Positions 1 through 50,063 of a DNA stretch of 50,063 nucleotides are shown one piece after another. A program made the position numbers and the translations under genes. Location: assembly GCA_028285645.1 (NCBI GenBank), contig JANQOV010000034.1:1-50063 (forward strand), written 5' to 3'. The stretch's first letter is position 1. Every line of letters begins with the position of its first letter. Source of the DNA: Hyphococcus sp. (GTDB lineage: Bacteria > Pseudomonadota > Alphaproteobacteria > Caulobacterales > Parvularculaceae). A model generated the notes under the pieces. That model saw only the letters and a list, made by a program, of their open reading frames with translations, made no database searches and was not told the DNA's origin.

Positions 1-430
1 CTGGAGCCCGGCAGAGTGGATCCGTTTCGACGGTACGGCCGCCTATACCGATGCGCGGTTCAAGAACGCGCCAAGCGGCGAAGACCGCATTCCCCAGGCT
101 GTCGAAAATGTCTTTGGCGCCGGCGTAACCGTAGAACCGACCGAACGCTTAACCGCCGCGCTTCGCCTTCGGCGCTTCGGGGCCGCGCCGTTGATCGAAG
201 ACGCAAGTGTCGTTTCCGAGCCGACAACAATCGTCAATCTCGGTCTTTATTACGATCTTGGGCCCGCGCGATTAGGGCTGGATGTCCTGAACCTGTTCGA
301 TTCAGAGGACGCTGACATCACCTATTTCTTTGAATCGCAGTTGCCTGGCGAGGGGGCTCCAGTATCCGACATTCACCTGCATCCTGTCGAGCCAAGACAA
401 ATTCGCGGCTCCCTGACGCTGCAATTTTGA
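1..430 (+). CDS. TonB-dependent receptor, C-terminal end (5' truncated by window)
   Basis: The frame is open from base 2 to the TGA at 428-430 and gives about 142 residues. The product shows the alternating aromatic/hydrophobic strands of an outer-membrane beta-barrel. It has the late VLNLFDSED segment (compare the common NLFD motif in the last strands of TonB-dependent receptors) and ends in LTLQF with a terminal Phe, the outer-membrane assembly signal. An HLHPVEPRQ stretch just before the last strand is usual in these receptors. The substrate cannot be read from this piece. The metal-related genes that follow make a metal or metallophore ligand possible, but this is inference. The barrel start, plug and TonB box lie outside the window. 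The convergent gene on the other strand starts 343 bases further on. Confidence 0.8.
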   Translation, partial: WSPAEWIRFDGTAAYTDARFKNAPSGEDRIPQAVENVFGAGVTVEPTERLTAALRLRRFGAAPLIEDASVVSEPTTIVNLGLYYDLGPARLGLDVLNLFDSEDADITYFFESQLPGEGAPVSDIHLHPVEPRQIRGSLTLQF

Positions 431-773
431 GAGGACAGACAGCATTGACTGTGACCGAGGGATATTCGCGACGTTGACTAGATTGGGGCAAGTCCAGCTT
501 CCGGGATGGGCGGAATCACTAGACCGGCCTCGGTGTTGACGACGACAGTAGGGTTTTACTGCATTTGTTTTAACGTTGCTCCTGGGATTTAGATCAAATC
601 TTGCTGTCGGATATCGGCTTTCATGCGCTGAGTTATCACTGCAGATTCCTAGGTTACTTTTTGTCAAAACCAACGTTCGTCTCGACGCGAACGTCCGTTA
701 GCGCGGCCATGGGGTGTCTATACATATGCTCGCAAAGCGCAGTGTAAAAAACTATACAGGATGAGTGCTTGCG
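431..773. other. Intergenic region between convergent genes
   Basis: These 343 bases separate the TonB receptor from the convergent M28 peptidase. I see no convincing gene and no terminator with a T-run. The only structure is a weak 6-bp hairpin near 671-690 (CGTTCG/CGAACG arms). Confidence 0.5.
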
Positions 774-2192
774 TTAGCGATACTCGCCTTCTAGTTCAGA
801 GGCGATGTAGACTGTCGCAGCCCAGGCGGCGACATTCTGACGGAGCGATTCTAGGTCAACTTTATCGAGGGTGTCGTCCATCGTGTGGTGGAGATCGAAA
901 TAATCGGTTCCGTCTTGGTAGAGACGAAACGCCGGCACGCCTGCCTGAACCAATGGAATGACGTCCGGACCACCATTTGCCTTATTGTCGCCCGGACCAA
1001 CTCCAAGACGGCGCAAGGCTTTCTGATAGACTTTCGCTTTCGGCAGTTCATCTTCGCCGAAACGGGTGCGAAACCGCCAGACTTTGCCGGCGCCGAAATC
1101 GGATTCAGACGCCAACACATGGCGATCGAGTTCCTCGGCGTGGGCGGCCGCATAAGCGCGGGCGCCCAACAAGCCAACTTCTTCTGCGCCCCACATAATC
1201 ACGCGAATTGTACGGGTCGGTCGGCCTGGTAATTCATCGATCAACTTTGCCGCCGCCGCCGTGATCGCAATGCCGGCCCCGTCATCAACAGCGCCTGTGC
1301 CGAGATCCCAGCTGTCGAGGTGACCGCCAATCAGAATGACCTCATCCGTTTTGCCCGGAATCTCGCCAATCACATTTCCGGACTCGACCTTAGTCTTTGT
1401 CCTGACAGAAATATCGAGTGTCACGCTAACGGGTCCCTTCGCCAACGAAAGAGCGCTTCCCAAAAGGTCAGCATCGGGATTAGATAGGGCTGCAATGGGA
1501 ACGGGAGTGACGTTATCAGCGTAGTTCATGTTACCGGTATGAGGCGTGCGCGTGCGACTGGTGCCGGCGGAACGGATCAGCGCCGCCGCCGCGCCGCGCT
1601 TCGCGGCCTCATTTGCCGCCCCCGACCGCTTCGCCACGGCCCAGCCATAGCCGGACCCGTCTTGTGTCCGGGTCATCACCTCGTCGACGAAGACAATTTT
1701 GCCTTCAAGGCCCTCTAAAGGCGCGTCCTGCAGATCGAGCAAGGTGCGGAAGCGAACAATGTCACCTGTTAGTCCGCCATCCGGCGTCGCGACCGAATTG
1801 CCGAGCGCGGTGATTTTCAACTCCTGTGGAAAGGGCGCTGCAATGCTTGCCGTTTCGGTAACGCGTTCCCAAAACGGCATTTCAAACGTCTCGATACGGA
1901 CATTTTTGAATCCCAGACTTTCGAATGTGTGAACACCCCAATCTCTGGCGCGCGCTTCGGCCTTCGAGCCCCCGAGCCGCGGGCCGATCTCTGTCGTAAG
2001 ACTTTCCAGGATGGCGTAGGCGCGATCGTCTTTGAGCCCCTTGTCGATAAGACGATCGACCGTCTTCGCCTGTTTCGACGTCAATGCCGGTGTTTCTTGC
2101 GCAAGGAGAGGCGTTGATGCGAGCAAAACTGCGCCACAGACTGAAAGTAACTTCATCCCCATTGTGACCTTGCTCATGGAAAGATTGTTCAT
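774..2192 (-). CDS. Exported M28-family zinc aminopeptidase/carboxypeptidase Q-like
   Basis: This 472-residue protein has a signal peptide in the first 31 residues (hydrophobic core LLSVCGAVLLAS, cleavage near LLAQE). A PA-type insert spans roughly residues 120-260 and an M28 catalytic domain follows. The M28 zinc ligands are all visible in order: His in GGHLDSWD, Asp in GAVDDGAG, Glu-Glu in GAEEVGLLG, Asp in SESDFG and His in DLHHTMDD. It should be an active periplasmic or secreted di-zinc exopeptidase. The ATG at 2192 is favoured by a GGGG about 9 bases upstream; in-frame ATGs 5 and 10 codons later are alternatives. It lies 61 bases after the propeller gene on the same strand, so the two may be co-transcribed. 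A degenerate partial copy of this gene lies at about 23935-24122. Confidence 0.9.
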   Translation of the reverse strand: MNNLSMSKVTMGMKLLSVCGAVLLASTPLLAQETPALTSKQAKTVDRLIDKGLKDDRAYAILESLTTEIGPRLGGSKAEARARDWGVHTFESLGFKNVRIETFEMPFWERVTETASIAAPFPQELKITALGNSVATPDGGLTGDIVRFRTLLDLQDAPLEGLEGKIVFVDEVMTRTQDGSGYGWAVAKRSGAANEAAKRGAAAALIRSAGTSRTRTPHTGNMNYADNVTPVPIAALSNPDADLLGSALSLAKGPVSVTLDISVRTKTKVESGNVIGEIPGKTDEVILIGGHLDSWDLGTGAVDDGAGIAITAAAAKLIDELPGRPTRTIRVIMWGAEEVGLLGARAYAAAHAEELDRHVLASESDFGAGKVWRFRTRFGEDELPKAKVYQKALRRLGVGPGDNKANGGPDVIPLVQAGVPAFRLYQDGTDYFDLHHTMDDTLDKVDLESLRQNVAAWAATVYIASELEGEYR

Positions 2193-2253
2193 CGCGCTAA
2201 ACCCCGAATTGTTTATGCCACGCTGTCAGATTAGGAAAGCGCGGATGCTTGGG

Positions 2254-5200
2254 CTACTCCTCCAACGGCCAAGATGGCACACCGCTGCCAGGAGTGTAGG
2301 GCGCGCCTAGTTGTTCGAGCTCGTCTTCCAACGCTGCAAGACGCGTTTCGACATCTCTAAGTTGCGCCAGGGCGGTCCTGAATTCGTTATTAGCTGCAGC
2401 GAGTGCGTCTACACTCGAGCCGGTGGCTGGCGATTGGGTCGACCAGCCCCATCCGCGAATCTGATTTACGCGCGCTGTGATTGACCAAGGCGCCGGTTCA
2501 TTGCGGCTGCTTACCGTCCGATCGCCTCTCAAAGCGACATCCGCTTCGTCTAGTATCGCTTCGAGCTGCTGGATGCGTGTGCGCTGGTCATCGTTTGGCG
2601 AGGTCAACGCTTCAACGGCGATTTTGAGATGTGCTACTCGATTGCGCAATTCAGAAGAAGCGGTGCTTGCGCCAGAGACAGCGCGGGTCAAATCCGCAGT
2701 TTCTTGCTGAAACGCCAGCAGGCCTTCGCGATCGTCGGTCGCCTCGGGGCTAGCGTCGATCGGCTTGACGATAAAGGTCTGGGGATCGGACAAAGGCGTT
2801 ACGACGCCGTTTATCCGCTTGGCGATCGTCACCGTATACTCGCCCGGAACGACCATTGGTCCGACGGGCGCGCTGCCAAACAGCGAGGGCGTTGCACCCT
2901 CAAGCTCAGCCGGATCGGGCGCTGCATATCGCAAATCCCATGCAACGCGATGAAGACCTTCGTCATGGGGACCTGTGAACCGGCGGACCACACTTCCCGC
3001 CGCATCAGTGATTGTAAAAACAATGGCGGGTTCATCCTCACGGTCTTCGGCGCGTAGTTCGTCCCATGAAGGATAAGGCGTGTCCCCGCCTTCTTTTTCG
3101 ACTTCAATCTCTGCCTCGCGCCGCGCGTCGGCAAGCGATTTCAAGCCGTCTTTGAGCACATAGGTGAACACGGCGCCGTAGGGTGGGTTTTCGGCATACC
3201 AAAAGTTATCGCCGTTGAAGCCTTTCGCTCCGCCCCATGTCCCCCATAAGTCGCCTTCAACATAAAGCCATGGATTGCGCACCGGGAACAAGGTTGCCTC
3301 GGCGTCCGCCAGCTCTTCAGCTTTCACACGCAAGGGAGAGTAGTCGTCGAGGATGTATATTCCACGCCCGAATGTGCCGACGACAAGATCGCTTTCACGA
3401 CGTTGAATCTCGATGTCGCGCACGTCGATTGTAGGAAAGTTGGTCTTCAGCTGTGTCCAGTTTTGGCCGCCATTTTGGCTGTAAAACAGCCCGAACTCCG
3501 TTCCCACAAACAACAGATCTGGGTCGATGTGATCCTCTGCGATTGTGTGCACCGCCCCCCAATCCGGTAAATCACCTGAAATCGATCGCCACGCCCCGCC
3601 GCGATTGCCGGTGCGATAAACATAAGGCTTATGGTCGCCGCGTTTGTGATTGTCGAACACCGCGTAGGCCACATCAGGATTGTGAACTGAGGTGATGATG
3701 TCTTCCACCAGAGTCATATCAGGAACGCCGCGAATAGCTTCAATCCGTCGCCAATTCGCTCCGTTATCTTCTGTGATCGAAATGACGCCGTCGTCAGTGC
3801 CGACATAGATCAGTCCCTCGACCAATGGGCTTTCGCTAAGGCCAATCGCCGCGCCGTAAATGGAGGTGGAGTCGTTCTTCGCGATAGCATCGACACTCCA
3901 GACCCGCCCCATTACTTCAAGCGCATTGCGATCAAGCTGGCGAGTGAGATCGGGGCTGATGATGTCCCAGTTGTCGCCGCGGTCGTTAGACGCGAAAAGA
4001 TATTCGGCCGCGTAATAAATGCGATCTGGATTATGCGGGCTTATGAGCAGCGGCGTATTCCAGTTCCATTTGTAGGCTGGTTCGCCGGTTGGCGGCTGCG
4101 GCGTTAAAAACACGCGTTCCTGCGTGCGCCGGTCGTAACGAGCGAGTCCGCCATATTGGTACTGCGTGTACACGATGTTTGGATCTCGCGGATCGATTTG
4201 GGGTTTATAGCCGTCTCCTCCCAAAATAATATGCCAGTCAGAGTTGGTTATTCCATGCACAAGGGTCGTACGCGATGGTCCGCACAGTGAGTTGTTGTCC
4301 TGCGTGCCGCCACAGACATTGTAAAACGGTTCCGCGTTGTCGGGCTGAATTCGGTAAAACTGAACAATCGGCAGATTGTCGATATGCCGCCAGAGCTCGC
4401 CACCGTCCCAGCTTTCATAAATGCCGCCATCACCGCCGATGATGAGGTGATCAGTATTCGTCTCATCAATCCATAACGCATGGTCGTCTACATGCCGGTG
4501 CGCAATGCCAAGATCGGTGAATGTCTTACCGCCATCTATGGAGCGTTTGGAAAATGTATCGAGTGAATAGATGACGTTTTCGTCGAGCGGATCGACGACA
4601 ATCTCGTTGTAATATTGCGGGCTAGTAGTCATGTGACTTGAGCGCTTTTCCCAATTTTGCCCAAAGTCTTTCGAACGATAAACGCCTTGTTCATCAGGCT
4701 GTGCTTCAATGATCGCATACAACATATCCGGATTGGACGGCGCCATGGCAAGGCCGATCCGCCCCATGTCGTCCTTCGGCATGCCGGCCGTAACTTCTGT
4801 CCAGGTCTCGCCCCCATCCGTTGTGCGATGAATGCCAGAGCCCGGCCCGCCATTGATCAGCACCCAGACATGGCGGCGACGCTGATAGCTCGATGCGACA
4901 ATGACATCGAAGTTCTCGGGGTGCACTATGAACTCGTTTACGCCGGTGTGCTCGTCGACGGTCAGGATTTCAGTCCAGTTGGCGCCGCCATCTGTGGTCT
5001 TGTAGAGTCCGCGATCACCGCCATCGGACCACAAAGGTCCCTGCGCTGCGACCAATACGGTGTTCGGATCGCTTGGATGAATCCAAATCTGGCTGATATG
5101 ACCCGAGTCCTTCAGCCCCATATTGCTCCAGGTTGCCCCGCCGTCGGTGGATTTGTAGACGCCGTCGCCAAAGGCAACCGATCGTTGCGCATTGTTCTCG

Positions 5201-5556
5201 CCCGTGCCAACCCAGATGATCTTCTCGTCTGAGGGCGCGATCTCTACAACGCCAATGGCGTAGGCGCCTTCTTTGTCGAAAATTGGGGTCCAAGTGACGC
5301 CGGCGTTGGTGGTGCGCCACAACCCGCCTGAGGCGACGCCGACCAAGTAGTCGTGATGACCGCCGGAAAAGAACGCGAAGTCGGAAATGCGGCCCGATGG
5401 ATAGGCCGGGCCGATCAATCGAAGCGGTAAAGAGGCAAGGGGACTTGATTGTTCCTCGTCGCTCGATTGTGGGAAGGCGAGGGACGCCAATCCGATGCTC
5501 AACCCCAGCGCCGTAACAACCGCTACGAGTATTGTATGTTTACGCATCCACTTCAT
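2254..5556 (-). CDS. Secreted BNR/VPS10-like beta-propeller protein
   Basis: This 1100-residue protein has a signal peptide (hydrophobic residues about 9-29, cleavage near LAFPQS). It carries many Asp-box/BNR repeats of the type STDGGATW, TTDGGANW, TTDGGETW and SQNGGQNW through residues 60-740, which form one or two sortilin-like propellers. The last about 250 residues lack these repeats and contain a coiled, Ala/Leu/Glu-rich tail. The family is annotated as glycosyl hydrolase or VPS10 domain protein, but no sialidase catalytic set is evident, so hydrolase activity is doubtful. Such proteins are common beside exported peptidases in Caulobacterales-like genomes. The start is supported by AAAGGGGAACAGGG just upstream. 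M28 peptidase follows 61 bases downstream. Confidence 0.85.
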   Translation of the reverse strand: MKWMRKHTILVAVVTALGLSIGLASLAFPQSSDEEQSSPLASLPLRLIGPAYPSGRISDFAFFSGGHHDYLVGVASGGLWRTTNAGVTWTPIFDKEGAYAIGVVEIAPSDEKIIWVGTGENNAQRSVAFGDGVYKSTDGGATWSNMGLKDSGHISQIWIHPSDPNTVLVAAQGPLWSDGGDRGLYKTTDGGANWTEILTVDEHTGVNEFIVHPENFDVIVASSYQRRRHVWVLINGGPGSGIHRTTDGGETWTEVTAGMPKDDMGRIGLAMAPSNPDMLYAIIEAQPDEQGVYRSKDFGQNWEKRSSHMTTSPQYYNEIVVDPLDENVIYSLDTFSKRSIDGGKTFTDLGIAHRHVDDHALWIDETNTDHLIIGGDGGIYESWDGGELWRHIDNLPIVQFYRIQPDNAEPFYNVCGGTQDNNSLCGPSRTTLVHGITNSDWHIILGGDGYKPQIDPRDPNIVYTQYQYGGLARYDRRTQERVFLTPQPPTGEPAYKWNWNTPLLISPHNPDRIYYAAEYLFASNDRGDNWDIISPDLTRQLDRNALEVMGRVWSVDAIAKNDSTSIYGAAIGLSESPLVEGLIYVGTDDGVISITEDNGANWRRIEAIRGVPDMTLVEDIITSVHNPDVAYAVFDNHKRGDHKPYVYRTGNRGGAWRSISGDLPDWGAVHTIAEDHIDPDLLFVGTEFGLFYSQNGGQNWTQLKTNFPTIDVRDIEIQRRESDLVVGTFGRGIYILDDYSPLRVKAEELADAEATLFPVRNPWLYVEGDLWGTWGGAKGFNGDNFWYAENPPYGAVFTYVLKDGLKSLADARREAEIEVEKEGGDTPYPSWDELRAEDREDEPAIVFTITDAAGSVVRRFTGPHDEGLHRVAWDLRYAAPDPAELEGATPSLFGSAPVGPMVVPGEYTVTIAKRINGVVTPLSDPQTFIVKPIDASPEATDDREGLLAFQQETADLTRAVSGASTASSELRNRVAHLKIAVEALTSPNDDQRTRIQQLEAILDEADVALRGDRTVSSRNEPAPWSITARVNQIRGWGWSTQSPATGSSVDALAAANNEFRTALAQLRDVETRLAALEDELEQLGAPYTPGSGVPSWPLEE

Positions 5557-5820
5557 CGCCCTGTTCCCCTTTGTTGTTCATTTTTTACTATAGGATTTTT
5601 CATGACCGCACAAAACGCAAATTGAGCAACGCCGGTCCGCGTCTGCTCGAAGACCAATCTCAGCTGAACCCACCGATTAGAGAAGTGGACATCAAAACCA
5701 ACGCATTCTGCCGGCTGCCTTTGGCCCTTTTTTGACGCTGATGAGCGATCCCCGTATGAGGGGATCATCGCGGGAGCAAGAGGACACGTTGGAACTGGCT
5801 GAGTTCGCTAACGTCACAGA
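5557..5820. other. Divergent intergenic region with small hairpin
   Basis: This 264-base gap lies between the propeller gene (minus) and the methyltransferase (plus), and should hold both promoters. A perfect 7-bp inverted repeat, GATCCCC/GGGGATC with a 6-base loop, lies at 5747-5766. It has no T-run, so it is not a clear terminator. A very short open frame (TTG near 5791, 17 codons, preceded by AGAGGA) overlaps the methyltransferase start in another frame. It could be a leader but has no other support. Confidence 0.4.
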
Positions 5821-6609
5821 ATGTCTGAGGCGCTACTCGTGAAGACGCAGAAGCATTCGGCGCTCTATCGCTGCATAGAGCGCTTGCACGGCGAACGCCC
5901 TTGGGGCGCGTTGCTCGACGCAGGAACGGGCGTCAAGTCCATCCGCTGGGTAGAAAGCCTTTCCACGACGCGTTGGACAGCAGTGACTGGCGCGGCCAAC
6001 CACGCCGCTGAGGTGCGCAATGCAATCAAATCGGGGCAACGACCGCAGGACCGGATAGTACTGGGCAATTGGGTCGACGCCGAACTGTTAAAAGGCGAGG
6101 TCTTCGACACGGTGCTCGCTGACTACTTGCTGGGCGCAGTTGAGGGATTTGCGCCCTATTTCCAGTCCTATCTTTTCTCGCGCTTACGGCCCTTAACCCG
6201 CAGCGCGCTCTATGTGACGGGCCTTGAACCCTACGTGCCCACAGACCGTCCTGAAACCAGGGCGGGACGCATTGTCTGGGAGATCGGCCGCTTTCGTGAC
6301 GCTTGCGTCTTGCTGACGGGCGACAGGCCGTACCGCGAGTATCCTTCGCCATGGGTGGTTGACAGTTTGAAGCGCGCGGGATTTGCGGTGCGCACCGTCA
6401 AGCACTTTACAAGTCGATACAAGGAGCGCTTCGTCAACACGCAGATCGATTTATGCGCGTCCGCGCTTGAGACGCTGTCCGATCGCGCACTGGCAAAGGC
6501 ACTCAAAGAGCGCGGCGCAGCTTTGCGCGCCGAAGCGTTTGACGTCATTAGCGAGGAAGGCGCGCTGCGCGCTTGTCGCAACTATGTTGTCGCCGCCGAA
6601 CCGGTTTGA
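5821..6609 (+). CDS. Predicted class I SAM-dependent methyltransferase
   Basis: The product is 262 residues without a signal peptide, so cytoplasmic. Residues 31-37 (LLDAGTG) match methyltransferase motif I, the glycine-rich SAM loop after strand 1. Residues FDTVLADYLLGAVEG match the motif IV region, and a further beta/alpha pattern follows. The acceptor substrate cannot be told. The ATG at 5821 has a poor ribosome-binding site (no clear GGAG within 12 bases), so initiation may be weak or coupled. The gene is convergent with the zrgA-like gene, 64 bases away, and does not seem to belong to that operon. Confidence 0.7.
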   Translation: MSEALLVKTQKHSALYRCIERLHGERPWGALLDAGTGVKSIRWVESLSTTRWTAVTGAANHAAEVRNAIKSGQRPQDRIVLGNWVDAELLKGEVFDTVLADYLLGAVEGFAPYFQSYLFSRLRPLTRSALYVTGLEPYVPTDRPETRAGRIVWEIGRFRDACVLLTGDRPYREYPSPWVVDSLKRAGFAVRTVKHFTSRYKERFVNTQIDLCASALETLSDRALAKALKERGAALRAEAFDVISEEGALRACRNYVVAAEPV

Positions 6610-6673
6610 ATCCGATTTGGCAGAGCCGACAGCGAATTCACATTGGCAGGTCGCACATTCTAATGGCCAAGCG

Positions 6674-7384
6674 CTAATCAAGAGTGAGTGTTTGGGACTT
6701 CTGCGTAAGCCGTCGTGAAACTGTGGTCGTCTCGCTCAGAAATACCGCGTCGACAGTCTCAACCGTGGGATACGCATTGAACCCAGACACGTTGAGTTTG
6801 CCCAAGCGTTTTGGCGCTTTGCAATCGAACTCGTAGGTCACTTCAAAGTTGTTTGTGTGAACATCATGATCCTCGTGATCCTCATGATCCTCGTGATCCT
6901 CATGATCCTCATGATCCGCATGATCATCATGATCCTCATGGTGTTCGTGATCGTCTTGGTCGTCATGACTGTCGTGATGGGCGTGGCTTTCATGGCTGTC
7001 GCCCTGGGCTGCGTTCGCTTTGGCGGTTTGCAAGAATCCCTCCGGCAGCGCGATGGTTCCAGGCGCCGACAACTGGCAGCCCGCGCGTTCGTCTGGCGTC
7101 AACAGAACGTCAGGCGCCTGAAGTTGTTTCGCCACCTTAGAGACTGCTTCACGCTGCTCATCTGTCGTTGGGATGGATTCGAATCCGAGCACATCGATCA
7201 GCGGCCCTTTAATGGTTACTGACAAACGCGCTTCGTCTAACGCCGCGAACAATTCCCATACGCCATGGGTGTGCGCTTCATGGTGGCGATGCTCGTCGTC
7301 ATCGTGATCCTCCCCGGCTATTGCGTTGACCGTGAAAAACGATAGGGCGGTAATCAAAAAAGACGTCTTTCTAACTTTAGTCAT
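6674..7384 (-). CDS. zrgA: Periplasmic His/Asp-rich zinc-binding protein, DUF2796/ZrgA family
   Basis: From the ATG at 7384 (second of a double ATG; GGAGG lies 6 bases upstream) this is 236 residues. Residues 1-23 form a signal peptide ending VNAIAG. The mature N-terminus EDHDDDEHRHHEAHTHGVWE has the AHxHG pattern typical of DUF2796/ZrgA. A long linker of His-Asp-Glu triplets occupies about residues 132-170, then the C-terminal beta domain resumes (TNNFEVTYEFDCKAPKRLG). It is expected to bind zinc in the periplasm and serve the ABC system encoded upstream. It is the last gene of the operon and overlaps the stop of the DUF3299 gene by 8 bases. The linker DNA is a 9-bp tandem repeat (see separate entry). 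The family and zinc link are known from Vibrio; function here is inferred. Confidence 0.8.
   Translation of the reverse strand: MTKVRKTSFLITALSFFTVNAIAGEDHDDDEHRHHEAHTHGVWELFAALDEARLSVTIKGPLIDVLGFESIPTTDEQREAVSKVAKQLQAPDVLLTPDERAGCQLSAPGTIALPEGFLQTAKANAAQGDSHESHAHHDSHDDQDDHEHHEDHDDHADHEDHEDHEDHEDHEDHDVHTNNFEVTYEFDCKAPKRLGKLNVSGFNAYPTVETVDAVFLSETTTVSRRLTQKSQTLTLD
6864..6939. repeat. 9-bp tandem repeat coding the His-Asp-Glu linker of zrgA
   Basis: About eight near-identical copies of a 9-base unit (plus strand ATGATCCTC, with single variants such as GTGATCCTC and ATGATCATC) lie head to tail. On the coding strand they give DHE/DHD triplets. Unit loss or gain keeps the frame, so the number of metal-binding triplets can vary by slippage. 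Confidence 0.85.
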
Positions 7385-7904
7385 CATATTCCTCCCATCC
7401 TTGAAGCTCGAGCGTGTAGGCGGCGTCGCCGAGTTCATTGATGTGTTTCTTTGTGCGCAAGATACCGATTGCCCAGATAGCGTTCCACTGTTGGCCCAGT
7501 TTTGCGGGCTTTTCAGCTTCGACATAAACCAACTGGTTGGGCGGCGGCGGCGGTACATGGATGCACGCCCCGAAATAGGGGACGAGCAGAAACTCTGAAA
7601 TCTCTCCAGATTTGGAATACTCGAATGGCAACACAAAACCTGGAATACGAACGAGCTTTCCCTCAAGCTCCTCCACGACGTTGAAGGTGCCAATCTGCAC
7701 TGGCATGCCGCCCATCATGGGATCGTCATAGGGAGAATGTCCGAACGCAGCCATTGGTTGCGATGCGTATAGTTCTTCAAGGCGTTCCAATTCCCCCTCA
7801 GGGAGGAGTTCCTCCCAGTAGAGCGTCTTTGGTTCCTCTGCAAAGGCCGGCGCCGCAGCAACAAGTGCGATTGCAAACAGGATATACTTCACTAACAACC
7901 TCAT
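7377..7904 (-). CDS. Exported DUF3299 protein of the Zrg-like operon
   Basis: The start at 7904 gives 175 residues. It begins MRLLVKYILFAIALVAAAPAFA, a clear signal peptide. The body contains GKLVRIPGFVLPFE, LLVPYFGACIHVPPPPPNQ and the DUF3299 core with conserved GxCIHxPPPPxNQ. It is a periplasmic protein with an OB-like fold and no assigned reaction. The ATG overlaps the permease stop as ATGA (7901-7904), and the gene overlaps zrgA by 8 bases, so the operon is tightly coupled. A longer reading with 31 extra residues is open upstream, but it would place a basic stretch before the signal peptide and is less likely. DUF3299 next to DUF2796 and a LolD/FtsX-type ABC pair is a recurring arrangement. 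Confidence 0.8.
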   Translation of the reverse strand: MRLLVKYILFAIALVAAAPAFAEEPKTLYWEELLPEGELERLEELYASQPMAAFGHSPYDDPMMGGMPVQIGTFNVVEELEGKLVRIPGFVLPFEYSKSGEISEFLLVPYFGACIHVPPPPPNQLVYVEAEKPAKLGQQWNAIWAIGILRTKKHINELGDAAYTLELQGWEEYDD

Positions 7905-9166
7905 ATTCGGACCGTCAGTCCATCGCTCAGCGACCGGCGGTAGGCGAGCCAGCCGGGAAGAAATCCAAGCGCGAACCCGATGAAAATAACGCCGCACGTA
8001 ATGTAGAGATCATATAGAGAAAAACCAAATCCGCCCAGCGGAAAGCCAGCAGCCGCTTCGATTTGCGTTGAGAAGAACATAAGCCCTAGGTTAATGGCGG
8101 CAGCGCCGATTGTAGCGCCGATAGCAGCGACGATTGTCGCTTCGCACACTAGCAGAAAAAAGACGTCACGACTCTTGGCGCCAACGGAGCGCAGAACGGC
8201 GATTTCCCGTCGGCGCTCGTTGAGACTAGTGAGGATAGTAGTGAGCAGCCCGGTAAGGCCTGCCGCGATAACAAAAATGGCGACGCCCCGTAACGCTTGC
8301 TCTGCAGCGCCTACAACGCGCCAAAGTTGCGAAAGCGCAACGCCCGGGATCACCGCGGATAAGGCTTCCGGCCGAAAAGTGTTGACGTCTCGCTGGTAGC
8401 GAAGGACAGCGCTCTTGCTTTTTAGTCCTACGAGAAACGCGGTAATTGATTCAGGCTGGAGTTGGTTCTTGTCGATCTCTTCTATCGATATTTGCCCGTT
8501 GCGGCCGATGGGCGGCGCGCCGTTGTTCCAACCGATGTGAACAGCTTCGATGCCTTCCAGGCTGACATGGATGGTTCGATCGACAGGCGTGCCCGTTCGG
8601 CCGAGAATCCCAACGACCCTGAAGGGTCGATCTTTATGTTCCGCAAAGCTCGCACTTTTTAGTCCATGTGAAATATCGAACTCGGCGCCGAGCTCGTATC
8701 CAAGTTCACGTGCGACTTCTGCGCCTATGACGGCGTCGAAGACATCTGAAAACGCCGCGCCGTTTGCGAACTTTAACTGTCGTTTTGCGCCATATCGGTA
8801 GTTTTCAAAGTAGTTAGGTGTTGTGCCAAGGACGCGAAAGCCTTCATGCGAATCGCCAAGCGAAAGCGGCACGGTCCAGGCGACGTCTTGCCGCTGTGCA
8901 AACGCCTCATATGACTGCCAGGAAACATTCGCCGTTGGATCGCCAATTCTAAATACAGAATACAATAGGAGGTTAATAGGTCCTGATCGCGCGCCGACAA
9001 TCAGGTCGGTTCCAGAAACGGTCTGTTCGAAGCTGGAGCGTGCGCCATCCCTGATTTTTTCTACGCCGAGAAGCAGGGCCGTAGATATGGCGATTGAAAA
9101 GATCGTCAGGATGGTCGTTGCTGCGCGAGCCTTAGCGCTTTTCCATGCGAGCAAAGCCAAGTTCAT
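7901..9166 (-). CDS. FtsX/MacB-type ABC transporter permease of the Zrg-like operon
   Basis: The protein is 421 residues. It has an N-terminal membrane helix at about 17-37, a large extracytoplasmic MacB-PCD-like domain (about 40-270) and three C-terminal helices at about 285-315, 335-362 and 385-408. This four-helix layout with a periplasmic domain between helix 1 and 2 is that of LolC/E, MacB and FtsX. ERRREIAVLRSVGAKSRDVF before the third helix is the usual coupling segment that contacts the ATPase. Its ATG directly follows the ATPase stop codon (TAG at 9167-9169). With the ATPase and the periplasmic zinc-binding proteins it is expected to act in zinc acquisition, perhaps by driving periplasmic transfer rather than classic import. 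Confidence 0.88.
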   Translation of the reverse strand: MNLALLAWKSAKARAATTILTIFSIAISTALLLGVEKIRDGARSSFEQTVSGTDLIVGARSGPINLLLYSVFRIGDPTANVSWQSYEAFAQRQDVAWTVPLSLGDSHEGFRVLGTTPNYFENYRYGAKRQLKFANGAAFSDVFDAVIGAEVARELGYELGAEFDISHGLKSASFAEHKDRPFRVVGILGRTGTPVDRTIHVSLEGIEAVHIGWNNGAPPIGRNGQISIEEIDKNQLQPESITAFLVGLKSKSAVLRYQRDVNTFRPEALSAVIPGVALSQLWRVVGAAEQALRGVAIFVIAAGLTGLLTTILTSLNERRREIAVLRSVGAKSRDVFFLLVCEATIVAAIGATIGAAAINLGLMFFSTQIEAAAGFPLGGFGFSLYDLYITCGVIFIGFALGFLPGWLAYRRSLSDGLTVRI

Positions 9167-9958
9167 CTAAGCCTCCGCCCTTGCCGGCATGTTCAGGGGA
9201 GGGGAAACCACGCGTTCGTCTTGACTGAAGTTTATGTTGTCCAATGCCACAAGTCGGTCGAAATGGTTCGAGAGCGATGCATCATGACTGACAAAAAGGA
9301 CGGCGGCTTGCTGCGCTTCCGAAAGCAGCGTTGCAATGAATGTGTCGCGCGTTTCAGCATCAAGCGCCGAAGTTGGTTCATCGGCAATAATCAGCGATGG
9401 CGATCCGATCAGGGCGCGGGCGGCGGCGACGCGCTGTTGTTGACCGGTGGAGAGTTCTGCAGCGGGGCGGTTCGCCTTCGCTTCCTCTTCTAGGCCAAGG
9501 CGATTGAGGAGATGCAGCGCTTTGTCAATCCGTTTGGCGTCGGTTGCCCCCACACGCTCAGCGCGGTCACGGGAAAATCGGCAAGGCAGGAGCACGTTTT
9601 CAACGAGATTGAGATACGGCACCAAATTGAACTGCTGAAATATGACGCCCATGGCGTCTGCCCGCAAACGGTCCCGCGCAGCTGCCGTCATTGAGTGAAA
9701 TGGCTGACCGAGAATTGTCGCTTCGCCGGATGTCGGTGCGAATACGCCAGCGATGACGCCGAGCAACGTTGACTTGCCGCTGCCGCTCGGCCCGTGCAAG
9801 AAAAGCCTTTCACTTGGCAGAACGCTAAAATGGCGGATTGATAAGGCGCGGACGCCGTTCGCCCATGTGTATTCGAGATCCTGAATGTTGACACAGAGGG
9901 CTGGCGTTTGTTCGGTGCTCACAGCGCGACTTGATAACTCCACGAATTCGCCCCGCAA
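9167..9958 (-). CDS. LolD-type ABC transporter ATPase of the Zrg-like operon
   Basis: The product is up to 263 residues and is the first gene of the operon. Walker A is GPSGSGKST, the Q-loop is FQQFNLVPYLNL, the signature is LSTGQQQRV and Walker B is LIIADEPTSALD, followed by the switch His in FVSHD. The LolD/MacB subgroup is suggested by the LSTGQQQR form and by the FtsX permease next door. The start is uncertain. The longest frame uses TTG at 9958, only 21 bases from the operator. GTG at 9943 has a GGGG 7 bases upstream and is a good alternative; GTG at 9922 is also possible. A decayed duplicate of the first codons lies on the minus strand near 24122-24149. Confidence 0.88.
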   Translation of the reverse strand: MRGEFVELSSRAVSTEQTPALCVNIQDLEYTWANGVRALSIRHFSVLPSERLFLHGPSGSGKSTLLGVIAGVFAPTSGEATILGQPFHSMTAAARDRLRADAMGVIFQQFNLVPYLNLVENVLLPCRFSRDRAERVGATDAKRIDKALHLLNRLGLEEEAKANRPAAELSTGQQQRVAAARALIGSPSLIIADEPTSALDAETRDTFIATLLSEAQQAAVLFVSHDASLSNHFDRLVALDNINFSQDERVVSPPLNMPARAEA

Positions 9959-9978
9959 CCCCTAACATGACGATTATT

Positions 9979-9991
9979 GTGATTGTATCAC
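9979..9991. promoter_or_regulatory. Zur-like operator 1, zrg/DUF1826 divergent promoter
   Basis: GTGATTGTATCAC is a 13-bp near-perfect palindrome (GTGAT-TGT-ATCAC). It resembles the Zur box core GTTATA-N-TATAAC and recurs at 17059 and 12755 in the same window. It lies 21 bases before the first possible ATPase start and 213 before DUF1826. Assignment to Zur is inference from form and from the genes served. Confidence 0.6.
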
Positions 9992-10001
9992 ATAGCAATC
10001 G

Positions 10002-10014
10002 TGGATTGTAACTA
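10002..10014. promoter_or_regulatory. Operator-like site 2, 23 bp from site 1
   Basis: TGGATTGTAACTA shares the GAT-TGT-A core of site 1. In the duplicate near phoX the matching site is a perfect palindrome (TAGATTGTATCTA). Centre-to-centre distance is 23 bp in both copies, suggesting two regulator dimers on one helix face. Confidence 0.45.
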
Positions 10015-10082
10015 TTGTTGCACTGCGCGACGGCACGCCGACGGGAGAAATGCCGAGTGACTGGAAGCGAATATCAAACATC

Positions 10083-10124
10083 AAATCCGATCATAACAGT
10101 CAGTAAATCCGATCAAAACAGTCA
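10083..10124. repeat. Two direct repeats of 20 bp, period 22
   Basis: AAATCCGATCATAACAGTCA (10083-10102) is followed by AAATCCGATCAAAACAGTCA (10105-10124), with one difference. The pair lies in the leader of the DUF1826 gene and could be a second operator pair or an RNA element. Confidence 0.75.
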
Positions 10125-10203
10125 CCTTGCAGGTGGTCTGTTTGAACGCGCGCTAGCCGAATCTTCACTAAGCCAAAAGACCAGTGGTTGAGGATAAGCT
10201 GTT

Positions 10204-10830
10204 GTGAGCGTCGCTAAGCTAAAACCGTTTGAAGGTGTGATCGCCTCGGGTCCGCGCGCGGAATTTCTTGCGTGCATCGCCCACCCAGCAGTAACGCTAG
10301 CAATCTGGCGTCGCCAACTCACAGATGAGTTGAAAGGTGTTGCAGAATTGATCAGCGAGGATGACATTGGATGCGTAACGCTGATCAATCCTCATCGTCA
10401 CATCGATAGCAAGCGCTTCACCCAAGAACTCAATAGCTCGACGGGGCGCGATTGTACGGCTTTATTGGACGATCTCCTTGACCTTTCCAGATGGTTTGCA
10501 GACGCCAGCCAAAATCAGACCGTTCGCATTCGGTTTGAAACAGTGAACGACAATGGATGCCGCAGATTTCATCTCGACAATGTTTCCATGAGGCTTGTGA
10601 TCACTTATTCCGGCCCGGGAACCCAATGGGTCCCAACAGCTTTCGCGGACGCTGCGCGCGAGCAGCAAGAGAATTATGTTGGCCCGCTAAACTGCCTCGG
10701 CACGGGCGATGCAGCGATCTTTCGTGGCAAGAAAAGCGGTGCGAACAGCCTTATTCGTCATAGATCGCCGCCGCTGAAGCCGGGCAGTCCGGCGCGGCTT
10801 GTCGCCGTTATTGATGGCGTCGACGCCTAG
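10204..10830 (+). CDS. DUF1826 family protein
   Basis: The product is 208 residues with a GTG start; GAGGAT lies about 10 bases upstream. There is no signal peptide. NPHRHIDSKRFTQEL near residue 60 and the block RFHLDNVSMRLVITY-SGPGTQWVP near residues 119-145 (an HxD-type pair followed by an aromatic/Gly-rich strand) match the DUF1826 pattern. The HxD arrangement recalls cupin or dioxygenase-like metal sites, but no reaction is known. DUF1826 genes are often found near COG0523 metallochaperones and Zur-controlled genes. Here it is divergent from the Zrg-like operon and shares its operator region, which fits a role in low-zinc physiology. Nothing indicates truncation. Confidence 0.7.
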   Translation: MSVAKLKPFEGVIASGPRAEFLACIAHPAVTLAIWRRQLTDELKGVAELISEDDIGCVTLINPHRHIDSKRFTQELNSSTGRDCTALLDDLLDLSRWFADASQNQTVRIRFETVNDNGCRRFHLDNVSMRLVITYSGPGTQWVPTAFADAAREQQENYVGPLNCLGTGDAAIFRGKKSGANSLIRHRSPPLKPGSPARLVAVIDGVDA

Positions 10831-10936
10831 CCGGCGCCCATTATTTGCCCCATTCGCCCCCTGTTGGGAACACACTAGACGTTGGGGCCAGCTTCGCGCG
10901 ATAATCATGGCCAGCATCATTATTGTGAGGGGTTCC

Positions 10937-12643
10937 ATGAAAAAGATTGGCCGGTTATCTCTATTCATTGCTGCTGTGGTAGTCGCTGCGGGCTGCGGCA
11001 GCCAAACAGAGCCCCCCGATACAAATGAACCAGCGCTGGACGACGTGGCGACTAGCGCCCCATTTCCGCTAGCGACGATAGATGAAACCAGCCTGCGCGC
11101 GCGCATTGCCACTTTAGCGTCTGATGATTTCGGCGGCCGCGCCCCGGCAACGAGCGGCGGCGAGAAAACGCGCCAATACCTCATCGACGAAATGCAGGAA
11201 ATTGGGCTCCTGCCCGCTAATGGAAATAGCTATGAGCAAGCGGTGCCGCTCATCGAGTTAACGGCTGATCCCCGGCGTTCCTCATTCTCCGTAAATGGAT
11301 CACAGCTTGCTTATGGCGAAGAGGTCATGTTCTGGACAAAGCGCGTCGAAGAAAACGTGAGTTTTTCATATAGCGATTTAGTTTTTGTCGGCTTCGGGGT
11401 CGTCGCGCCCGAATATGGTTGGAATGACTATGAGGGAATTGATGTGACCGGCAAGACCGTCGTCATGCTCGTCAACGATCCCGGCTACGCCACGCAAGAT
11501 CCCGAACTCTTTAAGGGAAGGTCCATGACCTATTACGGGCGATGGACTTACAAATTTGAAGAAGCTGCGCGACAGGGCGCCGCCGCGGCGATTGTCGTTC
11601 ACCAAACCGAACCAGCCTCCTATGGTTGGGGCGTCGTCGAAGGCAGTTGGAGCGGACCGCAACTTGATCTGAAGAGAGCAAATGGCGGCGCCGATCGGGT
11701 GTTGATGGAAGGCTGGATCCAGGAAAGTGTCGCGCAGCGACTCTTTTCCGAAGCTGGTCTTGATTTCGACACGCAACTTGCGGCTGCCGCGACGCCTGGT
11801 TTTTCTCCTGTTCCTATGTCCGGCCTAAGCGCATCTGGCGTGATCAATAACAACATCCGCGAAAGTGAATCGGCCAATGTCTCGGGCGTCCTTCGCGGCG
11901 CTCAGCGGCCCGACGAATACATTCTATATATGGCGCACTGGGACCATCTGGGCCGCAACTTTTCAGCCGCAAGTGACAGCATCGCAAATGGGGCTGTCGA
12001 TAACGCAACAGGTACGGCGGGCATTTTGTCGATCGCAAGCGCCTTCGCTAAGAATGAAACCCCGCCAGACCGGTCAGTTCTGTTCATCGCCGTCACAGCT
12101 GAGGAGTCAGGCCTATTAGGCTCTGCTTACTTTGCGGAAGATCCTTTTGTGCCGCTTGCGAACATCGTCGGCGGGATCAATGTTGACGCACTGCTTCCGA
12201 CGCCGCCGGCGAAAGATTTGATCGTGGTAGGCAACGGCGCGTCTGAACTTGAAGACTTGCTTCAGGAAGCCGCGGGCAAGCGCAATCTTTCGCTAAGTCC
12301 CGATGCGAGCCCGGAGAGCGGCTTCTTTTATAGGTCCGATCATATTTCTTTAGCCAAGACTGGCGTGCCGATGCTTTACGCAAACGCTGGTCTTGATCTG
12401 ATCGACGGCGGACAGGAAGCCGGCCGCGCCATCGCGGCTGATTATCGCGCGGAACGCTATCATAAACCCGCCGATGAATATGACGAAGCCTGGGACATGC
12501 GCGCGATACTTCAGACCTTCGAAATTCTTTTCGAGGTTGGCGCTTCGATGGCCTATTCTGATGAATGGCCGAATTGGTATGAGGGCAATGAATTCCGCGC
12601 CCTTCGCGATGAGCAGCGCGCTGGAGTGGATGCCGCCAAGTAG
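10937..12643 (+). CDS. M28-family zinc peptidase lipoprotein
   Basis: The start at 10937 is set by GAGGGG four bases upstream and gives 568 residues. Residues 1-20 are a lipoprotein signal peptide with lipobox VAAGC. A PA-like insert (about residues 100-310, including the FVGFGVVAPEYGWNDYEG motif seen in M28 lipoproteins) precedes the catalytic domain. Zinc ligands are visible as HWDH, the Asp in NGAVDNATG, Glu-Glu in TAEESGLLG, Asp in GGINVDA and His in SDHISLAKTGVP. It is expected to trim peptides in the periplasm. It differs from the M28 protein at 774-2192 in being lipid-anchored and belonging to another M28 subgroup. No Zur-like palindrome is seen in the 106 bases upstream. Confidence 0.9.
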   Translation: MKKIGRLSLFIAAVVVAAGCGSQTEPPDTNEPALDDVATSAPFPLATIDETSLRARIATLASDDFGGRAPATSGGEKTRQYLIDEMQEIGLLPANGNSYEQAVPLIELTADPRRSSFSVNGSQLAYGEEVMFWTKRVEENVSFSYSDLVFVGFGVVAPEYGWNDYEGIDVTGKTVVMLVNDPGYATQDPELFKGRSMTYYGRWTYKFEEAARQGAAAAIVVHQTEPASYGWGVVEGSWSGPQLDLKRANGGADRVLMEGWIQESVAQRLFSEAGLDFDTQLAAAATPGFSPVPMSGLSASGVINNNIRESESANVSGVLRGAQRPDEYILYMAHWDHLGRNFSAASDSIANGAVDNATGTAGILSIASAFAKNETPPDRSVLFIAVTAEESGLLGSAYFAEDPFVPLANIVGGINVDALLPTPPAKDLIVVGNGASELEDLLQEAAGKRNLSLSPDASPESGFFYRSDHISLAKTGVPMLYANAGLDLIDGGQEAGRAIAADYRAERYHKPADEYDEAWDMRAILQTFEILFEVGASMAYSDEWPNWYEGNEFRALRDEQRAGVDAAK

Positions 12644-12929
12644 TGTGGCGAGAAAAGAAAGTCTGTAAGCCTTCCTGCATTTTGTCGTGTGAGCGTCGCC
12701 GTCAGAATTGGCTGCGACAAAGCGCTTGATTTGCAGGACGAGTTGTTGAATTTTGTGATAGTATAACGATTTGCATGCCGCTCTTATTGGTTATTAGTGT
12801 TTTCATGGATCGGGGCGGACACACGTTAGTTGAATCCCGGAAAGCGAGAGCGTCGGCTCCAGGCAACTCGGATGCAGCGGACGTGCAAATCGCGACCAGC
12901 GACGAAGAGACTCACAATCGGAGAAAAGT
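12644..12929. other. Intergenic region upstream of the M3 peptidase
   Basis: These 286 bases carry one recognisable element, the operator-like site at 12755-12767, and the ribosome-binding site GGAGAAA just before 12930. No other gene is seen. Confidence 0.5.
12755..12767. promoter_or_regulatory. Zur-like operator upstream of M3 peptidase
   Basis: GTGATAGTATAAC differs from the palindrome at 17059 at one position and from GTTATAGTATAAC at one position. It sits in an AT-rich stretch (TTTTGTGATAG...) 162 bases before the start codon. Confidence 0.55.
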
Positions 12930-15134
12930 ATGAACAACCTTGGAGCAACCGCATCAATTGCGGCGCTTGCGATCGCTCTTGCTGCCTGTGGCGGCGAGCA
13001 AACTCAAAATGAAACGCCGGCGGAATCGGCCACCGCGGAGAATGCGACTCCAGCAGACGATGCGAGCGATGAAATCACCGTGAGCGAAGCGGAGCTCGAA
13101 GGCAATCCGTTTACCGTCGCTTGGGATACGCCCTATGGGACGCCGCCCTTTTCCCAAATCAAAGACGAACACTACATGCCCGCGACCAAGGCGGCGATCC
13201 TTGAGCTGCGGGAAGAGATCGACGCGATCGCCAACAGCGCTGAGTCGCCAACATTCGAAAATACCATCGTGGCGTTGGATCTCGCCGGCAAGCAACTGAA
13301 CAAGGTGGCCAATACGTTCGGCAACATCACCAATACAGATACGAACGATACACTGCGAGATCTGGAATCGAAAATCTATCCGATGCTTACCCGCGAGTTC
13401 AACAATATACGCTTTAATGAGCCGCTGTTTGAGCGTGTGAAGGCTGTATACGATCAAAGAGCATCGCTTCAGCTCGACGAGCAAGATGCGCGTTTACTCG
13501 AACTAACCCATCGCGATTTTGTTCGCGCCGGCGCTGCGCTCGACAAGGAAACCAAGGATCGCGTCGCAGAGATCAATGAAGAAATTTCAGCGCTTACTAC
13601 CGAGTTTGGGCAGAACCTGCTGAAGGCAACCACCGGGTTTAAGTTGGAAATCACAGACCCTGCCGATCTCGGGGGCTTGAGCGACAGCTTCAAGGCGGCT
13701 GTCAAAGTCGATGGCGAGGACAAGTGGGTGATCGGTCTTAATCGCTCGCCGTTTGAGACCTTTATGACGCAGTCCACCAATCGCGAATTGCGTCAGCAAC
13801 TCTTCGACGGCTATCGTTTGCGCGCGTCGGAAGGGGAAATCGATAATGGTCCGCTGGCGATCAAGATTGCACAGCTTCGTGCTGAGCGCGCGCAGCTCAT
13901 GGGTTACGAATCGCATGCGCATTATCAATTAGAAACGCGCATGGCGAAGACGCCTGAGGCTGCGGAAGAATTCCTGCTGCGCGTCTGGCGGCCCGGCCTT
14001 GCGCGCGCTGAACAAGAGCTCGCGGACATTCAGGCGCTTATTGATACTGACGGCGAAGGCTTTAAAGCAGCTGGGCATGATTGGTGGCACTACGCTGAGC
14101 GCGTACGCCAGGACCGTTATGCATTTGATGACGCATTGCTCGCGCCTTATCTTGAGCTGAATGCGGTGCGCCAGGGCGCATTTGACATGGCGACCAAACT
14201 CTTCGGGGTCACCTTTGAAGAAGTAGAAACGCCGCTCTGGAATCCGGTTGTGACATCCTATGATGTGAAGGATGAGAACGGCGCTCATCTGGGGCTTTTC
14301 ATGATGGATATGTACGCCCGTGATTCAAAGCGCGGCGGCGCCTGGATGAGCACCTATCGCGACGCGTCCGACATCAACGGCAACGAGATTCGTCCGATTG
14401 TTACCAACAACATGAACCTGATTGCGCCGCCCGATGGCGAGCCGACATTGATGCGGTTCGATGAAGTGGAAACACTGTTCCATGAATTTGGCCATGGGCT
14501 GCATGGGTTGATGACGCAAATTCGTTACGAGAATTTCTCAGGCGTTGACGGGCCGCGTGACTATACAGAGTTTCCGGCGCAAATTCTTGAGCACTGGGCG
14601 AGCCAGGAGCAAATGCTTGCTGACTACGCTAAGCATAACGAAACGGGCGAAGTGATGCCCGGCGAGTTGGTTCAGAAGATGCGCAACGCGTCGACCTTCA
14701 ATCAGGGCTTTAAAACGACAGAGTATATTGCCGCCTCGCTGCTTGATCTTGCTTGGCACAGGCTAACGCCGGAAGAAGCAGCGAACATCACCGATGCGCG
14801 CGCGTTTGAACGGGAGGTTCTGGAAGGATATGGCCTGCCGCCGGAGATCGAGCCGCGCTACCGATCGCAGTACTTTGCGCATATCTTCGCAGGCGGATAT
14901 TCCGCCGGTTACTATGCCTATCTTTGGTCGGAAATTCTTGATGCCGATGGGTTTATGGCGTTCCAGGAAACGGGCGACATCTTCAATCCTGAACTTGCTA
15001 AAAAACTGAAGACCTGGGTTTATGAAGCGGGCGGTTTGCGCGAGGCAGATGAGCTTTACCGCAATTTCCGCGGAAAAGACCCTGAGATTGAGCCGCTCTT
15101 GAGAGTCCGCGGACTCGACGGCACGGGCGGTTAA
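12930..15134 (+). CDS. dcp: M3-family zinc oligopeptidase lipoprotein (Dcp-like)
   Basis: The product is 734 residues with a lipoprotein signal (residues 1-19, lipobox ALAAC) followed by a Thr/Ala/Glu-rich linker. The body is an all-helical M3 peptidase. The zinc motif HEFGH is at residues 518-522, with Glu547 in DYTEFPAQ as the third ligand. The GFKTTEY and AGYYAYLWSE segments are the substrate-binding Tyr regions of peptidyl-dipeptidases. It should cut dipeptides or short peptides in the periplasm. GGAGAAA supports the start. It has its own upstream region with a Zur-like site, which would be odd for a zinc enzyme unless it helps recover amino acids or metal from proteins. HupE-like gene is convergent, 29 bases away. 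Confidence 0.9.
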   Translation: MNNLGATASIAALAIALAACGGEQTQNETPAESATAENATPADDASDEITVSEAELEGNPFTVAWDTPYGTPPFSQIKDEHYMPATKAAILELREEIDAIANSAESPTFENTIVALDLAGKQLNKVANTFGNITNTDTNDTLRDLESKIYPMLTREFNNIRFNEPLFERVKAVYDQRASLQLDEQDARLLELTHRDFVRAGAALDKETKDRVAEINEEISALTTEFGQNLLKATTGFKLEITDPADLGGLSDSFKAAVKVDGEDKWVIGLNRSPFETFMTQSTNRELRQQLFDGYRLRASEGEIDNGPLAIKIAQLRAERAQLMGYESHAHYQLETRMAKTPEAAEEFLLRVWRPGLARAEQELADIQALIDTDGEGFKAAGHDWWHYAERVRQDRYAFDDALLAPYLELNAVRQGAFDMATKLFGVTFEEVETPLWNPVVTSYDVKDENGAHLGLFMMDMYARDSKRGGAWMSTYRDASDINGNEIRPIVTNNMNLIAPPDGEPTLMRFDEVETLFHEFGHGLHGLMTQIRYENFSGVDGPRDYTEFPAQILEHWASQEQMLADYAKHNETGEVMPGELVQKMRNASTFNQGFKTTEYIAASLLDLAWHRLTPEEAANITDARAFEREVLEGYGLPPEIEPRYRSQYFAHIFAGGYSAGYYAYLWSEILDADGFMAFQETGDIFNPELAKKLKTWVYEAGGLREADELYRNFRGKDPEIEPLLRVRGLDGTGG

Positions 15135-15163
15135 CCGACAATGCTAACGGGCTGCGGCGCGGT

Positions 15164-15997
15164 CTAAAGACCAAAGGCGCGCGTTGTGGCCCACCACAAT
15201 CCGATCAATGCGATCAGTACGGAAGCCGGGATAACAACAACGCTGCGATAGGAAAAGTTGGCGCGCGCCAGCGCCAACTTCATGGGTATGCTGATCAAAG
15301 CAGCGGCCAGCACAACGGCGAGCTGGCCGATTTCAACGCCTACATTAAATCCGATCAGCGACGACCAAAACTGTCCTGGCGGCAAACCGACGTCACGGAT
15401 AAATCCTGCAAAACCTAAACCGTGAAAAAGGCCAAATCCAAACACGATTAAAGGCCGCCATTTCGAAATATCGCGAAAAAACAAGTTTTCAATTGCAACA
15501 TAAGCAATCGAAAGTGCGATCAAGGGCTCGACGATTGACGCCGGCGGCTCGATCACGCCTGCGGCCGCCAGTCCAAGGGTCGCTGTATGCGCAACGGTAA
15601 ACGCCGATATTTGAATAATAAGGCTGCGTATGCGTTCCGAAGCTAGAAACAACGCCAGCACAAATAGAATATGATCCGTTCCACTCGGCAAAATGTGCTG
15701 CACGCCGATCTTTAGATACAGGGCGGCCGTATCCAGCGGTGATCGAATATTGCCCTCTTCATCCAGCAGCGGGCGTATTACCGGCGCTTCGGCGCTGTTC
15801 GCCTCAGCAAGCTGTCGGCATAAGGCGGGATCGAGCCCTGAGCCCGCTTCGCAAAAGTCGTCTTCAGGGTGCGCGTGCGCATCCCCGGCTGGAATGGACG
15901 TCAGTGCGACCGCTAAGAGCAAGACGAAAAACTGAAGAAATAGGTGGCGAAAGGACTGCGCCAGCTTTGGTGCCTGCATAATCGGAAACTTGTTCAA
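15164..15997 (-). CDS. HupE/UreJ-family membrane protein
   Basis: The product is 277 residues. A signal peptide (to about residue 42) is followed by a short extracytoplasmic part with two cysteines (FCEAG, ALCRQL), then about six to seven helices. The family's histidine motifs are present: QHILPSGTDHILF, FTVAHTATLG and FGLFHGLGFAGF. HupE/UreJ_2 proteins are linked to nickel or cobalt uptake where known. In this setting, next to a divergent ZIP transporter, a divalent-metal role is likely, but the metal is not shown. No hydrogenase or urease genes are in the window. The ATG at 15997 is used; ATG six codons later is an alternative. Confidence 0.8.
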   Translation of the reverse strand: MNKFPIMQAPKLAQSFRHLFLQFFVLLLAVALTSIPAGDAHAHPEDDFCEAGSGLDPALCRQLAEANSAEAPVIRPLLDEEGNIRSPLDTAALYLKIGVQHILPSGTDHILFVLALFLASERIRSLIIQISAFTVAHTATLGLAAAGVIEPPASIVEPLIALSIAYVAIENLFFRDISKWRPLIVFGFGLFHGLGFAGFIRDVGLPPGQFWSSLIGFNVGVEIGQLAVVLAAALISIPMKLALARANFSYRSVVVIPASVLIALIGLWWATTRAFGL

Positions 15998-16122
15998 CGA
16001 TCAATCTAACTTCGACGAATTCAATTTCTTACGCGAAAACAATCCTATACTAAACGCCCGCTGGTATCGATGGAAAAATTTGTCTGCGCCTTTAAGGAGC
16101 TGCGCTTTTCGGGAAGCCTGCT

Positions 16123-16911
16123 ATGATCGACGCGGTATGGGATGAGGGGGACGTGGTGTTTACTCAGCTTCTGCAAGAGCCGGCGCTATTAGCGAGCCTG
16201 GGCGCGGCGCTACTTGCAACGATTGGGATTATTGCGGGCGCCCTCAACGCTGAATGGGCAGATCGCGAACGAAACGCCGTCATCGCGTTCGCATCGGGCA
16301 TCCTCATCGGCACCGCCGTTATGCATCTGATCCCGGAGGCGCTTGAGATTACCAACTATGGTGCGCTTCTGGTTCTTTTTGGCTATTTTCTTCTCTACGC
16401 GTTCGATGAGCTTGTTCACGCTGCAACGCCAGGCAATCAGGATACATCGCGAACCTTTCTAGCAGCACCGCTTATCGGTATCGGCATACACTCGTTTGTC
16501 GATGGCCTTGAATATCCAATATTGTTCGCCCACGATTTGTTCACAGGCTTGCTAACCGCATCAGGTCTTATTCTTCATGAGTTTGCAGAAGGCGTGATTG
16601 TGTTCGCGCTTATGCGGACTGCAGGCGTCAAGAGTTTCATTGCCGCTATATCTGCATTGGCGCTGGCTGCAGTTACGACCCCTGCGGGCACATTAGCAGC
16701 ACTTACCTTTACCCATGATATGGACGAATCAACGCTTGGGTCGCTGATGGCTGTCACCGCTGGCGCCCTCTTGTTTGTTGGCGCAACACACTTGCCTCGC
16801 CAAGTTGATCGCGAGCGGCGGGGCAGTAAGATTCTGATTTTCCTGTTAGGACTAACAATTGCTGGCGCCCTGTCTTTGTCGCATGGCGCGGAAGGCGGGC
16901 ATATCCACTAA
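16123..16911 (+). CDS. ZIP-family divalent metal transporter
   Basis: The product is 262 residues with eight predicted helices (about 22-42, 52-70, 80-98, 112-134, 142-163, 170-192, 205-222 and 236-255). The metal path motifs are HSFVDG at His123 in helix 4 and HEFAEG at His152, Glu153 and Glu156 in helix 5. These match the HNxxDG/HExxHE-type pair of ZIP proteins, with a substitution at the second His of helix 5. It should move zinc or a similar ion into the cytoplasm. A GTG about ten codons inside, preceded by GAGGGGG, is an alternative start. The gene is divergent from the HupE-like gene. No operator-like palindrome is evident in the 125 bases between them. Confidence 0.85.
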   Translation: MIDAVWDEGDVVFTQLLQEPALLASLGAALLATIGIIAGALNAEWADRERNAVIAFASGILIGTAVMHLIPEALEITNYGALLVLFGYFLLYAFDELVHAATPGNQDTSRTFLAAPLIGIGIHSFVDGLEYPILFAHDLFTGLLTASGLILHEFAEGVIVFALMRTAGVKSFIAAISALALAAVTTPAGTLAALTFTHDMDESTLGSLMAVTAGALLFVGATHLPRQVDRERRGSKILIFLLGLTIAGALSLSHGAEGGHIH

Positions 16912-17058
16912 CTAGGTCGCTTCGCTGCTTTTATTTGTTGTGCTGAAAACACTGTCGACTTGAAAGATAAATGCTGTTGGCCGGCAGATCGTTGAAACTC
17001 TTTTGGAGCCAAATCGCAGGACACTACTCTCTATTTCTAACATGAAGCGTTATATTTT

Positions 17059-17071
17059 GTGATAGTATCAC
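17059..17071. promoter_or_regulatory. Zur-like operator upstream of the MerC operon (perfect palindrome)
   Basis: GTGATAGTATCAC is an exact 13-bp palindrome around a central G, in an AT-rich setting (TATATTTTGTGATAG). It is the best example of the motif in the window and lies 241 bases before the MerC-like start. Confidence 0.65.
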
Positions 17072-17157
17072 GGTTGGGTCTTTGATCTTATCGCCTTCTC
17101 GGGAATCGGGCGGTCGCACCTCACGGCAGCCTCCAAGACATTCCGGAGCGGGGCGGC

Positions 17158-17319
17158 ATGGCGGCGCAAGCACAGCAACACTCATTCGCAAAATGCGCTG
17201 TGAGCGCGCGTCTCCTCCGACGCGTCAGCGCCACTTCGCCCGGGCGCAATGCTGCAATCAGTGTCACAGCGCGTCCGGGCGCCTTTTTCTTGGAATCAGG
17301 AAAAGGTTCAAATGCATAG
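17158..17319 (+). CDS. Possible 53-codon leader ORF before the MerC-like gene
   Basis: An ATG at 17158 with GGAG 9 bases upstream opens a 53-codon frame that ends at TAG 17317-17319, overlapping the MerC-like start codon in another frame by 8 bases. It runs through the hairpin at 17237-17281. The product (MAAQAQQHSF...) has no domain I recognise. It may be a regulatory leader peptide coupled to the next gene, or chance. Confidence 0.25.
   Translation: MAAQAQQHSFAKCAVSARLLRRVSATSPGRNAAISVTARPGAFFLESGKGSNA
17237..17291 (+). terminator. GC-rich hairpin with T-run inside the MerC leader (attenuator or terminator)
   Basis: An 11-bp stem (17237-17247 CGCCCGGGCGC with 17271-17281 GCGTCCGGGCG, one G-U pair) encloses a 23-base loop and is followed by CCTTTTTCTT. 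It looks like an intrinsic terminator, yet it sits between the operator and the first start codon of the operon, so an attenuator is likely. Confidence 0.6.
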
Positions 17320-17725
17320 TGTAAAAAATGCGAAGGCCACATCAAGCGTTGGGATCAGAATGATCGATGCGACGGGCATCGGCCTTTCGAGCCTATGCGT
17401 GATTCACTGCTTGGCGTTGCCTGTGCTCGCATCCATGCTCCCGGTATTGAGCTCTTGGGCGGAAGCGGAATGGGTCCACAAGCTATTTGTGCTTTTAGCC
17501 ATTCCTATTTCCGGAAGCGCCGCTTTCATTCGAGGTGTGCATTATCGGAACCTCGCTTTCGTTTTTTTCGTGACGTTAGGGCTAGCGCTTCTGACGGCTT
17601 CCGCATTCTTAGAATCTTTGCATGACATCGAGAGACCGCTGACCGTTGCCGGCGCGATGATCGTAGCCATCGCTCATCTTTGGCGCTGGCGGCGTCATTA
17701 TAAGTCGCCAAAATCAGAAAACTGA
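17312..17725 (+). CDS. MerC-domain membrane protein
   Basis: The start at 17312 (GGAAAAGG upstream) gives 137 residues. There are four predicted helices. The first carries CVIHC (Cys-x3-Cys) in the pattern LSSLCVIHCLALP, the MerC signature for metal contact. MerC proteins carry mercury in mer operons. Related proteins outside mer operons are often found with low-zinc genes, and there is no mer gene here, so a zinc or other soft-metal role is more likely. It is the first gene of a six-gene run and ends one base before the aminotransferase start. Confidence 0.75.
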   Translation: MHSVKNAKATSSVGIRMIDATGIGLSSLCVIHCLALPVLASMLPVLSSWAEAEWVHKLFVLLAIPISGSAAFIRGVHYRNLAFVFFVTLGLALLTASAFLESLHDIERPLTVAGAMIVAIAHLWRWRRHYKSPKSEN

Positions 17726-17726
17726 G

Positions 17727-18989
17727 ATGCGTATGTTGACGAGACGAGAGAGCTTACTTGGAACCGCCGCCGTCGCGTTTGCGGCGAATGCGGTTTCCAT
17801 TGCTTCTGCGGCGGCGCAAAGCGCACGCGGACGCAGCGCTGATGATGTAGCCCGGGACGAGTTGTTTTGGATGTCCGTCGCGCGCGCATACCGCCTCGAC
17901 GGGCGATGGATTATACTTAATGGCGGCGGCAACAATCCGCACCCCACTTCTGTTGTCGAGGCGCTCAGCCGGTTTAACGCGATGTCGTCAAGTGCGCCGC
18001 GTCCGCACAACTATACGCTTTGGGCGCGGATCAATAATCATCGCGAACGGTTAGCGAAGCTAATGGGCTGCGAGCCTGAAGAAGTCGCCATCACGCGGAA
18101 TACAACAGAAGGGCTGAACATTGTCGGATGGGGCTTATCGCTTAACGAAGGCGACGAAGTTCTGATGAGCGATGTTGACGACCGTTATGCGGGGAAAATA
18201 TTTGAGCAACGCGCTAATCGTCATGGCATTGTCGTGCGTCGCATCGAACTGCCAGTTGCGCCGACGGCGCGGCAAACCGTCAGACTATTCGAAGAGGCGA
18301 TGTCGCCTAGAACGAAGTTAGTAGTCGCCAGCCATCTTGCGGACGGCTGGGGCTATGTCTTGCCGATCCGGGAACTGTCGGATCTCGCGCATGACCGAGG
18401 CGCACAGCTCCTCGCCGACGGCGCCTTAAGTTTCGGGCAGTTTCCGGTCAGCATGAGAGAGCTCGGTTGCGATTACTTTGCCCCGTCTTTGCACAAATGG
18501 CCCAACGCGCCGCTTGGAACAGGCGCACTTTATGTCCGTCGCGATCGCCTTGAGGCGTTGTGGCCGCTTTACGGCGTCCGCCGCGATGCCGACGACATTC
18601 GTAAATTTGAGGACATCGGGACGCGCTGCGGTCCAACACTAGCGGCCATCGGTCAGGCGTTGGACTTTTATGAGCAACTTGGGCCAGAGCGGAAAGCGGC
18701 GCGCGTTCGATATCTCTTATCGCTCGTCATGGACAGTCTCGACAGGGTTCACGGCGTTCGCGTCATAACTGAACCAGACGCAAGAAAGCGATCGGGTCTT
18801 GCGCGAATCGTTATTGAAGGCGTTACTGGCGTCGACCTCACGCGCATGCTGCGTGAAGAATTTGATATCTACACTTACGGGAACATGCCTGGACCGAATG
18901 ACGGCGTTTACATTTCACCGAACGTGTTCAATTCCAGCGATCATATGGCGGCGTTTTCAAACGCAATCAAAGAAATCACCGCGCGGTAA
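17727..18989 (+). CDS. Tat-exported class V aminotransferase-like PLP enzyme (PvdN/isopenicillin N epimerase-like)
   Basis: The product is 420 residues. The N-terminus LTRRESLLGTAAVAFA has the twin-arginine and hydrophobic stretch of a Tat signal, with likely cleavage after ASAAAQ. The PLP lysine is Lys257 in SLHKWPNAPLG. An Asp in LLADGA and a nearby His/Trp shelf fit fold type I class V enzymes. Export of a folded PLP enzyme is rare. The known case is PvdN/PtaA, which edit pyoverdine in the periplasm of Pseudomonas. By analogy this enzyme may modify an exported small molecule. It begins one base after the MerC-like stop and is followed by an ABC system, which fits a small-molecule pathway. 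No peptide synthetase is in the window. Confidence 0.78.
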   Translation: MRMLTRRESLLGTAAVAFAANAVSIASAAAQSARGRSADDVARDELFWMSVARAYRLDGRWIILNGGGNNPHPTSVVEALSRFNAMSSSAPRPHNYTLWARINNHRERLAKLMGCEPEEVAITRNTTEGLNIVGWGLSLNEGDEVLMSDVDDRYAGKIFEQRANRHGIVVRRIELPVAPTARQTVRLFEEAMSPRTKLVVASHLADGWGYVLPIRELSDLAHDRGAQLLADGALSFGQFPVSMRELGCDYFAPSLHKWPNAPLGTGALYVRRDRLEALWPLYGVRRDADDIRKFEDIGTRCGPTLAAIGQALDFYEQLGPERKAARVRYLLSLVMDSLDRVHGVRVITEPDARKRSGLARIVIEGVTGVDLTRMLREEFDIYTYGNMPGPNDGVYISPNVFNSSDHMAAFSNAIKEITAR

Positions 18990-19018
18990 GTTTCGCGTCA
19001 ATCAATAGCGAGGGTCTG

Positions 19019-19756
19019 ATGCTTGAAGCAAGAAATCTTACAAAAAAATTCGACTCCTTAACCGCGCTTGATCAGCTAAATCTTACCGTCGAAACAGGGG
19101 ATGTTGTTTGCCTTCTTGGCGCTAATGGCGCGGGAAAGACAACGACGATTAACCTGTTTCTCGGTTTTTTAGAACCTTCATCTGGCAGCGCAATCGTCGA
19201 TGGGTTGGTCGTCGCCGATGCGCCGCTCGAAACGAAAAAACACCTCGCTTACATTCCAGAGCAAGTCGCGCTCTATCCGCAGCTCTCCGGCGTAGAAAAC
19301 TTAGACTACTTTCTTCGGCTGTCCGGGATTCGCAAATCGCGCAGCCAGTTGATCTCTATTCTCAGTGAGGCGGGCCTTGACGAGGAAGCTGCAGGCCGGC
19401 GCGCATCGTCATATTCGAAAGGCATGCGGCAGAAAGTCGGGATCGCCATTGCGTTGGCGAAGGATGCAAAGGCGCTTCTGCTCGATGAGCCGCTTTCAGG
19501 CCTTGACCCTTCGGCTGCGAACGCGTTGTGCGGTTCGTTGCGCCAACTTCGCGATGAAGGGCGCGCGATCCTTATGGCGACCCATGATGTCTTTCGAGCA
19601 AAAGAAATCGGCACTCGTATTGGCATGATGAAAGCGGGAAAGTTGGTCAACACGCTTACTGCAGCGTCATTGGATGCTAGCGAGATTGAACGGATTTATC
19701 TGGCGCACATGCATGACGACAATCTTGACGATGCGGCGACAGGAGCAGCCGCATGA
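19019..19756 (+). CDS. ABC transporter ATPase, ABC-2 type
   Basis: The product is 245 residues. Walker A is GANGAGKTT at residues 34-42, the signature is SYSKGMRQKV near residue 133, Walker B is ALLLDEPLSGLD, and the switch His is in MATHD. The YSKGM form of the signature is typical of ATPases paired with ABC-2 export permeases. It overlaps the first DUF3526 permease by four bases (ATGA at 19753-19756). The two permeases downstream should be its membrane partners. Confidence 0.9.
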   Translation: MLEARNLTKKFDSLTALDQLNLTVETGDVVCLLGANGAGKTTTINLFLGFLEPSSGSAIVDGLVVADAPLETKKHLAYIPEQVALYPQLSGVENLDYFLRLSGIRKSRSQLISILSEAGLDEEAAGRRASSYSKGMRQKVGIAIALAKDAKALLLDEPLSGLDPSAANALCGSLRQLRDEGRAILMATHDVFRAKEIGTRIGMMKAGKLVNTLTAASLDASEIERIYLAHMHDDNLDDAATGAAA

Positions 19757-21168
19757 TCAGCACAGTTGTTGGAAAAGAGATTAAGACCTATCTGCGCAGC
19801 GGCGTTTTTCTCAGTCTTGCGGTCGCGATGGTTGCGCTTGCCGTCGCCGCCGCGGCTTTATCTACGCAGCGGATCGCAACCTTCGAGCGCGAGCGTATCG
19901 CCGCAGAGGCAGTCGATCGTGATGTTTGGGACGGTCAGGGCGAGCGCAATCCCCATGCCGCGGCGCATTTTGCGCGATACGCTTTCAAGCCGGTTCCGCG
20001 TCTTGCAGCATTTGACCCAGGCGTTACCGATCATGCAGGCATCGCGCTTTGGATGGAGGCGCACTACCAGAACCCTGCGGTGTTCAGACGCGCCGAAGAC
20101 CTTGGCGATGCAGGTCGCATGGCGAATTTGTCGCCTGCCTGGATACTTCAATACGCCGCGCCGCTTTTCATTTTTCTTATCCTTTTCGCAGCGGTCGCCG
20201 GCGAGCGAGAGGCTGGCACCCTGCGCCAAATGGCGATGACCGGCCTGCGGCCGGAGGCGGTTTTCACTGCAAAACTGCTCGGCGCCGGCGCTGGCTTGGC
20301 GATCATTCTTGCGCCCGCGCTGATCGTGTCCACGCTGATGACCAGCAACGTTCAGGCGGAACCGGTCTTGCCTGACGGCGGCGCTCGCATCGTTGGCCTG
20401 AGTATTATCTATATCGCTTACGCGGCCGCAATCGGCGCGTTCGCTGTTGGCGTGTCGGCTTTCTTTGAAGAAAAACGTAATGCGTTGATCGCCCTTGTAG
20501 GGTTTTGGGCGGTGAGCTTCATGATGGTTCCGCGGCTTGCCGGCAGTATCGCTGCGACTGCTTACCCGCAACCGGACGCAAGTAGTTTGTCGAAGGAACT
20601 TGCTGACGCCGCTTCGGCAGCCAGAGGCGACGAGGCCTATCAGGAAGAGATACGTCAGGCGGTTCTTACAGAATACGGCGTTGAGACTGTTGAGGAGTTG
20701 CCCATCAACTATGGCGCTTATTCTCTACAGAAAAGCGAAGAATACGCGCATCCGCTTTTCGAGGCAATATACGCGCGCCTTGATGCGCTGCATGATGGCC
20801 AGGAGCGCATTTTAAAGTCTGCGTCGATGGTCTCTCCGGCAATGGCGGTGCAAAAACTATCTGCGGGCCTTGCGGGCGTTGACCGCATCCACCAACAAGC
20901 CTTTACGGCCGCCGCCGAAATCCACCGGCGTGAAACCGTCAAGATACTGAACGATGATCTTAAGCTGCACGGCGGCGGTCAGCAAAACTATGCTGCGGGT
21001 GAAATCCTCTGGCGTGAGATTAAGGATTTCACGTATACGCCTCCGCGCTACAAAGACATCGCGTCCAACTACGCCTTCAGTGCGTTTGTGTTCGCTTTCT
21101 ATCTTATTGGCAGCTTCTTCTTTGCCGCCTGGTCGGTAAAACGCGCGCACCAGAGGATCGCATCATGA
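19753..21168 (+). CDS. DUF3526 ABC-2 permease, first copy
   Basis: The product is 471 residues with the DUF3526 layout: one N-terminal helix (about 16-36), a long extracytoplasmic stretch, then three to four helices (about 135-155, 175-197, 210-235 and 245-265). A large second loop carries the conserved SPAMAVQKLSAGLAG segment, and a final helix lies at about 435-458. It overlaps the ATPase and the second permease by ATGA junctions, so all three are made together. The two permeases probably form a heterodimer. The cargo is unknown. Confidence 0.85.
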   Translation: MISTVVGKEIKTYLRSGVFLSLAVAMVALAVAAAALSTQRIATFERERIAAEAVDRDVWDGQGERNPHAAAHFARYAFKPVPRLAAFDPGVTDHAGIALWMEAHYQNPAVFRRAEDLGDAGRMANLSPAWILQYAAPLFIFLILFAAVAGEREAGTLRQMAMTGLRPEAVFTAKLLGAGAGLAIILAPALIVSTLMTSNVQAEPVLPDGGARIVGLSIIYIAYAAAIGAFAVGVSAFFEEKRNALIALVGFWAVSFMMVPRLAGSIAATAYPQPDASSLSKELADAASAARGDEAYQEEIRQAVLTEYGVETVEELPINYGAYSLQKSEEYAHPLFEAIYARLDALHDGQERILKSASMVSPAMAVQKLSAGLAGVDRIHQQAFTAAAEIHRRETVKILNDDLKLHGGGQQNYAAGEILWREIKDFTYTPPRYKDIASNYAFSAFVFAFYLIGSFFFAAWSVKRAHQRIAS

Positions 21169-22586
21169 TCAGTTCGCCAGTCTTTGCTCTCGAAAAAAGG
21201 CTTTTCATTTTTTCGATTCCCGGTTTTGCGATTGCTATCGCTGTGTTTGTGCTCGGGGCCGTCGCTGCAATCAACGGACAAACCGTCGTTCAAAGGTCCA
21301 TAGAGGCGCAGACGCAGTTTACTGACGCCGGCAATCAGACCGTCGAGGAATGGCGCGACGCATTGGTTGAAATTGAAGAAACTGGCGCTGCGCTGTCGCC
21401 GTTCGACGCCCGGCCGATGAACATTCGCATGCCTGCTGTCTTGCCGCCGGCGCCGCTGGCTGATTTCGCCCTCAGTGGAAACGACATGCACCCAACGACG
21501 ACAACGCTTATGGGTTGGGCGAACCCCGCAGACCTTTTTATCGAGTACGAGTTTTCCAATCCAACGCTCTCAAGCATCGGCGGGTTCGATTTCACTTTTC
21601 TCCTGGTTGTCTTGACACCGCTTATCATGATCGCCGCATCCTTTGATGTTTTGGCGGGAGATCGGGAGCGCGGCCGCGCCCGAATAATCGCCGCACAAGC
21701 AGGACATGTCGCGCCATCGGTTTGGAAGCGGCTTGCCTTGCGAAATCTGACAATCTGGATTTGCTTTGGTGCTATTACGGCAATAGCCGCCATGATCGCG
21801 CCGTCAGGGGTTTCGCTGCCCGTTCGCCTTTCTCACTTTGTTGTATGGTTCGCCGTTGCAGCAATCTATGGGCTCTTTTGGTTCGCGCTGATTGCGTTCG
21901 CTGCGGCGTATGTCAGGCGCAGCGAGACAGTCGCTGCTTCGTTATTTGCGGCTTGGGCGATATTCGTGTTCGCAGTTCCTGCTATCGGTGGCGCGCTCGC
22001 CGAAGCTGCTTACCCGCCGCCATCAAGGTTGGTATTTTTGTCCGAGATGCGCGAAGGCGAAGTGAAAGCCATACGAGAAACAGCTGAACTGACCGCAGGT
22101 TTCCTGGCGGATCATCCCGAAATGATTGAAAGCGATGAGGCGGTTCCCGGCTTTTACAGCTCAAACTTTCTCGCCAATCATGAGGCAGCCAAACGCACGA
22201 CGCCGGTGCTTGAGAAATTCAATCAGGCGCGCCAGCAACGCACGCGGCTTATCTCGAAATTGCAATTTCTTTCGCCGTCGATGATAGCGAATAACGCCCT
22301 CACCACAATTGCCGGCGGCGATATCGCGCGCAATATGGCGTTTCAGGAACAAGCGCGTGCGGCGTTGAACGACTTGTTTGAGCGCATCGGGCCGGCTGTT
22401 GTCGCCAAACAGCGCATTTCTGTTGCTGAGTTCGACTCGATACCTAGTTTTAATTTTCAAGACCGGTCGCTGAGCCAAAAAGTAGTCTCATTTACTGCGC
22501 CGCTTGTATTCTTGGTATTGATCAGCGCTGTATTGCTGTTTGCTGCGCAGCGGCGTTTACGCGCACCGTTGGAGACACTTCTTTAG
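21165..22586 (+). CDS. DUF3526 ABC-2 permease, second copy
   Basis: The product is 473 residues with the same helix plan as the preceding permease: an N-terminal helix near 13-33, a central cluster between about 140 and 280, and a final helix near 440-462. SPSMIANNALTTIAGGD in the second loop corresponds to SPAMAVQKLSAGLAG of its partner, which marks both as DUF3526. The sequences are otherwise far apart, so the duplication is old. The stop is two bases from the DUF418 start. Confidence 0.85.
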   Translation: MISSPVFALEKRLFIFSIPGFAIAIAVFVLGAVAAINGQTVVQRSIEAQTQFTDAGNQTVEEWRDALVEIEETGAALSPFDARPMNIRMPAVLPPAPLADFALSGNDMHPTTTTLMGWANPADLFIEYEFSNPTLSSIGGFDFTFLLVVLTPLIMIAASFDVLAGDRERGRARIIAAQAGHVAPSVWKRLALRNLTIWICFGAITAIAAMIAPSGVSLPVRLSHFVVWFAVAAIYGLFWFALIAFAAAYVRRSETVAASLFAAWAIFVFAVPAIGGALAEAAYPPPSRLVFLSEMREGEVKAIRETAELTAGFLADHPEMIESDEAVPGFYSSNFLANHEAAKRTTPVLEKFNQARQQRTRLISKLQFLSPSMIANNALTTIAGGDIARNMAFQEQARAALNDLFERIGPAVVAKQRISVAEFDSIPSFNFQDRSLSQKVVSFTAPLVFLVLISAVLLFAAQRRLRAPLETLL

Positions 22587-22587
22587 A

Positions 22588-23805
22588 ATGTCCTTTAGCG
22601 CCCTGGATGCTGCACAAGCTACGACGGCGGCTCCGGTTCTACAGGCGGAGAGAATCCGTTCTCTCGATTTCCTCCGGGGTCTCGCCATCATTGGGATGCT
22701 GGTTGCGAATATCCCTTGGCATGCGGGCGACTCCATGTCTCGGCTGAGCGATCCTGACATCTCCAGCGTAGTGGCGTGGTTGGCGCAATATCTGGTTTTC
22801 GATCAACGCTTCATGCCAATGTTCGCGATGTTATTCGGCGCAGGCGCGTTGCTCTTGTCGTCTCGGCCAAGCGCGCCGTCGCTCTTTGCGTCATATTTCA
22901 TGACGCGAATGTTGGTTTTGTTTTTGCTCGGCGTCGCCCACGCCTATCTCCTTTGGCCTGGCGATATCCTCATCACTTACGCTGTCTGCGCGCCCTTTCT
23001 GCTATTGGCTTTAAACTGGAGTCCGAGCCGGCTCATAGTGATCGGCGTGTTTTTGAAGAGCATCAATCTCGTTTTCAATCAGTGGCCTGAGGTCTATGAA
23101 GAGACGCTAGAACGCGCCTTGTTCTCTTGGTGGGTGGACTATGGCGACGCCCCGTCCTCGATCGTTGAAGCTTACGCCGGCAACTATGGAGACTTGTTCG
23201 CCTATAACGCCTGGCGCAATCAGTTCATTCAGTGGACGGCGCTGCCATATTTCAGGATTTGGAACGCTTTAGGCTTCATGTTCATCGGCATGGCCCTGTT
23301 TAAACTTGGTGTTCTACAGGGTGCCCGCCCGCCGAAATTTTACCGTCGGATGATTGTCTTTGCTCTGGCTGTTGGTGCGCCGTTTGTCGTGTATGGCGTA
23401 TTTGCACGCATCGGCGCGAACCCCACGGTTGGTCCTTACCTTGGCTTCACACACGAATTGCCCTTGCGCAGCATCACCTTTCTCTTAGGCTGTGCGGTTT
23501 CTTCCTTCGCTGTTCTCGGCTGTGCGCATCTTTTCTTTCAACGATATGTTGGATCGGTAACAGCACCGATCGAGCGTGTGGGCCGGATGGCTTTGACAAA
23601 TTACCTGCTCCATTCAGTTGTTTTTCTGCTCGTATTTCACGTATTCAAAGTACTGCCGTTTGACGCGCTCGATCACGATGCGCTGTTCATGCTGGTGCTG
23701 ATGACCTGGGCGTTCCAGATCGCATTTAGCTGGATTTGGTTGTCACATTTCAAGCAAGGGCCTGTCGAGGCATTGTGGCGAAAGCTCACCGCGGCGATCG
23801 TTTGA
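22588..23805 (+). CDS. DUF418 membrane protein
   Basis: The product is 405 residues from ATG 22588, one base after the permease stop; GGAG lies 14 bases upstream. About ten helices are predicted. The N-terminal RIRSLDFLRGLAIIGMLVANI is the acyltransferase-3/DUF1624-like opening shared with DUF418. GRMALTNYLLHSV near the C-terminus is the DUF418 hallmark. The family is related to membrane acyltransferases, but its activity is not established. As the last gene of the operon it may modify or help move the cargo of the ABC system. Confidence 0.85.
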   Translation: MSFSALDAAQATTAAPVLQAERIRSLDFLRGLAIIGMLVANIPWHAGDSMSRLSDPDISSVVAWLAQYLVFDQRFMPMFAMLFGAGALLLSSRPSAPSLFASYFMTRMLVLFLLGVAHAYLLWPGDILITYAVCAPFLLLALNWSPSRLIVIGVFLKSINLVFNQWPEVYEETLERALFSWWVDYGDAPSSIVEAYAGNYGDLFAYNAWRNQFIQWTALPYFRIWNALGFMFIGMALFKLGVLQGARPPKFYRRMIVFALAVGAPFVVYGVFARIGANPTVGPYLGFTHELPLRSITFLLGCAVSSFAVLGCAHLFFQRYVGSVTAPIERVGRMALTNYLLHSVVFLLVFHVFKVLPFDALDHDALFMLVLMTWAFQIAFSWIWLSHFKQGPVEALWRKLTAAIV

Positions 23806-23934
23806 CTTGGTCCAAGTTGCGAAGTTAACCAGGCGCGCCAATTTAGCGCTATGGGCTTTTCGTCACTCTAACCTTATCTGAGTATTTCTGACGGGTTCGA
23901 GTCCGGCCAGGTCCGCCACTTTGTTGTTCTTTGA

Positions 23935-24122
23935 GAGGAATTTTCGTCCTAGCTAGGTCTGCAGGACGCGTCTTTGCAGGGCCTTAGAGAAAAATCGTTT
24001 TCGTAGACGAAGTGATGATCCGCATCCAGGATGGGTTCGGCCATAGTTGGGCGGCAGCCAAGCGGTCAGGCGCCGCCAATGAGCTCGCAAAACGCGCCGG
24101 AGCAGCATTGATCCATGCGGCT
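23935..24122 (+). pseudogene. Decayed fragment of an M28 peptidase gene
   Basis: The frame ending at TGA 24123-24125 encodes KIVFVDEVMIRIQDGFG and AAKRSGAANELAKRAG. These match KIVFVDEVMTRTQDGSG and VAKRSGAANEAAKRGA of the intact M28 protein at 774-2192. The homology continues upstream (LQDASLQGL against LQDAPLEGL) but in another frame, because the A-run near 23989-23995 is one base short. A TTG codon has become TAG at 23950-23952. Only about 60 codons remain and both ends are lost. It is therefore a non-functional remnant of a close paralogue, in opposite orientation to the intact gene. Confidence 0.85.
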
Positions 24123-24169
24123 TGATAACGCCAAGAATTCGCCCAGCAACCCCAAATATGACATCTATT

Positions 24170-24182
24170 GTACTTGTATCAC
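24170..24182. promoter_or_regulatory. Zur-like operator 1, phoX copy (left arm altered)
   Basis: GTACTTGTATCAC keeps the right arm of the 9979 palindrome, while the left arm has two changes. Confidence 0.4.
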
Positions 24183-24192
24183 ATAGTCGTCG

Positions 24193-24205
24193 TAGATTGT
24201 ATCTA
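24193..24205. promoter_or_regulatory. Operator-like site 2, phoX copy (perfect palindrome)
   Basis: TAGATTGTATCTA is an exact palindrome around the central G and lies 23 bp from site 1. It overlaps a possible -10 region, 42 bases before the phoX start codon. Confidence 0.45.
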
Positions 24206-24246
24206 TCCTGGCGCCGCCCAAGAGCATGTCGAAAGGAGGTCGTAGA

Positions 24247-26160
24247 GTGGACGCAAGCGAAAATCAGACGTCGAACCCGCGCATAGCAGCTGGAGCCTTA
24301 GCGATCAGCGAGATTATTGAAGCCCGATTATCACGGCGCGGTTTTCTCGGCGGTGCGGCCGCCGCCGCTGCAGTAGCAGGCTTTGGCTGCACAACAGGCC
24401 CTCAAGGCGCGCAAAGGGCGCGCGTAGCGCCAGAATTTTTGTTTTCTGAAATTGCGCGCGGCGCTGACGGTGATCATCACATACCAGAGGAGTATGCGGC
24501 AAACCTCGTACTGCGTTGGGGCGACGCCGTAACTCCCGATGCGCCGTCCTTCGATCCCCATCAACAAACGGCGGCGGCGCAGGAACGTCAGTTCGGCTAT
24601 AACAACGACTTTATCGGTTATTATCCCCTTGACGCGAGAGGCGCCGACAGCCGGCGCGGCCTGTTATGTGTGAACCACGAATTTACGTCGACGCGGCTTA
24701 TGTTCCCTGGGCTGACGGAACGGCGTCTTCTTTCGCAAGAAGAGTGCGAAGTGGAAATGGCCGCCCATGGCGGTACGGTCATCGAGATCGAAAAGGATCG
24801 GACAGGGGGCTGGCGACCTGTCGTGGTGTCGAAATACAATCGCCGCATCACCGCCGGCTCAACGCCAATCATGATCACCGGCCCGGCAGCGGGTTCCGAT
24901 CGGTTGAAAACTGAGGATGACCCAACCGGGCGAGAAGTCATCGGTACATTTAATAACTGCGCCGGGGGCGTCACGCCCTGGGGCACTTACTTGATGGCCG
25001 AAGAGAATTTCAATGGCTATTTTCTGGGTGAACTGGACTCTGACCACCCTGAAGCGGCAAATCACACGCGATACGGCGTTCCGGGCGGCTGGTATCAATG
25101 GGGGCGTTATTTCGATCGTTTCGACATATCGAAAACGCCCAATGAACCGAACCGCTATGGCTGGGTTGTCGAGGTTGATATTCTCGATGCGTCGTCAACG
25201 CCGAAAAAACGCACCGCGCTGGGTCGCTTTAAACATGAAGGCGCAGAAAGCGTTGTCGCCCCTGACGGCCGCGTCGTCCTTTACATGGGCGATGATCAAC
25301 GGTTCGACTACGTCTATAAGTTCGTGACTGCGCGCGCATTTGATGCCGATAATCGTGCGGCGAATCTCGACCTTCTTGATGACGGAACGCTTTACGTCGC
25401 CCGGTTTGAAGAAGACGGCGGGCTCGAATGGATGCCTTTGGTCTATGGCGCGGGACCGTTGACGTCAGAGAATGAGTTCTATTCCCAGGCGGATGTACTG
25501 ATTGAAACGCGCCGCGCCGCTGATCTTCTTGGCGCAACGCCAATGGATCGCCCTGAGGATGTCGAACCGGACCCTGCGTCGGGAAGGGTCTATCTCATGC
25601 TGACGAATAACGTCTTGCGCACGCCCGAACAGATCGACGCGGCCAACCCGCGCGCCAACAACCCCTTCGGACATATTATCGAGATCATCGAACCGGAGGG
25701 TGATTTCACGTCGACGCGTTCGCGCTGGGAAATTCTTGTGAGATGTGGCGATCCGGCGGACCCGCAAGCCGGCGCTGCATGGAACCCCCTGACAACTGAT
25801 AACGGATGGTTCGGCTCTCCCGACAATTGCGCTGTTGATCCTCACGGTCGGTTATGGGTTGCGACCGACGGCAATGAGGGGACGGGCGCCAATGACGGCC
25901 TTTGGGCAATTTCAACCGAGGGCGCCAAACGCGGAACTGGCCGCGCCTTCTTCCGCGCGCCAAATGGCGCGGAAGTCTGCGGGCCGCGCTTCACACCCGA
26001 TGGAAAGTCGCTCTTCCTGGCTGTCCAGCATCCAGGCGACGGCGAGGGCGCCAGCTTTGAAACGCCAACGACAAGGTGGCCTGATTTCGATGAAAAAACG
26101 CCGCCGCGCCCAAGCGTTGTCGCGATCCGCCGCAAGGATGGCGGTGACGTTGGCGCCTAA
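24247..26160 (+). CDS. phoX: PhoX-type alkaline phosphatase (DUF839), Tat-exported
   Basis: The GTG at 24247 is chosen because AAAGGAGGT ends six bases before it; this gives 637 residues. SRRGFLGGAAAAAAVAG is a Tat signal, possibly followed by a lipid-type Cys (GFGC). The DUF839 body has the PhoX signature NNCAGGVTPWGTYLMAEE with Cys238, known as an iron ligand in PhoX, and later acidic calcium-binding segments. PhoX uses iron and calcium, not zinc, and releases phosphate from organic esters in the periplasm. The promoter region is a duplicate of the zrg/DUF1826 control region, so expression may respond to zinc rather than, or as well as, phosphate. No Pho box was noticed. Some DUF839 members are not phosphatases, so the exact substrate is less sure. 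Confidence 0.85.
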   Translation: MDASENQTSNPRIAAGALAISEIIEARLSRRGFLGGAAAAAAVAGFGCTTGPQGAQRARVAPEFLFSEIARGADGDHHIPEEYAANLVLRWGDAVTPDAPSFDPHQQTAAAQERQFGYNNDFIGYYPLDARGADSRRGLLCVNHEFTSTRLMFPGLTERRLLSQEECEVEMAAHGGTVIEIEKDRTGGWRPVVVSKYNRRITAGSTPIMITGPAAGSDRLKTEDDPTGREVIGTFNNCAGGVTPWGTYLMAEENFNGYFLGELDSDHPEAANHTRYGVPGGWYQWGRYFDRFDISKTPNEPNRYGWVVEVDILDASSTPKKRTALGRFKHEGAESVVAPDGRVVLYMGDDQRFDYVYKFVTARAFDADNRAANLDLLDDGTLYVARFEEDGGLEWMPLVYGAGPLTSENEFYSQADVLIETRRAADLLGATPMDRPEDVEPDPASGRVYLMLTNNVLRTPEQIDAANPRANNPFGHIIEIIEPEGDFTSTRSRWEILVRCGDPADPQAGAAWNPLTTDNGWFGSPDNCAVDPHGRLWVATDGNEGTGANDGLWAISTEGAKRGTGRAFFRAPNGAEVCGPRFTPDGKSLFLAVQHPGDGEGASFETPTTRWPDFDEKTPPRPSVVAIRRKDGGDVGA

Positions 26161-26278
26161 CGCGGCTTAAACACAGCGCCCGCAATCGCGGCGCTGTTGT
26201 CAATTAATTTGGCAAACGCAATGATTGCGGCCATGCTGCGCGCAAACTCAACTAGCGCGCCTGAGAGGGGTGAATGTG

Positions 26279-28066
26279 ATGGGACTTTTAACGAAATGCG
26301 CCGCGTCGGCGTTGCTGAGCTTGTTGGTCACGCTTTCCGGGGCGACGGGCGCTATAGCGCAAGACGCAGGAAGCAACATTGGCGCAGGCGGCCGACCCGT
26401 AGGCGAAAACTGGTCGCGTAGTCCCGTTTATGCAGAGAACGGCATGGCGGCGACAGCCCACCCCCTCGCCAGTCAGGTCGCCGTTGACATCCTGCAAGCG
26501 GGCGGCAGTGCGGTTGACGCCGCTATTGCGGCAAACGCAGCGCTCGGCCTTATGGAGCCAACGGGTAACGGCATTGGCGGCGATCTTTTTGCCATCATCT
26601 GGGACCCCAAAACCGAAAAGCTTTATGGCCTTAACGCGTCGGGCCGCAGCCCCGCCGGCCGCTCCTATGAAGAATTGCTTGCGCGGCTTAATGGACAAGA
26701 AAAATTGCCGCCATTTGGCGACCTTCCCGTCAGCGTGCCAGGCACGGTCGATGGCTGGTTTGAATTACATGAGCGATTCGGCAAGCTCTCTATGCGGAAG
26801 GTTCTGCAACCAACGATTGACTACGCCAATAACGGATTTCCCGTTTCGCCGGTGATCGCGCATTATTTCGAACGAAACCTCGCGCGCTTTGAGGAATATA
26901 TCGATACGATCAATGAATTCGATAACGCCCGCGCCACTTACTTTAAGGACGGCCCGGCCGGACAAGGCGAAATTTTCAAGAATCCCGACCTCGCGAACAC
27001 CTTAAGCCTCATCGCTCGAAAGGGGCGTGATGTCTTTTACGAAGGTGAAATCGCGCGAACCATGGATGCGTATATGAAACGCATTGGCGGCGACCTTCGC
27101 TATGAAGACTTTGCCGCCCATGAAAGCGAATGGGTGGAGCCCGGTTGCGTTGACTATCGCGGCTACGAGCTTTGCGAATTGCCGCCCAACGGCCAGGGTT
27201 TCGCCGCGTTGCAGATGGCGAACATTTTGAAAAATGTCGACCTTAATCAGTGGCCGCGCGGCAGCGCTGAGGTGCTGCACTACATCACGGAAGCAAAGCG
27301 TCTCGCTTTTGAAGATCTTGGCCGTTACTACGCTGACCCGGCCTTTGTTGATATCCCTGTAGAAGGTCTGTTGTCGGATGAGTATGGCCGCGAGCGGTTT
27401 GCTCTCATCGATCCGGCAAAGGCAAATCCTGAGCCCGCGCCTGGCGATCCGAAGCTTGACGGGGAAGGCGATACGACATACCTCACCGTTGCCGATAAAG
27501 ACGGCATGATGGTGTCGCTGATCCAATCAAATTACCGCGGCATGGGGTCCGGCTTGGTTCCTGACGGTCTTGGTTTCATGCTGCAGGACCGCGGCGAATT
27601 GTTTTCGCTCGATCCGAACCACCCCAACGTATACGAACCAAATAAGCGTCCGTTTCAAACCATCATCCCAGCCTTTGTGATGAAAGATGGCGCGCCCTTC
27701 ATCAGTTTCGGCCTTATGGGCGGCGGGATGCAGCCGCAAGGCCATGTGCAGGTGCTGATCAATATTGTCGATTACGGCATGAACCTGCAGGAAGCGGGCG
27801 ACGCTGCGCGGTTAAACCATGTTGGCGGCCGCGCGCCGACTGATCGTCTCGATGACGACAGTATTGACTTGCTCGGAACGCTCAATGTTGAACCGGGCGT
27901 TTCGACATCAACTATTGAGAAATTGCGGGCGATGGGCCATCGCGTCAAAGTTGTCGATAACGGCATAATGTTTGGCGGCTATCAAGCCATTATGCGCGAT
28001 CCCGAAACTGGCGTTTATGCAGGCGCCACTGAGATGCGCAAAGACGGGCTTGCGATCGGTTACTGA
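26279..28066 (+). CDS. ggt: Gamma-glutamyltransferase
   Basis: The start at 26279 has AGGGG eight bases upstream and gives 595 residues with a signal peptide (cleavage near GAIAQ). The N-terminal large-subunit block HPLASQVAVDILQAGGSAVDAAIA and the GNGIGGDLF motif are typical. Self-cleavage is expected before Thr399 in GDTTYLT, which becomes the catalytic nucleophile of the small subunit. The GGGMQPQGH motif lies near the end of the small subunit. The enzyme breaks gamma-glutamyl bonds of glutathione and similar peptides in the periplasm. It follows phoX by 118 bases on the same strand and may be co-transcribed. The convergent symporter gene lies 118 bases beyond. Confidence 0.92.
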   Translation: MGLLTKCAASALLSLLVTLSGATGAIAQDAGSNIGAGGRPVGENWSRSPVYAENGMAATAHPLASQVAVDILQAGGSAVDAAIAANAALGLMEPTGNGIGGDLFAIIWDPKTEKLYGLNASGRSPAGRSYEELLARLNGQEKLPPFGDLPVSVPGTVDGWFELHERFGKLSMRKVLQPTIDYANNGFPVSPVIAHYFERNLARFEEYIDTINEFDNARATYFKDGPAGQGEIFKNPDLANTLSLIARKGRDVFYEGEIARTMDAYMKRIGGDLRYEDFAAHESEWVEPGCVDYRGYELCELPPNGQGFAALQMANILKNVDLNQWPRGSAEVLHYITEAKRLAFEDLGRYYADPAFVDIPVEGLLSDEYGRERFALIDPAKANPEPAPGDPKLDGEGDTTYLTVADKDGMMVSLIQSNYRGMGSGLVPDGLGFMLQDRGELFSLDPNHPNVYEPNKRPFQTIIPAFVMKDGAPFISFGLMGGGMQPQGHVQVLINIVDYGMNLQEAGDAARLNHVGGRAPTDRLDDDSIDLLGTLNVEPGVSTSTIEKLRAMGHRVKVVDNGIMFGGYQAIMRDPETGVYAGATEMRKDGLAIGY

Positions 28067-28084
28067 TCGCGAACTTGTTTTTTA

Positions 28085-28188
28085 GAGCGCGTTGCGCACC
28101 ACATAGACCGTACGAAGGCAGTCTCACGCGCTCAAAACAAAGATGCTAGAGTCGTTTCTTGACTCTCATCAAATGCGAACGGCTCTAG
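28085..28188. repeat. Two inverted repeats between convergent genes (possible bidirectional terminator)
   Basis: GAGCGCGT (28085-28092) pairs with ACGCGCTC (28126-28133). CTAGAGTCGTT (28146-28156) pairs with AACGGCTCTAG (28178-28188) with one G-T. The CTAGAG...CTCTAG type is frequent as an intergenic repeat in alphaproteobacteria. The second repeat overlaps the stop codon of the symporter gene. Confidence 0.6.
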
Positions 28189-29978
28189 TGCGCGTGTGCG
28201 ACGCCCGCGCCGGTGGGGATGCGGATATCATCGACGAGATCCTGCACATTGTCCGGCGTCGGCGCGGTGACCCTTGAGACAGCGATAGCGACGACAAAAT
28301 TAATCAGCATACCGATGGATCCGATGCCTTCCGGCGAAATGCCGAAAAGCCAGAACTCCGCCGAGTTGGTCGCGCCAAACCACGGCGACTTGAAATAAAC
28401 AATGTAACCGACCGTGAAAGCAAGGCCCGACAGCATGCCGGCGATTGCGCCTTCCCGGTTCATGGCCTTGAAGAAGATGCCCATGAGGATAGCAGGGAAC
28501 AGCGAAGCGGCGGCGAGCCCAAAGGCGAGCGCGACCACTTGCGCAACAAAACCCGGCGGGTTGATCCCAAGATAACCTGCAACCGCGATTGCAAAGATCG
28601 CCGAGGCGCGCGCCGCCAGCAGTTCGCCCTTTTCAGAAATTTGCGGCATGAAAGTTTTCTTCAAAAGGTCGTGGCTGATCGAAGCGGAGATGACGAGCAG
28701 GAGCCCCGCCGCCGTTGAAAGCGCTGCGGCGATGCCGCCCGCTGCTACCAGCGCAATGACCCAGCCGGGCAGTTTTGCAATCTCGGGATTGGCGAGCACC
28801 ATGATGTCGCGATCGACATGGATCTCGTTGGCGCTGGCGCTCAACTCATTAAGGACGACGCGCTCGCCATGGACGCCCCGTTCATTGTCAAATCTCGGCT
28901 TGCCGGCAAAGGGCGAGCCCGCTGCATACTGAATAACCCCGTCGTCATTCTTGTCCGTCCAGGCGATGAGCCCGATATTTTCGAAGGTCTTGACGAATTG
29001 CGGCGTGCCGCCATTTTCTTCTGTCTCGGCGTAAGTAGAGCCGTTGACCGTGTCGATGAAGTTGATCCGTGCGAAGGCGCCTACGGCCGGCGCAGTCGTA
29101 TATAAAAGCGCGATGAAGACGAGCGCATAACCGGCTGATTTGCGCGCATCGGAAACTTTTGGCACGGTGAAGAAACGCACAATGACGTGAGGCAATCCAG
29201 CGGTGCCGACCATCAGCGCCAGGGTAATGGCGAAAACATCGATCATGGATTTCGAGCCAAGCGTATAGGGGTTAAAGCCAAGATCGACGAGCGTCGTGTC
29301 GAGTTTTTGCAGCACCGTCATGCCAGAGCCGTCGGCCACGGTCGAGCCCAGCCCCAGTTGTGGAATTGGATTGCCGGTGATCAGTATCGAGATGAATATC
29401 GCCGGCACCATATAGGCGAAAATGAGCACGCAATATTGCGCTACTTGCGTATAGGTGATGCCTTTCATGCCGCCGAGCACGGCGTAGAAAAAGACAATCG
29501 CCATACCAACAAACACGCCCATCATGATGGGGATATTGAGGAAGTGAGAGAAGACAACGCCAACGCCACGCATCTGGCCGGCAATATAGGTAAAGGAGAT
29601 CGCGATCAGGCAGATCACGGCGACAACCCGCGCCAGTTTTGAATAATAACGCTCGCCGATGAAATCCGGCACGGTAAATTGCCCGAACTTACGCAAGTAA
29701 GGCGCGAGCAGAAGCGCCAGCAAGACATAACCGCCGGTCCAGCCCATCAGGTAAACCGACCCGTCATAGCCGGCAAATGCAATGATGCCGGCCATTGAAA
29801 TGAACGAGGCGGCGCTCATCCAGTCGGCTGCTGTCGCCATGCCGTTGGCTATCGGCGACACGCCGCCGCCGGCGACGTAAAAGTCTTTGGTCGACCCGGC
29901 GCGCGACCAGATTGCGATGCCGATATAAAGAGCGAAGGAAAGCCCGACGACGATGTAGGTGAGAAACTGCGTGCTCAT
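28185..29978 (-). CDS. Sodium:solute symporter, acetate permease-like (paired with DUF4212)
   Basis: The product is 597 residues with about 13 helices. GGGVSPIANGMATAADWMSAASF and the sodium-site-like GGIAAALSTAAGLLLVIS segment place it in the SSS family, close to ActP and the VC_2705-type symporters that occur with a DUF4212 subunit. An inserted soluble loop (about residues 310-400) separates helices 8 and 9. It should import acetate or a related monocarboxylate with sodium. It starts 12 bases after the DUF4212 gene, so the two form one transcript. Confidence 0.88.
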   Translation of the reverse strand: MSTQFLTYIVVGLSFALYIGIAIWSRAGSTKDFYVAGGGVSPIANGMATAADWMSAASFISMAGIIAFAGYDGSVYLMGWTGGYVLLALLLAPYLRKFGQFTVPDFIGERYYSKLARVVAVICLIAISFTYIAGQMRGVGVVFSHFLNIPIMMGVFVGMAIVFFYAVLGGMKGITYTQVAQYCVLIFAYMVPAIFISILITGNPIPQLGLGSTVADGSGMTVLQKLDTTLVDLGFNPYTLGSKSMIDVFAITLALMVGTAGLPHVIVRFFTVPKVSDARKSAGYALVFIALLYTTAPAVGAFARINFIDTVNGSTYAETEENGGTPQFVKTFENIGLIAWTDKNDDGVIQYAAGSPFAGKPRFDNERGVHGERVVLNELSASANEIHVDRDIMVLANPEIAKLPGWVIALVAAGGIAAALSTAAGLLLVISASISHDLLKKTFMPQISEKGELLAARASAIFAIAVAGYLGINPPGFVAQVVALAFGLAAASLFPAILMGIFFKAMNREGAIAGMLSGLAFTVGYIVYFKSPWFGATNSAEFWLFGISPEGIGSIGMLINFVVAIAVSRVTAPTPDNVQDLVDDIRIPTGAGVAHAH

Positions 29979-29990
29979 GCCGGCTCTTCC

Positions 29991-30371
29991 TCAATCGTCG
30001 TCATCGACGCCGAACTGGCGCTCGATTTTTTTCATGCGATAAGAATAGAAGAAGATCAGCGCCACGAATGTGTAAATTGAGCCTTGCTGCGCAAACCAGA
30101 AACCCAGCGGATAACCGCCGAGATTGAAATTGTTCAACGGCTCAACAAACAAAATACCGGCGCCGAAGGAAACAACGAACCAGATCGCTAGCAGGCTAAG
30201 CAAAAGCCGAACATTGGCCGCCCAATAATGACTGGCCCGCAATTCGCTGACGATTTCTGCGTCGTGATGCGAATGGGGCGGCATGTTCTCGCCTTCATGA
30301 TGATAGGGAGCGGTGTCGTCGCCCAGTATTGCGCCCGGTGGTTGGTCGCCGCCTTGTGTTTTCTTGTTCAT
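29991..30371 (-). CDS. DUF4212 small subunit of sodium:solute symporter
   Basis: The start at 30371 (AAGGAAG upstream) gives 126 residues. A His-rich hydrophilic N-terminus is followed by YWAANVRLLLSLLAIWFVVSFGAGI and a second helix ending IFFYSYRMKKIERQFGVDDDD. This two-helix pattern is the DUF4212 family. It always accompanies an SSS transporter and is thought to be a small subunit. The ATG overlaps the stop of a small upstream frame as ATGA. Confidence 0.85.
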   Translation of the reverse strand: MNKKTQGGDQPPGAILGDDTAPYHHEGENMPPHSHHDAEIVSELRASHYWAANVRLLLSLLAIWFVVSFGAGILFVEPLNNFNLGGYPLGFWFAQQGSIYTFVALIFFYSYRMKKIERQFGVDDDD

Positions 30372-30577
30372 TGCTTGCTTCTTCCTTTGGCGCTTTTTCT
30401 GAGGGTGAAATATCGGACCACTTTGTTTCGGTAGGGTTCGAGGCGGTCGCAAGGATTTACGCCGAATTTGTTGGACCAGATTCGCCATCCGGCCTGCGCT
30501 CGCTTAAACGCTAGCATTTTCTTGCGTGGATCGGCTGGTCTTTGCGCCGGCGCCAACGGTGTCTTTTCAGTGTTCAT
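30368..30577 (-). CDS. Small basic hypothetical protein, coupled to DUF4212
   Basis: The product is 69 residues, rich in Lys/Arg, with no membrane helix and no known domain. The best support is its TGA overlapping the DUF4212 ATG (30368-30371), which suggests translational coupling. Its own ribosome-binding site is weak. It could be a regulator or a chance frame. Confidence 0.4.
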   Translation of the reverse strand: MNTEKTPLAPAQRPADPRKKMLAFKRAQAGWRIWSNKFGVNPCDRLEPYRNKVVRYFTLRKSAKGRSKQ

Positions 30578-30704
30578 GGACGCAGCATATACCCATTATA
30601 AAAGTGGTGGATAACTATCCTATAGCGGACGTTTGGGTGTATATTCGAGCCCGGCGTCGTGCGGTGCGTCTTCCTCTGGTTTCGCACGTCTAGACCATCG
30701 ACCT

Positions 30705-31445
30705 TCAGGCTTTATCTCTAAAATCTCGGGACAAGCGGTCGATGAGCGGCGCATGTCTTGCGATGTCAAAGAGACCATCAATCGAGTTGACTGATATTTG
30801 CGGGCCTTCAACGCATACGCCTTCTTTGCGCAGCGTTGAAAACGCCCGTGACAGGTTTTCCGGGGTCATCCCGAGCATCGACGCCAGCGTCTTTTTGTCA
30901 ATCGGCAGCGTGAAGGGGTTGTCGGCGCCTTGACGGACATATTGATGCGCCAGGTAACTGGCCAGGCGTTCGACGCCTGTGCGTAATTTCAGGTTTTTCT
31001 GATTGCGGACTACGCCGCGATAGCAGGATGCAAGCTCATTGACGATAGAGCGCGCAAAAGCATCATCATCAGCCATGGCTTGCCGAACATTCTGCGATGG
31101 TATCATTAAAACGCGGGACGGCTTTCTCGTACGCGCCGACATCAAATAGAAGGCGTCTTTCAAAACGGCCGCCAAAATAAATGTAGAGACCGGCGACAAC
31201 ACGGTCATTGTGCTTTCGCGCTTGTCGAGCGTTGCAAAAAGCTCAACGACGCCGTCGATCACCACATGCAAAAAGTCTGCTGAGCCGCCTTCTTCAATCA
31301 GCGTGACGCGCTCGGGAAAGCGCTGCAAAAACGCCGCATTGAGCAGCCCGTCAAAACGGGCCTCGTCCATGTCTCGGAATAGTTCTAAATCACGAACGAC
31401 TTGACGGTCCTCGTCGCGCAATGCGGCCTCCCCGGGGTGCAACAC
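30705..31445 (-). CDS. Crp/Fnr-family transcription regulator
   Basis: The product is up to 246 residues: a cyclic-nucleotide-binding-like beta-roll (about residues 25-140), a dimer helix and a C-terminal winged helix with KKTLASMLGMTPENLSRAFSTLRKEGV. There is no N-terminal cysteine cluster, so it is not an oxygen-sensing Fe-S Fnr. It resembles Dnr/NnrR-like or other cofactor-dependent members. The GTG at 31445 has a poor ribosome-binding site; TTG at 31421 has GGGGAGG five bases upstream and may be the true start. It is divergent from narK1, with an FNR-like box between, so it probably controls the nar genes and perhaps itself. Confidence 0.85.
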   Translation of the reverse strand: MLHPGEAALRDEDRQVVRDLELFRDMDEARFDGLLNAAFLQRFPERVTLIEEGGSADFLHVVIDGVVELFATLDKRESTMTVLSPVSTFILAAVLKDAFYLMSARTRKPSRVLMIPSQNVRQAMADDDAFARSIVNELASCYRGVVRNQKNLKLRTGVERLASYLAHQYVRQGADNPFTLPIDKKTLASMLGMTPENLSRAFSTLRKEGVCVEGPQISVNSIDGLFDIARHAPLIDRLSRDFRDKA

Positions 31446-31476
31446 CTCTTGTAGTTGACCTTCTTTCTAACCCGCC

Positions 31477-31490
31477 TTGATAAATGTCAA
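31477..31490. promoter_or_regulatory. FNR/Dnr-like box between regulator and narK1
   Basis: TTGATAAATGTCAA differs from the consensus TTGAT-N4-ATCAA at one position. It is 32 bases from the regulator start and about 190 from narK1. A second half-site (TTGAT) lies nearby at about 31499. Confidence 0.55.
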
Positions 31491-31675
31491 GACGAGGCTT
31501 GATGGATAAAATAACACTGGCTTCGATTGGTAATCGCCGCCGATCTGCTTTTTTCTTTTGAAACGCCGGAACCGCAAACGGTCGATCCGTGACGAGACGC
31601 CGGATTTAAGAACACGCTGTTCCATCCCATTAGTGCTGTTGAGACGCGGTAATGATCAACGCACGAGGTGGAGCG

Positions 31676-33055
31676 ATGCATCAGTTAGAAGGCGTAACAC
31701 CTGGCCAGCAAAACAGAGCGCTTGGCGCGAGCACATTTGCTTTTACTGTCTGTTTTGCCGTCTGGACAATTTTTTCAATCATTGGTGTAAAGATTAAACA
31801 GGATTTGGGCCTGTCTGATACTGAATTTGGGATTCTGGTCGCGACGCCAGTATTGACCGGCTCGCTTAGCCGTATCTTTCTCGGCATCTGGACCGACCAG
31901 TTCGGCGGGCGGCGCGTGTTCACAATCGTCATGCTGCTGACGTCGATTGCTGTCTTCTTACTGTCTACTGTTTCGACCTATCCGATGTTCCTCCTGGCCG
32001 CGCTTGGCGTCGGGCTTGCGGGCGGTTCTTTCGCTGTCGGCATTGCCTACACGTCGAAATGGTATGACAAAGAGCATCAAGGAACGGCGCTCGGCATTTT
32101 TGGCATGGGCAATGTCGGCGCAGCGGTAACGAATTTTGGCGCGCCGTTTTTGCTCGTCGCTGTTGGCTGGGAGCAGACCGCGCAAATCTATTCAATTATT
32201 CTATTCATCACGGCCGTTTCCTTCTTTCTGTTTACAAAAGAAGATCCGGCGACAGTGGCGCGCAAGGCGAAAGGCGAAAAGCCGCGCGGCGCGCTGATGC
32301 AGCTTGAACCGCTTAAAAATATCCAGGTGTGGCGGTTTTCACTCTATTATTTCTTCGTGTTCGGTGCCTTTGTTGCGCTCGCCCTTTGGCTGCCGCGCTA
32401 TTATGTGGGCGTATACGGCCTCGACATTAAAATGGCGGGCATGTTGGCGGCGGCCTATGCATTGCCGGGCAGCATCTTCCGCGCGCTCGGCGGGTGGATG
32501 TCCGACCGGTTTGGCGCGCGGTCGGTGATGTACTGGACGTTTACGGCCTGCGTCGCGATCTGCTTCTTTCTCAGCTACCCGGCGACCGACTATGTGGTGC
32601 AAGGCATTGAAGGGCCGATCGCGTTCAACATTACGATTAGCCTGCCGATATTCGTGACACTGACGATTTTACTTGGGTTTTTCATGTCGCTCGGCAAGGC
32701 GGCGGTCTACAAGCACATTCCGGTTTATTATCCCGACCATGTGGGCTCGGTCGGCGGTCTTGTGGGCATGATCGGCGGGCTTGGCGGATTTGTATTGCCT
32801 ATCTGCTTCGGAATTATGAATGACGTCATCGGCGTCTGGACGAGCTGCTTCATGTTGCTCTTCGCGCTGGTGGGCTGCGCGCTCATCTGGATGCACTACG
32901 CCATCAAGCGCATGGAAGCGCGCCTGCTTGGCGAGCGCGAAGTGCCTGAACTTCCCGAAATGGAAGGCATGAAGCCGCACATTAATCCGGCGGGGCAGAC
33001 GGCGGCGGCTACGCCGCCCGTCGGCGCAGCGCCGTCCTCCGCAACGCCAGCATAA
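31676..33055 (+). CDS. narK1: Nitrate transporter NarK1-type (MFS)
   Basis: The start at 31676, inside a GGTGGAG context, gives 459 residues; an in-frame ATG 8 codons upstream is less likely. Twelve helices are predicted. FGILVATPVLTGSLSRIFLGIWTDQFGGRR and GLAGGSFAVGIAYTSKWY are the nitrate/nitrite porter segments, including the Arg in helix 2 that binds nitrate. In fused or paired systems the first unit is the proton-nitrate symporter type. It starts the narKKGHJI cluster and is 18 bases from narK2. Confidence 0.85.
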   Translation: MHQLEGVTPGQQNRALGASTFAFTVCFAVWTIFSIIGVKIKQDLGLSDTEFGILVATPVLTGSLSRIFLGIWTDQFGGRRVFTIVMLLTSIAVFLLSTVSTYPMFLLAALGVGLAGGSFAVGIAYTSKWYDKEHQGTALGIFGMGNVGAAVTNFGAPFLLVAVGWEQTAQIYSIILFITAVSFFLFTKEDPATVARKAKGEKPRGALMQLEPLKNIQVWRFSLYYFFVFGAFVALALWLPRYYVGVYGLDIKMAGMLAAAYALPGSIFRALGGWMSDRFGARSVMYWTFTACVAICFFLSYPATDYVVQGIEGPIAFNITISLPIFVTLTILLGFFMSLGKAAVYKHIPVYYPDHVGSVGGLVGMIGGLGGFVLPICFGIMNDVIGVWTSCFMLLFALVGCALIWMHYAIKRMEARLLGEREVPELPEMEGMKPHINPAGQTAAATPPVGAAPSSATPA

Positions 33056-33073
33056 CGATCAGAAAGAAACGTC

Positions 33074-34681
33074 ATGGGAAAAGATCTTGCAAACTGGAAT
33101 CCCGAAGACGACGCGCAATGGAAGTCGACGGGGAAAGCGATTGCAACGCGGAACTTGTGGATATCCATTCCGGCGCTGCTGTGCGGCTTCGCAGTGTGGC
33201 TCTATTGGGGGATTATCACGGTCCAGATGATCAATCTGGGTTTTGATTTCACCCAAGGCGAGCTCTTTACGCTTGCGTCGATTGCAGGGCTGACCGGCGC
33301 GACGTTGCGCATTCCATCGACATTTTTCATCCGCATGGCGGGCGGAAGGAACACCATTTTTCTGACCACGGCGCTGCTTATCATTCCGGCAGCGGGGACG
33401 GGGCTTTTATTGCAAGACCCTGAAACGCCGCTTTGGAAGTTTCAGGTGATGGCGCTGCTTTCCGGTTTTGGCGGCGGCAACTTTGCGTCGTCGATGTCGA
33501 ATATTAGCTTTTTCTTTCCGAAAAAGATGGCGGGCTACTCGCTTGGCATGAACGCCGGCCTTGGCAATTTCGGCGTCACCACCATGCAGATCCTTATTCC
33601 GCTGGTGATGACCATCGGCGTTTTCGGCGGCGCGCCTATGGTGCTTGAACAAACTTCCGGCACGCTGATCGGAAAAATACCGGCCGGCACGGATACTTAC
33701 CTGCACAATGCCGGCTTTGTCTGGGTGGCGATATTGGTGCCCATCGTCATCGCCGCCTGGTTCGGCATGAACAACATCGTCGATGAGCATGTCTCTCCCA
33801 ATATCGGCTCGCCTTTCGCCGCCTTTGCGAAAATTCTCGGCATGCTGGCGATCGGCCTCTTAACCGCATCGGCGGGGTTGTGGCTGATGTTGCCGTCGAA
33901 CGCCGGCGGGTCAGGCTGGGATGTCTCGAAATGGATTGTCTTGCCGCTCGTCATCGCAGCGACGGTTTACGCCCTTAAGGCTATTCCGGGCGCGATCCGC
34001 AAAAGTCTTCAGCATCAATATCAAATCTTCAACAACAAACACACCTGGGCGATGACGGTGATCTACACGATGACCTTCGGATCGTTCATCGGCTATGCGG
34101 CCGCTTTCGGTCTCGCCATCAAAGTCATCTTTGGGTTCCAGCACATCATGGTCGAAGGCGTGATGACCCATGACACGGCGAACCCCAACGGCCCGAGCGC
34201 GCTTATGTATGCCTGGACCGGTCCCTTTATTGGCGCGTTGATCAGACCGATCGGCGGCATGATTTCCGACCGCATTGGCGGCGCGCGGGTAACGCAAATT
34301 ATTTCCTTCATCATGGTCGCGAGCGCGCTTGGCGTCGCTTACTTCATGAAACAGGCTTATGGGTCGGCGACGCCGGAAGATTATTTCGTTCCGTTCCTCA
34401 TCCTCTTTCTCATCCTTTTTGCAGCGACCGGCATCGGCAATGGTTCGACCTTCCGCACCATCGCCATTGTGTTCGACAAAGAGCAAGCGGGACCGGTGCT
34501 TGGCTGGACGTCGGCGGTGGCGGCCTATGGCGCCTTCATCATTCCAAAAGTCTTCGGCGAACAGATCAACGCCACGACGCCGGAATACGCGCTTTACGGC
34601 TTTGCCGTCTTCTACACGATCTGTATCGGGATTAACTGGTGGTTCTACTTGCGCAAGAACGCCTATGTGAAAAACCCGTGA
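33074..34681 (+). CDS. narK2: Nitrate/nitrite antiporter NarK2-type (MFS)
   Basis: The product is 535 residues. GFGGGNFASSMSNISFFFPKK plus GYSLGMNAGLGNFGV is the nitrate signature of NarK/NarU. A second such block occurs around RPIGGMISDRIGGARV. It is longer than single NarK proteins, with additional loops. In paired systems the second unit exchanges nitrate for nitrite. Here the two are separate genes rather than fused. narG starts 50 bases downstream. Confidence 0.88.
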   Translation: MGKDLANWNPEDDAQWKSTGKAIATRNLWISIPALLCGFAVWLYWGIITVQMINLGFDFTQGELFTLASIAGLTGATLRIPSTFFIRMAGGRNTIFLTTALLIIPAAGTGLLLQDPETPLWKFQVMALLSGFGGGNFASSMSNISFFFPKKMAGYSLGMNAGLGNFGVTTMQILIPLVMTIGVFGGAPMVLEQTSGTLIGKIPAGTDTYLHNAGFVWVAILVPIVIAAWFGMNNIVDEHVSPNIGSPFAAFAKILGMLAIGLLTASAGLWLMLPSNAGGSGWDVSKWIVLPLVIAATVYALKAIPGAIRKSLQHQYQIFNNKHTWAMTVIYTMTFGSFIGYAAAFGLAIKVIFGFQHIMVEGVMTHDTANPNGPSALMYAWTGPFIGALIRPIGGMISDRIGGARVTQIISFIMVASALGVAYFMKQAYGSATPEDYFVPFLILFLILFAATGIGNGSTFRTIAIVFDKEQAGPVLGWTSAVAAYGAFIIPKVFGEQINATTPEYALYGFAVFYTICIGINWWFYLRKNAYVKNP

Positions 34682-34731
34682 CGCAAATGAGTTGTTTTAT
34701 CGCTTTGAACGCTAGCGAACAGGATTAAACA

Positions 34732-37700
34732 ATGAGCCATCTCTTAAACAGGCTGACCTATTTCAAAAACCGCGTTGGCGAATTTTCCGGCGGCCACGGC
34801 GTTGTCACGCAGGACGACCGCTCCTGGGAAGACGCTTACCGAAAACGCTGGCAGCATGACAAAGTTGTTCGCTCCACTCATGGAGCAAATTGCACCGGCT
34901 CGTGTTCATGGAAGATCTATGTCAAGGGCGGGATCGTTACGTGGGAAACCCAGCAAACGGATTATCCGCGAACGCGGCCTGACCTGCCCAACCATGAACC
35001 GCGAGGTTGTTCGCGCGGTGCGTCCTATAGCTGGTATCTTTATAGCGGCAATCGCTTGAAACACCCGCTCATCCGCAGTCGGCTCTTGAAAGCCTGGCGC
35101 GCGGCAAGGGCGACAAGAACGCCGGTTGCCGCCTGGGCGTCAATCGTTGAAAACAAGTCAACGCGCGATTCATACGTGAAGCAGCGCGGGCTTGGCGGAT
35201 TTGTGCGCGGCGAGTGGGACGAGATCAACGAAATCATCTCCTCGGCGAACGCTTATACGGCAAAAAAACACGGGCCCGACCGCGTGATTGGGTTCTCGCC
35301 CATCCCGGCAATGTCCATGGTCTCTTACGCAGCAGGCTCGCGGTATCTGTCTTTGCTCGGCGGCGTCTGCATGAGTTTTTACGATTGGTATTGCGACTTG
35401 CCGCCGGCCAGCCCCATGACCTGGGGCGAACAAACCGACGTGCCGGAAAGCGCTGACTGGTATAATTCCGGCTTTCTCATGCTCTGGGGATCAAATGTGC
35501 CGCAAACGCGGACGCCGGACGCTCATTTCTATACGGAGGTTCGCTACAAGGGCGCAAAAAGCGTTGTTATCTGTCCTGATTATTCTGAAGCGTCGAAATT
35601 TGGCGATATGTGGCTGTCGCCCAAACAGGGCACTGACGCAGCGCTCGCCATGGCGTTCGGCCATGTAATCCTGCGGGAGTTTTATCTCAACCGGCAGGCT
35701 GACTATTTCCAGGATTATGCGCGCAAATACACTGACTTTCCAATGCTGGTGCGTCTTGTCAACAAAGACGGTCGGCTGGTTCCGGACCGGCTCGTCCGCG
35801 CGTCGGATTTCGACGGCGCTTTAAATGAAGAAAACAACCCCGAATGGAAAACGGTCGGCTTCGATAACAAAACCGGCAAGATCGTAACGCCAAATGGTTC
35901 TGTCGGCTTCCGCTGGGGCGAACAGGGCAAGTGGAATCTGGAAGAACAATCCGGCGGCGCCGAAACCGAGCTTGCCATCACGATGATCGACGGTCGCGAT
36001 GACGTTGTCGATGTCGCGTTTCCCTATTTCGGCAATCGGCAACATGATTATTTTCACGGCACCGATCATCCTGACATTCTGGAACGCCGCGTGCCCGTCA
36101 AACGTCTTCACCTGAAAGAAGGTGAGACGCTGGTCGCAACGGTCTTCGATCTTTTCTGCGCCAATTACGGCCTCGACAGAGGGCTTGGTGGCGAGTGGGT
36201 CGCCAAGGGCTTCGACGAAGACATTCCTTACACGCCGGCCTGGCAGGAAAAGATCACCGGCGTCCCGCAGGACAAAGTCGTCGAGGTTGCGCGCGCTTTT
36301 GCAGACAACGCAGAAAAGACCCGCGGCAAATCCATGGTCATTCTCGGCGCGGGGTTGAACCACTGGTACCACATGGACATGAATTACCGCGGCATCATCA
36401 ACATGCTTGTGATGTGCGGTTGCGTCGGGCAATCCGGCGGCGGCTGGTGCCACTATGTGGGGCAGGAAAAATTGCGTCCGCAAACCGGCTGGTTGCCGCT
36501 TGCGTTTGGCCTCGACTGGGGGCGTCCGCCGCGGCACCAGAATTCAACGTCCTTCTGGTATGCGCATACGGATCAATGGCGTTACGAAACGCTCGGGTTA
36601 AACGAAATCCTGTCGCCGCTGGCGCCGGAAGGCGAGTGGAGCGGGTCGATGATTGACTTCAACGTGCGCGCTGAGCGTATGGGGTGGCTTCCCTCCGCAC
36701 CCCAGTTGCAGCGAAATCCGCTTGAGGTCTCCAAAGACGCAGCGGCGGCAGGGATAGAAGCGAAGGATTATGTCGCGCGAGAGTTGAAATCCGGCGGGCT
36801 AAAAATGTCCTGTGAGGACCCGGATAATCCTGACAATTGGCCGCGCAATCTTTTTGTGTGGCGGTCCAATCTTCTCGGATCATCAGGGAAGGGACATGAA
36901 TACTTCTTGAAGCATCTGCTCGGAACGTCGCACGGCGTTCAGGGCAAAGACCTTGGCGAGGAAGGTGGCGAGAAGCCGCAGGAAGTCGCCTGGCATGATG
37001 ATGCGCCTGAAGGAAAGCTCGACCTCTTGGTGACGATCGACTTCCGCATGTCGACAACTTGCGTTTACTCCGACATCGCGCTGCCGACCGCTACCTGGTA
37101 CGAGAAAAACGATCTCAACACGTCGGATATGCATCCCTTTATCCACCCGCTGACCGGCGCGGTTGACCCGCTTTGGGACTGCAAAAGCGATTGGGATATT
37201 TTCAAAGGCATCGCCAAGTCGTTCTCCGATGTGGCGCCGGAAGTTTTGGGCGTTGAGAAAGACGTTGTCCTAACGCCGATCCTCCACGACACGCCCGGCG
37301 AATTGGCGCAACCGCTTGACGTCAAGGATTGGAAGAAGGGCGAGACAGAGCCCGTGCCTGGCAAGACCATGCCCGCTGTCGCGGTGGTCGAGCGGGACTA
37401 TCCCAATCTCTACAAACGCTTCACGGCGCTTGGACCGCTGATGACCAAGATCGGCAATGGCGGCAAAGGCATCACCTGGAACACCGAACACGAAGTTGAA
37501 AACTTAAAAGCGCTTAACGGCGTCGTCACCGAAGAGGGGGCGACAAAAGGCATGCCGCGCATTGAAAGCGACATCGATGCGACGGAAGTGATCTTGATGC
37601 TGGCGCCGGAGACCAATGGCGAGGTTGCGGTCAAGGCGTGGGATGCGCTCAGCGAAGCAACGGGCCGCGAGCATGCGCATCTCGCCATTCCAAAGGAAGA

Positions 37701-38463
37701 CGAAAAAATTCGGTTCCGCGATGTTGTTTCTCAACCGCGCAAAATTATTTCGTCGCCCACATGGTCGGGTCTTGAGTCGGAAAAGGTCTGTTATAATGCA
37801 GGCTATACGAATGTTCATGAGCTGATCCCCTGGCGCACGCTCACGGGGCGCCAACAGCTTTACCAAGACCATCTTTGGATGCGCGCGTTCGGCGAGACGC
37901 TATGCGTTTATCGTCCGCCGATCGATACGAAAACGATCACGCCAATCATCGATTCAAAATCGAACGGCGAAAAGCAAATCATTTTGAACTTCATCACGCC
38001 GCATCAGAAATGGGGCATCCACTCGACCTATACGGATAACCTCCTGATGCTGACGCTATCACGCGGCGGGCCGATTGTTTGGCTCTCCGAAGACGATGCG
38101 AAAGAGGCTGGCATCGTCGATAATGACTGGGTCGAAGCTTATAACACCAACGGCGCCTTGACCGCCCGCGCCGTCGTTTCCCAGCGCGTGAAACCGGGCA
38201 TGATCATGATGTATCACGCCCAGGAAAAGATCGTGAATGTGCCGGGCTCGGAGATTACCGGACAGCGCGGCGGGATTCATAACTCAGTAACGCGCGCGGT
38301 ACTGAAGCCGACGCACATGATCGGCGGCTACGCGCAGCAAGCTTACGGTTTCAACTATTACGGCACGGTTGGCTCAAACCGCGACGAGTTCGTCATTGTC
38401 CGGAAAATGAGCAAGGTCGATTGGCTCGAAGAGCCAGCGCAAGCGACGGAGGCGCACACATGA
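34732..38463 (+). CDS. narG: Respiratory nitrate reductase alpha subunit
   Basis: The product is 1243 residues, the usual NarG length. The FS0 cluster ligands are His50, Cys54, Cys58 (HGANCTGSC) and Cys93 (RGCSRG); the His-Cys3 set is specific to NarG. YDWYCD at residues 217-222 includes the molybdenum-ligand Asp. It holds the bis-MGD cofactor and reduces nitrate to nitrite on the cytoplasmic side of the membrane. No Tat signal is present, as usual for NarG. Its stop overlaps the narH start (ATGA at 38460-38463). Confidence 0.97.
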   Translation: MSHLLNRLTYFKNRVGEFSGGHGVVTQDDRSWEDAYRKRWQHDKVVRSTHGANCTGSCSWKIYVKGGIVTWETQQTDYPRTRPDLPNHEPRGCSRGASYSWYLYSGNRLKHPLIRSRLLKAWRAARATRTPVAAWASIVENKSTRDSYVKQRGLGGFVRGEWDEINEIISSANAYTAKKHGPDRVIGFSPIPAMSMVSYAAGSRYLSLLGGVCMSFYDWYCDLPPASPMTWGEQTDVPESADWYNSGFLMLWGSNVPQTRTPDAHFYTEVRYKGAKSVVICPDYSEASKFGDMWLSPKQGTDAALAMAFGHVILREFYLNRQADYFQDYARKYTDFPMLVRLVNKDGRLVPDRLVRASDFDGALNEENNPEWKTVGFDNKTGKIVTPNGSVGFRWGEQGKWNLEEQSGGAETELAITMIDGRDDVVDVAFPYFGNRQHDYFHGTDHPDILERRVPVKRLHLKEGETLVATVFDLFCANYGLDRGLGGEWVAKGFDEDIPYTPAWQEKITGVPQDKVVEVARAFADNAEKTRGKSMVILGAGLNHWYHMDMNYRGIINMLVMCGCVGQSGGGWCHYVGQEKLRPQTGWLPLAFGLDWGRPPRHQNSTSFWYAHTDQWRYETLGLNEILSPLAPEGEWSGSMIDFNVRAERMGWLPSAPQLQRNPLEVSKDAAAAGIEAKDYVARELKSGGLKMSCEDPDNPDNWPRNLFVWRSNLLGSSGKGHEYFLKHLLGTSHGVQGKDLGEEGGEKPQEVAWHDDAPEGKLDLLVTIDFRMSTTCVYSDIALPTATWYEKNDLNTSDMHPFIHPLTGAVDPLWDCKSDWDIFKGIAKSFSDVAPEVLGVEKDVVLTPILHDTPGELAQPLDVKDWKKGETEPVPGKTMPAVAVVERDYPNLYKRFTALGPLMTKIGNGGKGITWNTEHEVENLKALNGVVTEEGATKGMPRIESDIDATEVILMLAPETNGEVAVKAWDALSEATGREHAHLAIPKEDEKIRFRDVVSQPRKIISSPTWSGLESEKVCYNAGYTNVHELIPWRTLTGRQQLYQDHLWMRAFGETLCVYRPPIDTKTITPIIDSKSNGEKQIILNFITPHQKWGIHSTYTDNLLMLTLSRGGPIVWLSEDDAKEAGIVDNDWVEAYNTNGALTARAVVSQRVKPGMIMMYHAQEKIVNVPGSEITGQRGGIHNSVTRAVLKPTHMIGGYAQQAYGFNYYGTVGSNRDEFVIVRKMSKVDWLEEPAQATEAHT

Positions 38464-39977
38464 AAATCCGCGCGCAACTCTCGATGATCCTTAATCTCGA
38501 CAAATGCATTGGGTGCCATACGTGTTCGGTGACATGCAAAAATGTCTGGACCAGCCGCGAAGGCGTTGAATACGCCTGGTTCAACAATGTCGAAACCAAG
38601 CCGGGCATCGGTTATCCCGACGATTGGGAAAGTCAGGCAAAATGGAACGGCGGCTGGGAGCGTAAGAAGAACGGCAAGCTGCAGCCGAAAATGGGTGGCA
38701 AGCTTGGCGTGCTTGCAAAAATTTTCGGCAATCCGGACCTGCCGGAAATCGATGACTACTATGAGCCGTTCACCTTTGACTACCAGCACTTGCAAAAAGC
38801 GCCGGAACTGAAGGCGTCGCCGACAGCGCGCCCGCGGTCGCTCATCACCGGCGAGCGCATGGAAAAGATCAACAAGGGCCCGAACTGGGAAGAAATCCTT
38901 GGTGGCGAGTTTTCCAAACGTTCGGCGGACTACAATTTCGAAAACGTCCAGAGAGAAATTTACGGGCAGTTCGAAAACACCTTCATGATGTATCTGCCGC
39001 GGCTGTGCGAACATTGCCTCAACCCGGCCTGCGTCGCCGTTTGTCCGTCAGGCGCTATCTATAAGCGCGAAGAAGACGGCGTTGTTCTGATTGATCAGGA
39101 TAAATGCCGCGGCTGGCGCATGTGCGTTTCCGGCTGTCCTTACAAGAAGATCTATTACAATTGGGGCACAGGCAAATCGGAAAAATGCATTCTCTGCTAT
39201 CCGCGCCTTGAGGCGGGCCAGCCGACGATTTGTTCTGAGACTTGTGTTGGGCGCATCCGGTATTTGGGCGTCGTGCTTTACGATGCGGACCGTATCGAGA
39301 ATGCCGCCAGCGTTGAAAAAGAAACCGACCTTTATCAAAGCCATCTCGATATCTTTCTTGATCCGAACGATCCTGAAGTTCAGCAACAAGCGCGCGCTGA
39401 CGGCGTGCCTGACGCCTGGCTTGATGCGGCGAAAGCATCCCCGATCTGGAAAATGGCGATGGAATGGAAGATCGCCTTTCCGCTGCATCCTGAATATCGC
39501 ACGCTGCCGATGGTCTGGTATGTGCCGCCCTTGTCGCCGGTCCAGTCCATGGCGGAGGCCGGCGCCTTTGGCGAAAAAGGCGCAATGCCCAATGTGCGGA
39601 ATCTGCGCATTCCGCTCAAATATCTCGCAAACCTTTTAACAGCGGGCGATGAAGAGCCGGTCGCGCAAGCGCTCGAAAAGCTCATCGCGATGCGGGCCTA
39701 TATGCGCTCGAAGAACTATGAGGGCGCTGAAGATCCGTCGCTTCCCGCCAAAGTTGGCATGACCGTAGAAGCCATGGACGACATGTATCGCCTAATGGCG
39801 ATCGCAAATTATGAAGATCGCTTCGTCATTCCGACGACGCATCGCGAATATGCAGAAGACGCTTACGGCTTGCGGGGCGGTTGCGGCTTTTCCTTCGGCG
39901 AGGGCTGCGGCGAGCCGAGAAACGCGCCGCAATGGACAGGGTTGTTTGCGGCAAAGCCCGCAAAAGAAAAAGCATAA
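38460..39977 (+). CDS. narH: Respiratory nitrate reductase beta subunit
   Basis: The start at 38460 overlaps narG and gives 505 residues. Four cysteine groups are seen: CIGCHTCSVTC near the N-terminus, CEHCLNPACVAVCP, CRGWRMCVSGCP and CILCYPRLEAG followed by CSETCVG. The Trp in CRGWRMC marks the 3Fe-4S cluster, and the rest bind three 4Fe-4S clusters. It carries electrons from NarI to NarG. narJ follows after 15 bases. Confidence 0.97.
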   Translation: MKIRAQLSMILNLDKCIGCHTCSVTCKNVWTSREGVEYAWFNNVETKPGIGYPDDWESQAKWNGGWERKKNGKLQPKMGGKLGVLAKIFGNPDLPEIDDYYEPFTFDYQHLQKAPELKASPTARPRSLITGERMEKINKGPNWEEILGGEFSKRSADYNFENVQREIYGQFENTFMMYLPRLCEHCLNPACVAVCPSGAIYKREEDGVVLIDQDKCRGWRMCVSGCPYKKIYYNWGTGKSEKCILCYPRLEAGQPTICSETCVGRIRYLGVVLYDADRIENAASVEKETDLYQSHLDIFLDPNDPEVQQQARADGVPDAWLDAAKASPIWKMAMEWKIAFPLHPEYRTLPMVWYVPPLSPVQSMAEAGAFGEKGAMPNVRNLRIPLKYLANLLTAGDEEPVAQALEKLIAMRAYMRSKNYEGAEDPSLPAKVGMTVEAMDDMYRLMAIANYEDRFVIPTTHREYAEDAYGLRGGCGFSFGEGCGEPRNAPQWTGLFAAKPAKEKA

Positions 39978-39992
39978 AGGAAGGGAAGACCC

Positions 39993-40694
39993 ATGACGAA
40001 TTGTTTTAGAGCTTTAAGCGCGCTCCTGTCTTACCCGACCGAGAACCTGAAGGCGGCTGCGGATGACATTCGAGATATCATCCATGCAGAAGTTAAGGAG
40101 CCGATTTGGGCGCTTCATAAGCTTGACGATCTGATCGACGACTTAAAGCAACTTGACCTTTATGAGCTGCAGGAACGCTATGTGTTCTTGTTCGATCGCA
40201 CGCGTTCACTCTCCTTGCATTTGTTCGAGCATGTTCACGGCGAATCCCGCGACCGCGGTCAGGCAATGGTCGACCTTGCAGCGCTTTATGGGCAGGGCGG
40301 CCTTGAGATTGGCGCGAAAGAACTACCCGATTATTTGCCGCTGTTTCTTGAGTTCTTGTCCTTACAGCCAAGGGAAGAGGCGATTGCACTGCTTGCCGAA
40401 CCCGTCGCCGTCATTGTCGCCCTGAAGGAACGTTTGAGCAAACGCAAGTCGGTCTATGCGCCGATCTTCGCGATCCTCGAAGCCATGGCGAACACCGCGC
40501 CGGCGACAACCGACATCGAAGAATTACGGCGCGCGCCCGATGATGATCCCAACGATCTCGAGGCGCTCGACAAGGTTTGGGAGGACGAGCCTGTGACCTT
40601 CGGGCCGGGTGACGCCGCATGCCCCAAGGCGGAGCAAATGCTTGAGCGCATGAACTTGAACGGCGGCGAGGAGCCAAGGAGCCGGGCGTCATGA
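39993..40694 (+). CDS. narJ: Nitrate reductase assembly chaperone
   Basis: The product is 233 residues, all helical, of the TorD/NarJ family. The N-terminal FRALSALLSYPTENL and the central YVFLFDRTRSLSLHLFEHVHGESRDRGQAM block are the NarJ signature. It binds NarG and is needed for cofactor insertion. AAGGAAGGGAAG precedes the start. The stop overlaps narI as ATGA (40691-40694). Confidence 0.95.
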   Translation: MTNCFRALSALLSYPTENLKAAADDIRDIIHAEVKEPIWALHKLDDLIDDLKQLDLYELQERYVFLFDRTRSLSLHLFEHVHGESRDRGQAMVDLAALYGQGGLEIGAKELPDYLPLFLEFLSLQPREEAIALLAEPVAVIVALKERLSKRKSVYAPIFAILEAMANTAPATTDIEELRRAPDDDPNDLEALDKVWEDEPVTFGPGDAACPKAEQMLERMNLNGGEEPRSRAS

Positions 40695-41398
40695 TGACCT
40701 ATCTCAACCAGTTCTTTTTTGGATTTTATCCTTATCTTTGCCTTGCCGTCTTCGTGATCGGAACCATCCTCAGATTTGAGCATGGACAATATTCCTGGCG
40801 CTCAGGTTCAAGTCAGCTCTTACGCCGCCGCCAATTGATCCTAGGCAGCATACTTTTTCACGTCGGCATTTTGATTGTCTTCTTTGGGCATCTCGTTGGC
40901 TTGCTAACGCCGATATGGGTGTTCGATGCGGTCGGCATTTCGCACAGCGCAAAGCAAATGCTCGCGATTGTCGTTGGCGGCGTTGCCGGCGTGATGTGCC
41001 TGATTGGCATACTCATGCTCATTCATCGCCGCCTGTTCGATGCGCGTATACGCGCCACGTCGTCCTTTGGCGATACCTCAATCCTGCTGATCTTGTTTTT
41101 CCAATTGTTGCTTGGTCTCGCCACGATCCCTGTTTCCATGCAGCACCTCGACGGTCACGAGATGGTCAAGTTCATGGAATGGGCCCAGCGCATTCTCACT
41201 TTCCGCGGCGGCGCATGGGAGCTTGTGGCGCATGCGCATCCGATCTTTAAAGCGCACCTCTTCCTTGGGCTGACGATCTTTCTCGTCTTCCCCTTTACGA
41301 GGCTCGTGCACATTTTTTCAGCGCCGGTCTGGTATCTCGGCCGCCGCGGCTACCAACTGGTCAGAACCCGCAATGGCGCAAGGGCGCCTGCGGAATGA
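40691..41398 (+). CDS. narI: Respiratory nitrate reductase gamma subunit (cytochrome b)
   Basis: The product is 235 residues with five helices. Histidines for the two b haems are seen in FFGHLVG and SHSAKQ, and in HAHPIFKAHLF and RLVHIFSAP. It takes electrons from quinol at the outer face of the membrane. The start overlaps narJ. The C-terminus is slightly longer and more basic than in the enteric protein. Confidence 0.95.
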   Translation: MMTYLNQFFFGFYPYLCLAVFVIGTILRFEHGQYSWRSGSSQLLRRRQLILGSILFHVGILIVFFGHLVGLLTPIWVFDAVGISHSAKQMLAIVVGGVAGVMCLIGILMLIHRRLFDARIRATSSFGDTSILLILFFQLLLGLATIPVSMQHLDGHEMVKFMEWAQRILTFRGGAWELVAHAHPIFKAHLFLGLTIFLVFPFTRLVHIFSAPVWYLGRRGYQLVRTRNGARAPAE

Positions 41399-41431
41399 AG
41401 GCCGTTGAACCTGCAAGTAAGGAGAAAGGAC

Positions 41432-42679
41432 GTGTTTGTTCGTAAATTAATCGCTTCATGTTTGGCTTCGACTGCCTTGATCTCGCCTGCCTTCGGCGAC
41501 GACAAACCAGCGAATGAAAGTGAAAACGCACTTGTAAAAGCCATTAAAGGCGGCAAGCCGATCATTGATGTCCGCTACCGGTTTGAATGGAAGGAGCAGG
41601 ATGGTTTTTTGGAAAACGCCTACGCCAACACGGTGCGCACGCGCTTAGGCTTTGAAACCGGCGAAATTTTTCATTTTAAGTTTCTGGCCGAGTTCGAGAA
41701 TGTCTTTAACATCGGCGATGATCACTTCAACTCAACCACTAACGGATTGACGATGTTTCCGGTCATCGCCGATCCGGACGTCACCGAAGTCAACCGTGCG
41801 CAGGTAACGTTTACAGGGATTGAGAAAACGCCGATCACGGTCGGCCGTCAGCGGTTTAATCTCAACAATCATCGTTTTGTCGGCGCCGTCGACTTCCGTC
41901 AAAATCAACAGACTTTCGACGCCGTGCGCCTGTCGTCAGGCATTATTGACAATTTCAACGTAGACTATCTTTATATCGATAATGTGCACCGGATTTTCGG
42001 CGACGATCATCCGATGGGCGAATTTGAAAGCAACAGTCACATCATTTCAGCGGGCTACAATGCTGGAGAGTTCGGGACGATCAAGGGTTATGGCGTGTTG
42101 CTCGACCTTAAAAACGCGCCTGCCTTATCCTCCGCCACATGGGGCGTTCGATACGAAAACAAAATTTCGTTGAACAAAGAGCCAGATATCAGCATCGGCG
42201 TTGTCGGCGAATATGCATCGCAAAAAGACTACGCCGCCAACCCAAACGAGTACAGTGAAGACTACATACATGGCGAAGCAACGCTCAAAATGAGCTCGTT
42301 CTTTTTGACCGGCGGATATGAGCAACTTGGCGGTAACGGAACCGCCAGTTTTTCAACGCCGCTTGCGACATTGCACAAATTCCAGGGGTTTGCTGATGTC
42401 TTTCTGGCGACGCCTGCGGCCGGTGTCGAAGATTTTTACGGGACCATCGGCTATGCGTGGAAGTTTCCGCCGGCCGTTGATGCGGTGAAGATTTTCGTGA
42501 CCTATCACGAGTTTGAAAGCGAACTGGGCGACACAGACTTCGGTCATGAAATCGACGCAGGGCTCAACATCAAGTTCAAAAAACACTGGGTTTTTGAGGT
42601 GAAGGGCGCAGCTTATGACGGCGAAGGCGTTTTTGCCGATCGCGAGATTTTTTGGACCTCGCTCAGGTTTCAGTACTAG
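41432..42679 (+). CDS. Outer-membrane porin-like beta-barrel after narI
   Basis: The GTG at 41432 with AAGGAG seven bases upstream gives 415 residues with a signal peptide (cleavage near SPAFG). About 16-18 amphipathic strands follow, ending SLRFQY. GRQRFNLNNHRFVGAVDFRQNQQTFDAV is typical of the alginate-export/porin-like family. It lies only 33 bases after narI and is followed directly by the hemerythrin, so it is probably in the nar transcript. Passage of nitrate or nitrite across the outer membrane is a reasonable inference but not shown. Confidence 0.75.
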   Translation: MFVRKLIASCLASTALISPAFGDDKPANESENALVKAIKGGKPIIDVRYRFEWKEQDGFLENAYANTVRTRLGFETGEIFHFKFLAEFENVFNIGDDHFNSTTNGLTMFPVIADPDVTEVNRAQVTFTGIEKTPITVGRQRFNLNNHRFVGAVDFRQNQQTFDAVRLSSGIIDNFNVDYLYIDNVHRIFGDDHPMGEFESNSHIISAGYNAGEFGTIKGYGVLLDLKNAPALSSATWGVRYENKISLNKEPDISIGVVGEYASQKDYAANPNEYSEDYIHGEATLKMSSFFLTGGYEQLGGNGTASFSTPLATLHKFQGFADVFLATPAAGVEDFYGTIGYAWKFPPAVDAVKIFVTYHEFESELGDTDFGHEIDAGLNIKFKKHWVFEVKGAAYDGEGVFADREIFWTSLRFQY

Positions 42680-42694
42680 CCAATGGAGTGCGAA

Positions 42695-43270
42695 ATGGCG
42701 GTTGCGAAGCAAAACAACGATCCGCCAACCGGGTATGGTGCCGGCGGCAATGGCGGCGTGATTGGCCCTTGGGTGATTGAGAAATCGCCCGATGGCCTGA
42801 TCAACAGCCCCTTGGATTTCATATTTGCAGAACATTACCGGCAAAGAGAGGCGGCAAATATTCTCACCATGATCGCCGACGGCGAATTCAATGCAGAAGG
42901 CGTTCAGTCCTTGATCGAGTTTTTGGAAACGGATTTTGACATTCATATCAGCGATGAAGAAATCGTTTTATTTCCAATCCTCAAACAACACTGCCTTCCT
43001 GAAGACAACGTGGAGCGAATTATCGATCGCTTGCAGGACGAGCACCGGGAGGATGAAGCGAGCAATGAAACGATCATATCGATTTTGAAATCTATGAAAG
43101 GCGCGAACAATTTGAATCGCCGCCAAAAAAGTCAGATACGCGCTTTCGCTGAGCATATATGTCAGCATTTGGCGCTTGAAAATGGCGTGTTGCTGCCCAT
43201 CGCCCGCGTCCGGCTCGGCCCGGAAGAATTAGAGATATTGGCCCGCCTTCTCAAAGACAGGCGGCGCTGA
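42695..43270 (+). CDS. Hemerythrin HHE-domain protein
   Basis: The start at 42695 (GGAG six bases upstream; ATG at 42683 is also in frame) gives 191 residues. Iron ligands fit a hemerythrin bundle: His in FAEHYRQRE, His and Glu in DIHISDEEIVLFPIL, His in QDEHRED, and His/His/Glu in HICQHLALENGVLLP. These proteins bind oxygen or NO or repair iron centres (RIC/YtfE-like). There is no signal peptide. As the last gene after narGHJI and the porin, it may protect against NO formed during nitrate respiration. Confidence 0.85.
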   Translation: MAVAKQNNDPPTGYGAGGNGGVIGPWVIEKSPDGLINSPLDFIFAEHYRQREAANILTMIADGEFNAEGVQSLIEFLETDFDIHISDEEIVLFPILKQHCLPEDNVERIIDRLQDEHREDEASNETIISILKSMKGANNLNRRQKSQIRAFAEHICQHLALENGVLLPIARVRLGPEELEILARLLKDRRR

Positions 43271-43636
43271 ACCCAATAGGCGCTTGGCGCCCATATGCTC
43301 GCACCCGCAACAATCAGTAAATCTTGTGACCTAGATCACAAAGCCGTCGCGTCCGCCGCTTTATATCTGTAGCGGAGACAGGAGGCGAGGCAAATCAAGG
43401 GGCGCGCAATTTAAGTAGCGGCAATTGCGCCAGAAAAGGTCGCGCGTTGCGGGTTTCACATCCGCAGGTTACGGACTTTTTCGTTATTCAACCGCGTCCA
43501 TCGGACCATTTGCGCAGAAAAATGCTTAGGGCGTTGTTTTCGCTGCGTAAATATTATTGAGAAAATCCGCCGAACATGCGCTAATACAGGTAGATTCCTG
43601 ATTGCCTTTTCGGGGAGAGCAAGGAGGTACAAGGAC
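43271..43636. other. Intergenic region upstream of the decapeptide-repeat gene
   Basis: These 366 bases hold the CRP-type palindrome at 43324-43341 and the ribosome-binding site AAGGAGGT at about 43621-43628. No gene is supported. Confidence 0.5.
43324..43341. promoter_or_regulatory. CRP-type palindrome
   Basis: TTGTGACCTAGATCACAA matches the CRP consensus TGTGA-N6-TCACA exactly, with 6-bp arms. It lies about 295 bases before the repeat-protein start and about 55 bases after the hemerythrin stop. Confidence 0.65.
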
Positions 43637-45445
43637 ATGGGAAAATCTGTTCTTAAAAGTTCAACGCCGCTGTTGATCGTTGGCGGCATCGCCATCGTCG
43701 CGGCCGGCATTTATTATTACACCAAAAACGCGCCGATCTTCGGGGACGACGCCGCCGGCACGATTGCCGCGGCTGAGCGCTATCGCGGCGATCAGATCAG
43801 CGAGGAAGATGTAACGCTCGGCGATGAAACAGTCGCGCAAGTCATGCAGACCGACGCATTCGAAGTCATGGTCAATGATCCAAACTTCAGGGCGCTCGCA
43901 TCGGATGCAAACTTCGCAGCGCTGGCGCAACATCCGCAGGCGTTACAAGCAATGGCGAGCGCACCAGAAGCGTTTGCAGCGCTTGCAAGCCATCCACAAG
44001 CGTTTGAGGCGCTTGCCGCGAACGCGCAAGCATTTCAAGCGCTCGCCGGCAATGCAGAAGCGCAGAACGCGCAAGGCATGAATGCGCAGGCCTTTGAAGC
44101 GCTGGCGGCAAATGCTGACGCGTTCCAGGCGCTCGCATCCCAGCCGCACGCATTTGAGGCGATGGCGCGCCACCCCAATGCATTTGCTGCGCTGGCGCGG
44201 CATCCGCAAGCATTCGAAGTGATGGCGAGAAACGCAAACGCTTTTGAAGCGTATAGTCGTGACGCACAAGCTTTTGCAGCGGCGGCAGCCGATGCGCAAA
44301 GTTTTGACGCGATGGCGGGCGCTGCTGAAGCGTTCCAGGCGCTTGCGCAGGATTCAAACGCAATGCTGGCGCTCGCTGCTGACGCGCAAGCATTCAGGGC
44401 GCTTGCGTCAAACGCTGAAGCCTTTAGGGCATTGGCGTCGAATGCTGAAGCGTTCCGGGCGCTAGCGTCTAACGCGAACGCTTTTGACGCAATGGCGGCG
44501 AATGCAAACGCGTTTCAGGCTTTGGCAAGAAACCCTCAAGCCATGGCAGCGCTGGCGGCTGACGCGCGCGCGTTCGATGCAAACGCATTTAACGCCTTTG
44601 CAAGTGATGCTGCCGCGTTCCGCGCTTATGCGCGCGACGCCAACGCCTTTGCGGCGCAGGGTGTAGACGCAAACGCTTTTGATGCGCTTGCCGCAAACGC
44701 TGACGCTTTCCAGGCGATGGCGGCAGAGCCGCAGGCTTTTGCTGCGATGGCTGCGCATCCGCAAGCCTTCCAGGCGCTTGCAAGCCATCCGAATGCGTTT
44801 GCCGCGATGGCCCGTGACGCGAATGCGTTTGCGGCCTATGCAAAAGATGCAAATGCGTTCGCTGCGGCTGCGGCCGATGCTGCTTCGTTTGAAGCGATGG
44901 CGTCGAACGCTGATGCGTTCCAGGCGCTTGCGCAGGACGCAAACGCTATGCAGGCGCTCGCTGCTGACGCGCAAGCCTTTCAGGCGCTTGCATCGAATGC
45001 CGATGCGTTTAGAGCACTGGCGTCGAATGCTGACGCCTTCCAAGCGCTTGCTTCCAACGCTGAAGCTTTTCGGGCGCTCGCATCCAATGCAGATGCGTTT
45101 CGAGCACTAGCTCAGAACCCAAATGCGCTTGCTGTCATGGCGCGCCACCCGCAGGCGTTTGCTGCGATGGCGTCGAATGCAAATGCGTTCCAAGCGCTAG
45201 CAAGTGATGCAAACGCCTTTAACGCGTTTGCGTCGAATGCAAATGCATTCCAGGCGCTTGCCTCGAATGCAGACGCCTTCCAAGCGCTTGCGTCTAACGC
45301 GAATGCATTCCAGGCGCTCGCGAATCATCCGCAAGCGTTTGCAGCGCTCGCAAGCGACGCTAACTTCCAGGCGCTTGCTGCAGATGCGAACTTTGCAGCC
45401 ATGGCTGCCGACGCGAATTTCGCGGCGGCGATTCGGGAAAACTAA
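43637..45445 (+). CDS. Membrane-anchored decapeptide-repeat protein, unknown function
   Basis: The product is 602 residues. Residues 12-28 form one hydrophobic helix (LLIVGGIAIVAAGIYYY), likely an uncleaved anchor. After a short acidic linker, residues about 71-598 are roughly 53 tandem units of ten residues with the form A-x-[N/D/H]-[A/P]-x-A-F-x-A-[L/M], for example ASNADAFQAL. Phe and Leu stand three apart, then seven. That does not fit pentapeptide repeats (five/five) and suggests an Ala-packed helical solenoid or rod. The terminal units are nine residues (ASDANFAAL, AADANFAAM), like caps. There is no Cys and no catalytic motif. AAGGAGGT gives a strong start and a strong terminator follows. 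I do not recognise the family. Confidence 0.9.
   Translation: MGKSVLKSSTPLLIVGGIAIVAAGIYYYTKNAPIFGDDAAGTIAAAERYRGDQISEEDVTLGDETVAQVMQTDAFEVMVNDPNFRALASDANFAALAQHPQALQAMASAPEAFAALASHPQAFEALAANAQAFQALAGNAEAQNAQGMNAQAFEALAANADAFQALASQPHAFEAMARHPNAFAALARHPQAFEVMARNANAFEAYSRDAQAFAAAAADAQSFDAMAGAAEAFQALAQDSNAMLALAADAQAFRALASNAEAFRALASNAEAFRALASNANAFDAMAANANAFQALARNPQAMAALAADARAFDANAFNAFASDAAAFRAYARDANAFAAQGVDANAFDALAANADAFQAMAAEPQAFAAMAAHPQAFQALASHPNAFAAMARDANAFAAYAKDANAFAAAAADAASFEAMASNADAFQALAQDANAMQALAADAQAFQALASNADAFRALASNADAFQALASNAEAFRALASNADAFRALAQNPNALAVMARHPQAFAAMASNANAFQALASDANAFNAFASNANAFQALASNADAFQALASNANAFQALANHPQAFAALASDANFQALAADANFAAMAADANFAAAIREN
43847..45430 (+). repeat. Array of about 53 coding 30-bp repeats
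   Basis: The array codes the decapeptide units described for the gene. Most units are 30 bp; the first few and last three are 27 bp. A half-unit slip (15 residues, AADARAF-DANAFNAF) and one irregular 20-residue pair (AGNAEAQNAQ-GMNAQAFEAL) break the period. A ten-unit block near residues 195-300 is repeated 195 residues later. Confidence 0.9.
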
Positions 45446-45462
45446 AATACGAATCACCAAGC

Positions 45463-45498
45463 AAAAGCCGCCAAACTGAACAGTTTGGCGGCTTTTTT
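45463..45498 (+). terminator. Strong intrinsic terminator
   Basis: AGCCGCCAAAC pairs with GTTTGGCGGCT around a short loop, followed by TTTTTT. The A-run before the stem makes it potentially bidirectional. It separates the repeat-protein gene from the next gene. Confidence 0.92.
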
Positions 45499-45565
45499 GT
45501 TTGCTCGAATTTGCGGCGAATAACGCTATACTAGCATTGGAGAGCATAAGGCGGGGGGTAGTCAA

Positions 45566-48499
45566 ATGCGGGATTTTATGGCGGCCGGGCTGTGTGCGGC
45601 GTTGCTCGCTGGCGGCGCCAATGCTCAATCCTTCGAAATGGATCTGCAAGAGTCCGATGATTTGCGGCTCTTATATTTTGATCCGCCCCAGACCTATTTG
45701 ACGCCCCATGTCACGCGCAGCTTTTACAATTCCCTTGAATTTCAGGAAGAGACATTCAACTGGGAGCCGTGGGACAAAACCACGGTCTTGTTAAAAGATT
45801 TCTCCGACTACGGAAATGCCGCGGCGCGGTCATCGCCGAACAGCGCAATGATGATTGATGTCGCCCCGCTTAGCAGGACATTTGAGACATTTACGGCCAG
45901 CGAGCGCGTTTATTCTTTGATGAATCACGAGCTGGTTCATGTCGCGACCATGGATGTCTGGAACAAGCGCGATCGTTTTTGGCGCAAGGTCTTCCGCGGC
46001 AAACCGATGCCGGAGCAAGACCACCCGGAAACCATTCTCTATAACTTCCTAACAACGCCGCGCGTCAACGTACCGCGCTGGTGGCTTGAAGGCTCGGCCG
46101 TGTTCATGGAAACCTGGATGGCTGGCGGCAACGGCCGCGCCCAGGGCGCTTATGACGAAATGGTTTTCCGTTCCATGGTGCGCGATGACGCGCATTTTTA
46201 TTCGGCACTCGGTCTCGTATCGGAAGGGACGAAAGTTGACTTTCAAGGCGGCGTCAACGCGTATCTTTATGGCACGCGGTTTTTTAACTACCTTGCGCTC
46301 GCGTATTCGCCAGAGAAAGTCGTTGAATGGCTGTCGCGCGGCGAAGATTCGAAAGCCTATTATTCAGCGCATTTCAAACACGTCTTTAAACGCAAGCTGA
46401 CCGATGTTTGGGATGAGTGGATTGACTGGGAAAAAGAGTTTCAGCGCGAAAACCTCAAGTCGGTGCGGCAGTTTCCCGTCACGCAAACCGAACGGCTCAT
46501 TCCGCGTGCTGTTGGTTCCGTCTCGCGCGCATACTTAAATCCGCAAACGAACAGTCTTATTGGCGCGTTCCGATATCCCGGCGTGGTCGCCCACATAGGC
46601 GATCTTTCCTTGCGGGATGGCGAGATCAGGCGCCTTAAAGATATCAAAGGACCGATGCTCTACCGCGTCACGTCCCTTGCGTATGATCCCGACAGCAATA
46701 CGGCCTGGTACACAACCGATAACTACAAGTTCCGCGACATCATTGAGCTCGATGTTGCAACCGGCAAGACCACAATGCGCATCAAGGACGGGCGGATCGG
46801 CGATCTTGTATTCAACAAGGCGGATAAGTCTTTATGGGGCGTGCGGCATTTAAACGGTTATCCCACATTGGTGCGCATTCCAGCGCCTTATGACAAATGG
46901 AACCAGGTGCACACCTTTCCCTATGGTGGCGATCTTTATGATCTCGACATCTCGCCGGACGGAAAACTCCTCGCCATGACCATGGGCCAGATTAACGGCG
47001 ACCAGATCTTACGCATCTATCGCATTGAAGACTTGCTGAACAAAAAGTTCGAAGCCGTTGCGAGTTATTCGCCGGGGCTCGCCACGCCTGAAGGCGCCGC
47101 CTTTTCACCGGACGGCAAATATGTGTTCGGCAGCTCTTACTACACCGGCGTTTCAAACATTTTCCGTTTAGAGGTTGCGACCAGCGATATTGAAGTCGTT
47201 TCAAACGCGGAAACCGGGTTCTTTCGGCCCATCCCGATGCCCGACGGTTCGCTCATTGTTTTCGAATATACAGGCCGGGGCTTTACGCCTGTGCGGATTG
47301 ATCCCAAACCGCTGCAAAATGTCGGCGCCGTTAAGTTCTTGGGCACAGAGGTCGTTAAAAAACACCCCATTGTCAAAGAATGGTCTGTCGGTTCGCCAAT
47401 GAGCATCGACCTTAATGAAATCGAGCGCGAGCAGTCAAAATACAAACCGCGTCGAAAGATCGGACTTGGCTCCGCTTATCCAGTGATTGAAGGCTACAAA
47501 GATGGCGTTGCGTTTGGGTATCACTTCAATTTCGAAGACCCGATGCAGTTCACCCAATTTGACGTCACGTTGTCCTGGTCAGCGACCGGCGATGTTGCGG
47601 GCGGCGAACGTTTCCATGCTGATGTCCAATATAAAGGCATCAACTGGCACGCCCGCTACTGGCACAATGATGCGGATTTTTACGATCTCTTCGGGCCAAC
47701 GAAACGCGCGCGCAGGGGCGACGCGTTCCTTCTGGGCTACAAGAAAGCCGTGATTTACGATTCGCCGCGGGAGCTCACCTTTACCGCTGATGTCGGATAT
47801 TATACCGGCCTTGATACGCTGCCGGCGAACCAGAACGTTCAAATCGCGTTTGATGAAATTTTCTCCGGGAAAGTTGGCCTTCGCTACACAAACACCAGAA
47901 AGTCCCTCGGCAGCGTTGATCACGAGAAGGGTTGGCGTTGGGACGTTGCCGCCAGCGTCGACCGGGCGTCGGGACTGACAGCAACGAAGCTGCGCGGCGG
48001 CGTTGATTTCGGGTTTGCGTTGCCGATCAAGAACTCTTCGTTCTGGTTTTATAACGCAGCTGGCATTTCGACCGGCGACGACATCAATCCCCTTGCGAGT
48101 TATTATTTCGGCGGCTTTAAAAACAACTATGTGGATGACGGCGAGGTTAAGCGATACCGCGAATATCACACCTTTCCCGGCTTTGATATTGATGAGATCC
48201 CTGCGCAGGATTTCATAAAATCCGTTGCCGAGTGGAACCTGCCGCCGGTGCGGTTTGAAGAAATCGGCGTGCCAAGTTTATTTCTCGGGTCAGCGCGACC
48301 GGCAATTTTTGGCGGCGTCCTTTTTGCAGAGCCGGGCGGCGCTGCGGACAGAACCGTTTATTCTGTTGGCGGGCAGGTCGATTTCAACTTCACCTTTGTT
48401 CATCGCTTGCCGATGACGTTGTCGGTTGGATATGCGTCAGGTTTCGAAAGCGGCGCCGACCGTTCCGACGAAGTTCTCGTGTCGCTGAAAATTATGTAG
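45566..48499 (+). CDS. Predicted gluzincin metallopeptidase / beta-propeller / outer-membrane barrel protein
   Basis: The product is 977 residues with a signal peptide (cleavage near GANAQ). The zinc motif HELVH is at residues 121-125, and WWLEGSAVF with Glu175 fits the third ligand, as in gluzincins. Residues about 310-620 hold TolB/WD40-like propeller repeats (YDLDISPDGKLLAMTMG, GAAFSPDGKYVFGSS). Residues about 640-977 are amphipathic strands like an Omp85 or surface-antigen barrel, ending VSLKIM. The ATG at 45566 is preceded by a GGGGGGT stretch. The combination suggests a self-anchored surface or periplasmic peptidase with a binding propeller. The substrate is unknown. It has its own promoter after the terminator. 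Confidence 0.8.
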   Translation: MRDFMAAGLCAALLAGGANAQSFEMDLQESDDLRLLYFDPPQTYLTPHVTRSFYNSLEFQEETFNWEPWDKTTVLLKDFSDYGNAAARSSPNSAMMIDVAPLSRTFETFTASERVYSLMNHELVHVATMDVWNKRDRFWRKVFRGKPMPEQDHPETILYNFLTTPRVNVPRWWLEGSAVFMETWMAGGNGRAQGAYDEMVFRSMVRDDAHFYSALGLVSEGTKVDFQGGVNAYLYGTRFFNYLALAYSPEKVVEWLSRGEDSKAYYSAHFKHVFKRKLTDVWDEWIDWEKEFQRENLKSVRQFPVTQTERLIPRAVGSVSRAYLNPQTNSLIGAFRYPGVVAHIGDLSLRDGEIRRLKDIKGPMLYRVTSLAYDPDSNTAWYTTDNYKFRDIIELDVATGKTTMRIKDGRIGDLVFNKADKSLWGVRHLNGYPTLVRIPAPYDKWNQVHTFPYGGDLYDLDISPDGKLLAMTMGQINGDQILRIYRIEDLLNKKFEAVASYSPGLATPEGAAFSPDGKYVFGSSYYTGVSNIFRLEVATSDIEVVSNAETGFFRPIPMPDGSLIVFEYTGRGFTPVRIDPKPLQNVGAVKFLGTEVVKKHPIVKEWSVGSPMSIDLNEIEREQSKYKPRRKIGLGSAYPVIEGYKDGVAFGYHFNFEDPMQFTQFDVTLSWSATGDVAGGERFHADVQYKGINWHARYWHNDADFYDLFGPTKRARRGDAFLLGYKKAVIYDSPRELTFTADVGYYTGLDTLPANQNVQIAFDEIFSGKVGLRYTNTRKSLGSVDHEKGWRWDVAASVDRASGLTATKLRGGVDFGFALPIKNSSFWFYNAAGISTGDDINPLASYYFGGFKNNYVDDGEVKRYREYHTFPGFDIDEIPAQDFIKSVAEWNLPPVRFEEIGVPSLFLGSARPAIFGGVLFAEPGGAADRTVYSVGGQVDFNFTFVHRLPMTLSVGYASGFESGADRSDEVLVSLKIM

Positions 48500-48543
48500 C
48501 AACTGGCATTACTGTTGGCGATGGAAGACTCGTTTCCGTGAGC

Positions 48544-50063
48544 CTAGTCGTCTGCCGCGACGATATTCATCAATAGCGAATCGGCCGCCACTTGAACGCC
48601 GGGTTCAAAATGCACCGCTTCAATCTCGCCATCGATATCGGCCATAAGTTCGTGCTGCATTTTCATCGCTTCAAGGACGGCCAGCTTGTCGCCTTTTTTC
48701 ACCGCGTCGCCGGCCTTCACGAAAACATCGAGCAGCATGCCGTGCATAGGCGCGGCGACCGCGCCGGCGCCGGCGCTGTCGCGGGCTGAGGCGATGACGC
48801 CATTCAAGTTGACGAGCTCGAAAGCGCGGCCGCCTATAGAAAATTGAATGGTCTGTCCTGACGAGTCGCGCCGCGGATGATTGAAATGGATTTCGATGCG
48901 GACGCCCTCGATCGCCAGAACGGCTTCATAGTTTTTAGCGCGCAGGAGTTCGATCGAGAACGCGGTATCGCCATCAGCGGCTGAAAACGTCTGCTCCGCC
49001 TGCGGCGTTATCGTGATCGTGGTTTCATCATCTCCATAAGAAAATCGATAAGGGACCGACAAAGGCGTGGCACTCGACCAGTTCAATATTGTTGGTGAAA
49101 CGCCAATGGCGTTGCCTGCAGCGGCATCGCGGCCAAGCACATAAAGCAGGACAGCGCCGATTGCAGCGTCTCGCGAGGCAAGGGGCGAAGGACTAAGGTC
49201 TTCCGGCGAAAAGCTCTGTTCGATAAACGCTGTTGTTGCCTCTCCCGATACAAAGAGCGGGCGTTCCAACGCTTCAATCAGAAAGGCAGTGTTGGTTGTC
49301 ACGCCAAACAACGCTGTATCGCAAAGGCCGGCGACAAGTTTGCGGCGCGCCTCGTCGCGGGTTGCGCCATGAGCGATGACTTTCGCAAGCATGGGATCGT
49401 AAAACGGCGACACCTCGCCGCCGGTTTCAACGCCGGCGTCAATGCGGACGCCATCGCCGACCGTCGGCCGCCACAGGTCGACAGGCCCCGTTGCCGGCAG
49501 AAAATCCTGAGACGGATCTTCTGCGTAAAGCCGCGCTTCAATGGCGTGACCCTCCAGCGCTATATCAGATTGCTCAAGTCCCAGCGGTTCGCCCGAAGCG
49601 ACGCGAATTTGCAGGGCGACAAGATCAAGCCCCGTCACCATTTCCGTTACCGGGTGTTCAACCTGCAGGCGAGTGTTCATCTCAAGAAAATAGAACGCAC
49701 CATTCGCATCGAGCAGGAATTCAACAGTGCCGGCGCCGACATAATTGATGTCTTGTGCGGCTTTCACCGCCGCTGCGCCCATTTTTTCCCGCAAGTCGGG
49801 CGTCATCACAGGGCAGGGCGCTTCTTCAATGACTTTCTGATGGCGTCTTTGTACAGAGCAATCTCGCTCGCCAAGATGGATTGTCGCGCCGAACTTGTCC
49901 GCGAACACTTGTATTTCAACATGGCGCGGCTCGATGATGGCGCGCTCGAGGATTAAGTCGCCGGAGCCGAACGCGTTTTCCGCTTCGCTGCGCGCCAGTC
50001 TGATGGCGTCGGGCGGCGGCGGGCGCGGCATGCGCCTTGTCCATGACGCGACTAGCCTGCCCG
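48544..50063 (-). CDS. Biotin-dependent acyl-CoA carboxylase alpha subunit (MCC/PCC-like), 5' truncated and disrupted at window end
   Basis: About 490 reliable residues are present: the ATP-grasp part with EPRHVEIQVFAD, HLGERDCSVQRRHQK, EEAP, FLEMNTRLQVEHPVTE and ARLYAEDP, a middle domain, and a C-terminal biotinyl domain with LEAMKMQHEL carrying the biotin Lys. The length and domain order fit methylcrotonyl- or propionyl-CoA carboxylase alpha subunits; the acyl group is not certain. Upstream of codon DAIRLARSEA (near 50002-50010) the minus frame reads RRMPRPPPP, foreign to the family. The expected GGGGRGMRLVHDATSLP is instead on the plus strand at 50011-50063. The last 53 bases are therefore inverted relative to the gene. 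The frame remains open to the window end. Confidence 0.88.
   Translation of the reverse strand, partial: GRLVASWTRRMPRPPPPDAIRLARSEAENAFGSGDLILERAIIEPRHVEIQVFADKFGATIHLGERDCSVQRRHQKVIEEAPCPVMTPDLREKMGAAAVKAAQDINYVGAGTVEFLLDANGAFYFLEMNTRLQVEHPVTEMVTGLDLVALQIRVASGEPLGLEQSDIALEGHAIEARLYAEDPSQDFLPATGPVDLWRPTVGDGVRIDAGVETGGEVSPFYDPMLAKVIAHGATRDEARRKLVAGLCDTALFGVTTNTAFLIEALERPLFVSGEATTAFIEQSFSPEDLSPSPLASRDAAIGAVLLYVLGRDAAAGNAIGVSPTILNWSSATPLSVPYRFSYGDDETTITITPQAEQTFSAADGDTAFSIELLRAKNYEAVLAIEGVRIEIHFNHPRRDSSGQTIQFSIGGRAFELVNLNGVIASARDSAGAGAVAAPMHGMLLDVFVKAGDAVKKGDKLAVLEAMKMQHELMADIDGEIEAVHFEPGVQVAADSLLMNIVAADD

Follow-up and report, generated by a model that had tools for sequence, protein, structure and literature searches.

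A predicted membrane-anchored decapeptide-repeat protein is encoded by the first gene of a conserved, probable envelope cassette in Hyphococcus sp. and other Proteobacteria

The 50,063-nucleotide stretch of DNA from Hyphococcus sp. analysed here (the window) encodes a repeat protein (RP) whose gene is the first of a conserved cassette and not a lone gene. The gene order RP, outer-membrane partner (OMP), PrsW-type protease was shown by tblastn across 32 loci. Two of these loci end inside the RP gene, and in all 30 that continue past it the OMP gene comes next. Three further loci end inside OMP; in 26 of the remaining 27 testable loci, OMP is followed by an at least partial PrsW-type protease gene, some copies being cut by the end of the contig or stretch. 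The sole exception is the window itself, where a biotin carboxylase-type gene on the minus strand comes after OMP; the PrsW-type protease of this genome is encoded on another contig, in a 707-residue form. An earlier description made from the DNA letters (the sequence-only reading) had regarded RP as a regulated single gene, which is not borne out by this linkage. Instead, RP is recast from an odd repeat protein to a part of a co-inherited three-gene module of Alpha- and Gammaproteobacteria. Since it lies beside OMP and usually a PrsW-type gene, RP resembles the rod of a three-part envelope machine, and the best-supported statement on its role is that it works with a peptidase-propeller-barrel protein of the outer membrane and with an intramembrane protease. 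The parts of the cassette are of known kinds and their combination appears to be new; neither the cassette nor its repeat was found described in the literature searched, which took in few subscription papers and no preprints.

The RP family comprised 23 loci in a scan of genome contigs, and two of its genes are each split across two contigs. Members are encoded in Hyphomonadaceae, Caulobacteraceae, Sphingomonadales, Marinicaulis and other Alphaproteobacteria as well as in Wenzhouxiangella and Lysobacterales of the Gammaproteobacteria. Two laboratory isolates, Sphingomonas edaphi DAC4 (L049) and Sphingomicrobium nitratireducens O-35 (L037), are among the carriers of the cassette. Among 149 relatives, RP (E <= 1e-3) and OMP (E <= 1e-50) occur in the identical nine, the window genome being one of these. 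The protease domain of the 707-residue form was present in 7/7 cassette genomes and in 0/8 congeners without the cassette, in a set of 15 hand-picked genomes that included seven of the nine cassette-bearing relatives; one of these congeners (G014) matches just the extra C-terminal part of the 707-residue protein. In a wider draw from the class, a full-length OMP was found in five of 385 genomes, counting that of the window; 64 genomes gave a match, 59 of them weak and nearly all over the propeller. A draw from the phylum returned OMP in one of 398 genomes, the window's own (limit 1e-40). An OMP tree of 16 sequences placed the window with Marinicaulis and then Sphingomicrobium, with two Gammaproteobacteria joining them in one supported group of six (97/98) and the Sphingomonadales scattered in separate places. 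These placements suggest horizontal transfer of the cassette. Carriage of OMP on plasmids was rejected, as there was no match at 1e-20. OMP and PrsW aside, gene clusters recurred in at most two loci within flanks of up to about 5 kb. In the window, RP is neighboured by respiratory genes and OMP; a function of the cassette in nitrate respiration was rejected, since the window's other genes form no clusters with genes flanking other copies (flanks of up to about 5 kb). The features of the region are compiled in Table 1.

Table 1. Features of the RP and OMP genes and their surroundings, in window coordinates
Feature	Coordinates	Strand	Basis
Perfect palindrome TTGTGA-N6-TCACAA, CRP/FNR-type	43324..43341	+	Sequence; about 295 bases upstream of ATG
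Repeat protein (RP) gene, 602 aa	43637..45445	+	ORF and translation; ATG start
Predicted N-terminal membrane helix, residues 11-31, presumed N-in	43667..43729	+	Modelled helix; hydrophobic segment in aligned N-termini
Juxtamembrane box, residues 41-75, GT[ILV]A...DV.LGD.....QTD.F	43757..43861	+	Alignment
Decapeptide array, residues 70-602, spanning about 53 unit lengths; units near both ends have nine residues	43844..45442	+	Register chain; modelled helices
Possible internal super-repeat, first copy, about residues 169-258	44141..44410	+	Lag analysis, marginal
Possible internal super-repeat, second copy, about residues 364-453	44726..44995	+	Lag analysis, marginal
Hairpin of 15 pairs with T-run, between RP and OMP	45463..45496	+	Sequence; spacer folding
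Outer-membrane partner (OMP), 977 aa	45566..48499	+	Next gene in 30/30 loci; signal peptide-like N-terminus
OMP zinc-peptidase-like motif, HELVH (residues 121-125) and E175 in WLEGSA	45926..46090	+	Alignment
OMP TolB-like beta-propeller, residues 305-585	46478..47320	+	PD40 2.7e-5; TolB by profile; model and Foldseek
OMP C-terminal beta-barrel, residues 634-976, TamA/Omp85-like	47465..48493	+	Modelled strands; Foldseek TamA

In RP, a predicted N-terminal membrane helix and a juxtamembrane box of about 35 residues are followed by about 533 residues of ten-residue repeats. A dynamic-programming chain placed 47 full decapeptides in one register, compared to a mean of 2.8 and a maximum of 7 in 200 residue shuffles; the scoring matrix was built from RP itself, which favours RP. 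By identity at lag 10, a measure free of this bias, RP reaches 0.49, where 1000 shuffles averaged 0.175 and peaked at 0.215. The sequence-only reading had counted about 53 decapeptides, a number that holds for unit lengths; the first and last few units, read directly, have nine residues each. The unit consensus is N/D/H - A/P - N/Q (also D/E) - A - F - x - A - L/M - A - S/A/R, with substitutions concentrated at positions 1, 3, 6, and 10. From the spacing of 3 and 7 between Phe and Leu it had been concluded that pentapeptide repeats are excluded; this conclusion was confirmed and the pentapeptide candidate rejected, because the period is wrong (identity of 0.29 at lag 5) and no Pfam pentapeptide model matches. 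Among the Ala-rich columns of the array, agreement between units at third codon positions is 0.27-0.32 in columns 2, 4, and 9, with 0.32 expected by chance; column 7 is the exception at 0.63. As third codon positions are thus mostly at chance agreement, the array is probably old and maintained by selection at the protein level. A second copy of the array was not found in the window genome, searched with part of the array; all matches were confined to the RP gene.

In an AlphaFold2 model of RP, based on 19 sequences, each decapeptide across most of the array forms a helix of eight residues plus a turn of two. Its mean pLDDT is 57.3 and its pTM 0.35, with no residue at or above 90; most blocks of the array lie at pLDDT 57-71, low stretches occur at residues 131-148 and 311-346, and the box is under 50. 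AlphaFold2 can reportedly mislead on repeats (PMC11795689). The helical rod or solenoid that had been proposed from the sequence is supported by the model with low to moderate confidence. The N-terminal membrane anchor, likewise proposed before, is supported as a prediction by a helix modelled at low pLDDT (about 45) and by the hydrophobic segment shared by aligned N-termini. The box opens with GTIAAAERYR and closes with MQTDAF. Its residues G41, T42, D58, G62, Q71, and T72 are invariant in all 20 RP members aligned (L015, L017, and L040 were excluded as short and divergent). In all, 29 N-termini gave a readable box, 3 by eye and 26 through a pattern in which G-T and Q-T are already required; these 26 include two truncated genes and the variant L086.

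The form of the repeat is not unprecedented, since phage tail-fibre repeats rank first by profile and by Foldseek. The tail-fibre family PHROG 7809 gives a match to the window RP at 5.8e-19 and was found in four of five RP members scanned, L086 being the exception. The best PDB profile match is 7qlr, a receptor-binding/tail-fibre protein of Clostridioides phage CDHS-1, at 1.1e-14, and the next is a designed helical repeat at 0.0017. With the single RP sequence, 7qlr was found among PDB sequences at 3.6e-8. Shuffled RP controls, run at the sequence level, matched nothing in Pfam (0/2), PHROGs (0/2), or the PDB sequences (0/1). Foldseek on the low-confidence RP model also placed 7qlr first (4.6e-5), with beta-catenin and other alpha-solenoids close behind from 4.7e-4, so that the match is to alpha-solenoids generally as much as to 7qlr. 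Like RP, 7qlr and PHROG 7809 have a ten-residue period, A-[F/M]-x-x-[L/I/V]-A-N, in matching register. In contrast to RP, 7qlr is a phage virion protein, and its aligned part contains neither anchor nor box; at a TM-score of 0.33 and with other alpha-solenoids so close in rank, a common superhelix shape is no more than possible. Among predicted viral proteins, a phiH repeat-containing capsid protein alone passes 1e-3 (4.1e-6), followed by tail fibres at 2.5e-3 and 1.1e-2. The remark in the sequence-only reading that no described family of this form was known stands for the full-length protein, which has no match over its whole length in Pfam or NCBIfam, but not for its repeat type. Relatives of RP were found neither in phage records nor in viral contigs; these searches weigh little because low-complexity queries were masked in the former and only box patterns were used in the latter.

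A further resemblance is to the helical hands of STI1/ubiquilin domains, in which, as in RP, short helices are joined at Asn/Asp-Pro turns. For human UBQLN2 mapped on a solved STI1 domain, two Pro residues make turns of about 90 degrees between helices (PMC13083928). STI1 differs from RP in being a small domain, and membership of RP in the STI1/UBQLN1 group was rejected: UBQLN1 passes on the window RP (36.9 bits, cut-off 27) and fails on the other eight of nine members scanned, and XPC-binding passes in one of nine (L035). The unrelated YlbE model passes on the RP of L029 (28.2 vs 27). As unlike models pass in different members, single Pfam hits on the repeat are not to be trusted and may be short-motif look-alikes. 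In its form, the repeat is hence either akin to phage fibres or a look-alike of them, and it resembles the helical hands of STI1.

OMP, of about 1000 residues across the loci, is predicted to be an outer-membrane protein combining a zinc-peptidase-like region, a TolB-like propeller, and a TamA/Omp85-like barrel. In an alignment of 16 of the 30 loci, H121, E122, H125, and E175 are invariant (16/16), giving an HExxH motif with a downstream Glu, which we presume to indicate a gluzincin-type peptidase; no Pfam peptidase model matches OMP. In its AlphaFold2 model (mean pLDDT 65.2), propeller and barrel are fairly good and the peptidase region is poor. Foldseek ranked TolB first and returned TamA (4c00) for the barrel at rank 27 with 1.1e-6, and Pfam Omp85_2 gave an E-value of 0.082, under its cut-off. 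A POTRA domain was not reported by Pfam. The third gene encodes a protein that, in L029, matches the PrsW-type family PF13367 at 61.3 bits (cut-off 23.5); the motifs EE..K, EN, MHG, and H...N are kept in all 12 loci aligned. The narrower NCBIfam PrsW equivalog does not apply (19.4 vs 225).

The ribosome-binding site AAGGAGGT ends 8 bases 5' of the RP start codon and is a good site, in support of the sequence-only reading. The same reading had assigned to RP a CRP operator of its own and a strong terminator. Both are present in the window as sequence elements, yet an operator of its own and the isolation of RP as a single gene are not supported. The exact palindrome is absent from all 26 other loci scanned, some of which end before the promoter. 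The hairpin lies inside the cassette, between its genes 1 and 2, and a stable hairpin recurs there in relatives; this fits attenuation better than isolation. Among 20 spacers folded against dinucleotide shuffles, 13 reached z <= -2, two lay between -1 and -2, and five had no hairpin; a run of five T occurs in five of the 20. This test covered 20 of the 30 loci, those other than L031, L033, L043, L048, and L083 to L088; the stretches of L015, L034, L045, L047, and L049 were taken 20 to 37 bases past the automatically picked ORF start, and L016 was left out of spacer and ORF work. From these patterns we infer that the hairpin is probably a partial terminator or attenuator, common but not universal, which would let the rod be made in excess of the barrel.

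Between orthologues, the array differs in length and in one case in kind. The 23 complete decapeptide arrays range from 314 to 532 residues, and 15 of them fall within 496-532. Of the 19 aligned members whose sequence runs to the end, 16 retain nine-residue units at the C-terminus. In the orthologue L086, anchor, box, and both partner genes are kept, and the array is replaced by an A/S/Q-rich sequence of the tetrapeptide AASx with periods of 4 and 8. It is almost without F, L, or M, so a hydrophobic groove would be missing in L086.

We tentatively favour a reading in which RP is an anchored alpha-solenoid rod and a client of the OMP barrel and the PrsW-like protease. The repeats, the box, the gene linkage, and the co-occurrence are shown here, as is the domain make-up from sequence and models, whereas topology, direct contact with the partners, cleavage, and export are inferred. 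In this sequence of events, RP would be inserted N-in by its single helix, with the remainder outside the cytoplasm, and would fold as an alpha-solenoid with one eight-residue helix per decapeptide and N/D/H and A/P at the turn. The box of about 35 residues just outside the membrane may serve as a conserved handle. The PrsW-type glutamic intramembrane protease would cleave RP at or near anchor and box, and the freed rod would be taken up by the presumably periplasmic propeller/peptidase domain of OMP and then be displayed at, or passed through, the barrel, as in two-partner secretion with an alpha-helical passenger. The client reading is preferred because the box lies at the membrane, the array is exchangeable and variable in length, the cassette includes a protease, and the spacers suggest unequal amounts of the first two products. 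A box conserved beside the membrane is what may be expected of a recognition or cleavage site, an array of 314-532 residues that can give way to AASx looks passenger-like, and the hairpins suggest more rod than barrel. The gene linkage, the joint occurrence of RP and OMP, the match of the protease domain in cassette genomes only among the 15 chosen, the retained protease motifs, and the likeness of propeller and barrel to TolB and TamA also speak for this reading. On the other side stand the conserved C-terminal units, as a bridge would need; the clustering of array lengths, for which a bridge would account better than a free passenger would; the weak RP model and the poorly modelled peptidase region of OMP without a Pfam peptidase match; and the spacers without hairpin and the unlinked protease of the window genome. 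The fuller proposal of an envelope export system, in which an alpha-solenoid passenger exchangeable between orthologues would be released by a dedicated protease and handed through a peptidase-propeller-Omp85 barrel, is rather doubtful; such a system would be an all-helical analogue of two-partner secretion, its rod having a fold in common with phage adhesion fibres.

Nearly as likely as the client reading is that RP remains fixed by its anchor and reaches across the periplasm to the propeller or barrel of OMP, like TamB with TamA or TolA with TolB; the rod would then tether the membranes or carry cargo along its hydrophobic side, and the protease would merely trim it. The one N-terminal anchor and the Omp85-like partner correspond to the layout of the TAM complex (PMC11014939, PMC11341756). 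The cassette shares with TamA-TamB a predicted elongated, inner-membrane-anchored protein and an Omp85-type barrel, where anchor, location, and barrel type are here taken from sequence and models. It differs in that RP is modelled as alpha-helical, in the peptidase-like and propeller domains of OMP, for which Pfam reports no POTRA, and in the PrsW-like third gene. TamB is not known to be alpha-helical; membership of RP in the AsmA/TamB family with its beta-sheet groove was rejected, as RP has no Pfam or NCBIfam match to it and a helical model. TolA is an Ala-rich helical rod anchored by one helix, and TolA-TolB resembles the cassette in this rod and in the TolB-like propeller, a domain of OMP that also speaks for a bridge. 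In the cassette, however, the propeller is fused to a barrel, OMP scores far below the TolB equivalog cut-off (19 vs 343), RP matches neither the TamB/AsmA nor the TolA family, and no further cluster recurs in more than two loci. The common array length, the C-terminal cap in 16/19 members, and short helices with N/D/H-P turns resembling STI1 grooves favour a bridge, whereas arrays as short as 314 residues and the hairpins suggesting unequal amounts speak against it; the L086 array makes a conduit of hydrophobic character less likely, though it would be compatible with a tether.

A known system comparable to the client reading is type V two-partner secretion, which comprises a constant N-terminal handle, a repetitive beta-helix rod, a cleaved signal peptide, and an Omp85-like barrel. 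Constant handle, variable repetitive rod, and adjacent Omp85-like barrel are shared with the cassette. In the latter, the rod is not a beta-helix, an apparent membrane anchor replaces the cleaved signal peptide, and proteases are added. A PrsW peptidase-dependent export has been proposed for polymorphic toxins (PMC3482391), and there too a PrsW protease is linked to an exported, sometimes filamentous repeat protein. In that proposal the exported protein carries the protease as a fusion, mainly in Gram-positives, in contrast to the separate gene of the cassette, in which no toxin domain was seen. The prototype of the PrsW family is reported to cleave an anti-sigma factor (PMC3482391), which would agree with a signalling role: OMP would sense, its peptidase would cut RP first and the PrsW-like protease second, and a signal would result, in the manner of the regulated intramembrane proteolysis known for anti-sigma factors. 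The cassette does bring together a peptidase-like domain and a protease of the intramembrane type. Domains of the zf-HC2 type occur in anti-sigma factors, and a gene upstream of the cassette in L030 has a weak match to this model (16.3 bits, under the cut-off of 22.2). Only about ten residues of RP would lie in the cytoplasm under the presumed orientation, and, beyond OMP and PrsW, flanks of up to about 5 kb contain no cluster common to more than two loci; overall, signalling is improbable.

Still less probable is that RP is a captured phage tail-fibre array acting as a lone adhesin with incidental neighbours. The matches to PHROG 7809 and 7qlr would fit such an origin, but capture as a lone gene was rejected on the linkage to OMP in 30/30 loci, and a phage structural module was not found around RP, no phage-like gene being recognised beside it. 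Least probable of all is a low-complexity, disordered protein with no specific fold: the low pLDDT of the model and the AASx array of one orthologue agree with it, but the strict register, the restriction of variation mainly to positions 1, 3, 6, and 10, and the drift at most third codon positions argue against it, as does the solved structure of a protein with this repeat type (7qlr).

If the rod of the preferred client reading is cut and exported, the cassette would be an alpha-helical form of two-partner secretion; if the rod stays anchored, it would be an alpha-helical TamB-like bridge. Either outcome would add to the structures recognised as spanning or crossing the Gram-negative envelope, and a PrsW-family protease would gain a candidate natural substrate beyond anti-sigma control.

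A minor observation concerns the long-range order of the array. Among long lags in the window RP, 195 is on top by a narrow margin (0.52 vs 0.51 at lag 60), and lag 173-174 is the top long lag in seven of 14 RP relatives tested; a larger internal duplication within the array is therefore possible.

The array is exchanged in one orthologue of the repeat protein (L086), which carries an Ala/Ser/Gln tetrapeptide (AASx) array with periods of 4 and 8 in place of the decapeptides and retains the anchor and the box. Among predicted viral structures (BFVD), A0A3G1ZKR4 and Q6UPP7, repeat or capsid proteins of the haloarchaeal phages phiH and PhiCh1, resemble the decapeptide model in fold, with values of 4.1e-6 for the phiH protein and a weak 0.022 for the PhiCh1 protein. 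Both may share the repeat type of the decapeptides.

The PrsW-like protein of the window genome is a 707-residue form with an additional C-terminal region. To this region the match in the relative G014 is confined, and contig C194 of the relative G017 has a 70% identical piece. G017 further carries, in addition to its cassette on C275, a second partner fragment with a second PrsW-like gene after it.

The nitrate respiration block encodes an FtrB/CRP-family regulator (NF006901, 1e-92), an Alginate_exp-type porin, a hemerythrin protein, and, to judge from sequence, two transporters and narGHJI-like genes. The His/Asp/Glu-rich run (HEDHEDHED...) of another window protein, perhaps involved in metal binding, is the product of a nine-base tandem repeat; the adjoining genes are presumably ABC transporter-like, as recognised from sequence.

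Coordinates of the features described
Feature	Location	Remark
Gene of the His/Asp/Glu-rich-run protein	window 6674-7693	minus strand
Nine-base tandem DNA repeat	window 6864-6968	inside the preceding gene
Nitrate respiration block	window 30705-43270	upstream of repeat gene
PrsW-like protein, window genome (G000)	G000:C145:8111-10231	= L091:5112-7235
Second partner fragment, then second PrsW-like gene	G017:C68:2-1573	
Orthologue with AASx array	L086:2222-3526
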